Below, piece by piece: positions 1 to 64,000 of a DNA stretch of 64,000 nt (position 1 is its first letter; every line of letters starts with the position of its first letter). Source of the stretch: Primulina eburnea (Eukaryota; Streptophyta; Magnoliopsida; Lamiales; Gesneriaceae); contig NC_133103.1 in assembly GCF_022965805.1 (NCBI RefSeq), positions 29,750,329 to 29,814,328 on the forward strand, given 5' to 3'. Under the pieces are notes generated by a model, which did no database searches, had not been told where the DNA came from, and saw nothing but the letters and a program-made list of their open reading frames with translations. The position numbers were made by a program, and so were the translations under genes.

Positions 1-857
1 ATTTTTAAGAGAGAAAATTCTAGGGTTTTTCTCCCCATAGCAGCCGCCCCCTCCTCTGAACTTTTCCAGCAAGCTTTGTGAATTTTGTTCAAAGAATTTT
101 AGCGTCACAATCGTCCCGGATCAAGCCTCGCTCCATCTCCGCTTCGGTGTCGTCGTACGGTACTTTTAAATATCAAAAAGGCACGTATAATCTGTTCTTT
201 CTGTATCGATCATGTCATAGTATGCGTTGTGTATTTTTATGCGTGAAAATATGTGTGTGACGTTCGTCGTTTGAGCGGAAATTGATTTGAATGCGTTTGA
301 AATACTTTTTAGATCTGAAATCTCGTAACTTGCTGTTCTTCTCGAAACTGCGATTTTTCCGTCGCGAATTTGAGAAAACTTTCAACTATAAAATTGTAGA
401 ACTTTTCGATACCTTCGATTTGATATAAAATTCGAGATTTTTGGATGAAAATTGAGTGAGTTATGGCATTTTTCGTGGGACTGCTCAAACTGCGACTTTT
501 ACGATAATTGTGTTCTCGAAGTTTATTTGTTGCAGGCTTCGTTGGAGATCGACGGACGATCGTTGTTGCACCTAGGTATGATTATTATGTTGTTGGGTCG
601 ATATGTGGTACGTCGTTTAGTGTCGATAGGCACTCGAATGCATTAGAAGTCGTAGGAAAGAAATTAGTGTCGATTGTCACGTTTTTGAAATTGTATGCGT
701 CGTAAGATGAACGTCGTTGCTTGAGATGTTGTACGAAATTGGTTTTATGTTATGGTATGCTAGGATGGGTCTCGGGGTGTCGGTTCATAGTTTGTGCAAC
801 CGCGTCTAGAAAGTTAAGCAAAGCATGTACAAGAATTTTCGTAAGTTCGCGATCACA

Positions 858-1212
858 GTGGCCACACGGACCTTCCCACGGACCCGGTCACGGGGTCCGT
901 GCCTTTGTTCCTCTTCGGTGTCTTTTTACAGTAGCTACACGGACCCCTACACGGATGAGAGCACGGGGTCCGTGCCTTTGGGTTTCACCTAGTGTACTTT
1001 TCCAGTGCCTACACGGATGTCCACCCGGACCCTGACACGGGGTCCGTGCCCCTCCTCCCTTTCAATGTCTTTTTCCAGAGTCTACACGGACCCCTACACG
1101 GACCTCAGCACGGGGTCCGTGTCTTCCCTTTTCTGCACGCACATTTTACAGTACCTACACAGACCCGGAGCCAGACCTGGGCACGGGGTCCGTGTCCTTC
1201 ACATTTTGGGAA
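858..1212 (+). repeat. Five tandem copies of a 73-bp palindromic unit
   Basis: Units begin at 858, 931, 1005, 1078 and 1151, a period of 73-74 bp. Each unit holds an inverted pair of the type ACGGACCC...CGGGGTCCGT able to form a GC-rich hairpin, followed by a pyrimidine-rich spacer ending in TTTTACA or TTTCCA. The fifth unit is shorter and diverged. Short reading frames through this block are products of the repeat and look non-coding. Confidence 0.85.
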
Positions 1213-1492
1213 AAATGTTATAACACCCTTGAGGTTTGATGTCATGGTTTAGTGCAAGGATTTTCAAGGTCGTGTTATGGGAAATGATAGAACGTCCTAA
1301 GTATTGATTTGGACTTGAGAGTAAGTATGATTCCTACGTTTAAGTTATGCAAATTCATGTTAGTTGGTGCAGCAACGGCCCCGATCGAGGTCCAACGAAT
1401 CCCTCAACGCCAAGTAAGTATGTTGACGTGCAAAGAAAATATGTCAAGTTTTTGAGGTATGCTAAATGTCTTGTGACCAAATTATGTTAGGA

Positions 1493-1618
1493 TTGGAAAG
1501 CGTTAAATTATGAACGGGGACCAATCCGCCCGTTAAATTATGAACGGGTTAGATCATGGTTGGAAAGCGTTAAATTATGAACGGGGACCAACCAGCCCGT
1601 TAAATTATGAACGGGGAT
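1493..1618 (+). repeat. Two-unit direct repeat with four copies of an 18-bp motif
   Basis: The motif CGTTAAATTATGAACGGG occurs at 1501, 1531, 1568 and 1598, with spacings of 30, 37 and 30 bp. It is nested in a 67-bp duplication starting TTGGAAAG at 1493 and 1560. It lies inside LTR-type sequence and could be a regulatory repeat; no function is visible. Confidence 0.8.
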
Positions 1619-2261
1619 CTTATGTATGTGGCAGTGGATACGTCCCTGTCAGTCCAGTACTGTGGTGTGTCTGATCAGGCGTTTATTATGTTATGGGTCA
1701 CTTGCTTTGAAACATGCCTCTACGAAAAATGATGAAGTTATGTATGTTTACGTATGCAGTATGTTTATGAAAGTTTATGATGATGGCACGTCTAGTTTTG
1801 TATGTATGTATGTTCAAGTTCAAGTTTATTTCAAGTTGAAGTTTATGCAAGTTCAATTTAAAGTATGTATGTCCTATTTTAAAGATGCATGCGATTTTAT
1901 TATGTAATACTCGTTATTTCCAGTTTATACGTGTTGAGTCTTTAGACTCACTAGACTTGATCGATGCAGGTGAGTACGATGAGCAGGAATTAGGAGGTGG
2001 CGACCAAGGGGCAGGCTTGGGCTGAGCGGCAGGCTAAATCCGAGGACCGCAAGTTTATGTTTATGCAAACTTTTAAAATACTCTGATGTTATGATTTGAA
2101 TGTGAGACGTTTTGAGACAGCGTTCTTTTAGCAAACTTTTATTTGATGATGGATTATTTTAAAGATATTTTATGAATGTTGGGTGACTACCGTACGGATG
2201 TTTTATTTGAATGAAATTTTTATTTTTCCGCAAATTTCAAGTAGTAAAAGTACGGTACGTT

Positions 2262-3685
2262 ACATGCGGTCCTCGAGTCGTGTCACCGCATCAGGTCTAC
2301 CTACTCAGAGTTCGGCACCTCCAGTCTCCTCATCATTTAGTTCACCTGCATCACATATTAACCACCTTAAGGCTCATCCTAGGACCCTTAGAAACAGCCT
2401 AAATCATAACCAAGAGCTCCAAATCAGCCCCTGGCAGAAACCATAAGATCAAACACCTACAGCCCCTATATGCACCCCGATTCTGAGCAGCTTTAGTTTT
2501 CTCGTTCCAGCCTTCTATACAGCCAACCAGCTCATGAACCACCACACCAAGACTCATCCTAGAACCCTAATACATGGCCCAAACCGTAGACAAGAGCCCT
2601 GGACCAGCCATACGCTGAACAACAAGATCCAACACCTACAGCCCCTACCTGAACCTTGCTACAATTGTCGACCTACAACCATAACTCCGATCGTTAACCC
2701 CCTAGGTTCGATCAATTCATGACACCAGCAACGTGCCCCACTTTATTTAAGTCCTATCAGCCCTTTAACACCGAGAACTAGCAACCCCTTGCAAAAGAAT
2801 CGTAAAACGTGAGCAACGATAAAGATGCAATTTTTTTTTCATATCAACCATCAACGAAATGCTCACACAATATGGATCGAAATTTTTACATGCATTAACA
2901 TAAATTTTAGCATAATATCAGCATGTATGATGCACAAAGGAATAAACATGCGTGCCTTGATGTATTTTACGCAAGAACGTCGGAGAAACAAGCGTCGGCG
3001 GAAATTTTCTTACAAGAAAATGCTTGGCTGAAACCTTGCTGCCGGGGGAGTGCTGAAGCCGAGAGAAATGAGCTGAGTGGAGGGGAGTGTCGGCTATTTA
3101 GTTTAGGTTTAGGTTTATGTTTAAGTTTAGGTAATAATTAAATAATTGAATAATAGATAACGGGCCTAAATTTGATAATTAAAAGTTTAAAAAGTTAATT
3201 AAGCCCAATAATTTTAAAAGTAGGCCTATTAAATTCAGACACACTCACGAAAAATATTTTGTGTTGGAAAGATTTTGAAAATATTAGTCGTACCCTTAAA
3301 AAATCTTCCGATTCGATAAAATTTATGTACCGTTAAAATAAAATCCTACGGGTAAAAATACCCAATAAAATTCTATTTTGAAAAATACCCTTAAAAACAC
3401 CTTATTTTAATTAATAAAAATTAAACATGTAATAAAATAATTTTACTGAAAATTCTCCGGTCTCCGTTTCTCGTTCGAGCGTGAAATGCACATAGAAACC
3501 CTAATGCATTAAATGATAAATTCATGAAATAAATCTCTATGATGAAATAATTATGTATAAAATGCATGAAAACAATTAAACACAAATTAATAAAATAAAC
3601 ATGCATTTTATGCTTTAAAAGAATTTAATAAAATACCAAAGAAATATAATAATCAAGTGGACTTTCATATTTTCAAGACGTTACA
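2262..3685 (-). mobile_element. Left (3') LTR of a non-coding large-LTR element, internally deleted
   Basis: 2262-2358 matches 6494-6596 and about 2359-3685 matches 11367-12716, all in the same orientation, so this is one LTR of a pair. The stretch corresponding to 6600-7192 plus 10822-11366 is missing here, as is the LTR's outer 220 bp. On the minus strand the LTR begins TGTAACG directly after a purine tract (complement of 3686-3700), the usual order of polypurine tract then 3' LTR. Short reading frames here (for example 2825-3031) have a near-identical partner at 11847-12053 because both are LTR sequence, and I do not call them genes. Confidence 0.75.
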
Positions 3686-6271
3686 ATCTACCCCCCTTAA
3701 ATTGAATTTCTTCCGAAATTTCGCTTATCCTCGATAACCAAAAGTTTAGACTCTTAATTCTCGTATCCTAGTAATCAACGCTTCCGCTGCGCTACTCTGA
3801 TAAAATAAGTGTTAAGCTGTCCTTACGTCTCCTCAATCCTAATTAAATTTGCCTTCAACATCCTCGTTGCAATTCTCAACTTAAATGGCCTATGGTGACT
3901 TAGTTCTATTTTCCTAATACCTCGAATTTCAACTTACCTCGCAATTCATCATCCTAGAAATGAATGTCCAAACTTTATTGCACCTTATTTTTCTTATACT
4001 ATACCCATAATGTCCAACGTCATATTACATTAGCATTTAGGCAGTTCAACTTATGAAACCTTAGCCCCAAAATTTAGTGACTGACTGCTATTCTCGGTGA
4101 TACATTTAAAATTTAAACTTTATCTTAACCCCATAACAAAGTTAACATAAGATCATTGGATTGAATCTTTATCTTACGGCACCAAACTTACGTAACTTAA
4201 CAATTTGCAAGTATACTCCAAATATAAAATTGATGCAAATCTTAAATTCGAGTAACGTTATTCCATAAAACCCAAGATAGGCAATATCGGTCTTCTAGCT
4301 TAATAATAAAATCATTCTAGTATCAATAACATGTTTAAACTATTTCTTTCCCAATTACAATATAGTTGAGGCCTAAGACCCTTGAACTTTCCTCATTGGA
4401 ACGAATATCGCATTCTTAATACTTAATTAATTATAGCGTATAAAACTTAAGTTATCCCTTGGTAGCCTTATACTAAATCTAATAAATCAACTTCGCTTAT
4501 AACCCATAAACTTACAGAATTCCCACATCAAGATTTTAGATTTCTTGCTCGGTAAAAATCTTAATATTTGTTCATTGGTAACTTATGTTGAACACCACTA
4601 ATTCCCTTTTTGTTTGCTATTTTACATAAAAATTCCGTATAAACATTATCCCGAAAACTTGAAATTCAAGCTTACTCAACAAAGGTAGTAATAAATAGTA
4701 TAACTCAAACACACATATCCGGTTAGTTCCAAGTTTATTAATGACTTTCAAAGCAAATTCTTCAAAACATGGTGTCTAACACACTTCTTACATGTGTTGA
4801 TCAAGTAACTTAACCATCAATCATACCCAACTTTCTAGAAAAATTTAATCTTAACAAAGGAATAATGTTAACTCTTAAGATCATGATTAAAACTTACGCA
4901 CCATCAAACCTTAAGCTCCCAAAAATAAGTTAACTTACTGTTTATTCTTATAACTTAATTAGCCGATCATCTTTACCTGAAATCGTCATCAATTTAAATT
5001 TTTAATTTGCCACACATTATTTCACTAACGCTTAAATTTTCAAGCCCAATATTGATTTAACCTACAACGTCCATGATTATCATTCCCTATAACATTATAA
5101 CCTAGATATCTAAAAGTTCTAAATTTCCTTCAAGCCTCAATCACCGAAAATTCCTATCATTTAAACCATTCAATTCTCACTTACTGCTAAATAAGTCCCT
5201 AAATTTCTCAAAAATTGTAAAATTAATTATTATTTTCCTCGAATAATATCTAAATTTTCCTTAATCTCGAAAATTCCACAATTACTCATAATTCCTTGGT
5301 GTTCCTAATTGCATTTTATAGGTTTTCCGTATCATAAAGCTAAAAAAATTTAAACTTAGTCAACCCAAAATCAACTCCCCTATCTTCGAAAAATTACTAA
5401 TTTAACCCAGGTGTTCTTTAAAAGTTCGAATTTAATCCTCGAAAATTCAGAATTTGCAATTTGGCCCTTAAAGTCCTCGAAAATTAAATTTTTTGCTCTA
5501 TGACTCTTCGAGATTTGCATTGTTGTCGCCATAAAATTTTTCGATTTCGACCTCATTAAACCTTAAAATCGCAAAACTCAGAATTTAATCCCAAAATTCG
5601 GTTAATTCAAAATTATCCCCCTTAGAATTTTATTTTTGCACTTAAGTCCTCAATTATTGGTTATTACAATTAGGTCCTTAAAATTCTAAATTCATGCAAT
5701 TCAATCCTTAAATCCCACTATATAGAGCATGCATCCTAAATAAATTCCATAGTTTTTATACTTCCAAAATTCATCGTTATCTTCGATTCGTTATTCCTTA
5801 CATGAAATCCTAAAAATTAATTCAACTAGTAACCATGAACCATCAATATTTTTCTTAGAATATCTACATGCCCCAAAATCATTCATAATCTTCAAGATTA
5901 ACTTCTAATAAAAAAAAGTAGGAAATCAGTACTACTAACAAAAAATTAATATAGTCAAATCATTTTCAATCATTTCTTAATGTCCATTAGCAAAATTTTT
6001 ATTCATGTCCAATTCCACCACAAAGCCAACATGCATGGAAATCATATAATTTTTCATTTCATGACGGAACATGCATAAAAATTTTAAATCATCTAATCTC
6101 AAAACATAACGACAAACAAACATGTACTGTAAAGCATATATTATGTAAACATTCAGGTGATAGCATTAAAATATTTAAATCATAAAAGCTTACGGACTTG
6201 AGGCTTGAAAACTGAGCGGCAGCAGCTGGCGGTGGCACAACCCTATACAGGACCCTTGCTCTTATACCAAC
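3686..6271 (-). mobile_element. Non-coding internal region of a LARD-like retrotransposon
   Basis: About 2.6 kb of AT-rich DNA between the two LTRs with no long reading frame on either strand and no recognisable gag or pol motif. It starts (minus strand) after a degenerate primer-binding site at 6258-6270 and ends at a purine tract at 3700-3686. A coding-free internal domain between large LTRs is the definition of a large retrotransposon derivative (LARD), which must borrow enzymes from relatives. The nearest coding relatives in this window, by the polypurine-tract context, are the Tekay-like elements. Extreme decay of a former pol cannot be excluded by eye. Confidence 0.6.
6258..6270 (-). 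other. Degenerate primer-binding site (initiator Met tRNA type)
   Basis: On the minus strand this reads TTGGTATAAGAGC, close to the common TGGTATCAGAGC complementary to the 3' end of initiator methionine tRNA. It sits one base inside the right LTR, whose inner end reads GAGACGTTTCA. This fixes the minus orientation of the LARD-like element. Confidence 0.6.
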
Positions 6272-7192
6272 TGAAACGTCTCACTCATTTTAAAATTCTA
6301 CTGGATAATTTTTTTTATAAATTCGCATTTTCGAAATAACATTTAAAAATAATCGTAATTATTTGACAGTAAAAAAATGTAGTTTAAATTAATCAAAATT
6401 ATCCAAAAATCATATGTACACACAAACGAGTAAAAATCGTAAAAATCATCAACGTATGGAAATATGCATCCCCTCTCAAATCTTATAATCAAAGTGCGGA
6501 CACATGCGGTCCTCGGGTCGTGTCACCGCACCAGTTCTGTCTACTCAGAGTTCTGCACCTCCAGTCTCCTCATTGTTGAGCTCACCTGCATCACACACGC
6601 CTAGTGAGTCTAAAGATTCAACACACCTGTACCAAAAATAATAAGTACATATACAGGACACACAATAGTGAAAAATATCATACTCAACATATCTTTCATG
6701 AACTTAAAAAGCATAACATAAACGTGTCGTGTAAAATCATCTCGTGTCAAATCATGTCATCATAAACGTATACATTTTCTTTTTGATTGAATTCAGTTCA
6801 TTAGTTGTGACTTTCGTATCAGCTCTATCGATAGATCCATCTATAAAACCATGGTATCCGCGGCAGGAGACATCAGCGACAGCATTACCCGCCCACTGAG
6901 CCCGGGCCTCAGCTCATCATATCTCATGTCATCATATACATATACATTGTCAGTCACAACCAATTCTCATCCTTCAAAAATAATATCATTTTCATTACTT
7001 AATAAAAACATGTATATGCGTAACTTTTCCGTTAAACCAAGCATGCAACGTATTTACCATAATTCCATAAAAATCATAAACATGATGCATGAACATTTAA
7101 AACATGATAAAATGTGCTCAGAGCGCTGTCATGACCAAAATCCCACCCCGGGTGCAAAATGATCATTTTGCCCCTGGAAACCTAAAAATTAC
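6272..7192 (-). mobile_element. Right (5') LTR of the LARD-like element, first segment
   Basis: The LTR starts TGAAACGTCTC on the + strand and is interrupted at 7192 by the non-autonomous copia element. It resumes at 10822. The two segments total about 2.8 kb once the insertion and one ATTAC duplicate are removed. The block 6494-6596 is shared with the left LTR. No gene is seen; the 103-codon frame near 6851-7162 has no recognisable feature. Confidence 0.7.
7188..7192. repeat. Target-site duplication ATTAC (left)
   Basis: ATTAC directly abuts the LTR start TGTTGG. The same five bases follow the right LTR at 10817-10821. A perfect 5-bp duplication marks an original insertion rather than a rearranged copy. 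Confidence 0.9.
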
Positions 7193-7689
7193 TGTTGGAA
7201 CTTTTCAAGTTCGCAATCTTGATTTTGATGTTAACAAAACTTGTTATTGTGTTTCTAACATATTTACTCAAGTGTGAAGTTGCAAACACAAGAAGCAAGC
7301 TGAAACTGAATTTCGCACAAACTGAATTTCTGGCGAGCTTCGATGTTTTGAAGATATCTCTCAAGCGGATGATGCAAATGAAAATCCGCCAATTGGACGG
7401 ATCAGAAACCTCAATTTGGAACAAGTTGTATCTCACGTCAGTTGGGCAAAATCGGATATTATCATGGTCTAACGGATCGCTCAGTTACCGAACTGATCAC
7501 ACGAAAACAGCAATCAGTTGTGTTTGAGCAGCTGCTGTATTTTGGTGATATCTCTCAGCTCGGTTATCGAAACGAAGCGATTCAGTATGCGTTGGAAAGA
7601 TTGTCTGAATCGAAGCTTACGATGCTGATAAATGAAGATGAAGCTACTGGTTCTGCACAAACTGAAATCAGCTTGACTGATTTCAGCAC

Positions 7690-7830
7690 ACATGCTGAAA
7701 CTGAACCAACTGAACCAGCTGCTGACCAGCTGAACTGAACCAGCTGCTGACCAACTGAACTGAACCAGTTGCTGACCAGTTGAACTGAACGACCAGTTCA
7801 GTTGACCAGAGTTGACCAGTTGACCAGTCG
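7690..7830 (+). repeat. Low-complexity CTGAACCAGCTGACCAG-type repeat in LTR
   Basis: Irregular tandem copies of CCAACTGAACTGAACCAGTTG and CTGACCAG. The matching block in the other LTR (about 9780-9935) has a different copy number, so the repeat explains part of the LTR length difference (1518 against 1571 bp). Confidence 0.7.
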
Positions 7831-7938
7831 GGAAAATGCCCAGCAAGCTGAATTTGACCGTTGCAATCTCGGAAACAGTACAGAAACTTTTCAAACGGTC
7901 ATATTCTTGTGTCTAACGTATATATCATTGTTGGGGCT

Positions 7939-7946
7939 TATAAATA
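7939..7946 (+). promoter_or_regulatory. TATA box of the non-autonomous copia LTR
   Basis: TATAAATA in the context GGGGCTTATAAATACAAC. The equivalent in the 3' LTR is at 10034-10041. It is the only strong TATA-like site in the expected part of the LTR, so transcription of the element should start some 30 bp downstream (inference). Confidence 0.6.
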
Positions 7947-8712
7947 CAACATATTGAAGATCAAACAAGAGCTTTGGAAGAGGATTAAAAGTATGGGCAG
8001 TTAGCATGAAGAAATCTGCTAGTTGAGAGCACAAGCCCTTGTGTGAGGATACATTTGAGATGTGCATTGTAAAAGATAAATTCCTCACACACACAATCAC
8101 TCACACATATATGAGAGAGTTGAGCTTACAAGTTTAGTTGAGTGAGTCTTTACACAAAGACGTAAAACATTGTGTTTGTAGACTTTGCATATGAGACATT
8201 AAACAATATGCTGATTGTGAGGTGCTGCCTACAATCTTGAGTGCTAGGAGTTCTAGTTGGGTGCTGCCCTTCCGGATCGGGTTTGTACAAAGAGTTATAT
8301 GAATCAAAGTCTTCTAGTGGATCCTTCCCAAGGGGAAGAAGGGGTGACGTAGGAGTGTTTGAAATCTCCGAACATCCATAAAAAAATTCGTGTCTATTTG
8401 TTTATTGCATTTATTTATCATTTTCACTGTTTTTATAGATGCATTGTTGAAGCATTTTATGTCTTATTCAAATACCAAAATATTGCATACCAAGTGTTTT
8501 ATAAAATGCTTCAACCGAAAATCTTTTTACTCATTCAACTTGCATATATTTTAAATGGTTTACAAAATATTTATTCGGTTTCTACGAAGGATTATTTCGA
8601 GTATTTTCCGCTTGGTTTGAACACCAAACTCGATTTAATTCATCGGTGTTCAATATTTCAAGAACCGAGCTATTGTAGCTCAACGATGATCCCCCTAATC
8701 GATCCTAACAAG

Positions 8713-8724
8713 TGGTATCAGAGC
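8713..8724 (+). other. Primer-binding site, initiator Met tRNA
   Basis: TGGTATCAGAGC follows the LTR end TAACA with a two-base spacer AG. This is the standard copia primer site and shows the element was built for reverse transcription. Confidence 0.9.
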
Positions 8725-9245
8725 CGGTTGTTCTTGAAAGAACATTGAAACTGATTTTGATGTTTAAAATTCGAAATTTCAGATTTTTTACACATATATA
8801 TGCAAAACTGAATTTTCGTGCAGCTTGCAGTGACCGTGGGAAAAATGACATATCTCCTAGCTCGAGTGTCCAAATGACGAAACGCTTTTTGCGTTGCAAA
8901 CTAGACTTGTAGAGGTTTACAGCGGTATAAAATTTGCAGGCTAATTATGCTCGAGAAAATACAGTCTATTTGTTGAAGACAGAGCATATGTGCTGCAACA
9001 GAAAATGAGCCATGAAGAAAATTGGTTAGTTATCCCTCCTCTTTTACATTTTTCAAAATTTCAAAAATATAGGGGGATAACTCATTATAATTTTAATGAG
9101 TAGATTATTTTAAATATTGAGGGGAAGAAAATTTTGTTAAAATGTTTTGAAAATATGACTTTTTGATTCACATAAAAGGAGGGAGAAATACGTTAGTTGA
9201 GTTGATTGTTTATCCAAGTATTGTGATCATCAAAAAGGGGGAGAT
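8725..9245 (+). mobile_element. Minimal internal domain of the non-autonomous copia element
   Basis: About 520 bp without a gag, protease, integrase or RT motif. The two overlapping short frames near 8705-8912 show nothing recognisable. It ends in the polypurine tract AAAAAGGGGGAGA (9232-9244), adjacent to the 3' LTR. It probably retains only packaging and priming signals (inference). Confidence 0.75.
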
Positions 9246-10816
9246 TGTTGGAACTTTTCAAGTTCGCAATCTTGATTTTGATGTTAACAAAACTTGTTAT
9301 TTTGTTTCTAAAATATTTACTCAAGTGTGAATTTGCAAACACAAGAAGCAAGCTGAAACTGAATTTTGCACAAACTGAATTTCTTGCGAGTTTCGGTATT
9401 TTGAAGATATCTCTCAAGTGGATGATCCAAATGACAATCCGCCAATTGGACTGATCAGAAAACTCAATTTGGAACAAGTTGTATCTCACGTTAGTTGGGC
9501 AAAATCGGATTTTATCATGGTCTAACGGATCGCTCAATTACCAAACAGATCACACGAAAACAACAATCAGTTGTGTTTGAGCAGCTGCCGTATTTTGGTC
9601 ATATCTCTCAGCTCGGTTATCGAAACAAAGCGATTCAGTATGCGTTCGAAAGATAAGACAAAGATCTACAAATCATTCTTATAAGTCAAAGTCTGAATCG
9701 AAGCTTACGATGCTGATAAATGACGATGAAGCTACTGGTTCTGCACAAACCTGAAATCAGCTAGACATGATTTCAGCACACCTGCTGAAACTGAACCAAC
9801 TGAAACAGCTGCTGATCAGCTGCTGACCAACTGAACTGAACCAGTTGCTGACCAGTTGAACTGAACGACCAGTTGAGTTGACCAGAGTTGACCAGTTGAA
9901 CAGAGTTGACCAGTTGACCAGAGTTGACAAGTCGGGAAAATGCCCAGCAAGCTGAATTTGACCGTTGCAATCTCAGGAAACAGTACAAAAACTTTTCAAA
10001 CGGTCATATTCTTGTGTCTAACGTATATATCATTGTTGGGGCTTATAAATACAACATATTGAAGATCAAACAAGAGCTTTGGAAGAGGATTAAGAGTATG
10101 GGCACATAGCATGAAGAAATCTGCTAGTTGAGAGCACAAGCTCTTGTGTGAGGATACATTTGAGATGTGCACTGTAAAAGATAAATTCCTCACACACACA
10201 ATCACTCACACATATATGAGAGAGTTGAGCTTACAAGTTTAGTTGAGTGAGTATTTACACAAAGACGTAAAACATTGTATTTGTAGTCTTTGCATATGAG
10301 ACATTAAACAATATGCTGATTGTGAGGTGCTGCCTACAATCTTGAGTGCTAGGAGTTCTAGTTGGGTGCTGCCCTTCCGGATCGGGTTTGTACAAAGAGT
10401 TGTATGAATCAAAGTCTTCTATTGGATCCTTCCCAAGGGGAAGAAGGGGTGACGTAGGAGTGTTTGAAATCTCCGAACATCCATAAACAAATTCGTGTCT
10501 ATTTTTTTTTTGCATTTATTTATCATTTTCACATGTTTTTATAGATGCATTGTTGAAGCATTTTATGTCTTCTTCAAATACCAAAATATTGCATACCAAG
10601 TGTTTGATAAAATGCTTCAACCGAAAATCTTTTTACTCACTCAACTTGCATATATTTTAAATGGTTTACAAAATATTTAATCGGTTTCTACGAAGGATTA
10701 TTTCGAGTATTTTCCGCTTGGTTTGAACACCAAACTCGATTTAATTCATCGATGTTCAATATTTCAAGAACCGAGCTATTGTAGCTCAACGATGATCCCC
10801 CTAATCGATCATAACA
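9246..10816 (+). repeat. 3' LTR of the non-autonomous copia element
   Basis: 1571 bp, same ends as the 5' LTR. It carries an insertion of about 40 bp near 9655-9695 that is absent from the 5' LTR, and a longer GACCAG repeat. TATA box at 10034-10041. Followed by the second ATTAC. Confidence 0.9.
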
Positions 10817-10821
10817 ATTAC

Positions 10822-12716
10822 TGTTTTACCCTGGACCTCTAAAATTGACCCGAAGCTTACCAAACTCCTTAAAATGTCCCAAAACATTTTTAAAATCATT
10901 CCTAGGCAGTAAACTCAAGTACATTTTACAACTTAGCCGATTCGTTTTAAAACTTGGACCGGGTCCCGGTTTTAACCCGAATCGACTCGAAACTTAACCA
11001 AAATTTTCCCAACTTTTTACCACACATAATAAACATAAAAAATGCCCTAAAACCATCAAGGCTAGACCATTAAACTTTTGGCTGATATGCTAGCAAGTTG
11101 CTGGAAAATCATTTTTTTTTGCACAACCCAAGAACAAATCCTCGTTCCCTCAACTTGAGATTTCTCGTCCCTAGCTCTCGCCCGAGCGAATTGACCCTGC
11201 ACCAGGCCCTATACTCGACCCTCAGACATAAATTAAGACCATGGTTAAGCCCTTTTTAACTCAGAACCAGCACCTAAGCCCCAAAAATCAGAACCATGAC
11301 AGCAGATACAAGAGACTCAAACTGTGCAGCTTTCATGTTTCTGGTGGTACAGCTTTCTCCAGCCAAACAATCCACAAACCACCTTAAGGCTCATCCTAGG
11401 ACCCTTAGAGACTGCCTAAATCATAACCAAGAGCCCCAACCCACCCCCTGGCTGAAACCATAAGCTCAAACACCTACAGCCCCTACATGCACCCCAATTC
11501 TGAGCAGCTGTAGTTTTCTCGTTGCAGCCTTCTATACAGCCAACCAGCTCATGAACCACCACACCAAGACTCATCCTAGGACTCTAAGACATGGCCCAAA
11601 CCATAGACAAGAGCCCTGGACCAGCCTTACGCTGAACAACAAGATCCAACACCTACAGCCCCTACATGAACCTTGCTACAAATGTCGACCTACAACCATA
11701 ACTCCGATCGTTAAGCCCCCTAGGCTCGATCCATTCATGACACCAACAAGGTGCCCCACTTTATTTAAGTCCTATCAGCCCTTTAACACCGAAAACCAGC
11801 AGACCCTTGCAAAAGAATCGTAAAACATGAGCATGCAACGATAAAAATGCAATTTTTTTTTCATATCAACCATCAACGAAATGCTCACACAATATGGATC
11901 GAAATTTTTACCTGCATTAACATAAATTTTCGCATAATATCAGTGTGTATGATGCACAAAGGAATAAACATGTGTGCCTTGATGTATTTTACGCAAGAAC
12001 GTCAGAGAAACAAGCGTCGGGGGAAATTTTCTTACAAGAAAATGCTTGGCTGAAACCTTGCTGTTGGGGGAGTGCTGAAGCCGAGAGAAATGAGCTGAGT
12101 GGAGGGTAGTGTCAGCTATTTAGTTAGTTTTAGGCTTTAGGTTTAAGTTTAGGTAATAATTAAATAATTGAATAATAGATAATGGGCCTAAATTTGATAA
12201 TTAAAAGTTTAAAAAGTTATTTAAGCCCAATAAGCTTAAAAGTAGGTCTATTAAATCCAAACACACTCCCGAAAAATATTTCGTGTTGACAAGATTTTTG
12301 AAATAGTAGCCGAACCCTTAAAAATTCCCCTAATTCGATAACATTTACGTACCGTAAAAATAAACCCTACGGGTAAAAATACCCTATAATATCCTATTTT
12401 GAAAAATACCTGTAAAAACATCTCATTTTAATTAATAAAAATTAATCATGTAATAAAATAATTTTCATGAAAATTCGCAGTTCCTCGTTCGAGCGTGAAA
12501 TGCACATAGAAACCCTAATGCATTAACTGATAAAATTCATGAAATAAATCCCTATCATGAAATAGTTATGCATAAAATGTATGAAAACAATTAAACACAA
12601 ACTAATAAAATAAACATGTATTTTATGCTTTAAAAGAATTTAATAAAATACCAAAGAAATTTAATAATTTGCATGCACGTGGTTCACGTGGACTTTCAGA
12701 TTTTCGATACGTTACA
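10822..12716 (-). mobile_element. Right (5') LTR of the LARD-like element, second segment
   Basis: This continues the LTR after the copia insertion. About 11367-12716 matches 2359-3685 closely, ending ACGTTACA as in the left LTR. The pairing across 8 kb is the main evidence that the whole span 2262-12716 is one element. Nothing coding is visible. Confidence 0.75.
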
Positions 12717-13591
12717 CTTGCAATAAAAACGTGAGGGGAGGAAGTTTTATTCATATATCATACCAACCCAAACCATAATCTGAAAAATCATGCATGGACC
12801 GAAATTAATCACATGATGCGAAAAAAAATCGCATGTATATGACTTGAATGATGTAAAAATGAAATTACATGGTGTGCCTTGATGAATTGTGCTCGAAAAC
12901 TTTGTAGAATATCGCGTCTGAGAGGCACCGGAGAGACGGGGAGAAGGTTTGCTTGAAGGCTAAAGGAGGACCAAAGCTTCTTCCAGCAAAGTGTTGCTAA
13001 AACCGAGGGGAGATGCTGCTGAAAGGAGGGTGTGGGTGGCTGCTGAGGTTTAGGGTAGGCTTATGTGGTAGTTAAATAGAAAACAAATCACAATTAGGCC
13101 CTTAATTATAATTTAGAAGGGACTAAAATGATCTTTGAGTCCAATTAGCAATAAAACAAGCCCAGCACGTCCAAAAATGCTCTCGAAAAATATTTCATTT
13201 TGGTACGTTTTTTAAAATATCGCCCAAGCCCTCAAAAAATCCTCCGAATCGTTAAAATTTGTGTATCAATTAAAAATATACTCTAGCGGGTAAAAATACC
13301 CAACAAAGCCCATTTCTTGTAAAATACACTTAAAACACCTTATATTAATAAATAAAAATTAAACATGTAATAAAAATAATTTTCCTGATAATTCCTCGGT
13401 CTATGTTCCTCGATCGAGAGCAAAAGGCACTTAGAAACCATACTGCGTGAACTTTTTAAGATGATCGTGAAATGAATCCTATCAAGTAATAATTATGCAT
13501 TAAATGCATAAAAATAAATAAACACATCTTTTAAATAAAACCTTAGATTTCATGCATTCAGGTTACGTAAATTAAATTCTTGCACAGTACA
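12717..13591 (-). mobile_element. LTR fragment (3' LTR) of the first Tekay-like chromovirus
   Basis: AT-rich, non-coding. On the minus strand it begins TGTACTG directly after the purine tract complementary to 13592-13606, which follows the end of the chromodomain pol. The pattern copies the one at 50106/50107 in the second Tekay-like element. Its left part is cut at 12716 by the LARD-like element, which therefore probably inserted into this LTR. I could not confirm a target duplication because the far LTR is damaged. Confidence 0.6.
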
Positions 13592-13619
13592 AATCTTCTC
13601 CCCTTAAATAAAATTTTAT

Positions 13620-14060
13620 CCTCGAAATTAAAACATACCGAATAACTCTAGGTAGCGAATTCTAATCTCGGTCTCCGTCTCCCATGAGGATTTTTCCTCG
13701 GAATGATTTAGCCACTTGACTTGGGCCATATGGATCACCTTGTTCTGGAGCCCTCTTCTCCTGTCTGTCCAGTATCTGTGTGGGTTTCTCCTCGAATGAC
13801 AGGTGCGGTGTGTGCTGTAGTGGCTCATAGTTTAGCACATGCGAAGGATTCAATATGTACTTCCGCAGCATAGAGACGTGGAAACATTATGAACTCCCTC
13901 CAGATTTGGCGGTAAAGGATCTACTGTATGCGAGTGTCCCAACTCTCTCTAAGATCTCGAATGGTCCGATGATTCTAGGGCTAAGGCTGGCCCTTCTTCC
14001 TTGAACCTCACCACGCCCTTCATCGGTGCGACTTTCACAAACACATGATCCCCTACTGCG
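13620..14060 (-). pseudogene. pol: Tekay-like pol C-terminus with chromodomain remnant
   Basis: Minus-strand frames around 13628-13871 give 'MLRKYILNPSHVLNYEPLQ', then 'FEEKPTQILDRQEKR', a remnant of the chromodomain tail of chromovirus integrase. The same region of the second element (50197-50397) reads similarly and continues to 'AKWLNHSEEEAT', the chromodomain core. Here the core is frame-shifted after 'LDRQEKR'. Chromodomains direct integration to marked chromatin (family knowledge). Not functional as it stands. Confidence 0.7.
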
Positions 14061-14063
14061 AAC

Positions 14064-15030
14064 TCAAGATCTCGACGCCTCTGATCTACATAACTCTTCT
14101 GACAGGCTCTGAGCGGTCCTCATCCTGTCTCGAATTCTGGCCACTAACTCTGCGGTCTGCCTGACGACATCAGGACCCAAATCTGGTCTCTCTCCCACCT
14201 CATCCCAATACACTGGCAACCTACACTTCCTCCCCACAGTGACTCGTATAGAGCCATAACGATCGAAGCCTGATAACTGTTGTTGTATGTGAACTCCACA
14301 AGAGGTAACTTCAGCTCCCATCTGCCCTGCAAGTCGATCATGCAAGCTTGTAGTAGGTCCTCCAGAATCTGAATCACCCCCTCTGACTGTCTGTCTGTCT
14401 GAGGATGGATAGCAGTACTGAACAGTAACTTAGTACCCTATGCCTAGTGTAGAGTCTTCTAGAACGCAGACGAGAACCTCGAATTCCCTGTTTGATACAA
14501 TGGACACTGGAATCCCATGCAGTCTGACTATCTCTTTGATGTATAGCTCTGCGTACTGAGTCATGATGAAAGTCTTCCTAATAGGTAGGAAACGAGCTGA
14601 TTTTGTGAGCCAATCAACAATCACCCAAATGGCATGAAATCCTCTAGTAGTACTCGGAAGCCCTGTCACAAATTCCATAGTGATTTTCTCCCATTTCCAC
14701 TCGGGAATAGGGAGTGGTCTCATCTTTCCTGCAGGTCTCCGATGCTCTGCCTTCACCTGCTGACAAGTCAAACACTCGGAAACGAATCGCAAAATATCTC
14801 GCTTGACACCCGACCACCAATAAAGAGTCTGAAGGTCTTTATACATCTTTGTACTCCCTGGATGGATGGAGTACGGGATGTTGTGGGCCTCGCTAAAGAT
14901 ATCTACTATTAGGGAATCATTGTCAGGAACCCATAGACAGTCCCTATATCTGACTATGTCATCCACAAATGAATACATTCTATGGCCCTTAGCCTTGTTC
15001 CTCTGCCTCCACTTTTGCAACTGCTTGTCA
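14064..15030 (-). pseudogene. pol: Tekay-like integrase, broken
   Basis: The main frame 14430-15020 includes a zinc-binding part ('FVSECLTCQQVKAEHRRPAG') and the catalytic-core start ('WKWEKITMEFVTGLP', 'VIVDWLTKSARFLPI', 'ELYIKEIVRLHGIPVSIVS'). The first catalytic Asp of the usual 'DFVTGLP' is replaced (MEFVTGLP), and the second (usually SDRD) reads SNRE. The frame then shifts; 14144-14377 continues with 'MIQILEDLLQACMIDLQG' and 'LPLVEFTYNNSYQASI'. The missing catalytic residues show a dead copy. Confidence 0.8.
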
Positions 15031-15130
15031 GAATTCTGCCTTACCCAAATTTTGTCCTCAATTTCGGTTGTACTGTTGGAGTAGCAAGAATTGGGGCATC
15101 GCCCCTGGCATAAACTGCAAGCTCAAATCT

Positions 15131-15600
15131 CTAAATCTCCGCCTGTAACGGTCTCTGTACTGACAGATGAGCAATCACTGCGTGTTTCTTGCTCAGAGCG
15201 TCTGCAACCACATTAGCCTTACCCGGATGGTAACTAATGTCACAGTCATAATCCTTCACTAGCTCTAGCCATCTCCCCTGCCTCATTTTCAACTCTTTCT
15301 GTGTGAAGAAGTACTTCAGGCTCTTGTGATCAGTGAAAATCCTGGACTTCTCTCCATACAAATAGTGTCTCCAAATATTCAGGGAAAATACCACTGCCGC
15401 TAGCTCGAGGTCATGAGTCAGATAGTTATTCTCATGGACATTTAGCCGTCTGGACGCGTATGCTATAAGTCTGTCATGTTGCATCAGAACTGTGGCCAAA
15501 CCGAGCTTCGAAGCATCTGTGTTAACCACAAACTCACTCTGCCCTGATGGCATAGCTAGAACTTGTGTTGTGATCAATGCTAACTTCAGTCTGTCAAAGT
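15131..15600 (-). pseudogene. pol: Tekay-like RNase H
   Basis: Frame 15131-15577 contains '[18 protein letters not shown]', '[19 protein letters not shown]', '[19 protein letters not shown]', '[20 protein letters not shown]' and '[13 protein letters not shown]', the full set of gypsy RNase H landmarks including catalytic D, E and D. It is the best-preserved domain of this copy. It is closely similar to 51622-52125 in the second Tekay-like element. Confidence 0.85.
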
Positions 15601-16070
15601 TCTCCTGGATCTCAGATCCCTAGATAAACTTGGCATTCTTCTTCATCAAGGTGGTCATAGGCACCGCGATAGAAGAGAATCCTTGAATGAATTTCCTTTC
15701 GTACCCAGCCATTCCCAAGAAGCTACAGATCTTTGTCACGCTTTTATGCACTGGCCAATCTTTGACTGCTTCGACCTTATTGGGGTCTACCTCAATACCA
15801 TCCCGAGATACAATGTGGCCCAAAAATGCCACTCTGTCATGCCAAAACTCTCACTTATTGAACTTGGCATACAATCGTCTGTCTTGTAATGTCTGCAGTA
15901 CGGTCCTAAGGTGCTGACTGTGCTCCTCCCTGCTCTTCGAATAGATCAGGTGCTGACTGTGCTCCTCTCTGTCTGGTGAGATGGCTGAAACATCGTCAAG
16001 GAAAACACTTGAGAACTCACTGACCACATCCACGTCCTTGAGCCTCTGACTGACTGGCTTTGACACTGAT
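15601..16070 (-). pseudogene. pol: Tekay-like reverse transcriptase, most of the domain deleted
   Basis: 15620-15832 covers the RT thumb/connection ('FLGHIVSRDGIEVDPNKVEAV'). 15851-16066 starts with 'VVSEFSSVFLDDVSAISPD', the protease-to-RT linker, and then jumps to 'REEHSQHL', which normally follows the catalytic YxDD region. The RT fingers and palm are therefore missing. The joint carries a short duplication: 'EEHSQHL' occurs twice about 15 residues apart. Upstream gag and protease are absent; at 16071 unrelated sequence begins. Confidence 0.75.
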
Positions 16071-16546
16071 ACAATGTGATACTCACGGGAAATTCAGGGT
16101 CCGATCCACGCAAGCGTCACTAATCCAGACACGAGCTTCAAAATTACCCTGAGCCTGAAATCACAAATAAGACCGTTAGGAGGGGGCCAGGAGGGTGTCC
16201 TGGCGTAGCCCCTCCGACGCTCAAGTCCATGGGGTATCACCAGTCTCCCCCTCCCGAGTCGAACTGAATCGTAGGTTCAAAGTTCGATTAATTGTGTTGT
16301 CCTTGGTTTACCGGCGATGAGGACGGACCGTGCCAGAAAAAGTAATTTTGTTTGTCGTTAACGAACGATGTTCACCGCTATTACGGGGATCGACCTGCCG
16401 GACATAAAATAATTTTCCTGAAATTTTTTTCAGAAATCACACAACCACTCGCAAGGGAAATCACACAAATCGAATCGTAATCTTCTCCTGGAAGGGAGGA
16501 AATCAAATCAGAATCCTGCCTTGAAAAGAAAGATTTGGGCTCCCCC

Positions 16547-16554
16547 TATAAATA
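16547..16554 (+). promoter_or_regulatory. Candidate TATA box for + strand (antisense) transcription
   Basis: TATAAATA in the context CTCCCCCTATAAATATAGAC, followed by a CT-rich stretch typical of plant core promoters. It is the nearest good promoter upstream of the intron-containing + strand gene at 17331-19513. Distance from TATA to the ATG is about 780 bp, so a long GC-rich leader is implied (inference). Confidence 0.5.
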
Positions 16555-16649
16555 TAGACTCCTTCCCCACTTCATTCTCACTTCTCCCTCTGAATTACCC
16601 CTACGATACATTCTATAATCCCCCTTCGTTTACGCCTCATCCCTCCCAC

Positions 16650-17190
16650 AACCGACCACCACCTCGCCAAGCGTCGCCTACGCCCTACCCCCCGCGCACG
16701 CTCGTTGCTAGTCACTGCCGCACGCTCGCTCTGCTGAGTGCTCGCCCCTACCAAGCCTCGCCGCACGCTCGCCCCTGCCGAGCCAGCTGCAGCTCGCCCC
16801 TGCCGAGCTCTACTGTACGCTCGCCCCGCCGAGCCCTGCTGGCACGCTCGCCCCCGCCGAGCCCATCGCACGCTCGCCTGCCGACGCTCGCCCCTGCCGT
16901 GCATCGCCCTTCGCCGATCGCCCAAACACACCACCACCAACACCCCCGCCCCCCCCCACCCCAGCGACGGTCGCCCCTGCTGAGGCATCCACGCTCGCCC
17001 ATTGCCCCAGCTCGCCGCGCGCCCACGCTCGCCCCGTCGAGCAATCCACGCTCTCCCTGCCGAGCATCCACGCTCGCCCGGCCCCACTCGCCGTGCGCCC
17101 CACGACGCCCCTGTCCGAGGTAGCATCCACGCTCGCCCCGTGCCCCAGATCGCCGAGCGCCCCGACGGCTCGGCCCTGGTCCCTCCGCAC
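16650..17190 (+). repeat. GC-rich degenerate repeat based on CGCTCGCCCCTGCCGAGC
   Basis: Dozens of imperfect copies of CGCTCGCCC and CTGCCGAGC, with variable spacing of roughly 17-35 bp. It opens long frames on both strands (up to 207 codons) rich in Arg, Ala, Pro and Gly. These are side effects of low-complexity GC DNA and I do not call them genes. Confidence 0.75.
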
Positions 17191-18234
17191 TGCTCGACCA
17201 TCCCTGCAACGACGGGTAGCCAGCCCTTTACCTGCGCAATCTCTTGCTGTCCTTATCCCTCGAGAATTTTTCACGTCTCGCACCGGGTCAGTTCTCATCC
17301 TTATCATGTTGTTTAGTTATCCTTAGCATTATGTCTTCTTCCATGATTCCATTCCGAGTCTAGTTCTTCGAGTGGTTCCGAGAGATCTAACGGGTCTAGT
17401 GAGTCCAGCAAGTCTAGCAGGCTTAGCATGTCCAGCGAGTCTAGCCAGGGTAGGACTTCCCTAGCTGATCCTGATTTTACCCTTGATCCTCCTGAGGAGG
17501 AAGTCCCCACTCATAGTCGTCCGGGTAAGGAAGTCCGACACGTGGTCCAACAAATGAATATATCTGAAGCAGATAACCTATGATACTGTCACTTGTCATC
17601 CCACATCCCTCCTGGTAGCGAGTCAAAACTTAGGACTCTGTGGCATATTCCTTCCTCTCACCAGATCCTCATCCCTAGCCCAGAGGACCGACCTTATCTA
17701 GCCCCTAAGGGCTATATAAATTCTTTCAGCATCATTTTGATGCAGGTCTCCGTTTCCCTTTGTGCGATTTTTTCCAAGAACTGAGCAAGTACTATCAAGT
17801 GCACTTAGGTTTACTCACGCCCAATGCTTTCCGTTTAATAAGTTGCTTCGCTGTGTTACTCAAGGCCTTAGACCTCCCTTTAAATTGCACCACCTTCTCC
17901 TACTTCTTAGTTCTGTCCAGATCAAAAGATGGACCTTTTTATGTAACCTCCCGGTCTAGCCACAAACTTTTCGATGGGGCACCCAATCATGTGAAGGACT
18001 GGAAAAAATATTTCTTCTTTATCCAGCCACCCAAAGAATTGACTTGCTTTACTGATTGGTACCATGCCTTCACTAAACCCAAATTTTCCAAGAGTTATAA
18101 GAAAGATAAGGAGTATCTACAGATAATGAGTGCACTAGGAGACCGATGCTTTAACATTCCCAAACTTCTATCTGAAGATCTCCTGTGTCACGCTGGGTTA
18201 AGTCCCGCGGAAATTGAGCTGAAGGAGAATGCTG

Positions 18235-18327
18235 GTAGATACTCTCACTTTTCGTGCTTTTCGTCTTTCTTTTGCTTAGTATGTTACTTGATAACATTTT
18301 TATTTGGTTTATTGTCTCTGTTTGCAG
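18235..18327 (+). other. Intron 1 of the antisense gene
   Basis: 93 bp from GTAGAT to TTTGCAG, T-rich, with no open continuation that resembles the flanking protein. It joins '...IELKENAG' to 'TRVMNALFLREL'. The long unspliced frame through it encodes a hydrophobic stretch that is probably not translated. Confidence 0.65.
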
Positions 18328-18908
18328 GTACTAGAGTCATGAATGCCCTATTTCTCCGTGAACTTTCCAAGAAGAACGCCGAGGGTTCCTCATCAGCACC
18401 TCAGAAGTCAGTTATTCCGGCAGTCATGACGGGCACAAAAGGAGATTGTTTTGTCGCTGAGAAAAAGAAAACCGGTTCTTGCTCTACTACTGCGCAGAAG
18501 TCCGCTAGCTCCCCTACTGCTGTGAAGAAGAAGAAGACCGGCTCCTCCTCCTCTGCCCCAAAGCGAGCTTCCTCTCCCCCTCCCCGTGCCAAGTCTCCTC
18601 GTCCGTCTGGCAAGCAAAATGCATCAACTACTCCTAGCCCGTCAGTCCCGCATTCTGGTAAGCACAAGATTTCTGAGATCTCAGTCGTGTCGGTCTCTTC
18701 TCCAGAAGGGTCAGGGTCGGATGAGGAGCCTCCCCCTGCATCAGGGGTACATCCTCTATACACACCAGATACAGCCATTGTGGGGCGGGGTCCTACTCAG
18801 CTGGCTCAAAAGATAATGTATCAACTTCTTTCCGAAGCGGATGCGGCGTTCATTAATTCACTGGGGTGGTCTGACCTCACTCGTCGGAAATGCAGCAGCA
18901 TCACTGAG

Positions 18909-18994
18909 GTATATTTCTCTTTCTACTCTCTAGATTAATGTCCAATACATGTATGATTTCCTTGTCATCTTTTAACTCTTGTCTATTTACCCAG
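18909..18994 (+). other. Intron 2 of the antisense gene
   Basis: 86 bp from GTATAT to TTACCCAG, T-rich. The frame before it ends in a stop within the intron, and splicing joins it to 'GMMYIGELVERANTTRS', which opens the coiled-coil exon. Confidence 0.65.
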
Positions 18995-19736
18995 GGCATG
19001 ATGTACATAGGGGAGTTGGTGGAGCGTGCCAACACCACTCGATCTACTGCCTGCCAAGACTTGCGCGAGGGCATGGCTCTTCGTGAACAGCTCCAAGCTA
19101 CTATCGATGAGATGAAAGCGTCACATGCTAAGGAGCTTTCGGAGTCCCAAGCTCGAGGTGACGAGCTTCTGAAGGAAAAACAAGAGTTTCTGAAAGAGAA
19201 ACACGAGCTCCAGCGACTGACAGAGGACCAAGCTAAAGAGATCCAGAAGTTAAAGACAGATTTAAAGAATTCGCAGGCTGAGCTCGAAGATGCCAAGGTG
19301 CGACACGTTGCAGAAGCTTCCTCCTTCAAAGAGGAATTTCTCAAATCCGAAGAATTTGTCGAGATCTGTGGCCCGAAAGCTTTTCACTACCTGGGGGTGG
19401 GTTTTGAGGGTGCAGTCGGCCTTTTCCATGCTCCGGGCTATCCTCCACCAGGCGCCCCTACTGACTTTATCGACTTGGAGGGCTTCATATCGAGTCTCCC
19501 CCCCGATTCCTAGATTGAGCTCCTTTATTTATGTTATTTTCTGCATTGTTTTATTTTCCATAGGATTATGCGACTTTTGGGACGTTTACATTTGGCAATT
19601 TCCTTTTGCGCACTTTTGACATGTACGAACTCGTTTTATTTATGCAACCTTGAGTATTTTGCATTTGAATTTACTGCTTCTCACGAGTTTGTCTCTGATA
19701 CTATTAACTTGTTAGGGCAAATAAAATCATCAGCCT

Positions 19737-20905
19737 CTAACTCCTCTGCTAGGTCATACCTTAACAGGAAAATAAAAATCAACCACCTTCCCCTTCTAAC
19801 TCCTCTGCTAGCGACACCTTAGCAGGAAAATAGGAATTCACCATCTCCACCTTCTAACTCCTCTGCTAGGTGACACCTTAGCAGGAAAATAAAAATCAAC
19901 ACCATCACCCTCTAACTCCTCTACTAGGTCATACCTTAGCAGGAAAATAAAAATCAACCACCTCCACCCTTTAACTCCTCTGCTAGGTGACACCTTAGCA
20001 GGAAAATAGAAATTCACCATCTCCACCTTCTAACTCCTCTGCTAGGTGACACCTTAGCAGGAAAATAAAAATCAACACCATCACCCTCTAACTCCTTTAC
20101 TAGGTTATACCTTAGCAGGAAAATAAAAATCAACCACCTCCACCCTTTAACTCCTCTGCTAGGTGACACCTTAGCAGGAAAATAAAAATCAACCACCTCC
20201 ACCCTTTAACTCCTCTGCTAGGTGACACCTTAGCAGGAAAATATAAATTCACCATCTCCATCTTCTAACTCCTCTGCTAGGTGACACCTTAGCAGGAAAA
20301 TAAAAATCAACACCATCACCCTCTAACTCCTCTACTAGGTCATACCTTAGCAGGAAAATAGAAATCAACACCACCACCTTCTAACTCCTCTGCTAGGTGA
20401 CACCTTAGCAGGAAAATAGAAATTAACACCATCACCACCCTCTAACTCCTCTGCTAGGTGACACCTTAGCAGGAAAATAGAAATCAACACCATCACCTTC
20501 TGACTCCTCTGCTAGGCGACACCTTAGCAGGAAGATAGAAATTTCTCTCCGCCTCAACTCTGCTCCTCTACTAAGCACAGCCTAAGTAGGAAAATAAAAT
20601 TTCTCTCCGCCCCAACTCTGCTCCTCTACTAGGCGATGCCTTAGTAGGAAAATAAAATTTTCTCTCCACCCTCTGACTCTACTCCTCTACTAGGCGATGT
20701 CCTTAGTAGGAAAATAAAATTTCTCTCCGCCCCAACTCTGCTCCTCTACTAGGCGATGCCTAAGTAGGAAAATAAAATTTTTCTCTTCGCCCCAACTCTG
20801 CTCCTCTACTAGGCGATGCCTTAATAGGAAAATAAAATTTTTCCCTGCCCCACTCTACTCCTCTACTAGGCGATGCCTTAGTAGGAAAATAAAAATCAAC
20901 ACCAT
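19737..20905 (-). repeat. 59-bp minisatellite, about 20 units, in the Tat 3' untranslated region
   Basis: Units start at about 19741, 19800, 19858, 19916, 19975, 20033 and so on to 20858, a period of 57-61 bp. Two subfamilies exist: TGCTAGGTGACACCTTAGCA-type units up to about 20560, and CTACTAGGCGATGCCTTAGTAGG-like units after that. The core is a near palindrome (TGCTAGGT/ACCTTAGCA), so each unit could fold. Short minus-strand frames in it repeat the same peptide and are not genes. Tandem arrays in the hypervariable 3' untranslated region are a known trait of Tat/Ogre elements and a source of satellites. Confidence 0.9.
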
Positions 20906-21010
20906 CATAATATACCAACATTCATAAATTCGAAAAGAAGAACTTGATTTTATTGAGTTCCAATGGAGTACATAAGAAAGTTCAGAAAGTAAAATACATC
21001 GACGACAGAA

Positions 21011-22330
21011 TTAAGAATAATACTTCCTAAGGTGATAAGCATTCCAAGGCCTCTTCAAAGCTTTGCCTTGTGTATTCTCCAAGTAATAGGCTCCAGAGCT
21101 CAGTCTCTCGATCACCTTGAAGGGACCCTCCCACTTTGGGTCCAATTTTCCCCTCTGCTCTTCTTGCACCTTCCTTAGGACCAAATCACCCACTTGAAAG
21201 TTTCTCTGCACGACTCTCCGATTATAAGACTGTGCAATGCGGTTCTTATAAGCTTCCAGTTGAATGCTGGCAGACTCTCTCTTTCCCTCCAACAGATCAA
21301 GGTCAGTAGCGCGTCTCGCACCATTGTCCTCGTCATAAAACATCACCCTTGACGATTCCAACCCGATCTCAGCCGGGAGCACTGCTTCAGTACCATAAAC
21401 CAAACCGAAAGGAGTTTCTTTGGTTCCTTCTCTCGGAGTGGTTCGGTATGCCCATAAGACACTTGGTAGCTCATCCACCCAATTGCCTTTAGCTTTGCCC
21501 AGTCGAACTTTCAGACCCTGCACCAGCGTCCGATTAGTCACCTCTACCTGGCCATTACTCTGCGGGTAAGCTACAGAGGTAAAGACCTGTTGGATCTTCA
21601 TCTCCTTACACCAAGCTTGGATCTTGGCCCCTTGGAACTGTCTCCCATTATCGGATATCAGTCTCCTGGGTACCCCGTATCTACATACTATATTCTTCCA
21701 CTAGAACTTCATGACGTCATTCTCAGTAGATTCTGGCCAACGGTTCTGCCTCCACCCATTTTGAGAAATAGTCAACCGATACCAAAAGGAATTTCTTCTG
21801 AGCAGGAGCTGTAGGAAAAGGTCCCACAATATCCATTCCCCACTGGTCAAAAGTACAGGCAGCCAGTGACAGTCTTCATCATGGTCGCTGGCCGGTGATG
21901 CAATCGAGCATGACGTTGACAACTATCACAAGACATCACTAACTCTTGAGCATCATACAGTATCGAGGGCCAAGAATAACCGGCGAGCATCACTTTCCTC
22001 GCCAATGCATAAGCCCCTAGATGATTTCCACAACATCCCTCGTGAACCTCTCGGAGCACATAATCAGCCTCTGTATAACTCAAACATCGAAGAAGCAGCC
22101 CTACAAAAGATGTTCTAAACAACACATCTCCGACCATCACATAACGTGAACATTTCATCTTCAACTTACGAGCTTCGCGAGGGTCATCGGGAAGCTTTCC
22201 CTCTTTCAAATAATCAGTTATTGCGGTTCTCCAATCCTCCTCCTCCTGTTCAACTGCGGGTGAACTCGTTTGAGGTGTGAGTTCAATTTGAAATACCACA
22301 TCTCTAGTCTTCCAACTCCCCATTGTCCCA
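21011..22330 (-). pseudogene. pol: Tat-type integrase
   Basis: The zinc-binding part lies in 21847-22494 ('HEGCCGNHLGAYALARKV', 'LVMSCDSCQRHARLHHRPA', an HHCC set). The C-terminal half lies in 21011-21601 ('VAYPQSNGQVEVTNRTLVQ' with the catalytic Glu, 'WAYRTTPREGTKETPFGLV', 'KWEGPFKVIERLSSGAYYL'). Between them (about 21602-21846) the frame is broken and the first catalytic Asp region is only readable in pieces. The element ends 21 kb-side with 'NAYHLRKYYS', a normal Tat integrase end, then a short gap and the minisatellite. Confidence 0.85.
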
Positions 22331-22705
22331 GCCATTTTGGCTAGAGTGTCTGCCTTCTCATTTTCTTTCCTGGGAATCTGTTCAAATGTAATCTCCGTGA
22401 ATTTCTCTCTGACTCTATCCACTTCTTGAGCATACTCAATAAGTTTCTCATCTTTCACATCATACATTCCCTTCATCTGCTGCGCTACCAACATGTGAGT
22501 CAGAAAAAATAAGTACCCGGGTAGCTCCTACATTTTTGGCTGCTCGTAGTCCCAGCCAACACAGCCTCATATTCTGCCTCATTGTTGGATGCTCGAAAGT
22601 CCAACCTAACTGCCAACTTCACTTCCTCCCCAGCTGGTGAAATCAGTACCACTCCTACCCCGCTCCCCTCTTTAGAAGATGAACCATCAACATATACTTT
22701 CCAAG
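22330..22705 (-). pseudogene. pol: Second (archaeal-type) RNase H of the Tat element
   Basis: 'WKVYVDGSSSKEGSGVGVVL' then 'FRASNNEAEYEAVLAG' (catalytic D and E) end at about 22500. After a frame break, 'FEQIPRKENEKADTLAKMAG' (final D) lies in the next frame. Having a second RNase H of this type after the usual one is diagnostic of the Tat lineage (family knowledge). The break near 22495 disables it. Confidence 0.85.
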
Positions 22706-23348
22706 GGTCCTCATTTTCAAGATGCACAGTCTCAGCTAGAAAATCAGCTAAGGCTTGTTCTTTGATAGATGTTCTTGGCTCATACTGGATGTCATACTCC
22801 CCTAGCTCAAGGGTCCACTTGATCAAGTGGCCAGACATATCCGAATGAGTTATAATTCTGCCCAATGGGCTGTTCGTGACCACCACAATCGGATGAGATA
22901 AGAAGTAAGGCCTCAAGCGTCTGGCTGTCATTACCAAAGCCAAAGCCAATTTTTCCAACCCCGAGTATCGGATCTCTGCCCCTTTGAGCGCATGCGAAAC
23001 ATAGTACACCGGCTGCTGAACTGATCCATCTAGCTTAACAAGGACTGAACTCACAGCCCCTTCAGTGGCAGATAAATATACCCATAAAGGCCCACCCGTT
23101 GACGGTTTGGCCAGGACGGGAAGCTCGGCCAGGTACTCCTTCAATTCTGTGAAAGCCTTCTCACAATCCGGCCCCCATTCAATTTTTTTGCTTTTTGCAA
23201 GGTCCGGAAGAAAGGTAAGCTCCTGTGGGCGGACCTCGAGATAAAACGTGCCAGCGCAGCAATCCTCCCTGTCAACTGCTGAACATCTTTGGGCCCCGAG
23301 GGGAGACCATACCCTGGATGGCTTGAACTTTCTCGGGGTTAGCCTCAA
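22706..23348 (-). pseudogene. pol: Tat-type first RNase H (connection-like)
   Basis: 'KAFTELKEYLAELPVLAKPS', 'LWVYLSATEGAVSSVLVK', 'VYYVSHALKGAEIRYSGLEK' and 'DMSGHLIKWTLELGEYDIQY' follow the usual order after RT. The catalytic Asp of this first RNase H is not in its usual TDAS context (here LSATEG), consistent with the degenerate first RNase H of Tat elements. It runs directly into the second RNase H. Confidence 0.8.
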
Positions 23349-23919
23349 TCCCCCTCTCTGTCACCATATAGCCCAGAAACTTCCCACTCTTCACCCCAAA
23401 TATACACTTTTGAGGGTTCAGCTTCAGCCCATAGGTCCTGCGGGTGGAAAATGTCTCCACTAGGTCAGGTATGAGCAGGGTCGAATCCTTAGACTTTACC
23501 ATGATTTCATCCACATACACTTCCACATTTCCTCCCCTACCTGCTTAGAAAAGACTTTATCCATCAACCGCTGATACGTGGCTCCGGAATTTTCGAGTCC
23601 GAAGGGCATGACCACATAACAGAAAGTTCCTTCAGAGGTGATGAAACTTACTTTATCTTGATCCTCCACTGCCAAGTGGATTTGATGGTACCCCTAATAA
23701 GCAGTCCAGCATGCACAAATACTGATGTCCGGCTGTGGAGTCCACCAACTGATCTATCCGCGGCAAGGGATAACAATCTTTAGGACATGCTTTGTTGAGA
23801 TCTCTGAAGTCTACACACATCCTCCATTTTCCTGAACTTTTCGGAACAAGAACGACATTCGAGAGCCAAGTAGGAAATTGTACCTCTCGAATGTGCTCAG
23901 CACTGAGCAAATCTCCCAC
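23272..23919 (-). pseudogene. pol: Tat-type reverse transcriptase, frame-shifted
   Basis: 23653-23919 carries 'IREVQFPTWLSNVVLVPK', 'GKWRMCVDFRDLNKACPKD' and 'YPLPRIDQLVDSTAGH'. 23272-23526 carries the active-site strand as 'YVDEIMVKSKD', where YVDD is normal, so one catalytic Asp is Glu. It continues with 'KCIFGVKSGKFLGYMVTERGIE'. The segment between (23527-23652) is readable in another frame ('GSRINVVSFI'-type text), so at least one indel separates the halves. Confidence 0.85.
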
Positions 23920-23967
23920 CTCCTTTTTTATAACTATATCTTTCTCGGGACCGAAGTGTCTTTTCTT

Positions 23968-24894
23968 CTATTTCACGGGACGAGAATTCGGTAAGATGTT
24001 TAAACGATGTTCTGCTACATCTGGACTCGTCCCTGTGAGCTCTTGGGCTGACCAAGCGAACCTGTTGAGATTAGCTTGTAAACAAGTAATAAGTTTTTCC
24101 CTTACCTCTAGGTCAAGGTCAGGGGATATTCTTAGAGTTTTCTTGTCAGGCCCCAATGTCACGATCTCCGACTTCTCATCCATCACCTCACGAACCTCCC
24201 TCCTTACCACGGGCAACCCGCTTCGCCCCCTTCTAATCATATTAACCTCCACACGTGCCCTCTTCCCCTCTTCTTTCACTATTCCTTCATAACATCTTCG
24301 TGCAACTTTCTGGTCTCAACACAAGACTCCCACCTCCTTTCCCACAGGAAATTTCAACTTCTGATGATACGTGGAAGCTACGGCTCTGAAATCCTTTACT
24401 ACCACGATAAATGTTATCATCTTTGTTACCCGCCGAGAGTCACGTCCCAAAGATAGGGGAAGATTAATCTGGCCCAACGGCGGAATGGCATGGCCTGTGA
24501 ACCCATATAGAGGAGTGGAGACTGGATCAAACTCGAATCCTTCGACTTTCATCTGGTCCAACGTGCTCTTAAACAATATATTTACAGAGCTCCCATTATC
24601 AATGAAGATCCTTGCCACATCGTAATTGGCAATGGTGGTCGTCACCACCAAGGCATCGTTATGAGGGGCCACGATGCCTCGGAGGTCCTCCGGCCCGAAA
24701 CTGATGATGGGATCCGGGGGCAGGTCCGTACCTCTAGAAATCTCAAAATTTTCCAACCTCCTCCCATGCGCTTTCCGCGCTCTCCCGGAATCTCCATCAG
24801 TAGCACCCCCCGAGATCATATGAATCATCCCTCTCGTGGGGTGGTTATCCTCATTCATTCTCCTCCTCGGTTCAGCGAGCTCCCGATGGGACAT
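23968..24894 (-). pseudogene. pol: Tat-type aspartic protease and linker to RT
   Basis: 24316-24894 contains 'VARIFIDNGSSVNILFKST', where the usual DxGSS active site is present as IDNGSSVNIL, and 'PLYGFTGHAIPPLGQINLP'. 23968-24279 is the protease-RT linker ('VTLGPDKKTLRISPDLD', 'RFAWSAQELTGTSPDVAEH'). A stop or shift near 24280-24315 separates the two. Confidence 0.8.
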
Positions 24895-25768
24895 CCTGAC
24901 CTCGACCCTCTCTCCTCGGCGCTTCGATCCTTGGATGTATCCATGGAGGGCCTCGACCCCGCCTAGAAGACGGGAGAGATCTCAGCTCACTCCCGGACGA
25001 GGACCCTTCATGTCTACCCCGTGGCGGAGGTCGAGCACTGCTCTCAACCCTCTGTGACTTCTCCCCCCTCTCCCCCGACTCCCTCACCTCCATCACCTTA
25101 TCCCGACTCCTATTCAGAGGAACATGTGATGAGAATTGTCCTCTACCTTTGGTTCTGTCCTCATCTCTTTCCCCTGCACCCCTCTTCTTTCCACCTCTCT
25201 AGGCTCCCTCCACCCTACTTCCTCCGGGCCGGTTTTCCATCCTCCTGTATCGTTGAGCATCCTCCAAGTTTACATATTTCTCCGCCCGAGCTAACAAGTC
25301 ATCATAGCTCGACAGAGGCTTCTTGACCAGCGATTTGAAGAATTCTCCCCCCCTCAGCCCTTGGGTAAAGGCGCTTATCATGATGTCAGTGGTAGCCGCT
25401 GGTATTTCTAGCGCTGCAGTGTTGAAGCGCTGGACAAACTCCCGCAACGTTTCAGCCTCTTGCTGTTTCATCACAAATAGACTCAAATAGTTCTTTTGAT
25501 GCCTCTTGCTGCTGGCAAATCGGTTGCAAGAAGGCTGCAGAGAAATCCTCGAACGACTGTATGGAGTTGGGCTGCAGGGTATTAAACCATTGCTGGGCGG
25601 ACCTCACCAACGTGCCCAGAAACACCCTGCACCTGACTCCGTCCGAATATTGGTGCAACAGAGCCGCATTCTCAAATCTTCCCAAGTGTTCTCAGGTTGC
25701 AAGTCCTTAATACCGCATTTCAATTGTCAAATTCAAGGGAACTTCAAGATTAGTGAAAGCTTCCTCGC
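24872..25768 (-). pseudogene. gag: Tat-type gag, truncated at its N-terminus
   Basis: 25452-25685 ('RFENAALLHQYSDGVRCRVF', 'RSAQQWFNTLQPNSIQSFED') and 25199-25486 ('MKQQEAETLREFVQRFNTAA', 'GLRGGEFFKSLVKKPLSSYD') form a typical Tat gag capsid region. 24872-25096 is the charged C-terminal part. At least one base is missing just before 'GRFENAAL' and the capsid is split again near 25470. The N-terminal part ends at about 25768 against a copia LTR fragment, so the element has no 5' LTR or primer site here. Confidence 0.8.
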
Positions 25769-25961
25769 TTGGGTAACTGTAACATTTAAGACTACTTCCG
25801 TTAGCATAGAAGACGTCAAGTTATCCTAAGTCCAGACTCGGTTCTGCTTCTCGTTATCTAAGTTCTGAAAAATTAGTCCTGCTTTTATATTTTATACTAA
25901 TTTTAACTAACAGCCTGCCGGTTTTTATTCGTATTGCCACAATAAATTTAGGCCTAACAAT
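25769..25961 (-). mobile_element. 3' LTR fragment of the large SIRE-type copia element
   Basis: 25769-25945 matches 60141-60297, the outer part of the same element's 5' LTR. On the minus strand an LTR start TGTTAGGCC follows the purine-rich tract ACAAAGGGGTAAAT (complement of 25961-25975). Only about 190 bp remain. The remainder, seen in 59325-60140, is replaced by Tat gag sequence, so a deletion or rearrangement joined the two elements at the GTAAC near 25769. Confidence 0.65.
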
Positions 25962-26020
25962 TTACCCCTTTGTGGTGATGCCAAAACCTGGATGTAAGCA
26001 AAGATAGATAACGGCAATAT

Positions 26021-29000
26021 AAAACAACAAAATATATTAAGATACTAAAACAAAAAATATTTTAGTTATCATTGCCAATGTCTCTGAAAATAATTTCAAC
26101 AACCTGAGTATCAGCATTAAGATTTCTTCTGGCAGAGAATTCTGCCAAGTCTCCAGTTCTTCTATCTTCTGGTTGTGCTTCTTCCCCCTTTTTGGCATCA
26201 ACGGCCATGACTTGAGCAATTAAGTAGTCCATATGCCCAGAGAGATTCATTATTCCGTTGTCGAGCATCTCCAAATATGGTGTATGATGAGATACTTGTT
26301 CACTTAGAGTATTAGAGATTGGGATTGAGACTCAATCTTGGCATCCATAGACTCCATTGAAATAGAAACTGAACGGATAACATCATAATGGTCGGTGAGT
26401 CGTTGGAGAATGTCAGTTTTTCCGAGCATTATAGCCTGTCCAAAAAACATTTGTCTCAGCATGCATTTTGTTAACAGATTCCATCGTGCGAAATATCTCT
26501 TTAGAGATACGGTCTCAGAAAAACTGTGCACCACTCACTTCTGCAGCATGTTCACGCGAGATTTGCTTTACCATCTTCGATAGATTGTTGAGATTTCTTT
26601 GCAGAGCTTCTATCTCAGATTCCATGTTAAATATTTCTAGTTCCGGAGAAGGAGTTTTGGTGAGCATACGCTGCCTAATTTCGGCAACATGGGCAATATG
26701 AGCAGCAGAGTCAGAAACAGATACAACCAATGCAGTAGAGACTGGAAACTGTTGAGGAGCAGTAGGAAGAATTGTGTCCAGCAGAGCAGTAGAAGAATCA
26801 GGTTCAACAGAGATTTCTTCTAGAGCAGTAGGAGAGATTTGTGTTGAAATAGTTTCTTCAGCAGCAGATGGAGCAGGAGAAGTGACTTCAAGATTATTAA
26901 TTTATTCATAAGCAACATTCTCGTCGTGGTGAACATTTTCAGTAGTTTCCAGTGGTTGCTCCGAGGAGGTGAGTTCAGATGACCTATGCAGGAGAGCTGA
27001 CATTTCTGCTTGATGTTCAGCAAAAAATTTCTCAAGATTTGGTAAAGGATGATCATCTGAAGCTTCCATGGGTTGGGTTTCGGGTGATGGTTCTGAGGAG
27101 AACACATCCTGATTTGATTGAGGTGGAGCAGCAGTAGGAACAATGGACTGAATGACCTCATCCACCGAGGCCAGCTCTTGAACAGAGATCAATGACGATG
27201 ATCGAGTAGTCAGTTCTGGTAATGCAGTAGTACTTGAGACTTTTGCGTTTATGGGAGCTGTGGTCCTTTCCTCAACTAGCTGTATCTGTAAAAGTTCAGG
27301 AACCAGGCCTAATCTGTATGAAAGAGGCTTAGCAAAAGCCTGCTCTTGAGTGTGAATCTGTTCAATCAACAAATTCAATTTATCATAGATAAGCTTGATA
27401 ATATCCTGATCATGAGAAGCAGTAGGACTCATTGGATCAAAATTAGACTTTAGTGTTGACAACACAGAGTCCATTTCCTTCTGCCTTAATTGATCAAGGA
27501 TGTAGTTCCTTCGATTCATTGCCTCAATAACATTTTTGGCTTTTGCAGTAGCAAAAACATTCTTCTCATGCTTCATCATGCGTCCCAATGTGTTTTTAGT
27601 ACGTAAATAAGTGATAGTATGAAAAACTCTCATCTTCAGCCATTCATCAAAAAATAACAAATTTTCCTTGGCAGAGTTTTCAATCTCCTGAAGTGGAGTT
27701 CAATGCCAGTTTGTACTGTGTTTTGGTGCATTGGCGTTGGGGTTTTTCAAATAACTTCCCTTTTCCTTTTCCAGTAGGAGAAGGCAGCACAGATCGAGTA
27801 GTGGAGGATCCGGATAGTGAATCTCGAAAAACAACTCCAGTAACAGGTCTGAGAGTAGACACTGAAGTTGATGTTGATGAAACAAGAGCATCTACTGGTG
27901 CGATGATAGAGATGATATCAGTTGGTTGTGAGACAGCAATAGTGACTGCTGGATCTGAAACAGACTTGGGTTTGGGTGAGTTGACAACTGGAAATACTTG
28001 TCTCAACGAGACAGTATCCAAATCAGCAATGACTGTTGTTTTCTGGATGCGGATGGTAGTTCGGGGCTTCTTTTTGTTCGGAGTTGCTACTGGAATGGAA
28101 GCAGCAGTAGGTGCAGCTGATTCTTCAGATACAGTGTTCTCTGAATCAGTCAAGACAATTACTCTTTTTCTTTTGATTTTATTTTGAACAGCTAGACCTT
28201 CGGCTTGGGCATCCCCAATCTCCTTTTTCATTGAAACAAATTCAGCCACAGTTGGCTTAAGTCGAAGAGCAAGCACGTTATCAGCGTTTGCCATAGTAAC
28301 AAAAGAAGAATCATGTTCAGTGGTGAACGGAAAACCAGCATCCTTCAACATCTGGCTAATTTGAACAGCAAACCCAGTCTTTTTTCTTGAAATCATTTCT
28401 CTCATGATTTTGAATAGAAACAAACTCCAATCTACCTTGATCTCAGAAGTGATTGCTACCATCACCTGAACTTTTTCTTTGGTTAATCGATCAAAAGTAC
28501 CAGCTTTCACAAGTAGTGCCTTTGCCACAATATCAGCGAGTATTTGGTACTCCATGAGAGATACTAAAACAACAAAATATATTAAGATACTAAAACAAAA
28601 AATATTTTAGTTATCATTGCCAATGTCTCTGAAAATAATTTCAACAACCTGAGTATCAGCATTAAGATTTCTTCTGGCAGAGAATTCTGCCAAGTCTCCA
28701 GTTCTTCTATCTTCTGGTTGTGCTTCTTCCCCCTTTTTGGCATCAACGGCCATGACTTGAGCAATTAAGTAGTCCATATGCCCAGAGAGATTCATTATTC
28801 CGTTGTCGAGCATCTCCAAATATGGTGTATGATGAGATACTTGTTCACTTAGAGTATTAAGAGATTGAGATTGAGACTCAATCTTGGCATCCATAGACTC
28901 CATTGAAATAGAAACTGAACGGATAACATCATAATGGTCGGTGAGTCGTTGGAGAATGTCAGTTTTTCCGAGCATCATAGCACATTGACTTCTGGAAACA

Positions 29001-31135
29001 GCCTGTCCAAAAACATTTGTCTCAGCATGCATTTTGTTAACAGATTCCATCGTGCGAAATATCTCTTTAGAGATACGGTCTCAGAAAAACTGTGCACCAC
29101 TCACTTCTGCAGCATGTTCACGCGAGATTTGCTTTACCATCTTCGATAGATTGTTGAGATTTCTTTGCAGAGCTTCTATCTTAGATTCCATGTTAAATAT
29201 TTCTAGTTCCGGAGAAGGAGTTTTGGTGAGCATACGCTGCCTGATTTCGGCAACATGGGCAATATGAGCAGCAGAGTCAGAAACAGATACAACCAATGCA
29301 GTAGAGACTGGAAACTGTTGAGGAGCAGTAGGAAGAATTGTGTCCAGCAGAGCAGTAGAAGAATCAGGTTCAACAGAGATTTCTTCTAGAGCAGTAGGAG
29401 AGATTTGTGTTGAAATAGTTTCTTCAGCAGCAGATGGAGCAGGAGAAGTGACTTCAAGATTATTAATTTATTCATAAGCAACATTCTCGTCGTGGTGAAC
29501 ATTTTCAGTAGTTTCCAGTGGTTGCTCCGAGGAGGTGAGTTCAGATGACCTATGCAGGAGAGCTGACATTTCTGCTTGATGTTCAGCAGAAAATTTCTCA
29601 AGATTTGGTAAAGGATGATCATCTGAAGCTTCCATGGGTTGGGTTTCGGGTGATGGTTCTGAGGAGAACACATCCTGATTTGATTGAGGTGGAGCAGCAG
29701 TAGGAACAATGGACTGAATGACCTCATCCACCGAGGCCAGCTCTTGAACAGAGATCAATGACGATGATCGAGTAGGCAGTTCTGGTAATGCAGTAGTACT
29801 TGAGACTTTTGCGTTTATGGGAGCTGTGGTCCTTTCCTCAACTAGCTGTATCTGTAAAAGTTCAGGAACCAGGCCTAATCTGTATGAAAGAGGCTTAGCA
29901 AAAGCCTGCTCTTGAGTGTGAATCTGTTCAATCAAAAAATTCAATTTATCATAGATAAGCTTGATAATATCCTGATCATGAGAAGCAGTAGGACTCATTG
30001 GATCAAAATTAGACTTTAGTGTTGACAACACAGAGTCCATTTCCTTCTGCCTTAATTGATCAAGGATGTAGTTCCTTCGATTCATTGCCTCAATAACATT
30101 TTTGGCTTTTGCAGTAGCAAAAACATTCTTCTCATGCTTCATCATGCGTCCCAATGTGTTTTTAGTACGTAAATAAGTGATAGTATGAAAAACTCTCATC
30201 TTCAGCCATTCATCAAAAAATAACAAATTTTCCTTGGCAGAGTTTTCAATCTCCTGAAGTGGAGTTCAATGCCAGTTTGTACTATGTTTTGGTGCATTGG
30301 CGTTGGGGTTTTTCAAATAACTTCCCTTTTCCTTTTCCAGTAGGAGAAGGCAGCACAGATCGAGTAGTGGAGGATCCGGATAGTGAATCTCGAAAAACAA
30401 CTCCAGTAACAGGTCTGAGAGTAGACACTGAAGTTGATGTTGATGAAACAAGAGCATCTACTGGTGCGATGACAGAGGTGATATCAGTTGGTTGTGAGAC
30501 AGCAATAGTGACTGCTGGATCTGAAACAGACTTGGGTTTGGGTGAGTTGACAGCTGGAAATACTTGTCTCAACGAGACAGTATCCAAATCAGCAATGACT
30601 GTTGTTTTCTGGATGCGGATGGTAGTTCGGGGCTTCTTTTTGTTCGGAGTTGCTACTGGAATGGAAGCAGCAGTAGGTGCAGCTGATTCTTCAGATACAG
30701 TGTTCTCTGAATCAGTCAAGACAATTACTCTTTTTCTTTTGATTTTATTTTGAACAGCTAGACCTTCGGCTTGGGCATCCCCAATCTTCTTTTTCATTGA
30801 AACAAATTAAGCCACAGTTGGCTTAAGTCGAAGAACAAGCACGTTATCAGCGTTTGCCATAGTAACAAAAGAAGAATCATGTTCAGTGGTGAACGGAAAA
30901 CCAGCATCCTTCAACATCTGGCTAATTTGAACAGCAAACCCAGTCTTTTTTCTTGAAATCATTTCTCTCTTGATTTTGAATAGAAACAAACTCCAATCTA
31001 CCTTGATCTCAGAAGTGATTGCTACCATCACCTGAACTTTTTCTTTGGTTAATCGATCAAAAGTACCAGCTTCTTGAAGGAAGAAGCTTCTTGAAGGAAG
31101 AAGCTTCTTTGGTTAATCGATCAAAAGTACCAAAG
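26021..31135. repeat. Tandem duplication, two units of about 2.55 kb
   Basis: 26021-28563 and about 28566-31066/31135 are direct repeats with offset 2545-2566 bp. The offset changes because of a 22-bp and a 1-bp difference near 26302-26450. Most lines differ by 0-2 bases per 60, so the duplication is young relative to the element. Both units start TAAAACAACAAAATATATT. Confidence 0.9.
26037..28565 (-). pseudogene. Envelope-like ORF of the SIRE-type copia, tandem copy 2
   Basis: Reading on the minus strand, 27680-28555 has 'ILADIVAKALLVKAGTFDRL', 'FAVQISQMLKDAGFPFTTEH' and a basic hinge 'KIKRKRVIVLTDSENTVS', then a long Ser/Thr/Pro-rich segment. After a frame break, 26902-27660 has 'FFDEWLKMRVFHTITYLRT' and 'HEKNVFATAKAKNVIEAMNR'. 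A coiled-coil tail lies in 26062-26730 ('KIESQSQSL', 'MDYLIAQVMAVDAKKGE'). This is the ORF found downstream of RNase H in SIRE-type elements and called envelope-like, with no proven function. The break near 27660-27680 is also present in copy 1, so it predates the duplication. This copy lacks about 22 bp near 26430 that copy 1 has. Confidence 0.75.
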
Positions 31136-31500
31136 CGAGTATTTGGTACTCCATTTTCAGAAGCTTCTTGAAGGAAGAGGGAGAAAGTTCCTCTCCAGAA
31201 GCTGAGAAGGTAGAGAGGGCAATGGACATTTCTTCCTTCGAAATTCCTGACAGATCAGAGGTGCCTGAGATTGGAAGAAAGAAAGTTGAACCTAGCACTG
31301 TAGCATCAATAGTAATAGATGCGTCCCCCTGAGAATAAACAATATTCCCATCTTGAACAGTTGCTTTGGCGAAGAATTCCAAAAGTGCGGTCTTGTAGAT
31401 AACAGCGAGTGCTTCTAGAAACTTTCAAAGTCCAGATTTTATACAAAGTTGATGCAAAGTTGACTTAATAAGAATTTAGAATATAAGCTCCAGCCATTTC
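28566..31500 (-). pseudogene. Envelope-like ORF of the SIRE-type copia, tandem copy 1 with the N-terminus
   Basis: N-terminal part at 31113-31382 ('EFFAKATVQDGNIVYSQGDA', 'SISGTSDLSGISKEEMS'-type text). Upstream to about 31500 a broken start reads 'QVNFASTLYK'. 30807-31031, 30282-30797 and 29468-30226 follow copy 2 almost residue for residue, with the coiled-coil tail in 28607-29296. A TAA at 30807-30809 replaces a Glu codon intact in copy 2. The junction with the unique N-terminal part (31066-31160) is scrambled and holds repeats of GCTTCTTGAAGGAAGA. Confidence 0.75.
31069..31180. repeat. Short repeats GCTTCTTGAAGGAAGA at the duplication joint
   Basis: Three near-adjacent copies at about 31069, 31086 and 31160. 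A second partial copy of TTGGTTAATCGATCAAAAGTACC lies at 31107, after the one at 31045. This looks like a template-switch or repair scar at the edge of the 2.55-kb duplication. Confidence 0.7.
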
Positions 31501-32076
31501 GTTGCATGTAAAGAGAGTAGCTTCGAAGTAGATTGTGTAATCATGATTTCGAAAGAAAGCAATAGTTAGAGAGTAAGATTCTGGAAAAGTAAAAGGTGAA
31601 AAGGAGTGAAAAGAGCGGTTAATATTCAAAAGAGAATGTACAGCCGTCAATGTAAACACAAAGACACGTTTCATTATGTTTACGGTTGAGTATGAGAAAA
31701 TTCATGTAGAGCATGTCAGAGAGACACTAATTATTTCAAAATTTGAAAAGTAATAATAAAAGAGCGGGCTGTCCAGATGGTTACTGAAAAAGACCAGAAG
31801 AGGGTTTGTCGTTTTATGATAATATCTACTGGAAGTCATAGGATGCTGAAATATTTTCAGCAGATTAATACAAAAACCAGTAGACACTTGTTTTATGAAA
31901 AAGACAAACATCCTTTCTGCTTCTGATAGGGTATAAAAGTGACAGTCTGAAAAACGATATTGTTCCCCCTAAATTCATGCAATTAATAAATGCGACAATA
32001 CGGTTTCTTAGGAAAAGATAGATTAATCTTTATATTCGTATAGTCAAATCGCCGTCTCTTCAGCTTCCCAAGACTC
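31501..32076. other. Non-coding spacer in the copia element
   Basis: No recognisable coding region. A TATA-like TATAAAAG in + orientation lies at 31932-31939. Short minus-strand frames (31465-31674, 31702-31911) show nothing recognisable. Confidence 0.5.
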
Positions 32077-32083
32077 TATAAAA
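32077..32083 (+). promoter_or_regulatory. TATA-like box before antisense mini-ORF 1
   Basis: TATAAAA in the context GACTCTATAAAATTACG, 55 bp before an ATG at 32138, with an A/C-rich leader between them. The spacing suits a plant promoter with a short leader. No expression evidence is available. Confidence 0.4.
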
Positions 32084-32137
32084 TTACGTGCAAATTCACA
32101 AACTAAATCATTCAATCTTTTCATCAAACCAACACAA

Positions 32138-32293
32138 ATGATAAGTGCAAGTGATCTCTCGGAGTCTTTTCCAGAGTCAGAATCAGCAGAGGAATTCCAA
32201 AGACAAATTACAGCCTATCGTAAGCAGATGTTTGAAGACATCCTTTTTCAAGATATGAAGACTAGAAAGAAAATCCTCAGTTTATTAATATGA
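32138..32293 (+). CDS. Antisense mini-ORF 1 (51 aa) inside the copia element
   Basis: Starts 'MISASDLSESFPESESAEEF' and ends 'KTRKKILSLLI'. Acidic and Ser-rich at the N-terminus, helical and basic at the C-terminus. It lies antisense to the SIRE-type element, between the RNase H end and the envelope-like ORF, 55 bp after a TATA-like box. I recognise no family. Plant LTR elements are known to carry antisense ORFs, so it may be one; it may also be chance. Confidence 0.35.
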   Translation: MISASDLSESFPESESAEEFQRQITAYRKQMFEDILFQDMKTRKKILSLLI

Positions 32294-32663
32294 ACAATCA
32301 GTTAGATTGTTTGTTCTTGTTAGGACTAAGCTGAGGGATAATCCTCTTCACCAACCATGATCACGCAAAGCGAGAGAGTTGGGGTCCCAGCAGTCCTTAG
32401 ATAAGTTCATGTTGAAGTACTTTGCAACATAGAAGTACTTCAAGCTGCTGATATCAATAAATGTAGTAGATAAACTCAATGTAATGCTTCTGGTTTTATG
32501 AATGAAAAGTCTCATTTTGACATGTTTTTTTTATCTACTGCTTTCATTGAATAAATGATAATAATAAAAATTGAGTAAGAAAAACTCAGTCTGTGTAATT
32601 CAGTAGAACGGTTCGGTTGACTTGAAACTTTTCAACTTCTTCACCATTAATATGCAACCTATC

Positions 32664-32670
32664 TATAAAT
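32664..32670 (+). promoter_or_regulatory. TATA-like box before antisense mini-ORF 2
   Basis: TATAAAT in the context CTATCTATAAATAATACG, 38 bp before the ATG at 32708. The same TATA-then-ATG arrangement as at 32077-32138 makes it less likely to be accidental, although AT-rich DNA yields such sites readily. Confidence 0.35.
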
Positions 32671-32707
32671 AATACGACAACAAGTGTTAAGAAAACAGTA
32701 ATTCGAT

Positions 32708-32920
32708 ATGTCGAACTCAAGCAATTCTGATGCTTGTAGCAGCACTCATGTTTTGGTAACACCGGAGACACTTCCACATCTGGAAGCTTTGAAGAAAACC
32801 ATAGAGGAGTATGTCGGGATAAAGGTCATGTCCGTATGGTTCAAAGTGCAGGAGCTGCAGAATGTGTATCAGAATGGTTTGGCTTCTACTACTGCTCAAA
32901 GAGCAAGAGCAAGAAAGTAA
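32708..32920 (+). CDS. Antisense mini-ORF 2 (70 aa) inside the copia element
   Basis: Begins 'MSNSSNSDACSSTHVLVTPE', then an amphipathic helix ('LEALKKTIEEYVGIKVMSV') and a basic end 'TAQRARARK'. After the stop the same frame continues open for about 35 codons ('VDQVSELATERVLLQMMLWK'), suggesting a longer ancestral product cut by a nonsense change. Family unknown. It shares position, strand and style with mini-ORF 1. Confidence 0.35.
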   Translation: MSNSSNSDACSSTHVLVTPETLPHLEALKKTIEEYVGIKVMSVWFKVQELQNVYQNGLASTTAQRARARK

Positions 32921-33239
32921 AAACGTGAATTTCAAGTTGATCAAGTCTCTGAGCTGGCTACTGAAAGGGTACTGCTTCAGATGATGCTCTGGAAGGAGTG
33001 GTATCTACTCGATAATATTTTCAGCACATAGTCCTTTAACCAAATTAGGAGTCATGAGTTGAATAACTGGATTACTGAGTAGAAAGATTCTATAGATACT
33101 GATTGTGTAGTGTAACCTGATCTCGATTACATTCAAGATGAAATAACAGTATTTATCTTAAATTGTCTTTATATTCTTCTGCAAAGAGAACAGAGTTAAC
33201 ACAAAATCGATAATAATTAACCAGATAATAACATTAATG

Positions 33240-33377
33240 AAATCAAGTTAAATCAATTAATCCCAATATATTTCGAAAGTAAGAAAACTTATTCTCAAGC
33301 AAAGGTTTAGTAAAGATATCTGCTGCTTGTAAATCAGTAAAGACATATTCCAGACGAATGTCCTTCTTCTGCACATG
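33240..33377 (-). pseudogene. pol: SIRE-type copia RNase H, C-terminal piece
   Basis: The minus strand reads 'RDHVQKKDIRLEYVFTDLQA' then 'ADIFTKPLLENKFSYFRNIL' and 'GLIDLT', the normal end of copia RNase H. The frame is cut at 33378 by the Athila-like element; the preceding part is at 44629 onward. An apparent longer frame to 33464 uses LTR sequence and is not real. Confidence 0.9.
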
Positions 33378-33382
33378 ATCTC
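33378..33382. repeat. Target-site duplication ATCTC (left)
   Basis: ATCTC immediately precedes the LTR start TGTTGCGAC. The identical five bases are at 44624-44628 after the other LTR. Removing the element and one copy restores the copia RNase H order. Confidence 0.95.
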
Positions 33383-34961
33383 TGTTGCGACTTTGATTGT
33401 TGCACTCCCAAGAGCAGGTTGTCCACAAGTAATATAATTCGGTGAGTCCGAATATCGTATCCACAGGGAAGCTAAGGTAATTACAAGTCCACTACAATGT
33501 CTTTTTGTTTTGTTTTTTTTTTTGTTTCTTTTTAATTTTAATTGTTTGAATATTTAATGGGTAAATTTTACTTGTTCAAATTTTAATTTAAGTAGTTGAG
33601 ATTAAAGGATCCACTCTTGGTATTTTAATAAAGTTAACATTAACGAACAATATTGAAATCCACTAATAAAATGGCTCCAATATATTAAATAATCATATTT
33701 ATATTATGTTATAAATTATTATCTCATAAATATATAATATATACCAAAACTTATAAATGTGGTCAAGTATTTATTGTGCTATATATATATTTGTAAACAC
33801 TAAATCAAGGTTCCGATTTAAATGGTTGGTAAAACCAAACTAACATTAAATGGTACCAAGAAAATATTAATATGATATATTTATATATAGTAAATCAAGG
33901 AATCCAAGTTAAATGGTTGGTAAAACCAAACTAACATTTAAATGGTTCCAAGAATTTAATATTATAATATATTTATATATAATAAATCAAGGCATCCACT
34001 TTAAATGGTTGGTAATACCAAACTAACATTTAAATGGTTCCAAGAATTTAGTGTAACATATAGCAACAGTAAATCAAAACTCCCACTTATAAGTAGGGTA
34101 TAAAAATGCTTAAAGAAATAAATATAACATAAACAATAAATAATGATTAAATAATATAAAACATAGATTCTTACCTTTTAATAACCTTATTATCATGCCA
34201 AGAGTTTCACCTTATCATCTCAACTTTAGGAAGTTAGCTATTCATTATTCAAAGTGTAAAACTTTGAATATGAAATTAACATGCTAATTATATTTAAATG
34301 AAAAAATAAAAGAAAAATATAGAGAGAAATATTATGAACTCAAAGGTTTGTTCATAGAATGAGGGATATCTCAATACATTACAATGCACCCCTATTTATA
34401 GCCAAATTTGGGGAGACAACCACAAATAAAATATTATTTTTTACACATAAGTCTTCATTGGTGTTCCAAGAAATTAATATTATATTACACATCACTTTTG
34501 AAAATCTTCTTCTCCGAATTTGCTTCTTCACATAAAAAGAAACATGTGGATAATTGAGTTGTCTAGTTGTGGTATTTTTTTCAGAATATTTGACCAAGTA
34601 ATTTGAGAGATATGGTCAAAATACTAGAACATGGTAAAACTGTCAGTCCTTTGGTAACTTTCTTTGTTGCTTTATTTGATCTCAATTGTGAGAGGATTTT
34701 TATCTCATGCTTGTCAACAATATTGTAGATATTATAATCGACTTTCTACAGGTCCAAGAATCATCTTAATCTCATTTGCAACGTCAATGTTATTCTTGTT
34801 TTATCGAACCTGTAAAAATAGTAAAAACTTATAATTACACAACAACTTATATTTTATACAATTTATTATAAAACATATAATATTTAAACATTTAATAAAA
34901 CAAAAACTATATATTTATATTATAAAACATTTAATTAATATACAATTTTTTATCTTTATCA
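33383..34961 (-). repeat. 3' LTR of the Athila-like element
   Basis: 1579 bp, TGTTGCGAC...TTTATCA on the + strand. It matches 43045-44623 with scattered substitutions and compensating 1-bp indels. A TATA box on the minus strand is at 34393-34400. Internal short direct repeats around AAATGGTTGGTAAAACCAAA occur near 33820, 33910 and 34000. Confidence 0.95.
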
Positions 34962-36185
34962 CACTCTCCAACCAGCTTATTGCTAGTCCCTAGCAATTTA
35001 AGCGTTAATAGCAATACAAAACATATTGATTAATTTAATTAGAAATGTAATCAAAACTATCTAAGTGTTAAAATTAAATTTGAAAACTGTCAAAGTTATA
35101 TCAAGATCATCATAATTATAATTTGTGAAATAATTTGAGATGATCAATTCAAAGCTTATTTTAGGTAGTTAAATGTATACGGCCTTTAGAAATTTCTAGT
35201 AAGAGTCTCAACTCCATATCCTCACAGGTTAATAAATGTTTCAAATTTATGGAAACGATTTCTTTCATGGAGTTGGAATACAGATAAATGCTCAAGGAAA
35301 TGGTTTACAGAATGCAGACAGACAAACGAGCCAAACTAATCAAAAGATAGAAAATCGATTGATTCAAAATCTAGTTGTTCTTATTATATTTTTTTTTCCT
35401 GATAATATTTATTATTATTATTTTTTTTTCATAACATCATGGAATCAGACTAAGTTTATGCTTCTTGACCACATATTTATTTAATTTGTACAATAATTTT
35501 CTCTCTCTTTTTTTTTATGAGAGATATATGGGTCGTAGCATATAACTTAAAAATTACTTAGATCTTCAATATCTTTTTTTTTTCTCCTCTTTTTTTTTCA
35601 GGAAATATCATTTTTTTTTTCAAAATAAGAACTCAAGATCTAAACAATAGATAGTCTCTCTCATTATCAATAAAGGCTCGAAAGTTGTTTTCTCAGTCCT
35701 CTCCACTCACTCACAAAATATGTGTGAGTTTAAAATTTTAGGCACTCTTATAAGGTATATCTTGGGCCATATACTTTAATACCTAATTTTAGCACAATGG
35801 TTAATCACTCAAAAAGATTTCATAAATCATATTTTTATATTGATCAGAATATTAAAAATGACCTTTTTTCAAATAAAAATTTAAACATTCTTAAATAGAT
35901 TAATACATGTTCTAATTTAAATTTTTCAAATATGTAAAGTATGACATTTTTGCAAAAATTACTAAGGTACAAACAATAAACATGGTTTTATTTTAAAATA
36001 ATATTTAATTATTTTTTTTAAATTTGTTTTTTTTTTAAATTTGTTCTCCCCCCAATCAGAATATGACATTGTCCCTAATGTCAAAATAGCTATTAATAAA
36101 GAGTACATAATGAAAGAGATATCACCTGGAATTTTATTGAAGATAACAAACTGAAACAAACGCAAACCAATCCACGACTTTTGAA
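34962..36185 (-). other. 3' untranslated region of the Athila-like element
   Basis: AT-rich with long T runs on the + strand and no supported gene. On the minus strand near 36075-36045 it carries the text TTAGGGACAATGTCATATT followed by a G-run (TTGGGGGGAGAAC). As I recall, this is a motif common to Athila elements just after their last gene. This supports LOG lying in the normal 'last gene' slot. Confidence 0.6.
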
Positions 36186-36825
36186 TCAATGATCCAACTT
36201 CCTTTTCTTACTGCTTGATTGCGACCAATTGATATTTTCTATCATCGGATCAGGCTTATGAACAAAAGCTTCCAAATCATCAATTAATTGGTCGGCAGTC
36301 GAAGCACAGATGAGCATCCGTCGTGAATTTTCTGAAATGAAATTCTGTTCCACAGCTTTATCAAGAAATGTCAACAAACTGTCATAATTAATTATTGATA
36401 TTCAACAAGCCCACGGGTTTATTATGGATATTAAGTTGTGCCCAAGAAACAGTGTGAAAAATTTCTTCTAATGTACCAAAACCACCTGGTAGTGCGATAA
36501 AAGCATCAGAATTTTCAATCATTTGAGTGATTCTTTCATACATAGAAGAAACTTTTAATTCTTCCCCAATCGTAACACCTGTAATATTTCCTTCAGCTAA
36601 AGCTGTAGGAATAATACCCAAAACCTGACTACCTCCAAGATGAGCAGATGTTGAAACAGATCTCATTAACCCAATATTACCTCCCCCATATACCAAGTGA
36701 ATTTTTCTCTCAGCCAATATCTTTCCAAGATTATTCGCTGCTTCTACAAACACTTCATTTTTTCCAGGACTCGACCCACAAAATACACAAATATTTTTCA
36801 ATGTTTGTGCAGAGGATCCAGCCAT
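36186..36825 (-). pseudogene. LOG: LOG: cytokinin riboside 5'-monophosphate phosphoribohydrolase, captured intronless copy, frameshifted
   Basis: Starts 'MAGSSAQTLKNICVFCGSSP', with 'LVYGGGNIGLMRSVS' (nucleotide-binding loop), 'SSMYERITQMIENSDAFIAL' and the LOG signature 'LPGGFGTLEEIFHTVSWAQL', then 'NIHNKPVGLLNINN' and a stop. The normal continuation ('LLTFLDKAVEQNFIS' and on) follows in another frame to 36186. The joint near 36385-36395 looks like a 4-bp TAAT duplication. LOG enzymes release active cytokinin bases from their nucleotides in the cytosol. Plant LOG genes normally have several introns; this copy has none, which suggests capture from spliced mRNA. The PGGxGTxxE motif is intact. 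The tail ends 'SSSKKRKLDH', a basic end. Truncation removes only the last quarter, so activity is uncertain. Confidence 0.9.
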
Positions 36826-36994
36826 GTTTTTAATTTCTTTTTTTTTAATTTTCCTCTGGTTTTACGTCCAGAAAAGGCTTCAACGCCTTCTATGAGTCGA
36901 GGATATGCTTCCCATCCAATTTTCTTATAAATTGGCAAACATGATTTTTTTTAGTAGGATTCCCAAGACTATGACGCTCATCTTGGAATTGTTT
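36826..36994 (-). other. Gap between the NABP-like and LOG frames, with a possible third coding patch
   Basis: In a different minus-strand frame, 36830-36950 reads 'CLPIYKKIGWEAYPRLIEGV' followed by 'EAFSGRKTRGKLKKRN' and a stop two codons before the LOG ATG. It has no start of its own here and I do not recognise it. It may be the shifted tail of the upstream protein or a remnant of another gene. Confidence 0.3.
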
Positions 36995-37435
36995 TCATAA
37001 ACAGAGAAGTTCAATATGCACATGTCCACTATAATGCGTCTCAAGAGTCAATAAGATGTTATCTAAAGACTCCTTACTCAGTCCATTCTTAATGAAACCA
37101 ATTTTATCTTCTCTGTTATTGGAAACACATCCCAAAGATCTGCATCGTTTGTCACAAGTCCATCTCGCACACTTATGACAAACCCCTAAACTTTTGGCCC
37201 TTCGTTTTTTCGCATAAGTGCTTTTTCCTAATCCAGGCAAATATCGAATGAGCAAAGATTGTGGAACTTCTCCTCCTAATCGGACCTTAGCTTCTATTAC
37301 AAGACGAATATCTTCTGGAATTCCTTTTTGCATTAGCAATCTCAATCGTTCACACTTTACTTCATAAATTTTTCTTAGAACATTTTCAGAAACAGAGGGA
37401 AAATATTTACAAATTTTTGAGAGAATTTCATCCAT
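36995..37435 (-). CDS. Carlavirus NABP-like cysteine-rich basic protein in the retrotransposon
   Basis: From the likely ATG at 37435 ('MDEILSKICKYFPSVSENVL') it is 146 aa. The core is 'LPGLGKSTYAKKRRAKSLG' followed directly by 'VCHKCARWTCDKRCRSLGC' and, further on, 'DKIGFIKNGLSKE'. A basic KKRR-type block just before a CxxC...C...C zinc finger and a following FI(x)nG segment is the layout of carlavirus nucleic-acid-binding proteins. In some carlaviruses these affect RNA silencing and symptoms (family knowledge). The frame also extends upstream to 37600 with a hydrophobic 55-aa leader, which I think is less likely to be translated. It lies 170 bp after the integrase stop. Similarity was judged by motif only, with no search. 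No premature stop is seen. Confidence 0.65.
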   Translation of the reverse strand: MDEILSKICKYFPSVSENVLRKIYEVKCERLRLLMQKGIPEDIRLVIEAKVRLGGEVPQSLLIRYLPGLGKSTYAKKRRAKSLGVCHKCARWTCDKRCRSLGCVSNNREDKIGFIKNGLSKESLDNILLTLETHYSGHVHIELLCL

Positions 37436-37606
37436 TTTGAAAAGAAAAGAAATGATTTTTTTTATTTTTGTATCAGCAATTGTGGGAAACTGATTTAACC
37501 GACTATGAGAGTCACGGAGTACCGTTATCCGCCATTTAACCGGGAAAATAAAAAGATTAAGGAAACCTGAAATAAAAACAAACAAAATTAAATGCAACAT
37601 AAAAAT

Positions 37607-38947
37607 TTAAGGATCAGAAAGGGAAATAAACTCTTCTTGAAAGATTTCATTTTCCAAAAATGGTTTAAGCCTTTGTCCATTCACTTTAAAAACATCGCCA
37701 TTTTTAGGATTTTCAATATCCACAACTCCATAAGGATACACATACTTTACAACATATGGGCCTGTCCATCTTGATCGTAATTTTCCTGGGAATATGTGAA
37801 GTCGAGAATTATAAAGCAAAACTTTTTTACCAATCTCAAAAGATTTTCTAAGAATAGTTTTATCATGAAATGATTTGATTTTTGCTTTATAAATCCTTGA
37901 ATTCTCATACGCGTCATTTCTGAGTTCATCAAGTTCATTAAGTTGCAATTTACGCAATTTGTTGACATCATCCATGCTTGAATTTAAAGTTTTGATCGCC
38001 CAATAAGCTTTATGTTCCAATTCCACATGCAAATGACAATGTTTTCCATAAATCAACCTATAGGGAGACATATTCAATGATGTTTTAAAAGCTGTTCGAT
38101 ATGCCCAAAGTGCATCATTAAGTCGCAGAGACCAATCTTTTCTATTTGAGTTAACAGTTTTTTCCAAAATTTGCTTTATCTCCCTATTAGCTAATTCAAC
38201 TTGTCCATTTGTTTGAGGATGATAAGGAGTAGTTACTTTGTGAGTAATACTATATTTTTTCATTAATGAAGCAAATGGTTTATTAACAAAGTGAGTTCCC
38301 TCATCACTTATCATAGCTCGAGGAATTCCGAATCTACTAAAAATAATTTCTTTCAAAAATTTGATGACGATTTTATGATCATTTGTTCGACATGGAATTG
38401 CCTCTATCCATTTGAAAACATAATCAACTGCAACTAAAATATACAAGTATCCAAACGACGGTGGAAAAGGTCCCATAAAATCAATTCCCCAACAGTCAAA
38501 AATTTCAATTTCAATGATAGGATTCAAAGGCATCATGTTTCTTTTTGAAATCGCACCCAATTTTTGACAATTTTCACAGATCTTGCAGATTTCGTGGGTG
38601 TCTTTAAACAAAGTGGGCCAATAAAATCCACACTGCAAGATTTTTGCAGCCGTTTTCTTTGAAGAAAAATGTCCTCCGCATGCTTCTGAATGACAAAATT
38701 TAATGACACTACTTACCTCATTTTCGGGTATGCAACGTCGAAAAATTTGATCCGGACAATACTTGAACAGATACGAATCATCCCAATAAAAGTTTTTTAC
38801 CTCATTCAAATATTTTCTTTTATCTTGAGAACTCCATTGCGGTGGCATTTTTCCTGTCACAAGAAAATTTACTATGTTAGCAAACCAAGGTGTAGTAGTA
38901 ACTGAAAATAGATGTTCATCAGGAAAATTATCCTTAATTGGTGTCAT
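37607..38947 (-). CDS. pol: Athila-type integrase
   Basis: An open 446-aa frame. The zinc finger is '[14 protein letters not shown]' with '[11 protein letters not shown]' (HHCC). The catalytic core is '[15 protein letters not shown]' (D), '[18 protein letters not shown]' (D) and '[19 protein letters not shown]' (E). The C-terminal domain is '[19 protein letters not shown]'. All catalytic residues are present, so this domain could be active. It ends shortly before the NABP-like frame. A stop separates it from RNase H upstream, so it would not be made as a full polyprotein. Confidence 0.9.
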
Positions 38948-38948
38948 T

Positions 38949-39470
38949 TCACAAGATGATCCTGTTACTAGTCTCGATAAATGATCGGCTACGACATTCT
39001 CGGTTCCTTTTTTTATCTTTGATCACAATGTCAAATTCTTGGAGTAACAAAATCCATCGTATCAGTCGTGGCTTTGCATCCTGTTTCGTCAACAAATATC
39101 TAATAGCAGAATGATCAGTAAACACAATAGTCGTTGATCCAATCAAATAAGAACGAAATTTATCTAATGCAAATATTACAGCAAGTAGTTCTTTTTCAGT
39201 TGTGGAGTAATTTATTTGAGCATTGTTTAAAGTTCTACTTGCATAATATATCACATAAGGCTTACCGTTTCTTCTTTGACCTAGTACTGCACTGACTGCA
39301 TAATCACTCGCGTCGCACATGATTTCAAATGGTAAAGACCAATCAGGAGGTTGCATGATAGGAGCTGATGTTAAATGTCGAATGATTTTATCAAAAGCAT
39401 TTTGACATTCTTGAGTCCACTCAAATGCACTGTCTTTTGTTAAGAGGTTACAAATGGTTTAGAGATTAAA
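38949..39470 (-). pseudogene. pol: Athila-type RNase H
   Basis: 38949-39356: '[19 protein letters not shown]', '[20 protein letters not shown]', '[19 protein letters not shown]' and '[19 protein letters not shown]'. The final Asp-containing part is shifted out of frame ('[14 protein letters not shown]'). 39357-39470 holds the RT-RNase H connection in broken frames. Confidence 0.85.
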
Positions 39471-40779
39471 CTAAAGTACCTTTATAAACCTCCTATAAAA
39501 TCCAGCATGTCCCAAAAATAAGCGAATTTCTTTAATGGTTTTTGGAGGGGGTAAATTGGCAATGACATCAACTTTTGCTTTATCAACTTCAATTCCATGA
39601 GATGACACGACATGTCCCAAAACAGTTCCAGAAGTAATCATGTAATGACATTTTTCCCAATGTAAAATAAGACCTTTTTCGTCGCATCTTTTTAAAACTT
39701 TTTCCAAATTTTCAAGACAATTATCAAATGTATTCCCAAAGACAGTTAAATCATCCATGAAAATTTCCAAACAATTTTCAACCATGTCGCAAAAAATGCT
39801 TAGCATACATCTTTGAAATGTTGCTGGGGTATTGCATAATCCAAATGGCATCCTTCTAAATGCAATATTCCAAAAGGACCTGTGAATGTAGTTTTATCTT
39901 GATCTTCGAGTGCAATGGGAATTTGATAATAACCAGAATATCCATCAAGAAAACAGTAGTATGGATGACCTGCTACTCTTTCTAAAATTTGATCCAAAAT
40001 GGTAATGGAAAATGATCTTTTCTAGTGGCGTCATTTAATTTTCTATAATCAATACACATCCGCCAACTAGATGGGACTCGACTTGTTAACAATTCACCTT
40101 TTTCATTTTTTATCACTGTGATGCCAGATTTTTTTGGAACTACTTGTGTTGGGCTTACCCACTTACTATCAGAAATAGGGTAGATAATCCCAACATCAAG
40201 TAGTTTGAGAACTTCAGTTTTCACAACATCTTTCATGTGTGGATTTAATCTCCTTTGTGGTTGTTGAGATGTTTTAGCATTTTCTTCTAAATGAATTTTG
40301 TGTGTGCAAATTAGTGGATTAATGCCCTTGAGATCTTTTAGTGTCCAACCAATTGCATTTTTATGTCTTTTAAGCATATCAACTAATTTACCTTCTTGAT
40401 CACTTTCTAGTTTGGAAGAAATTACCACCGGATATGTTTCATCTTCTCCAAGAAATGCATACTTCAATTCTTCTGGCAAGGGTTTTAACTCCAATATGGG
40501 TGGTTCGTCTTTGTTCTCATATTTTGCATCAAATTCTTTCTCTGATCCTGGTAACGAGTGATACCTGATAAAATCATCAAGATCAATTTCAATATTTTCT
40601 TTAACCGTTTCAATTGAACAAATATTTAATTGGTCACGAGTACTCCCTTCTTGAATGTTTTCTTCCACAAGAGTTTCAATAAGATTTTCATCTTCACTTT
40701 CATCTCCTTTGTCATGTGGTTGCTTACAAAGATTAAAAACATTGAGCTCCAAGGTCATGTTACCAAATGACAACTTCAT
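39471..40779 (-). pseudogene. pol: Athila-type reverse transcriptase, two frameshifts
   Basis: 39982-40779: linker, then 'ISDSKWVSPTQVVPKKSG' and 'SSWRMCIDYRKLNDATRKDH'. 39800-39997: 'YCFLDGYSGYYQIPIALED' and 'KTTFTGPFGILHLEGCHLD'. 39471-39851: 'MPFGLCNTPATFQRCML', the active site 'CLEIFMDDLTVFGN' and 'EIRLFLGHAGFYRRFIK'. Catalytic residues are present but the domain is split near 39990 and 39850. Confidence 0.9.
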
Positions 40780-41234
40780 TATTCATTCCTGCAATTTAAA
40801 AGAGCATTAGAAGTTGCTAAAAATGGACGACCCAGAATTACAGGAATTGCATTACAAGCTTCGATAGGTTGTGTATCTAAAACTATGAAATCGACAGGAT
40901 ATACAAAGTTATCAACTTGGACCAATACGTCTTCTACCATACCTCTTGGCACCTTAACAGATCTATCGGCAAGTAAAAGTGTTATTGAAGTAGGTTTTAA
41001 CTCGCCTAGATTGAGTTCTTGATAAACTGAATATGGAAGTAAATTAACACTAGCTCCAAGATCAAGCAAGGCTTTTTTAATCTTTCGTTCTCCAATAATA
41101 CATGAAATAGTAGGACAACCAGGGTCTTTGTATTTCAAAGTATTATTATTTTGAATGATTGCACTTACTTGTTCGGCTAAAAATGCTTTCTTTTTCACAT
41201 TCAATTTTCTTTTCACAGTGCACAAGTCTTTCAA
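40779..41234 (-). CDS. pol: Athila-type aspartic protease
   Basis: 'KKALLDLGASVNLLPYSVYQ' carries the DLGAS active site typical of Athila. 'STITLLLADRSVKVPRGMVE'-type text and 'AIPVILGRPFLATSNALLNC' (ILG-x-PFL flap end) follow. It overlaps the gag-linker frame by about 90 bp in another frame, indicating an indel between gag and protease. Confidence 0.8.
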   Translation of the reverse strand: MKDLCTVKRKLNVKKKAFLAEQVSAIIQNNNTLKYKDPGCPTISCIIGERKIKKALLDLGASVNLLPYSVYQELNLGELKPTSITLLLADRSVKVPRGMVEDVLVQVDNFVYPVDFIVLDTQPIEACNAIPVILGRPFLATSNALLNCRNE

Positions 41235-42965
41235 AAACTTTGCATATGATAGTACCTGTTTTATTGCATCTTAAAGGAATATTAACTTTTAATTGTTTAA
41301 AAATATCATATATATCAGAATTCAAATTTGATTTTTTTGTATTTTTCAATGCATGAGGGAATGGTGGTGACACTGTCTGTTGAACCTCCTCTTCGGAAGT
41401 TATGGGTTCCACTTCCTTACCCTTTGAAGTTGATTTATCATCATCTTCACAAGGTTCAAGAATGGATTTTTCAACAACCTTACCACTTCGAAGGGTAATA
41501 ACAGATTTTACCTGATCCATCGGTTGAGTTCCAGAAGTTCCAGTTTGTGAATGATGATCCTTGGGATTAGGCAGAGGTTGTGAAGGAAATTTACCTTTTT
41601 CATGAACATTAGGTGCAGATGCAAATTTAGTAAGAGTATCTTTCAAATCTGTCATGGTTTGTAGCAGTTTGAGTATTGATAGACTCTTGCTTTGCAATGA
41701 AAGAATTCAATATATCTTCCAAATTTCTATTAGGTAGAGGAACATAAGGTGCATAATTTTGAAAATTTTGTTGATTTTGGAAATGTGGTTGTGAAAATTG
41801 TGCAGCATTATCATTCCTCCAACTAAAATTTGGATGATTTCGCCAACCTGGATTGTAATTTTTAGAAAATGGTTCAAAATTTGGCCTTTGAAATTGTTCA
41901 AAACATTGGCTTGTTCATAGAGACATTCTTTAAAAGAGGGCAAAGTGGGACAATCTTTTGTAAAATGATCACTTGTATCACAGATGTGACACACAATTTC
42001 TTGAACAGATTTTAATTGACCATTATTTTTCAATTCAAGTGCCTCAACTTATCTTGCCAAAGAGGTAAATCTAGCTTGAAGATCATGTTCATCTTTGAGA
42101 GTGTACATACCTCCACCAGATGTAGGAGATTGAATCTTGTTTGATAGTTCAATTGTACCTATAGTATCCCAATTTTGAGCATTTTCAGCTAATGAATCGA
42201 GATACTCAATTGCTTCGTTTGGATCTTTATCTTCAAATGTTCCATTACACATAAATTCAACCATTTGCCTATCTTTAGGTGTTAAGCCTTCATAAAATTG
42301 AGAAACAACTCTCCAAATTTCAAAACCATGATGTGGACAAAGATTAATCAATTCTTTGTATCTATCTCAACACTGATAAAAAGTTTCTCCTTGTTTTTGA
42401 GTGAAAGTGATGATTTGCCTTTTGAAAGAATTTGTTCTATGAGATGGAAAAAACTTTTTCAAAAATTGTTGTTGCAATTCATCCCAAGTTCAAATGGATC
42501 CTGATCTAAGATTTTGTAGCAAGTTTTAGCTTTATCTTTTAAAGAAAAAGGAAAAAACTTAAGTCGAATGGTGTTCATGCTACAATTTAGATCATTATAT
42601 GTGTTGCACACTTCTTCAAACTCTCGTAAATGCATGTATGGATTTTCAGAATCTAAGCCATGAAACTTGGGTAAAAGTTGGATAATACCAGGCTTAAAAT
42701 TGAAATGAGATGCATCAAGGGGAAAAACTAGACATGAAGGTGCACTAGTACGTGTAGGATTCATGTGATCTCTAAGTGTTCTTCGTCTATCATGATCATG
42801 TTGAGATTGAATTTCATCTTCATTTTCTTGGATGGGTTCCTCCGCCATGTTTCGTGAAAATAAAGGGTTATTTCGAATGAGTCGACCACTAAGTGTACGT
42901 GACCAAATGCTCATGCAAATGCAAAAGAAAAAGAAAAAAAACACACAAAAGCAATAAAAATTCAA
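41235..42965 (-). pseudogene. gag: Athila-type gag, several frame breaks
   Basis: The likely start is the ATG at 42848 ('MAEEPIQENEDEIQSQHDHD'). The capsid has 'LLPKFHGLDSENPYMHLREF' and 'LKFFPFSLKDKAKTCYKIL'. It continues in 42049-42351 ('VVSQFYEGLTPKDRQMVEF') and 41707-42033, where a zinc knuckle 'CHICDTSDHFTKDC' (CX2CX4HX4C) stands. 41146-41697 is the linker ('QVKSVITLRSGKVVEKSI'-like text). Breaks lie near 42460, 42040 and 41700. Confidence 0.85.
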
Positions 42966-43020
42966 ATAAAGAAAAATAAACTATAAACAATATTAAATAG
43001 ACTTGAAATTAAATTATACT

Positions 43021-43038
43021 TCCCCGGAAACGGCGCCA
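43021..43038 (-). other. Primer-binding site, tRNA-Asp type
   Basis: On the minus strand TGGCGCCGTTTCCGGGGA, matching the 3' end of plant tRNA-Asp at 17 of 18 positions (from memory of that tRNA). It lies six bases inside the 5' LTR. Athila elements commonly use this primer. Confidence 0.85.
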
Positions 43039-43044
43039 AAAACT

Positions 43045-44623
43045 TGTTGCGACTTTGATTGTTGCACTCCCAAGAGCAGGTTGTCCACAAGTAATATAAT
43101 TCAGTGAGTCCGAATATCGTATCCATAGGAAAGCTAAGGATAATTACAAGTCCACTACAATATCTTTTTGTTTTGTTTTTGTTTTTGTTTCTTTTTAATC
43201 TTAATTGTTTGAATATTTAATGGGTAAATTTTAATTGTTCAAATTTTAATTTAAGTAGTTGAGATTAAAGGATCCACTCTTGATATTTTAATAAAGTTAA
43301 CATTAACGAACAATATTGAAATCCACTTAATAAAATGGTTCCAATATATTAAATAATCATATTTATATTATGTTATAATTATTATCTCATAAATATATAA
43401 TATATACCAAAACTTATAAATGTGGTCAAGTATTTATTGTGCTATATATATATTTGTAAACACTAAATCAAGGTTCCGATTTAAATGGTTAGTAAAACCA
43501 AACTAACATTTAAATGGTACCAAGAAAATATTATTATGATATATTTATATATAGTAAATCAAGGAATCCAAGTTAAATGGTTGGTAAAACCAAACTAACA
43601 TTTAAATGGTTCCAAGAATTTAATATTATAATAAATTTATATATAATAAATCAAGGCATCCACTTTAAATGGTTGGTAATACCAAACTAACATTTAAATG
43701 GTTCCAAGAATTTAGTGTAACATGTAGCAACAATAAATCAAACTCTCACTTATAAGTAGGGTATAAAAATGCTTAAAGAAATAAATATAACATAAACAAT
43801 AAATAATGATTAAATAATATAAAACATAGATTCTTACCTTTTAATAACCTTATAATAATGCCAAGAGTTTCACCTTATCATCTCAACTTTAGGAAGTTAG
43901 CTATTCATTATTCAAAGTGTAAAACTTTGAATATGAAATTAACATGCTAATTATATTTAAATGAAGAAATAAAAGAAAAATATAGAGAGAAATATTATGA
44001 ACTCAAAGGTTTGTTCATAGAATGAGAGATATCTCAATACATTACAATGCACCCCTATTTATAGCCAAATTTGGGGAGACAACCACAAATAAATTATTAT
44101 TTTTTACACATAAGTCTTCATTGGTGTTCCAAGAAACTAATATTATATTACACATCACTTTTGAAAATCTTCTTCTCCAAATTTGCTTCTTCACATAAAA
44201 AGAAACATGTGGATAATTGAGTTGTCTAGTTGTGGTATTTTTTTCAGAATATTTGACCAAGTAATTTGAGAGATATGGTCAAAATACTAAAGCATGGTAA
44301 AACTGCCACTCCTTTGGTAACTTTCTTTGTTGCTTTATTTGATCCCAATTGTGAGAGGATTTTTATCTCATGCTTGTCAACAATATTGTAGATATTATAA
44401 TCAACTTTCTATAGGTCCAAGAATCATCTTAATCCCATTTGCAACGCCAAGGTTATTCTTGTTTTATCGAACCTGTAAAATAGTTAAAACTTATAATTAC
44501 ACAACAACTTATATTTTATACAATTTATTATAAAACATATAATATTTAAACATTTAATAAAACAAAAACTATATATTTATATTATAAAACATTTAATTAA
44601 TATACAATTTTTTATCTTTATCA
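43045..44623 (-). repeat. 5' LTR of the Athila-like element
   Basis: 1579 bp, partner of 33383-34961, ending TTTATCA before the ATCTC duplication. The minus-strand TATA box at 44056-44063 (TATAAATA) is the probable promoter for the gag-pol-NABP-LOG transcript. Confidence 0.95.
44056..44063 (-). promoter_or_regulatory. TATA box in the Athila-like 5' LTR
   Basis: The minus strand reads GGCTATAAATAGGGG. The same site is in the 3' LTR at 34393-34400. It has a classic plant core-promoter form. Confidence 0.6.
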
Positions 44624-44628
44624 ATCTC

Positions 44629-45905
44629 TTATAAAATGATGTCTGATGTCGATGTGCTTCGTTTTGGAATGAAGTACTGGATTTTGCGTGATTGCATGGC
44701 ACTGGTATTGTCACAGAAGATAGGTGATTATGAGGCTTGAATTCCTTAGTCTTTGAGTTGTTGTTGTATCCAAAGTATTTAAGAGCAGCAACTTCCAGCA
44801 GCAAGGTATTATGCTTTTGCAGTAGACGTAGCTATGGAAGTCTGCTTTTTACTAAACCAGGAGATCAGCCTATCACCAAGGAATTGACAAAAACCACTTG
44901 TGCTTTTCCTGTCTAGTTTGCAACCTGCATAATCAGCATATGAATATCCAATAAGATTGAAAGATGAATAAATGTGATACCATAAGCCGACATTTTGATT
45001 TCCCTTTAAGTACTTACTTCAAAATACGTTTTGCAGCAATGTAATGAGATTGCTTGGGGTTAGATTGAAATCTTGCACAAATGCAGACAGCAAATTGAAT
45101 ATCAGGTCTACTGGCAGTAATATACAATAGTGAGCCAATGAGACCACGATACTGAGTTACCTCTACTGAAATTCCACTTTCATCTTTATCAAGCTTGGTA
45201 GATGAGCTCATTGTAGTGGAAGCAGCAGAGCATGCTTCCATACCAAACTTTTTTCAGTAGCTCCTTAGTATATTTGGCTTGATTTATGAAAATACCAGTA
45301 TCAAGTTGTTTGATCTGCAATCCTAGGAAGAATGTTAATTTTCCCATCATGGTCATTTCGAATTGATCCTGCATCAACTTTGCACATAGTTTGGGGTTAG
45401 TTGACCCAAAAATAATGTCATCAACATAGATCTGCACTAATAGAATATGTTTATTCTTGACTAGAGTGAACAAGGTCTTGTATATTTTGCCAATTTTAAA
45501 ATCATGATTGATAAGAAATTGTGACAAGTGTCATACCATGCTCTAGGTGCTTGTTTTAAACCATACAGGGCTTTGTGTAATTTGAATACATGATGAGGTA
45601 AAAAATGATCAATAAAACCTGGAGGCTTTCAACGTAGACCTCTCCTTGTAATAGACCATTTAGGAAGGCACTCTTCACATCCATTTGATAAACTTTGAAA
45701 TTCTTAAAAGCAGCAAAAACCAAAATTATTCTGATAGCTTCGAGCCTTGCTACTGGCGCGTAGGTTTCATCATAGTCGATTCCTTCCTCTTGTCTAAAAC
45801 CTTGAGCCACCAGTCTTGCTTTATTTCTAATCACAGTGCCTTCTTCATTTAGTTTTTTTCTGAATACCCACCGGGTTCCAATCACATCTTGGTGAGATGG
45901 TCTAG
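44629..45905 (-). pseudogene. pol: SIRE-type copia reverse transcriptase and RNase H
   Basis: 45556-45885: '[20 protein letters not shown]', '[20 protein letters not shown]' and '[20 protein letters not shown]'. 45189-45527: the active site 'LLVQIYVDDIIFGSTNPKL' and 'KLTFFLGLQIKQLDTGIF'. 45014-45241: 'QYRGLIGSLLYITASRPDIQ'. RNase H follows to 44629 in broken frames and then resumes at 33377. Catalytic YVDD is intact; several frame breaks separate the parts. Confidence 0.9.
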
Positions 45906-46011
45906 GTACTAGAAACCAAACTTAATTTCTTTTGAATTGATTCACTTCTTCTTGCATAGCTTCAATCCAACTTGGATCCAGAAGAGCTTCTTCAATTTTC
46001 TTTGGTTCATC

Positions 46012-46560
46012 CTAAGAAATAAAAGCAGCATGCATATATTCATTAATCATTTGCCTTTTGGTTCTCAAGGGCGCTGCTGTATTTCCGATAACCAAAGATG
46101 GAGGATGAGATTTTATCCAAACAAAAGGGTTTAAAGGGATTTCTTCCTGGTTTGATATATTTGGATTGATCTCAACTGAACCAGTAGTAGGTTCTTGAGT
46201 GTCTTCTGCTGGTACTGGTAAATCTAATGTTTGTACTTCTGGTTCCACTATTGGAATGTCTGGTTCTGGATTTTGAACATCTTTGATATTTGGTTCTGCA
46301 ACATCTTCACTATCCAGTTCCAAGTGAATCCTGTTTAACCTGTTACTCAAATTTGACATATTAGATATTTCAGGAGCACTACTGTCCTCATCAAAGACAA
46401 CATGAACCGATTCTTCAACATTGAGAGTTCTATTGTTGAAGATTTTGAAAGCTTTGCTCACAGCAGAGTAACCAAGAAATAGTCCAGCATCTGATTTTGA
46501 ATCAAATGCAGTTAAATAATTTTTGCCATTATTGAGCACAAAGTATTTGCAACCAAACAC
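46012..46560 (-). pseudogene. pol: SIRE-type copia pol linker between integrase and RT
   Basis: 'MFGCKYFVLNNGKNYLTAFD', 'SDAGLFLGYSAVSKAFKIFN' and 'NRTLNVEESVHVVFDED', an acidic Pro-rich stretch, then 'HPPSLVIGNTAAPLRTKRQM'. This is the usual copia tail of integrase and linker to RT. A related + strand copy is at 60310-60600. Confidence 0.85.
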
Positions 46561-46599
46561 ATGAAATAAGATATATTAGTCTTACTCCCTTTCCACATC

Positions 46600-47053
46600 T
46601 CACAAGGATTCTGATTATGCCTTTAGTTGATCATTGTTCTGTTTTGCGTGTAACATGCAGTGTTGATTGCTTCTGCCCAGAAGCGCTTGAGAGATATCTG
46701 TATCTGCTTGCATTGTTCTAGCAGCTTCTTTAAGAGTTCTGTTTCTCCTCTCAGCTACTCCGTTCTGTTGAGGCATTCTGGTAGCTGAATATTCATGATT
46801 AATTCTCTGTTCATCTAAATACATCTCAAGAATTTTGTTAGTGAACTCAGTACCCTGATCACTTCTGATTTTAATAATAGAAGAAGATTTTTCATTTTGA
46901 ATCTTTTTCAGAAGCTTGATCAGGAGGTTACTGGTTTGATCTTTTCCAGCAAGAAATATTACCCAAGTAAATCTAGAAAAATCATCAATAACAACTATGG
47001 TATATTTCATTACCCCTAAACTCATGATAGGGATTGGACCAAATAAGTCCATA
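46600..47053 (-). pseudogene. pol: SIRE-type copia integrase core
   Basis: 'MDLFGPIPIMSLGVMKYTIV' (first Asp), 'IIKIRSDQGTEFTNKILEM' (second Asp) and 'RMPQQNGVAERRNRTLKEAA' (Glu). The frame is cut at 47053 by the Tekay-like element and continues at 55459 with the residues that normally precede 'HMDLFGP', which confirms the insertion point. Confidence 0.9.
47049..47053. repeat. Target-site duplication CCATA (left)
   Basis: CCATA precedes the LTR at 47054 and recurs at 55454-55458 after the other LTR end. Removing the insertion gives a continuous copia frame, '...CLELLHMDLFGP...'. Confidence 0.95.
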
Positions 47054-47617
47054 TATAACCGCCCGAAAATTCGTGTTTGAATATTTGTGGAAAAACTAAA
47101 AATTTTCTTTGTAAAGTAAGTAAAATTCCTAATTCGTAAAATAGATCGTTAAATAAAGTTTAAATGTTAAAAATAGCAGCGGAAGAAATTATTTGTTTGC
47201 AAAAGAACAATTTAAGAATAATCCAACAACGGATAAACAGTTTGAGCATAAAAATGGTAAATGTTAAAATGAGGTCCTCGGGTTCCACTACTGACGACTC
47301 AAGCTAGCTCACTGGTCCCCGCCCTCAGCCCCGACATCAACAGTACCTACAACAATCAAGTCTAGTGAGTCTAAAGACTCAACATGCATATATCAGTAAA
47401 TAACGAGTAAATATAGTAAAATTTTCATGGGAGTAAAAATATCATGTCATGAGGCACAATGTGAAAATAACATAACATAGGCGATTATAATACGTGCATA
47501 ACTGAACTGAAAGTCATAGTGAAAATGTTTGATCCTTGGAGCCTTGTACTGAAATAGCCTGTAATAAATTTTATGTTGAGATTATGATCTACGCAAGTGG
47601 CCCCTGCACTGAAAACT

Positions 47618-47756
47618 GACCGGTAACTGGCGACCGGATAATAAAATGCTCCCATGACCGGTAACTGGCGACCGGGTAAAATAGTAAACGTCTGATCAGA
47701 CTATGCCACAGTATACTGGGTGGTACAAACTGAACTGACCGGTAACTGGCGACCGG
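47618..47756 (-). repeat. Three copies of GACCGGTAACTGGCGACCGG
   Basis: Perfect 20-bp copies at 47618, 47656 and 47737. Each has CCGG near both ends (ACCGG...GACCGG). They sit in the LTR and could be protein-binding sites or hairpins. No matching set is visible in the truncated 5' LTR because that part is deleted. Confidence 0.85.
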
Positions 47757-48445
47757 ATTTAGCAATAATCCCATGATAGTGAAATGGCCACAAGCAATAT
47801 CTCATAATCTATAAAATGAACATTTTATAATTTTATGCACGTAATATAATTAAATGGCACATTTAAATATCCTGAAATAATTTACTGCTTGGATTGGATC
47901 GCTCCCAGGCTCGCTGCAACTTAAATATGCCATGAAAAATATGCAATAGATTTATGGGACCGAACTATGCAATAACATTCAAAAATGTGACAATTACACC
48001 GAACGACTTCGTATTTAATCATGACTCCTAACCAACCCGAGCCAACACTGAAACATCATATAGTCATTATTAAAATACGCTTAAAATGATGAATTAATGC
48101 TCCTAAAATGATGCAAGTCGAATTTTAGGTGAATGGAGGCCGAAACATGAAACGCTTTTTCGAGAGTCAATTTGGCACATCGCACCGTAAATTCTCGTAC
48201 GACCTCAAAAATGATCTGAATCACAAACGGTTAAAAACCTGACCTTCCTAACTCGATGAGGCACTGTCCAGTCCAAAGCCATGGGCTAAAAGCCACCAAG
48301 AACTCAAACGAGCCACCGAACCGTCACAGCAAGTTGCTGTCCAAAAATACAGCAACTGTGCTTTGGTTTCTTTGCATCGTTTGCGAGGCTAATGGGCATT
48401 GGGGCTTGAACCACTGACCAGAACCTCTTACCAACATCCTAAGGA

Positions 48446-48900
48446 ATGATTTGAACCATGGCTAAGGGCTATAGGCCAGCCACAATTCGAACCACACCAT
48501 GAAACAAGCCAAACGTCCCGGCCGAGTGCAATTCTGCGCGTGGGAAGTGTGTCTCTTTGTTTGCTGTCTCTCGTCATTCCAGTGGCCATTTGATTGACCA
48601 TGGCATGATCTAGACATCTAGGGGTATGATATGAACCATGGCTAAGGGCCGGAGGCCAACCAAGATCCACACCTTTCCCTACAAATTGAAACAACAGTAG
48701 CTGAAAAGTGAAGGGGCCGAAAGGGGAAGGGGCTGTTCTTGTTGTTTTATTTGAAAACCGTTACACCATGGACCAAGCCACCAAAAGGGCGACTTAGTCA
48801 CGTCTTAGAAATGCTAGGGAAGTGATCTAACCATGGCTATAGGCCTTTTGGGCAGCCATGATCTGAAACTTTCCCCTAGACCACAAACTGAATTTTCGAA
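48446..48900 (-). repeat. Degenerate repeats around GAACCATGGCTAAGGGC
   Basis: Copies at 48446, 48626 and (diverged) 48822, about 180-196 bp apart, each followed by a GGCCAGCC-like block. A weaker one may lie near 48280. This looks like old internal duplication in the LTR. Confidence 0.55.
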
Positions 48901-50196
48901 ACTCATGTGGACACCAAATGGGAGGTTGCTGTCCTCTTCTTGATTACGGCTAGCATGGGACTCAAACCAATAAACAAATGTGATCCTAACATGTCCTAGT
49001 ACATGTCTAGGAGCAGCCTTGGGAGCCTGGAATCGAACCAATACCTGAAACCACCAAAAAAAAAAGAAAACCGTGAAGCTTGAAAAGGGAGGGCCGAAAA
49101 TCTGCATGTACATTTTTTGAAATTTCTTGGTGTGTTTCGGTTTTTACATGAAAGGATGATCATGAAACATAAAAATAATGATAGTATGACTTGATTGAAA
49201 AGTCAAGGAAGAATATATGCATGCCTGATTTCGTTTTGAACGAAAAACGAATGAACCAGACGATACGGCGCGGAGGAGGTGGAGCGCTTTCTTTTCTACC
49301 TTTCTTGCTCTCGATTTTTCTCTCTTGTTTTTCCCTTAGCACCTCACGATTTTTGTCTCTAAAATCCTCTGAATTTCGGTGATGGAGGGGTGGAGAATGA
49401 TGGTTGGGAGAGTGAGGGAGATGGGTGCAATATAGGTGGGATGCATGCAAGACCAAGTCTCCCCTTTTTGAAATTTGAATTCTTATTTGATATCAAATGA
49501 TTTGTTGGTGCTTGCTGGGGTGAGGTGGCCGATCATATTACCATCTAGACTAGGTGAGGATAAGGTTGATCATTAATTAAATGGTGCTCCCAAAAATAAA
49601 AGAATTATCCTACTAATTAAATACAAAGAAAGGGTCAAAGGTGGTGAGGTGGCAAGGCATGCTAAGTCATCCAAGGGGGGCCGAAAATCATCACTAAAAA
49701 TGAAGGGAAATGTTGTTTTGTTACTAAATTTATAACCCTTAAAAGCCTTACCTATTATTTAATTAATTTAGTGAACTAACCCCTTAATTAAAGATCTTAA
49801 ATGAATTTATTTTCTACTCACCTCAAGTAACTTAAATAATTCCTTAAAATTCTTTATTAACTTAAATTAACTTACTTGCTAGCTAAAATAAATTCTGGAA
49901 ATGATTTCTAAATCTTAAATTTTATCTCTAAACTCCAACTCCAGTCCAGCCTCACTGAATTAACTGAAATGATAAAAATTCAAACTACTATGATAAAATA
50001 ATTAAATTAAGGAAAAGCATTTAAATACTCATGCAATAAAAATCATTTTAATTTAAATACTAGAATCATGCATGGCTTATACGTAGTCTAAGTTACGGGT
50101 TCTACAATCCTTCCCCCCTAAAAAAATATTTCGTCCTCGAAATTAAAACTCACCGAATAACTCGGGGTAACGATCTCTCATCTCCGGCTCAGACTC

Positions 50197-50397
50197 CTAC
50201 GTAGCTTCCTCCTCAGAATGGTTAAGCCATTTGGCTTTGACTCGCTTAACCAGCTTGTTCCGAAGCTTGTTCCGAAGCTTCTTCTCCTGCCTGTCTAAGA
50301 TCTGCACTGGTCTCTCCTCATAAGATATGTTCGGAGTAAGCTGCAACGGCTCAAAGTTAAGGACATGCGAAGGGTTCGCCATATACTTCCTCAGCAT
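50197..50397 (-). pseudogene. pol: Chromodomain of the second Tekay-like element
   Basis: 'ISYEERPVQILDRQEKKLRN' then 'KLVKRVKAKWLNHSEEEAT', the aromatic-and-acidic core of a chromodomain at the integrase C-terminus. The block LRNK is repeated (LRNKLRNK), a 12-bp tandem slip. The frame ends just before the polypurine tract at 50107-50125. Confidence 0.8.
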
Positions 50398-50625
50398 AGA
50401 GACGTGGAAGACATTGTGTACTCAAGCCAAATTCGGCGGAAGAGCAACACGATAAGCTAGCGTCCCAACTCTGTCGAGGATCTCAAACGGTCCAATAAAT
50501 CTCTGACTGAGCTTCCCTTTCTTCCCAAATCTCATGACACCCTTCATAGGTGCTACCTTTACAAAGACATGGTCGCCGACAGCAAACTCTAAATCTCTCC
50601 TCCGCTGATCTGCATAACACTTCTG

Positions 50626-51570
50626 TCAACTCTGAGCATTCCTCATTCTATCACGGATCCGGGAAACTTCGTCGACCGTCTGCTGAATAATCTCTGGACC
50701 CAACTCTGCTCTCTCTCCTACTTCATCCCAATGAACAGGAGATCTACACTTACGGCCATATAGTGTTTCATAAGAAGCCATTCCAATAGAAGACTGGAAG
50801 CTGTTGTTGTAGCTGAACTCTACTAATGGCAAGTTCGACTCCCAACTCCCTGAGAAGTTAATCACACAAGCACGAAGAAGATTCTCCAAAATCTGAATGA
50901 CTCGCTCTGACTGCCCATCTGTCTGCGGATGGAAAGCTGTGCTAAACAGCAACTTTGTCCCCATAGTCGAATGCAAACTCTTCAAAAATGAGGAAGTAAA
51001 TCTGGGATCTCTGTCAGACTATCTCCCGGATGTACAACTCTGCATACTAATCATGGTGAAAGTCGTCTTAATAGGCAAGAAATGCCTTGATTTGGTAAGA
51101 CGATCAACAATCACCCAGATGGCATTCGATCCTCTGGCTGACCTCGGCAATCCGGTCACAAAGTCCATGGTAACATTCTCCCACTTCCACTCGGGAATAG
51201 AAAGAGGCTTGAGCAAACCTGATGGTCTCTGATGCTCGGCCTTCACTAACTGACAAGTCAGACACTCGGATACAAATCGTCTGATATCCTTTTTCATCCC
51301 TGGCCACCAATACAATAGCTGTAGATCCTTGTACATCTTCGTACTCCTTGGATGAATAGAGTACGGCGACGTATGGACTTCTGATAAAATATCTGCTCGG
51401 ATAGAATCACTGCTAGGAACCCATATCCTGTCTCGGTACCTCACAATACCATCACTGACTGAATACAAGACACTGCCCTTGGCCTCATCTCTTTGCTTCC
51501 ACTTGGCCAACTCTTCATCTGCTGACTGACCACTGCGAATGCGGTCCAAAAGAGAAGACTGAATGGTCAA
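50626..51570 (-). pseudogene. pol: Tekay-like integrase, second copy
   Basis: 51019-51570: 'FVSECLTCQLVKAEHQRPSG' and 'WKWENVTMDFVTGLPRSARG' (first Asp present), 'AIWVIVDRLTKSRHFLPI'. 50626-50985: 'FSTAFHPQTDGQSERVIQIL' (Glu) and 'LPLVEFSYNNSFQSSIGMAS', 'GRKCRSPVHWDEVGERAEL'. The second Asp region near 50990-51020 is broken by a stop and a shift. Confidence 0.9.
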
Positions 51571-51621
51571 GGTAGATAGACGGGGAACTCTACCTTGAGG
51601 ATAAGTCTCAAGATCAAACCT

Positions 51622-52125
51622 CTACATCTCAAACTGAAGAGGTTTCGAAACTGTCAAATGGGCCATCGCTGCAACTTTCCTGCTCAATGCATCCGCAACT
51701 ACATTAGCTTTACCCGGGTGGTAGCTAATGTCACAATCATAGTCCTTCACAAGCTCCAACCAACGACTCTGACGCATATTCAGCTCCTTCTGTGTAAAGA
51801 AAAACTTGAGGCTCTTGTGGTCGGTAAAGATCTGGCATTTCTCTCCATACAAGTAGTGCCTCCAAATCTTCAAGGCAAAAACTACTGCGGCCAACTCTAG
51901 ATCATGGGTAGGGTAATTCTTCTCATGAGTCTTCAACTGTCTAGAAGCATAAGCTATTACCTTCCCATGATGCATCAATACGGCGCCAAGACCGAGCTTC
52001 GAAGCATCGGTATACAGTACAAACTCACCAGACCCTGACGGCACGTCCAAAACTGATGCTGAGATAAGAGCTTGCTTCAAAGTATCGAAGCTCTTCTGAC
52101 ACTCCTCGCTCCAAACAAATTTCAC
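51622..52125 (-). CDS. pol: Tekay-like RNase H, second copy
   Basis: '[20 protein letters not shown]', '[20 protein letters not shown]', '[20 protein letters not shown]', '[20 protein letters not shown]' and '[20 protein letters not shown]'. All catalytic residues are present and the domain is open throughout. Confidence 0.9.
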
Positions 52126-52221
52126 ATTCTTCTTTGTCAGTGTTGTGAGTGGAACTGCAATCGAAGAGAATCCCTTAATGAACTTCCGATAATATCCTGC
52201 TAAGCCAAGAAAACTGCGGAT

Positions 52222-52921
52222 CTATGATGCATTCTGCGGCACAACCCAATCTCTGACTGCTGCAACTTTCACTGGGTCTACCTCAATGCCACAGCTGGAA
52301 GAAATGTGGCCTAAGAACGCCACCTTCTCTAACCAGAATTCGCATTTACTGAATTTTGCGAATAATTTGTGCTTCTGCAATGTCTGCAACACTGTGGTCA
52401 GATGCCTGCTGTGATCCTCCCGATTCTTGGAGTAGACGAGAATGTCATCTATGAACACTATCACAAACTGGTCGAGGTACGGCTTGAAATACTCGATTCA
52501 TGAGATCCATGAAGATCGCTGGCGCATTCGTCCAACCGAACGGCATCACAAGGAACTCGTAGTGACCGTAACGAGTCCTGAAAGCTGTCTTCGAAACATC
52601 GGCGTCTCTCACCCTCAACTGGTGATAACCTGAACGCAGATCTATCTTAGAGAAAATCGAAACTCCCTGCAACTGGTCAAAAAGATCCTCAATCCTCGGA
52701 AGTGGGTATTTATTCTTCACTGTAACCCTGTTCAACTCTCGATAGTCAATACAAAGCCTCATCGTGCCATCTTTCTTCTTAACAAACAAGACTGGCGCGC
52801 CCCAAGGTGAGAAACTAGGGCTAATGAACTCCTTGTCAAGAAGTTCCTGAATCTGCTTCTTAGCTCTGCCATCTCTGTCGGGGCAAGTCGGTACGGTGAT
52901 TTTGAGATTGGAGCCGTACAT
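52222..52921 (-). pseudogene. pol: Tekay-like reverse transcriptase, second copy
   Basis: 52445-52921: '[20 protein letters not shown]', '[20 protein letters not shown]' and '[20 protein letters not shown]'. 52222-52464: the active site '[20 protein letters not shown]' and '[20 protein letters not shown]'. A short shift near 52450-52470 separates palm from active site. Confidence 0.9.
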
Positions 52922-53520
52922 GGCATAAGCTCGATGGAAAACTCCACCTCTCTCTCAGGTGGCATTCCAGAGACGTCCTCAGGAAAAACGTCTAAGAAGT
53001 CTCTAACAATCGGAACATCTGAGGCTGACTGACTGGGCGCCTCGGGGGCAGATACAAAGGTTGCTAGAAACGCCCGACACCCTCTATGCATGAGCTTCCT
53101 AGCCTGGACATAAGGAATAATACGTGGTAGAGGAAAGTACCTGTCTGGCTCGAGTAAGAACTGCGTCATTCCAGGCGGTCGGACTAGAACAGATCTCCGC
53201 TGTAACTCAATCAAAACTCTGTTCCGCAGTAGCCAATCCATCCCTAGAATAATGTCAAACTCTGGCATCGGCAGTATGATAAGATCCGCATAAACAAGGT
53301 TGCCATGGAGCTCAAGATCTATGTCTCGGATCACATTGGTGGCTGCCATCTCCTCGCCAGACGGCAGTACTACGAAATAGGATATATCTAGCCCAATGGT
53401 CTTAACTTTGAGGAAACTAGCAAAGACCTCTGAAATGAATGAGTGAGTGGCCCCTGAATCTATCAAGGCCTTCGTAGCGGAACCGGATATAAAAATTCTC
53501 CCTGAAAGATCGGAACTCTA
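52759..53520 (-). pseudogene. pol: Tekay-like aspartic protease, second copy
   Basis: 'MIDSGATHSFISEVFASFLK' (DSGA active site), 'LIILPMPEFDIILGMDWLLR' (flap end ILGMDWL) and the linker '[20 protein letters not shown]'. Its end overlaps the RT frame by about 160 bp, which shows a frameshift between them. Confidence 0.85.
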
Positions 53521-54265
53521 AGTTGAACCCAATAGTTACAAAGACTAAACTTATAGACATGCAAAGGTTGAAGTTCTTCTAACTTAAATTTCCAAAATAT
53601 TACAAAGTAGAGCATGCAATCCTATCGCAATTCTATGTTCAAAATATTAACCCAAAACATTAAGTTCCAACTGCAAACTTAAAGCGTAAGGTACCTGTCA
53701 TAAGCATCGTATCTGGGTTCGTCTCCGTGGCATGGAGAGCGAACACTCTGCCTTGGGTAGGCAGATTCCTCTGAGGGCACTGTAGAAATAAGTGGTCTGG
53801 ACTACCACACCTAAAACACTTTCCTAAGCCGTACATACATGCTCCAGGATGGCGACGTGAGCACTTAGGACAGACTGGGCACTCAAGAGCCCTCGGGGTT
53901 GGGCGTCCCCGCTGCTGCTGTTGGCCTCTGTTTCTAGGCGGCCCGTGAAAAGGCCTCTTGTTCTGCTGCTGAAGCTGCTGAGGAGGAAGGCGGTGCGGTA
54001 CCTGGGCTGGTCGCTTTCCCTAGCGATCTCTCTCAATATCACGCTGATCCTGCTCTGCGGCTAGAGCTTTGGATACAGCGACCTCATAAGAAGTAGGGTC
54101 AGACACCCTAACATCACGGCGCAAGATCAGCCGTAGACCCACCAGAAAATGCATCATCTTGTCTCTAGCATCACTTGCGATAAGGGGTACAAAATGACAA
54201 CCCCTCTCGAACTTACGGATGAATTCCGTAACAGTCATATCTCCTTGCCTCAAGCTCATAACTTA
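53521..54265 (-). pseudogene. gag: Tekay-like gag, C-terminal part
   Basis: 54020-54259: 'MSLRQGDMTVTEFIRKFERG' and 'HFLVGLRLILRRDVRVSDP', the gag capsid end. At about 53780-53880 (minus) a zinc knuckle reads 'CFRCGSPDHLFLQC' (CX2CX4HX4C), preceded by a second Cys pair 'CPKCSRRHPGAC'. The N-terminal half is deleted, with the frame running directly into LTR sequence at about 54265. Confidence 0.8.
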
Positions 54266-55453
54266 CGGAGGTTGATGTCCTCTTCTTTATTACGGCTAGC
54301 TTGGGACTCAAACCAATGGACAAATGTGATCCTAACATGTCCTAGTACATGCCTAGGAGCAGCCTTGGGAGCCTGGAATCGAACCAATATCTGAAACCAC
54401 AAAACAAAAGAAAATCGTGAAGCTTGAAAAGGGAGGGCCGAAAATCTGCATGTACATTTTCTGAAATTTCTTGGTGTGTTTCGGTTTTTACATGAAAGGA
54501 TGATCATGAAACATAAAAATAATGATAGTATGACTTGATTGAAGAGTCAAGGAAGAATATATGCATGCCTGGTTTCGTTTTGAACGAAAAACGAATGAAC
54601 AAGACGATACGGCCCGGAGGAGAGGTGGAGCGCTTTCTTTTCTACCTTTCTTGCTCTCGATTTTTCTCTCTTGTTTTTCCATTAGCACCTCACGATTTGT
54701 GTCTCTAAAATCCTCTGAATTTCGGTGATGGAGGGGTGGAGAATGATGGTTGGGAGAGTGAGGGAGATGGGTGCAATATAGGTGGGATGCATGCAAGACC
54801 AAGTCTCCCCCATTTTTGAAATTTGAATTCTTATTTGATATCAAATGATTTGTTGGTGCTTGCTGGGGTGAGGTGGCCGATCATATTACCATCTAGACTA
54901 GGTGATGATAAGGTTGATCATTAATTAAATGGTGCTCCCAAAAATAAAAGAATTGTCCTACTAATTAAATACAAAGAAAGGGTCAAAGGTGGTGAGGTGG
55001 CAAGGCATGCTAAGTCATCCAAGGGGGGCCAAAAATCATCACTAAAAATGAAGGGAAATGTGTTTAGTTACTAAATTTATGACCCTTAAAAGCCTTACAT
55101 ATTCTTTAATTAATTTAGTGAACTAACCCCTTAATTAAGGATCTTAAATGAATTTATTTTCTACTTACCTCAAGTAACTTAAATAATTCCTTAAACTTCT
55201 TTATTAACTTAAATTAACTTACTTGCTAGATAAAATAAATTCTGGAAATGATTTCTAAATCTTAAATTTTATCTCTAAACTCAAACTTCAGTCCGGCCTC
55301 ACTGAATTAACTGAAATGATAAAAATTCAAACTACTATGATAAAATAATTAAATTAAGGAAAAGCATTTAAATAATCATGCAATAAAAATCATTTTAATT
55401 TAAATACTAGAATCATGCATGGCTTATACGTAGTCTAAGTTACGGGTTCTACA
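54266..55453 (-). repeat. Truncated 5' LTR of the second Tekay-like element
   Basis: Matches 48920-50106 of the 3' LTR at high identity and ends GGTTCTACA before CCATA. The deletion joint at about 54265-54275 shares GGAGGTTG with the corresponding LTR position near 48921, a possible microhomology. Frame 54488-54844 parallels 49160-49456 because both are LTR. Confidence 0.9.
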
Positions 55454-55458
55454 CCATA

Positions 55459-55509
55459 TGCAGTAATTCCAAACATCTTGAAGTTGATTTACTACCTTTG
55501 TTTTTGAAG
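55459..55509 (-). pseudogene. pol: Copia integrase N-terminal linker between two insertions
   Basis: The minus strand reads 'KNKGSKSTSRCLELLHM', the usual lead-in to copia integrase. It joins 'CSACQLGKKIRSS' (right of the CACTA element) to 'DLFGP' (left of the Tekay-like element). This 50-bp island proves that both insertions hit one copia gene. Confidence 0.9.
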
Positions 55510-55512
55510 CTG

Positions 55513-56712
55513 CACTACAACAAAAACGGCTTTCCGCAGCGCGCATATGGGCTTTCCGCAGCGTGCATTGCACGCTGCAAAGTTGGAAGCTGTTAAAAGT
55601 TCAAGTTTATCCGCAGCGTGCATGTGCATGTGGACGCTGTTCATATAACTTTCCGCAGCGTGCAATATACGCCGTTAGTAGCCATAAAAAATAAAATATT
55701 AGCGACGGTTTTAGACAAAACATTCGCCAATTGGCGACAAATCAAATCCGCCTCTCGTAGCGACGGTCTTCAAATATAGGGACCGTTTTATAGTTTTGCG
55801 ACGAACAGTCGCTAAATTTTGCGTAAAAATAAAAAAAAATTACTTTTATAATTTAGTAATTTTTTTATAAAACTACAATACAATTATAATAATAATACTC
55901 ATAATTATAATTAACAACTAAAAAATTAACCAAAAATTGAAACAAAAACACGTATCTAAATCGAAACTAAAATCTTATAAGTAGAGAAAATTTTAAGTGT
56001 TGTGAAGTGGCGTGGAGGAAAATAGAACGGAGAGCTGATATAAATAGTGAATTTGCGATTTTGTAGCGACGGTTTAGTAAACAACCGTCGCCGATGTATG
56101 GCTATTAGCGACGGTTACTATAAACCTGTCGCCGATGCTACATCGGCGACGGATTCCTCTAACCCGTCACTAAATGTGGCGTTAAAATCACTTTCTAAAT
56201 TAGCGACGCTTTACTGAAACAGTCGCTAATTTAAAAAATTTGGACAGCGTGCTAATAATATGCATGCCGTGAATAATACTATTGACGGCGTGCGATTAAT
56301 GTACGTCGTTAATGTCTGAACACGATTTTTTTTTCAAAAAAATAATTTACTATCCGCAGCGTGCTTTTAATGCACGCCGTTAATAGTATCAAGTTACTAT
56401 CCGCAGCGTGCTTTTAATGCACGCCGTCCATAGTAATATCCGCAACGTGCTTTTAATGCAAACTGCGGATAGTAATATCCACAGCATACTTTTAATGCAC
56501 GTCGTTCATAGTATCAATCCGCAGTGTGCTTTGAATGCACGCCGTCAATAGTAATTTCCGTAGCATGCTTTTAATGCACGCCGTTAATAGTATCAAGTGC
56601 AACACTATTAACAGCGCATATATAGGTGCACGCCGTAAAAATTAGTATTCGCAGCATGCTTTTAATGCACGATGTTGATGACGTGCTGCGAAAAATCAAT
56701 TTTCTTGTAGTG
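55513..56712. mobile_element. Non-autonomous CACTA (En/Spm-type) transposon
   Basis: 1200 bp, starting CACTACAACAAAAACG and ending TTTTCTTGTAGTG, with 3-bp target duplication CTG at 55510-55512 and 56713-56715. These are the hallmarks of CACTA elements. It encodes no transposase. The ends are filled with subterminal repeats: CCGCAGCGTGC-type near the left end, GCGACGGTTT-type in the middle and a tandem block on the right. Confidence 0.95.
56350..56690. repeat. Subterminal repeats of the CACTA element
   Basis: About seven imperfect copies of TCCGCAGCGTGCTTTTAATG followed by CACGCCGTTAATAGTA, roughly 45-50 bp apart. Each pairs GCGTGC with GCACGC around TTTTAAT to form a hairpin. Subterminal repeats of this kind are where CACTA transposases bind (family knowledge). 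Confidence 0.8.
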
Positions 56713-56715
56713 CTG

Positions 56716-57182
56716 GATCTGATCTTTTTTCCAAGCTGACATGCAGAACAGACATGATTCTTAACAAAACTAATCTCAGGCAAACCATCAACTATGCTCT
56801 GCTTCTTGAGATTATTGATTGATTTGAAATTCAGATGATTGAATCTCTTGTGCCAGATCCAATGCTTATCAGTAAGAGAAGCAACTAAACATGTAGGAAC
56901 AGTAGCATGATCTAAGTTCCACGAGACTTTGTAAGTGTTGCCTTCTCTCTTTCCAGTTAATACTGTAGACTCAGCAGAATCTTTAATTGTGCATATGTGC
57001 TTTTGAAAAGCTACATAATAACCATTATCACACAGTTGACTAATGCTAATCAAATTATAACAGAGATTCTCAACCAGTATTACGTCGTTGATAGTTATGT
57101 TACCATGGATAATCTTACCCTTACCCACGATTTTACCTTTTGAATTATCTCCAAAGGTTATCTTTGGTCCAGTACAGTTCAT
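56716..57182 (-). pseudogene. pol: SIRE-type copia integrase zinc-binding region
   Basis: 'MNCTGPKITFGDNSKGKIVG', 'ENLCYNLISISQLCDNGYYV' and 'HWIWHKRFNHLNFKSINNL' with 'HVCSACQLGKKIRSS' (HHCC). The apparent frame runs on into the CACTA element to 56571, which is not real coding. The true continuation is at 55509. Confidence 0.9.
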
Positions 57183-57530
57183 TATTTCTTATAGCAGATT
57201 TTTCTATCCAGTCATGTGTCTGGAACTTCCACTATCCAGATACCATGTGGATCTGCTTACTTTAGCTTTCTTCACATGTTCCTGCAAACACAAATTTTAG
57301 TAACGGGTACCCAATCTACTTGGGTCCATGCCTTATTAGTCTCTTAGGAACCCACATTTATACAATTTTCGATGATTTAGTACTTCAGGTATCCATAGAG
57401 GTGTGTGCAGCAGAGGATATGTTATTTCTAACAGTATGCATATTGGGATGATGTTTTTCCCTTCTGTTTGTGTTGTCTAGCCTGTATCTCTTCTGAACAG
57501 GTCTAGAATTATAGTACTGATAGTTTTTAA
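57183..57530 (-). pseudogene. pol: SIRE-type copia aspartic protease region
   Basis: The minus strand near 57215-57275 reads 'STWYLDSGSSRHMTG', the copia protease active site (DSG). It is followed by a stop before 'MNCTGP'. Upstream 'WVPKRL' text near 57345 is the usual linker. Broken in frame but clearly readable. Confidence 0.75.
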
Positions 57531-57533
57531 CCT

Positions 57534-58400
57534 TCATAAGGGGTTGTCCTCCTGAGTTGAATCCTCTACTGGATCCAGCACTCTGGTGAACTTTTCCCTT
57601 AGGTTCAACATATCCAAGACCATAATTCTTCCTTTTGTCATCTGATTTACATTCCTTTCAACTTGAACAGTTGGTACTTCAGGTACATTGGATTTGACAA
57701 AGTGAATGAATTTCCCTTTGCCTTTATCCAGTTCTGGCTTGGTACTGGTTTCAGAAGTGCTTTCATTATTGCTGAATCCGAGACCACTTCTATCTCCGGA
57801 TTGCTTCTGCAATTCTTGCATCTTTTCCAATGAAACAGAAGACTTATTCCAAGCATTTACCAGAATAGACAGCTTCTAATTTTCAGATCTCATTGTCTGG
57901 TAAACTGCCTTCACTTTTTCATTCTCGGTTTTTAACTTACTCATCTCCACTTTCAAATCATTGCAGCTATTCTCTTGCAAGCAAGTGAATTTACTGACTT
58001 GATTTTTTAAGTTTAGATTTTCAATCTTAACTTCCTCGAATGATTGAGAAAATCTCGAGTACTCCCCTACCATGTCATCAATGCTTTAGTTAAATCAGTT
58101 CGTGTAAATTCGTCAGAGTCAAAGTCGAATACCTCTTCAGATGTCGAGTTTGGTTCAACATCTGCCATAAGACACTTGAACTCTTCTGCATCACTTTCAC
58201 TAGAATGACTTTCTGAGTCAGATGACTCAGAACTGGAATCCGCCTATTTAGATTTTCTTTCTTTAGCAATCATCGTTTTGCGGTCTTTTCTGAACTTCTT
58301 GTCATTCCTTTTGTACTCTTTCTTCTTCTGATCATCTTTCTTGGGCTTTGGACAGTCAGCAATAAAGTGACCAATCTTTCCACAATTGAAGCACGCCATA
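57534..58400 (-). pseudogene. gag: SIRE-type copia gag C-terminus with zinc knuckle and coiled coil
   Basis: 58349-58399 reads 'MACFNCGKIGHFIADCPK', a CX2CX4HX4C knuckle, followed by a Lys-rich run and an acidic Ser-rich tract. 57876-58073 is a coiled coil ('EVKIENLNLKNQVSKFTCLQ', 'EMSKLKTENEKVKAVYQTMR'). 57534-57830 continues to protease. Frame breaks lie near 58075 and 57870. Confidence 0.8.
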
Positions 58401-59273
58401 TCACCAGGTGGTGCAATCTTTCTTGAAGTTCCGATTAGGGTTTTGGTAAGCTCGGTGATTCTTCTTCATGAACCTGGAGAACTTTTTTACAACGAGAGAC
58501 ATAGCGTCATTGCTGATCTTTTCATCAGTCTTTTCAGAAGTACTCTCAATAAATGTAGTAGGTACTGCTTGTGGGATGACTACAGCAGCAGCAGTAGAAG
58601 TAGTAGCAGTAGTTGCAGCAAGGGCTTTGGTTGGCAGGTTTGTTGAAGGCTCTTCTCCGCTTCTCACTTCTAGCTCGAACTCATTGTTTAGGTATTTAGA
58701 GACTCTCATAGCCATTGTTTTGACGTCACATTCCCTAAGTAAAGCTCTCATCACCTTGAGTGCTATTTCTCTGTTGCTATGCTCTTTACCAAGGGCTGCT
58801 AGTTCATTAACGAGGCTGCTGAATCGTTCATCAAACTCATTTAGATTTTCTCAAGCCTTCATTTTCAGGTTTTCAAACTTCTACATTCCTACAGACAATT
58901 TATTTTTCTTCGTCTGCTCATTTCCTTCACATATCTGAATGAGCTTTTCCCAGATTTCTTTCGCAGTAGAACACATCTTGATTTTACTTGATGTGTTTTT
59001 ATCAAGAGTTTTATAGAGAATATCTTTCGCAACATTGCCAAGATTAGCTTTCTTCTTGTCTTTTCCAGTCCATTCGTTTCTTGATTTTTCAATCATTTGT
59101 GGTGCATCTTCAGTAACTGCAATAGCTGTATTTGGTTTTAAGATCTTTAATGGACCATCTGTGATGACATACCACATGTCATCATCTTGGGCCGCCAGAT
59201 GAGTTTGCATCCGGATCTTCCAATCATCAAAATCTTCTTTCGAGAACATGGGAACCTTGCTAAAATGTGCCAT
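58401..59273 (-). pseudogene. gag: SIRE-type copia gag N-terminal part
   Basis: Starts 'MAHFSKVPMFSKEDFDDWKI' at 59273, with 'MQTHLAAQDDDMWYVITDGP' and 'CSTAKEIWEKLIQICEGNEQ', the UBN2-type copia capsid. 58401-58754 continues ('DVKTMAMRVSKYLNNEFELE', 'AMSLVVKKFSRFMKKNHRAY'). Stops near 58755-58880 interrupt it. Confidence 0.85.
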
Positions 59274-59306
59274 AACTGTTGCAAATTTTCAGAACAAGAT
59301 AAATCT

Positions 59307-59318
59307 GCTCTGATACCA
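59307..59318 (-). other. Primer-binding site of the SIRE-type copia element
   Basis: The minus strand reads TGGTATCAGAGC, the initiator methionine tRNA primer site, 34 bp before the gag ATG. It sets the 5' end and minus orientation of the 25769-60297 element. Confidence 0.9.
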
Positions 59319-60297
59319 CTTCTTGGGGATCGATGTAGAGTTTAGAGGGGGGTGAATAAACTCTTCTCCTCTGTTGATAGTTTTTGCAAAGGGTGCTAGA
59401 ATCCTGTTACAGATTGTAGATGTTCTTGTTCAATAGTACGTCCAGCAGATCACAAAAGTAAGTGCGGAAACCATCCGATGGAGTATGTTAAAACAGTAAT
59501 AACATTAGACAATAAAACAATAGTTGTTTCTGGATGTTCGAAGATAAAATTCTCTACGTCTCCCCTTCTTCTGTTTCCAGAAGGTATCACTAAAAGACTT
59601 TGGATTTTACAGTGCAACACTTGTACACACCCACTTCAGCAGGGCTTATCTTTTGCCTACTGAAACTTTTACTAACTAAACACAAAGTCACTCAGTAAAA
59701 TAAAGTTCTGGGAAAGACTTTTTTCCAGTTTATAAACTCTTCTCGAAATATAGTAAGGTGTTTTGCTTGAAGAGATGAAGAAACAGCAGTAAAAAATGAT
59801 CTCCAAAGATCAGATGTAACATATGAAGCGTGTACTACTTTTCTGCAATTTTGAGTTTGGAAGATGGTGATTGATTCGCGGTTGCTCAAATTAGCGTTGG
59901 ATAGATAGAAGATCAATGGTCATCTTCAAGTGGTTTTGATCCATATATAGATAACTTGAATCCAATGTCTATAATAAAAAGCGGCTCTTTTGATGTCTGA
60001 AAGAAACAACTTTATTCCTTAAATGGATCCTGCAAAAAGCTTTCAACACAATCAGTCTTGTTACTTACTAAAATGGGTAAATCGAATTAAATGACTTAGT
60101 ACAGCATTTAATGGTGCAATAAATACTTGTACTCGATAAAGTAACGGTAACATTTAAGACTACTTCAGTTAGCATAAAAGACATCAAGTTATCTTAATTC
60201 CATACTCGGTTCTACTTCTGGTTAACTAAATTCTGAGAACTTAGTCCTACTTTTATATTGTCTACTGATTTTGACTAACAGCCTGCTGTTTTTGTCC
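59319..60297 (-). repeat. 5' LTR of the SIRE-type copia element
   Basis: About 970 bp, non-coding, right of the primer site. 60141-60297 matches the 3' LTR remnant 25769-25945. The block GACGTAGAGAATTTTATCTTC (minus, near 59555) echoes the LTR of the non-autonomous copia near 8346. The outermost end is cut by the + strand copia at 60298. A weak TATA-like run is at 59944-59950. Confidence 0.75.
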
Positions 60298-62040
60298 AGC
60301 CTCATGAACCTGATTTTACTGAGATGCAATCAGTAATAGATATGAATAGAGGACACGATCAAATGTATACTGATCAAAATGTTTCAGAGGATACTGAAGA
60401 GATCCTACTACAAGATAATCTTGATCCAACTCAAACAAAAATCTTCTCAAAACCAAGCTATAGATGGAGCAAAACACATCTTCCTTCACTTGTAGTTGGT
60501 AATCCCTCAGCACCTCTTAGAACTAGGAAACAAATGATAAATAAATTTATGCATGCAACATTCATATCCCAATTAGAACCTAAGAAATTGAAGAGACTCT
60601 TACTGATTATAGTTGGATTGAAGTTATGCGAGATGAATTAACTCAATTTAAAAGAAATAATATTTGGTATCTAGTTCCTAGACCTAGTCATTAATTGGTA
60701 ATCGGTACCAAGTGGGTATTCAGAAATAAGTTGAATGAAGATGGCGTAGTAATTAGAAACAAGGCCAAATTAGTGACTCAAATTTTCAACAAGAGGAAAT
60801 TATAGACTTCGACGAGACTTTGCATCAGTAGCTCGATTAGAAGCTACTAAAATCTTTCTTGCTTTTTTTGCTTAAGAATTTCAAGATATTTCAAATTGAT
60901 ATCAAAATTACCTTCCTAAATGGTCTATTAAAATGAGGTATATGGGGAACAAACTTTAGGATTTATTGATTATACTCTGCCAAATCATGCTTACAAACTG
61001 CATAAAGCTTTATATGACTTAAAGAAGGCACCAAGTGCATGGTATGATACTATGTCTCAACGTCAAAATAATCATGAATTTTTATCATATCACTATACAA
61101 GACACTGTTGAAATTTTCTAAAAATGATCAATTTTTACTTATACAAATTTATGTAGATGATATTATTTTTGGTTCTACTAATTCAAAACTGTCAGATAAA
61201 TTTACCAAGTTAATGTAGGACAAACTCAAAATGAGCATGATAGTAAAACTGAAATTTTTCTTAGGATTACAAATTAGACAACTGGAATTTACAATCTTGA
61301 TAAATTAAGCAAAATAAACCAAGGTGATATTGAAAAAGTTTTTTATGGAGACTTGTTCTTCATCAACAACCCAATGAGTTCATCAACTAAGCTTGATAAA
61401 GATGAAGAGATAAATTCAGTAGAGGTGACTCAGTACCGAGGTTTTATTGGATCATTGCTTTATTTTACAGCCAGTATACCAAATATAATGTTTACAGTAT
61501 GTATTTGTGTTAGGTTTCTATTTGACCCTAAGCAATTTCATGTTATTGTTGCTAAAAGAATACTGAAATATTTAAAACACTCAGAACGTTGGACCGTGGT
61601 ATCAAAAAGATTCCATGTTATTTAATTTGATATTCAAATGTTGATTACTTAGAATGTAAATCCATTAGGAAAAAAACAAGTGATTCATGCAAATTTCTCG
61701 GTGATCGCCTAATATTATGGTTCAGTAAAAAGAAGAATTGCATTGCTACATAAACTTCTGGAGCTGACTATTTGGCTACTGGAAGTTGTTGTTCTCAGTA
61801 GCTATGAATTCAGCAGCAGCTACATGCATAAGGAATGCAAGCTTCTAAATCTTCTAATTTCTATGAAAACTCCAGTGCGATTGCGATCACATATAATCCA
61901 GTGTTGCATTCCAGAAATCATAACGATACCACGTTATGAAGAAATATATCAGAGTGGAATATGTGTCTATTGACAAACAAGATGCTGATTTCTTCACCAA
62001 ATCACTCACATGGGCTAAGTTTTCATATATCATAAATATA
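60298..62040 (+). pseudogene. pol: Decayed second SIRE-type copia pol (+ strand)
   Basis: 60324-60641 matches the integrase-RT linker ('THLPSLVVGNPSAPLRTRKQ'). RT pieces follow in broken frames: 'GTKWVFRNKLNEDG' near 60705, a YVDDIIFGST-type active site near 61150, and 'FLGLQIRQL' near 61265. RNase H at 61353-61625 ('VEVTQYRGFIGSLLYFTASI') ends near 62040 with 'DADFFTKSL'. Many indels and stops. It is opposite in orientation to the 25769-60297 element. Confidence 0.85.
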
Positions 62041-63370
62041 CACTACAACAAAAACGGCATACGACAACGGATTTTATCGGTTGTCGTAGCATTTTTAAAA
62101 CTGTTGTAACTGAGGGTGTGGTTGAAAGTCCGTTCAACGAAAATGGTTTTTATCTATTCTGGTAGGTAGAATTTGCGACAGTTTTTGAAAATCGTCGCTT
62201 ATTATTAGCGACGGTTTTATTCAATTAACGACGGTTTTTCAAACCGTCACTAAAATGATAACCGCCGCTATATTTAGCGACAATTAGCATATATAGACCG
62301 TTGCTAATTTCAGCGACATACTTTAATCATGATTTCCTTCGCTAACTTGTTTCGAAAAATAAATAAAAATTTCTTTTAATAATTTAATAAATCTAAATGA
62401 AACTAAAATCGTGTAAAAGAGAAAAATTTTAAGTGTCGTAAAGTAGTTAAAATCGTGTACATGAGATAAATTTTAAGTGTTATGAAGTAGTGAGAAAAAT
62501 TTTATGAAGTAGTGAGAAAAATTTTAAGTGTTATGAAGTAATGACAAAAATTTTAAGTTTTAAGTGTTATGAAGTAGTGAGAAAAATTTTAAGTGGTGTG
62601 TGAAGTGATAAAATTGTGTAAGAGAGAAAAATTTTAAGTGTTGTGGAGGAAAATCGACCGAAAATGGAGTTATTTATAGAGCTTGTGCGACGGTTTGTTG
62701 TTAAACCGTCACTTAGTTTACGTTAGAGACGGTTTTCATAAACCCGTCACCAAATTTAGCGACGGGTTTAGACAAACCGTCGCTAAATGTAGCGGTTGTT
62801 TTAAAAAACTGTCGCATGTTTAGCGACAGGTGTTGTAAAACAGTCGCTAATTTTAAACATGCGACGAATTTTCTTACATCTAAAACTGTCGCAATAAGTA
62901 GCGACAGTTTGTCTACAACCGTCGCTAATTTGAACTTAGCGCCGGTTATTATAAAACCGTCGCTAAAGTTAGCGACGGCTTTTTAAAATCTGTCGCTAAA
63001 TATGGCAACTTTTTCCAAATCTGTTGTTGTTTGTCCAAAAGCCACGCTGATCGACAACGATTTTTAAAACCGTTGTCGAATGTCCAAAAAAACACGCTAA
63101 TAGACAACGGTTTAAAAAGACCGTTTTTGTTTGTCAAAAAAACATGCTAATCGACAACGGTTTTCAAAAACCACTGTCGATTGTCCAAAAAAACTCGCCG
63201 AAAGACAACAGTTCGTAGAACCGTTGTCTTTTGCCCTAAATTAACGCTAAAAGACAACGATTTTTAGAAAACCGTTGTCGTTGACCCCCTAAAAAACAAA
63301 AGTTTTTACAAAACCGTTGTCTTTGACCCCCTATAAAACAACGATTTTTTCACTAAAACCAGTTGTTAAA
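62041..63370. mobile_element. Second CACTA-like element, right end lost
   Basis: The left end CACTACAACAAAAACGGC is identical to the first CACTA element for its first 18 bases. No matching TTGTAGTG end or target duplication was found before the copia sequence resumes at about 63371. The interior has inverted GCGACGGTTT/AAACCGTCGC repeats (62190-63000) and GACAACGGTTTT/AAACCGTTGTC repeats (63040-63350). No transposase. Confidence 0.75.
62450..62645. repeat. Short tandem repeats in the second CACTA-like element
   Basis: Four to five imperfect copies of GAAGTAGTGAGAAAAATTTT with AAGTGTTAT, about 30-45 bp apart. They resemble a single-copy block in the first CACTA element near 55985-56010 (GAGAAAATTTTAAGTGTTGT). 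Confidence 0.7.
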
Positions 63371-63541
63371 TGGGTAAAAAGTCTGTATGTATGCTCTTTC
63401 GTTGCCTCATCTTCATTTTACTTTACTCTCAGCAAAATTTTCTAATTCTTGCTTTCACTACTCTCTGCACCCTTCTTATTTTCACATATTTGATTCATAG
63501 CTTACTATCTTTCAAAATCTACTATAATGACATCTTAAAGG
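63371..63541 (+). other. Spacer before the second envelope-like ORF
   Basis: AT-rich, T-rich, with no recognisable coding region. It belongs to the + strand copia element between RNase H and the envelope-like ORF. Confidence 0.4.
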
Positions 63542-64000
63542 ATGAATGCTTCTCAAGTGAACTTCGAATATGTCTATGGATTGGAAGATGTTGCGAGGCT
63601 ATGTTCAAAACCCTTGAGAATACTGGACTCCGTCCATTTCTCAGTTTTCAAGTTGTTATCTATGAAGATATCTTATTGGATTTTTTTGCCAAGGCCACAG
63701 TCATTACTAAGAAACAAATTTCATACTAATTTAATGAGTTGGTGTATTTGTTCAACGAAGCCATGTTTGGTTATACTTTCTTCTGCCTATCGAAGGACTC
63801 TCATAATTTTCCAAGCTATCCCCTTATGTTTATTTTTCAAATGAACCTGAAGTGATCACTCTTTGATTCTGGTATTTCCGTTTCTTGAAAAAAGAATGAG
63901 ATGCAGATGGAAACGAGGTTCTTATGGACGTCATCTCGAAAGCTCTGCTAGTGAAGGCTGGATCCTTTGATGCCAACACCAAAGAGAAGTTTCTGGTGGT
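63542..64000 (+). pseudogene. Envelope-like ORF of the + strand SIRE-type copia, runs off the window
   Basis: 'MNASQVNFEYVYGLEDVARL' starts in one frame and 'LENTGLRPFLSFQVVIYEDI' with 'LLDFFAKATVIT' follows in the next. After a decayed stretch, 'MDVISKALLVKAGSFDANTK' lies at about 63924-63984. These match the N-terminal part and core of the minus-strand envelope-like ORF (31382 and 28555). At least two frameshifts. The 3' part lies outside the window. Confidence 0.75.

Follow-up and report, generated by a model that had tools for sequence, protein, structure and literature searches.

The element and its insertion site

An Athila-like LTR retrotransposon of the Ty3/gypsy type occupies positions 33383-44623, on the minus strand, of a 64,000-nucleotide stretch of Primulina eburnea DNA (contig NC_133103.1), here called the window. 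Its orientation was not given in the first-pass annotation, which a model had made from the letters of the sequence. In the reading direction of the element, its features are:

44624-44628, target-site duplication, GAGAT on the element strand
43045-44623, minus strand, 5' LTR, 1579 bp (LTR alignment)
43021-43038, minus strand, primer-binding site TGGCGCCGTTTCCGGGGA, after the 5' LTR
41150-42850, minus strand, gag region, limits approximate, several frames, CCHC knuckle below the Pfam cut-off
37607-41270, minus strand, pol with protease, reverse transcriptase (RT), RNase H and integrase, broken into several frames (Pfam)
37567-37580, minus strand, putative 3' splice acceptor TTTTATTTCAG, after the pol stop, best of 178 AG sites in L001
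37484-37547, minus strand, conserved noncoding element of 64 bases, between the acceptor and the NABP start
36995-37435, minus strand, NABP-like ORF (Carla_C4/Viral_NABP), 146 codons here, 181 in 55/61 copies
36388-36825, minus strand, LOG-like ORF, first 145 codons, with the catalytic Arg and PGGFGTLEE
36186-36401, minus strand, remaining part of the LOG-like ORF, in a different frame from the first, with KKRKLDH at its end
34962-34972, minus strand, purine-rich tract GTTGGAGAGTG, preceding the 3' LTR (sequence)
33383-34961, minus strand, 3' LTR, 1579 bp (LTR alignment)
33378-33382, target-site duplication, GAGAT on the element strand

The LTR pair, the target-site duplication, the primer-binding site and the order protease, RT, RNase H, integrase place the element in Ty3/gypsy. 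Its two LTRs differ by 33 mismatches over 1576 aligned columns (K2P 0.021). The 5-bp duplication reads ATCTC on the plus strand. Joined without the element, the flanks form one unbroken frame, which by eye is that of a Ty1/copia RNase H-like protein, and the empty site is therefore shown. The matched LTR pair, primer site and ATCTC duplication that had been noticed before are borne out by the LTR alignment and this join. Where a pattern search located the primer-binding site in other copies, it was TGGCGCCGTTGCCGGGGA (15/20), which we take to be of the tRNA-Asp type.

The protease, RT, RNase H and integrase frames passed the Pfam cut-offs; no gag domain did so among the window frames scanned. 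RT_RNaseH is followed by Integrase_H2C2/rve, and extra sense ORFs lie 3' of pol. In the same frames Pfam detected neither a chromodomain nor a second RNase H, which, together with the extra 3' sense ORF, agrees with Athila. The lineage assignment itself is putative and builds on RT and gag signatures and on the type of primer-binding site. Athila ORF-1 (PF03078) was unmatched in the frames scanned by Pfam; this domain is present in just 16% of Athila elements (PMC6317226). Athila elements with envelope-like 3' ORFs, such as Athila4 and Calypso, likewise have additional sense ORFs downstream of pol and ahead of the 3' LTR (PMC7264820, PMC6317226). Unlike in these, the envelope slot of the window element is filled by NABP and LOG, as identified by Pfam. 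The earlier picture of a gypsy element of Athila look, with two non-retroviral frames behind gag-pol in the envelope slot, thus holds.

The window copy itself is broken in gag-pol, NABP and LOG. gag-pol consists of several pieces; the NABP frame stops after 146 codons versus 181 in most copies, and the LOG frame after 145 versus 212, its remainder lying in another frame. The window copy also lacks about 145 bp that most other copies have between NABP and LOG. The two truncations, the fragmented gag-pol and the 145-bp loss had escaped the first-pass annotation.

The NABP-like gene

The NABP-like ORF comprises a basic stretch followed by C-x2-C-x4-C-x3-C. It matches PF01623 Carla_C4 with E 4.1e-6 (27.1 bits; cut-off 20.9) and PF05515 Viral_NABP with E 1.1e-4, at 22.7 bits slightly under the cut-off of 23. 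In the family alignment of 54 members, Carla_C4 matches 54/54 and Viral_NABP 53/54 at E <= 0.01, and 404 database proteins match NABP. The resemblance to carlavirus NABPs claimed at first sight is confirmed by the Carla_C4 match above cut-off and throughout the family alignment. The basic, Cys-rich core is common to the retroelement protein and to carlavirus-type NABPs such as chrysanthemum virus B p12; the retroelement protein differs in its length of about 182 aa, in its own helical ends (in a low-confidence model) and in being sited in a chromosomal retroelement.

Structure searches add little. The model has a pLDDT of 69 and a pTM of 0.31; all its matches in BFVD have E of at least 0.09, none being significant, and no PDB match is better than E 0.98. 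Of the first 14 of these non-significant BFVD rows, 12 are named and 10 of them are called silencing suppressor or nucleic-acid-binding. All 12 come from flexiviruses, one of them an alphaflexivirus. NABP matches were found neither in viral contigs nor in plasmids.

The LOG-like gene and its substrate pocket

The window LOG matches PF03641 with E 2.7e-25, and its best PDB match is Arabidopsis At2g37210 (E 1.1e-45). Both matches uphold the original LOG assignment; with a profile score above the curated cut-off and the LOG fold, the protein belongs to the LOG family (TIGR00730/PF03641). The window copy has the catalytic Arg99/Glu122 and PGGxGTxxE; the counts among the homologues listed are 113/120 and 116/120. 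Among viral contigs the LOG alignment found one partial match with 43% identity.

The tested tree rows of the element's LOG homologues form one clade, which includes Populus homologues and, with conserved catalytic residues and tail, spans several plant families; outside Primulina, the assignment of its members to retroelements is based on clade, copy number and contigs of shared length. Native LOG genes contain introns. The retroelement LOG, unlike AtLOG3, is one unbroken reading frame and bears a basic tail, which often ends in LxLxL.

The pocket differs, too. In plant type-I LOG (AtLOG3, 2a33), a cytokinin riboside 5'-monophosphate phosphoribohydrolase, the pocket lysine and glutamate are present in 120/120 homologues listed, a uniformity that is partly by choice, since the set was gathered by similarity; LOG8 and PaLOG agree. 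In contrast, K100, the lysine of the adenine/prenyl pocket, is Leu, Ile or Met in each of the 120 homologues listed for the element's LOG, and E125 is replaced in every one; H97 is replaced in 90/120 and W129 kept in 119/120. That these four residues hold the adenine and prenyl groups is a proposal of PMC4979012. The NCBI cytokinin-LOG equivalog model NF058542 does not separate the two kinds: the retroelement LOGs score 103-126 bits and an AtLOG3 homologue 132, all below the cut-off of 300.

The first-pass annotation held that LOG makes active cytokinin, and inferred that this could keep host cells in division and that NABP could dampen silencing. Such a division of labour would fit the LOG fold with its retained catalytic Arg and Glu, and p12 of chrysanthemum virus B, a carlavirus protein to which transcriptional activation and silencing suppression have been ascribed (PMC7588395), lends the idea indirect support. 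The uniform loss of K100 and E125, however, speaks against it, as does the near-complete loss of activity when AMP-site residues of CgLOG, S19 excepted, were changed to Ala (PMC4979012). With its pocket changed and its catalytic residues mostly retained, the protein is a doubtful cytokinin producer, and we regard the hormone reading as unlikely.

The tail offers another reading. An LxLxL ending, mostly after a basic stretch, is found in 74/84 full-length LOG homologues; its leucines are 95-98% conserved, and the label changes twice on the tree. It occurs in 0/114 AtLOG3-like rows. LxLxL is the pattern of EAR-type repressor motifs. The LOG fold might then serve as carrier of a nuclear, EAR-like tail by which corepressors of the TOPLESS type are recruited and transcription or silencing in the host is changed. 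Yet the Primulina LOG frames, themselves recently amplified, lack LxLxL and end in KKRKLDH or close variants, having kept the basic stretch only, and a corepressor bait would not need to retain catalytic residues. We consider this role quite improbable.

Copies, age and selection

LOG lies beside NABP in 60 of the 61 Primulina eburnea copies examined, the window copy included. A one-off insertion of the cargo is ruled out by this count. The sole exception is L029, where similarity is lost just before LOG. Whether the genes always travel together, as had been asked, is answered with yes for these 60 copies but not for L102, a plant-like contig in which integrase and NABP are present and the 983 bp after NABP contain neither a LOG-like frame nor LOG similarity. 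In some copies the two LTRs are identical. Because only copies with complete cargo entered the LTR sample, their young age and their intact cargo do not count as separate observations. The family is multi-copy and recently active in Primulina eburnea. A 24-mer of the element had no match in the other collections searched.

The proposed check for purifying selection across copies came out positive: pN/pS is below 1 for both cargo genes, and 0.35 (CI 0.22-0.64) for the LOG frames, measured on complete frames of copies selected by the similarity of their NABP to that of the window. For the integrase C-terminal control the value was 0.85 (0.59-1.24), which is above expectation for pol and unexplained. 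That NABP and LOG do nothing, being captured DNA in decay that a successful element copies with itself, is very unlikely: both frames are complete in 44/61 copies and one or both are not in 17/61, the window's among them, young copies appear intact even without selection, and the integrase control is not clearly below 1, but the LOG interval excludes 1, catalytic residues and tail are conserved over several plant families, and the NABP matches in databases are numerous.

Putative splice acceptors

The two best acceptor-like sites, scored with an approximate matrix, each lie just upstream of one cargo frame, which suggests spliced expression of NABP and LOG. In L102 a second site, distant from NABP, scores nearly equally (6.5 vs 6.8). 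The 64-base element has a 27-base core that is identical in 53/61 Primulina copies and in L102. It was also considered as an RNA family; there is no Rfam match and its folding energy is ordinary.

Interpretation and relation to known elements

On balance, we lean towards the following account, built from sequence comparison. The element in the window is a broken member of a recently active Athila-like family that retains two accessory genes in its envelope slot. Each would be expressed from a spliced subgenomic RNA, with the acceptor a short way ahead of its start. The NABP-like protein would bind nucleic acid and either aid the element against host RNA silencing or alter host transcription. 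The LOG-like protein may be nuclear and, with a changed substrate, act as a nucleotide-5'-monophosphate N-glycosidase instead of activating cytokinin in the ordinary way. A bolder version, to which we give little credence, turns the retroelement-only LOG branch into a nuclear enzyme that cleaves a new nucleotide, e.g., a host immune or silencing signal; together with the virus-type zinc-finger protein it would form a splice-expressed two-gene module shielding the element from its host.

LOG domains in such elements are not new. LOGL4-like extra ORFs were reportedly seen in two Athila-like elements by Steinbauerova et al. in 2011. PMC9289625 cites that work for LOG-domain gypsy elements and places a YgdH/LOG domain in such elements from Citrus and Populus. 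These resemble the window element in being gypsy with a LOG-family domain, but the published section on them gives the presence of the domain only; NABP partner, pocket, tail and acceptors come from the present analysis and did not appear among the results listed by searches of the openly accessible literature. The claim that no element with this pair had been described thus stands for the pair among those results, not for LOG alone. In Phalaenopsis, gypsy elements have likewise retained a captured enzyme domain, the m6A demethylase AlkB, whose kind Betaflexiviridae also possess (PMC9289625); there the enzyme is a different one and its activity was measured.

The LOG domains of gypsy elements thereby move from a listed curiosity to an example of accessory genes, carried by a plant retroelement, that can be put to the test. 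The predictions are an enzyme with an altered pocket, a tail that is nuclear and a pair of spliced RNAs. A warning is attached: some plant proteins annotated as LOG are close relatives of the retroelement protein without the cytokinin-pocket residues, as are two Populus trichocarpa LOGL10 entries (P0149, which is in the tree, and P0160).

The copy in the window

The main features are located as follows:

44623 down to 33383, minus strand: complete LTR retrotransposon with LTR pair, duplication, primer binding site (PBS) and purine tract
33243-33382 and 44624-44930, minus strand: Ty1/copia RNase H-like frame flanking the element, open again once the flanks are joined
37484-37547, minus strand (in contig L102, see below: 1665-1728): near-identical 64-base noncoding element between acceptor and NABP start

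The genome of Primulina eburnea (Gesneriaceae) that holds the window comprises 812 Mb. The LTR pair, target duplication and primer site of the first-pass annotation are all there: the LTRs measure 1579 bp and differ at 33 of 1576 aligned columns (K2P 0.021), a GAGAT duplication flanks the element, and PBS and purine tract are present. Because the joined flanks give an open RNase H-like frame, the element is nested in another one. Pfam places the pol domains of the window frames in gypsy order (protease, RT, RNase H, integrase); no gag domain exceeded its cut-off in the element's frames. The pol stop is followed 3' by a frame resembling the carlavirus nucleic-acid-binding protein (NABP), then by one resembling the cytokinin-activating enzyme LOG. 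The window's gag-pol, NABP and LOG frames are all disrupted, and its NABP-LOG spacer is short by about 145 bp; a similarly short gap is seen in 2 further copies of the 61 examined.

Elsewhere in the window, nearly identical blocks at 26902-28606 and 29468-30806, 2566 bp apart, form by eye a direct duplication and carry a 265-aa frame and others of no recognised kind. Positions 14000-26000 are GC-rich (0.45-0.55 versus about 0.3-0.4 across most of the window) and contain a 409-aa frame at 17709-18938 and, again by eye, gypsy-like pol pieces.

A family-wide accessory pair

The NABP-LOG pair is genuine accessory cargo shared across the family, which has been active recently. A genome search with the NABP protein, in which 150 of 1286 candidates were scored, yielded 150 matches, 93-97% identical except for the window's own. 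The 61 copies examined of these comprise 8 loci (the window's included) and 53 stretches. LOG adjoins NABP in 60 of them, which rules out a one-off insertion. A LOG of 212 codons is found in 47, an NABP of 181 codons in 55 and both in 44 of the 61. Since the copies were found via NABP, they say little on LOG without NABP.

LTR ends were fetched for 20 copies, picked among those with both frames complete; intact cargo in the young ones is thus a result of sample choice. In 16, the LTRs align over at least 1490 bp, five pairs being free of mismatches and 11 having at most three; of the remaining four, three give alignments of 431-1223 bp and the fourth gives none. The family has thus been active recently in Primulina eburnea, assembly effects on identical LTRs being possible.

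Both genes show signs of purifying constraint across copies. Among 35 distinct complete frames each, pN/pS is 0.345 for LOG (bootstrap 0.22-0.64) and 0.41 for NABP (0.22-0.91). The last 89 codons of the integrase reach 0.85 (0.59-1.24; 28 sequences), which is above expectation for pol and unexplained.

NABP in other plants

A protein search with NABP produced 404 matches from 429 candidates; the named ones among the 120 listed come from Populus, Xanthoceras, Orobanche and Rhamnella. Carla_C4 is matched by all 54 aligned members and Viral_NABP by 53 (E <= 0.01). The fold model is poor. Of the first 14 BFVD rows, all at E 0.09 or worse, 12 are named and all 12 are flexiviral, 10 being labelled silencing suppressor or nucleic-acid-binding protein. 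One of these sources, citrus yellow vein clearing virus, is an alphaflexivirus.

Three NABP/LOG match pairs share their source and a longest contig of equal size (8723, 4511 and 1524; coincidences at common short sizes such as 905 were left out), which suggests that both are linked in other plants. Contig L102 (DAIEQH010000041.1), which has integrase and NABP, is filed under a Candidatus Nomurabacteria MAG; it resembles a plant retroelement and would thus be a contaminant of the bacterial MAG. In its last 983 bp there is no LOG-like frame of at least 80 aa and nothing similar to the LOG of the window; NABP can thus apparently be present where LOG is not. The two stand side by side in 60 of 61 Primulina copies, but not in L102.

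Conserved noncoding element and putative splice acceptors

The 64-base element is the best-conserved stretch between pol and NABP, with 87% in its 60-column window as compared to 87-88% in the best coding windows. Within it, a 27-base core shows no difference among 53 of the 61 Primulina copies and L102, which comes from another plant. No Rfam match was obtained.

A simple acceptor matrix was applied to the 122-178 AG sites of each copy. The two top sites lie 127-138 bases 5' of the NABP start and 20-31 bases 5' of the LOG start (distances from 7 copies, the window's not among them), and these candidates rank as the top two in 43 of 44 copies with both frames. Of the 61 copies, 58 contain the core of the NABP acceptor and 53 that of the LOG acceptor; the LOG site is gone from the window's copy. 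For L102, the highest score falls on the site at position -137 relative to NABP, and a site much farther 5' scores almost as high. Top-scoring predicted acceptors ahead of both starts suggest that env-like spliced RNAs may be made.

The LOG tail

Of the 84 LOG homologues that reach 205 aa, 74 carry LxLxL in their final 14 residues, and 79 show a basic cluster in the final 24; both are absent from all 114 AtLOG3-like rows (a similar pattern serving for the cluster). The basic stretch is a putative nuclear signal and LxLxL a putative EAR motif. In 67 aligned full LOG rows the three tail leucines are 95-98% conserved and the residues between them variable; the mean frequency of the commonest residue is 0.70 in the tail, 0.56 in the preceding linker and 0.79 in the core. 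On the LOG tree (36 labelled rows) the LxLxL label changes twice, and 4 of 5 rows without it sit in the clade with Primulina, whose LOG keeps KKRK in nearly all complete frames and lacks LxLxL. The cytokinin mechanism, by which the cargo could keep host cells dividing, is possible, not favoured.

The same genome holds a second, more divergent retro-clade LOG (P0150, on a contig of 65783404 bp), annotated at its source as LOG3-like. The viral contig L103 has a partial LOG-like match at 6001-6222, 43% identical to the first row of the LOG alignment.

Known and new

According to PMC9289625, gypsy consensuses of Citrus carry a YgdH/LOG domain, those of Populus trichocarpa only when its filter is off, and Steinbauerova et al. 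2011 is cited there for YgdH/LOG in gypsy elements. Related literature comprises PMC7264820, PMC6317226, PMC11728184, PMC11593424 and PMC7588395. The literature matches listed (subscription papers being outside the scope) contained neither the NABP-LOG pair nor NABP in retroelements, and the 8 listed of 17 matches on EAR motifs in transposon proteins included nothing comparable. The presumed novelty of the pair thus survives among these matches, but LOG in gypsy elements was already published. LOG is cargo of a known kind; what sets the element apart from that kind is the NABP partner, the pocket change (K100 and E125 of LOG replaced), the tail and the acceptors.
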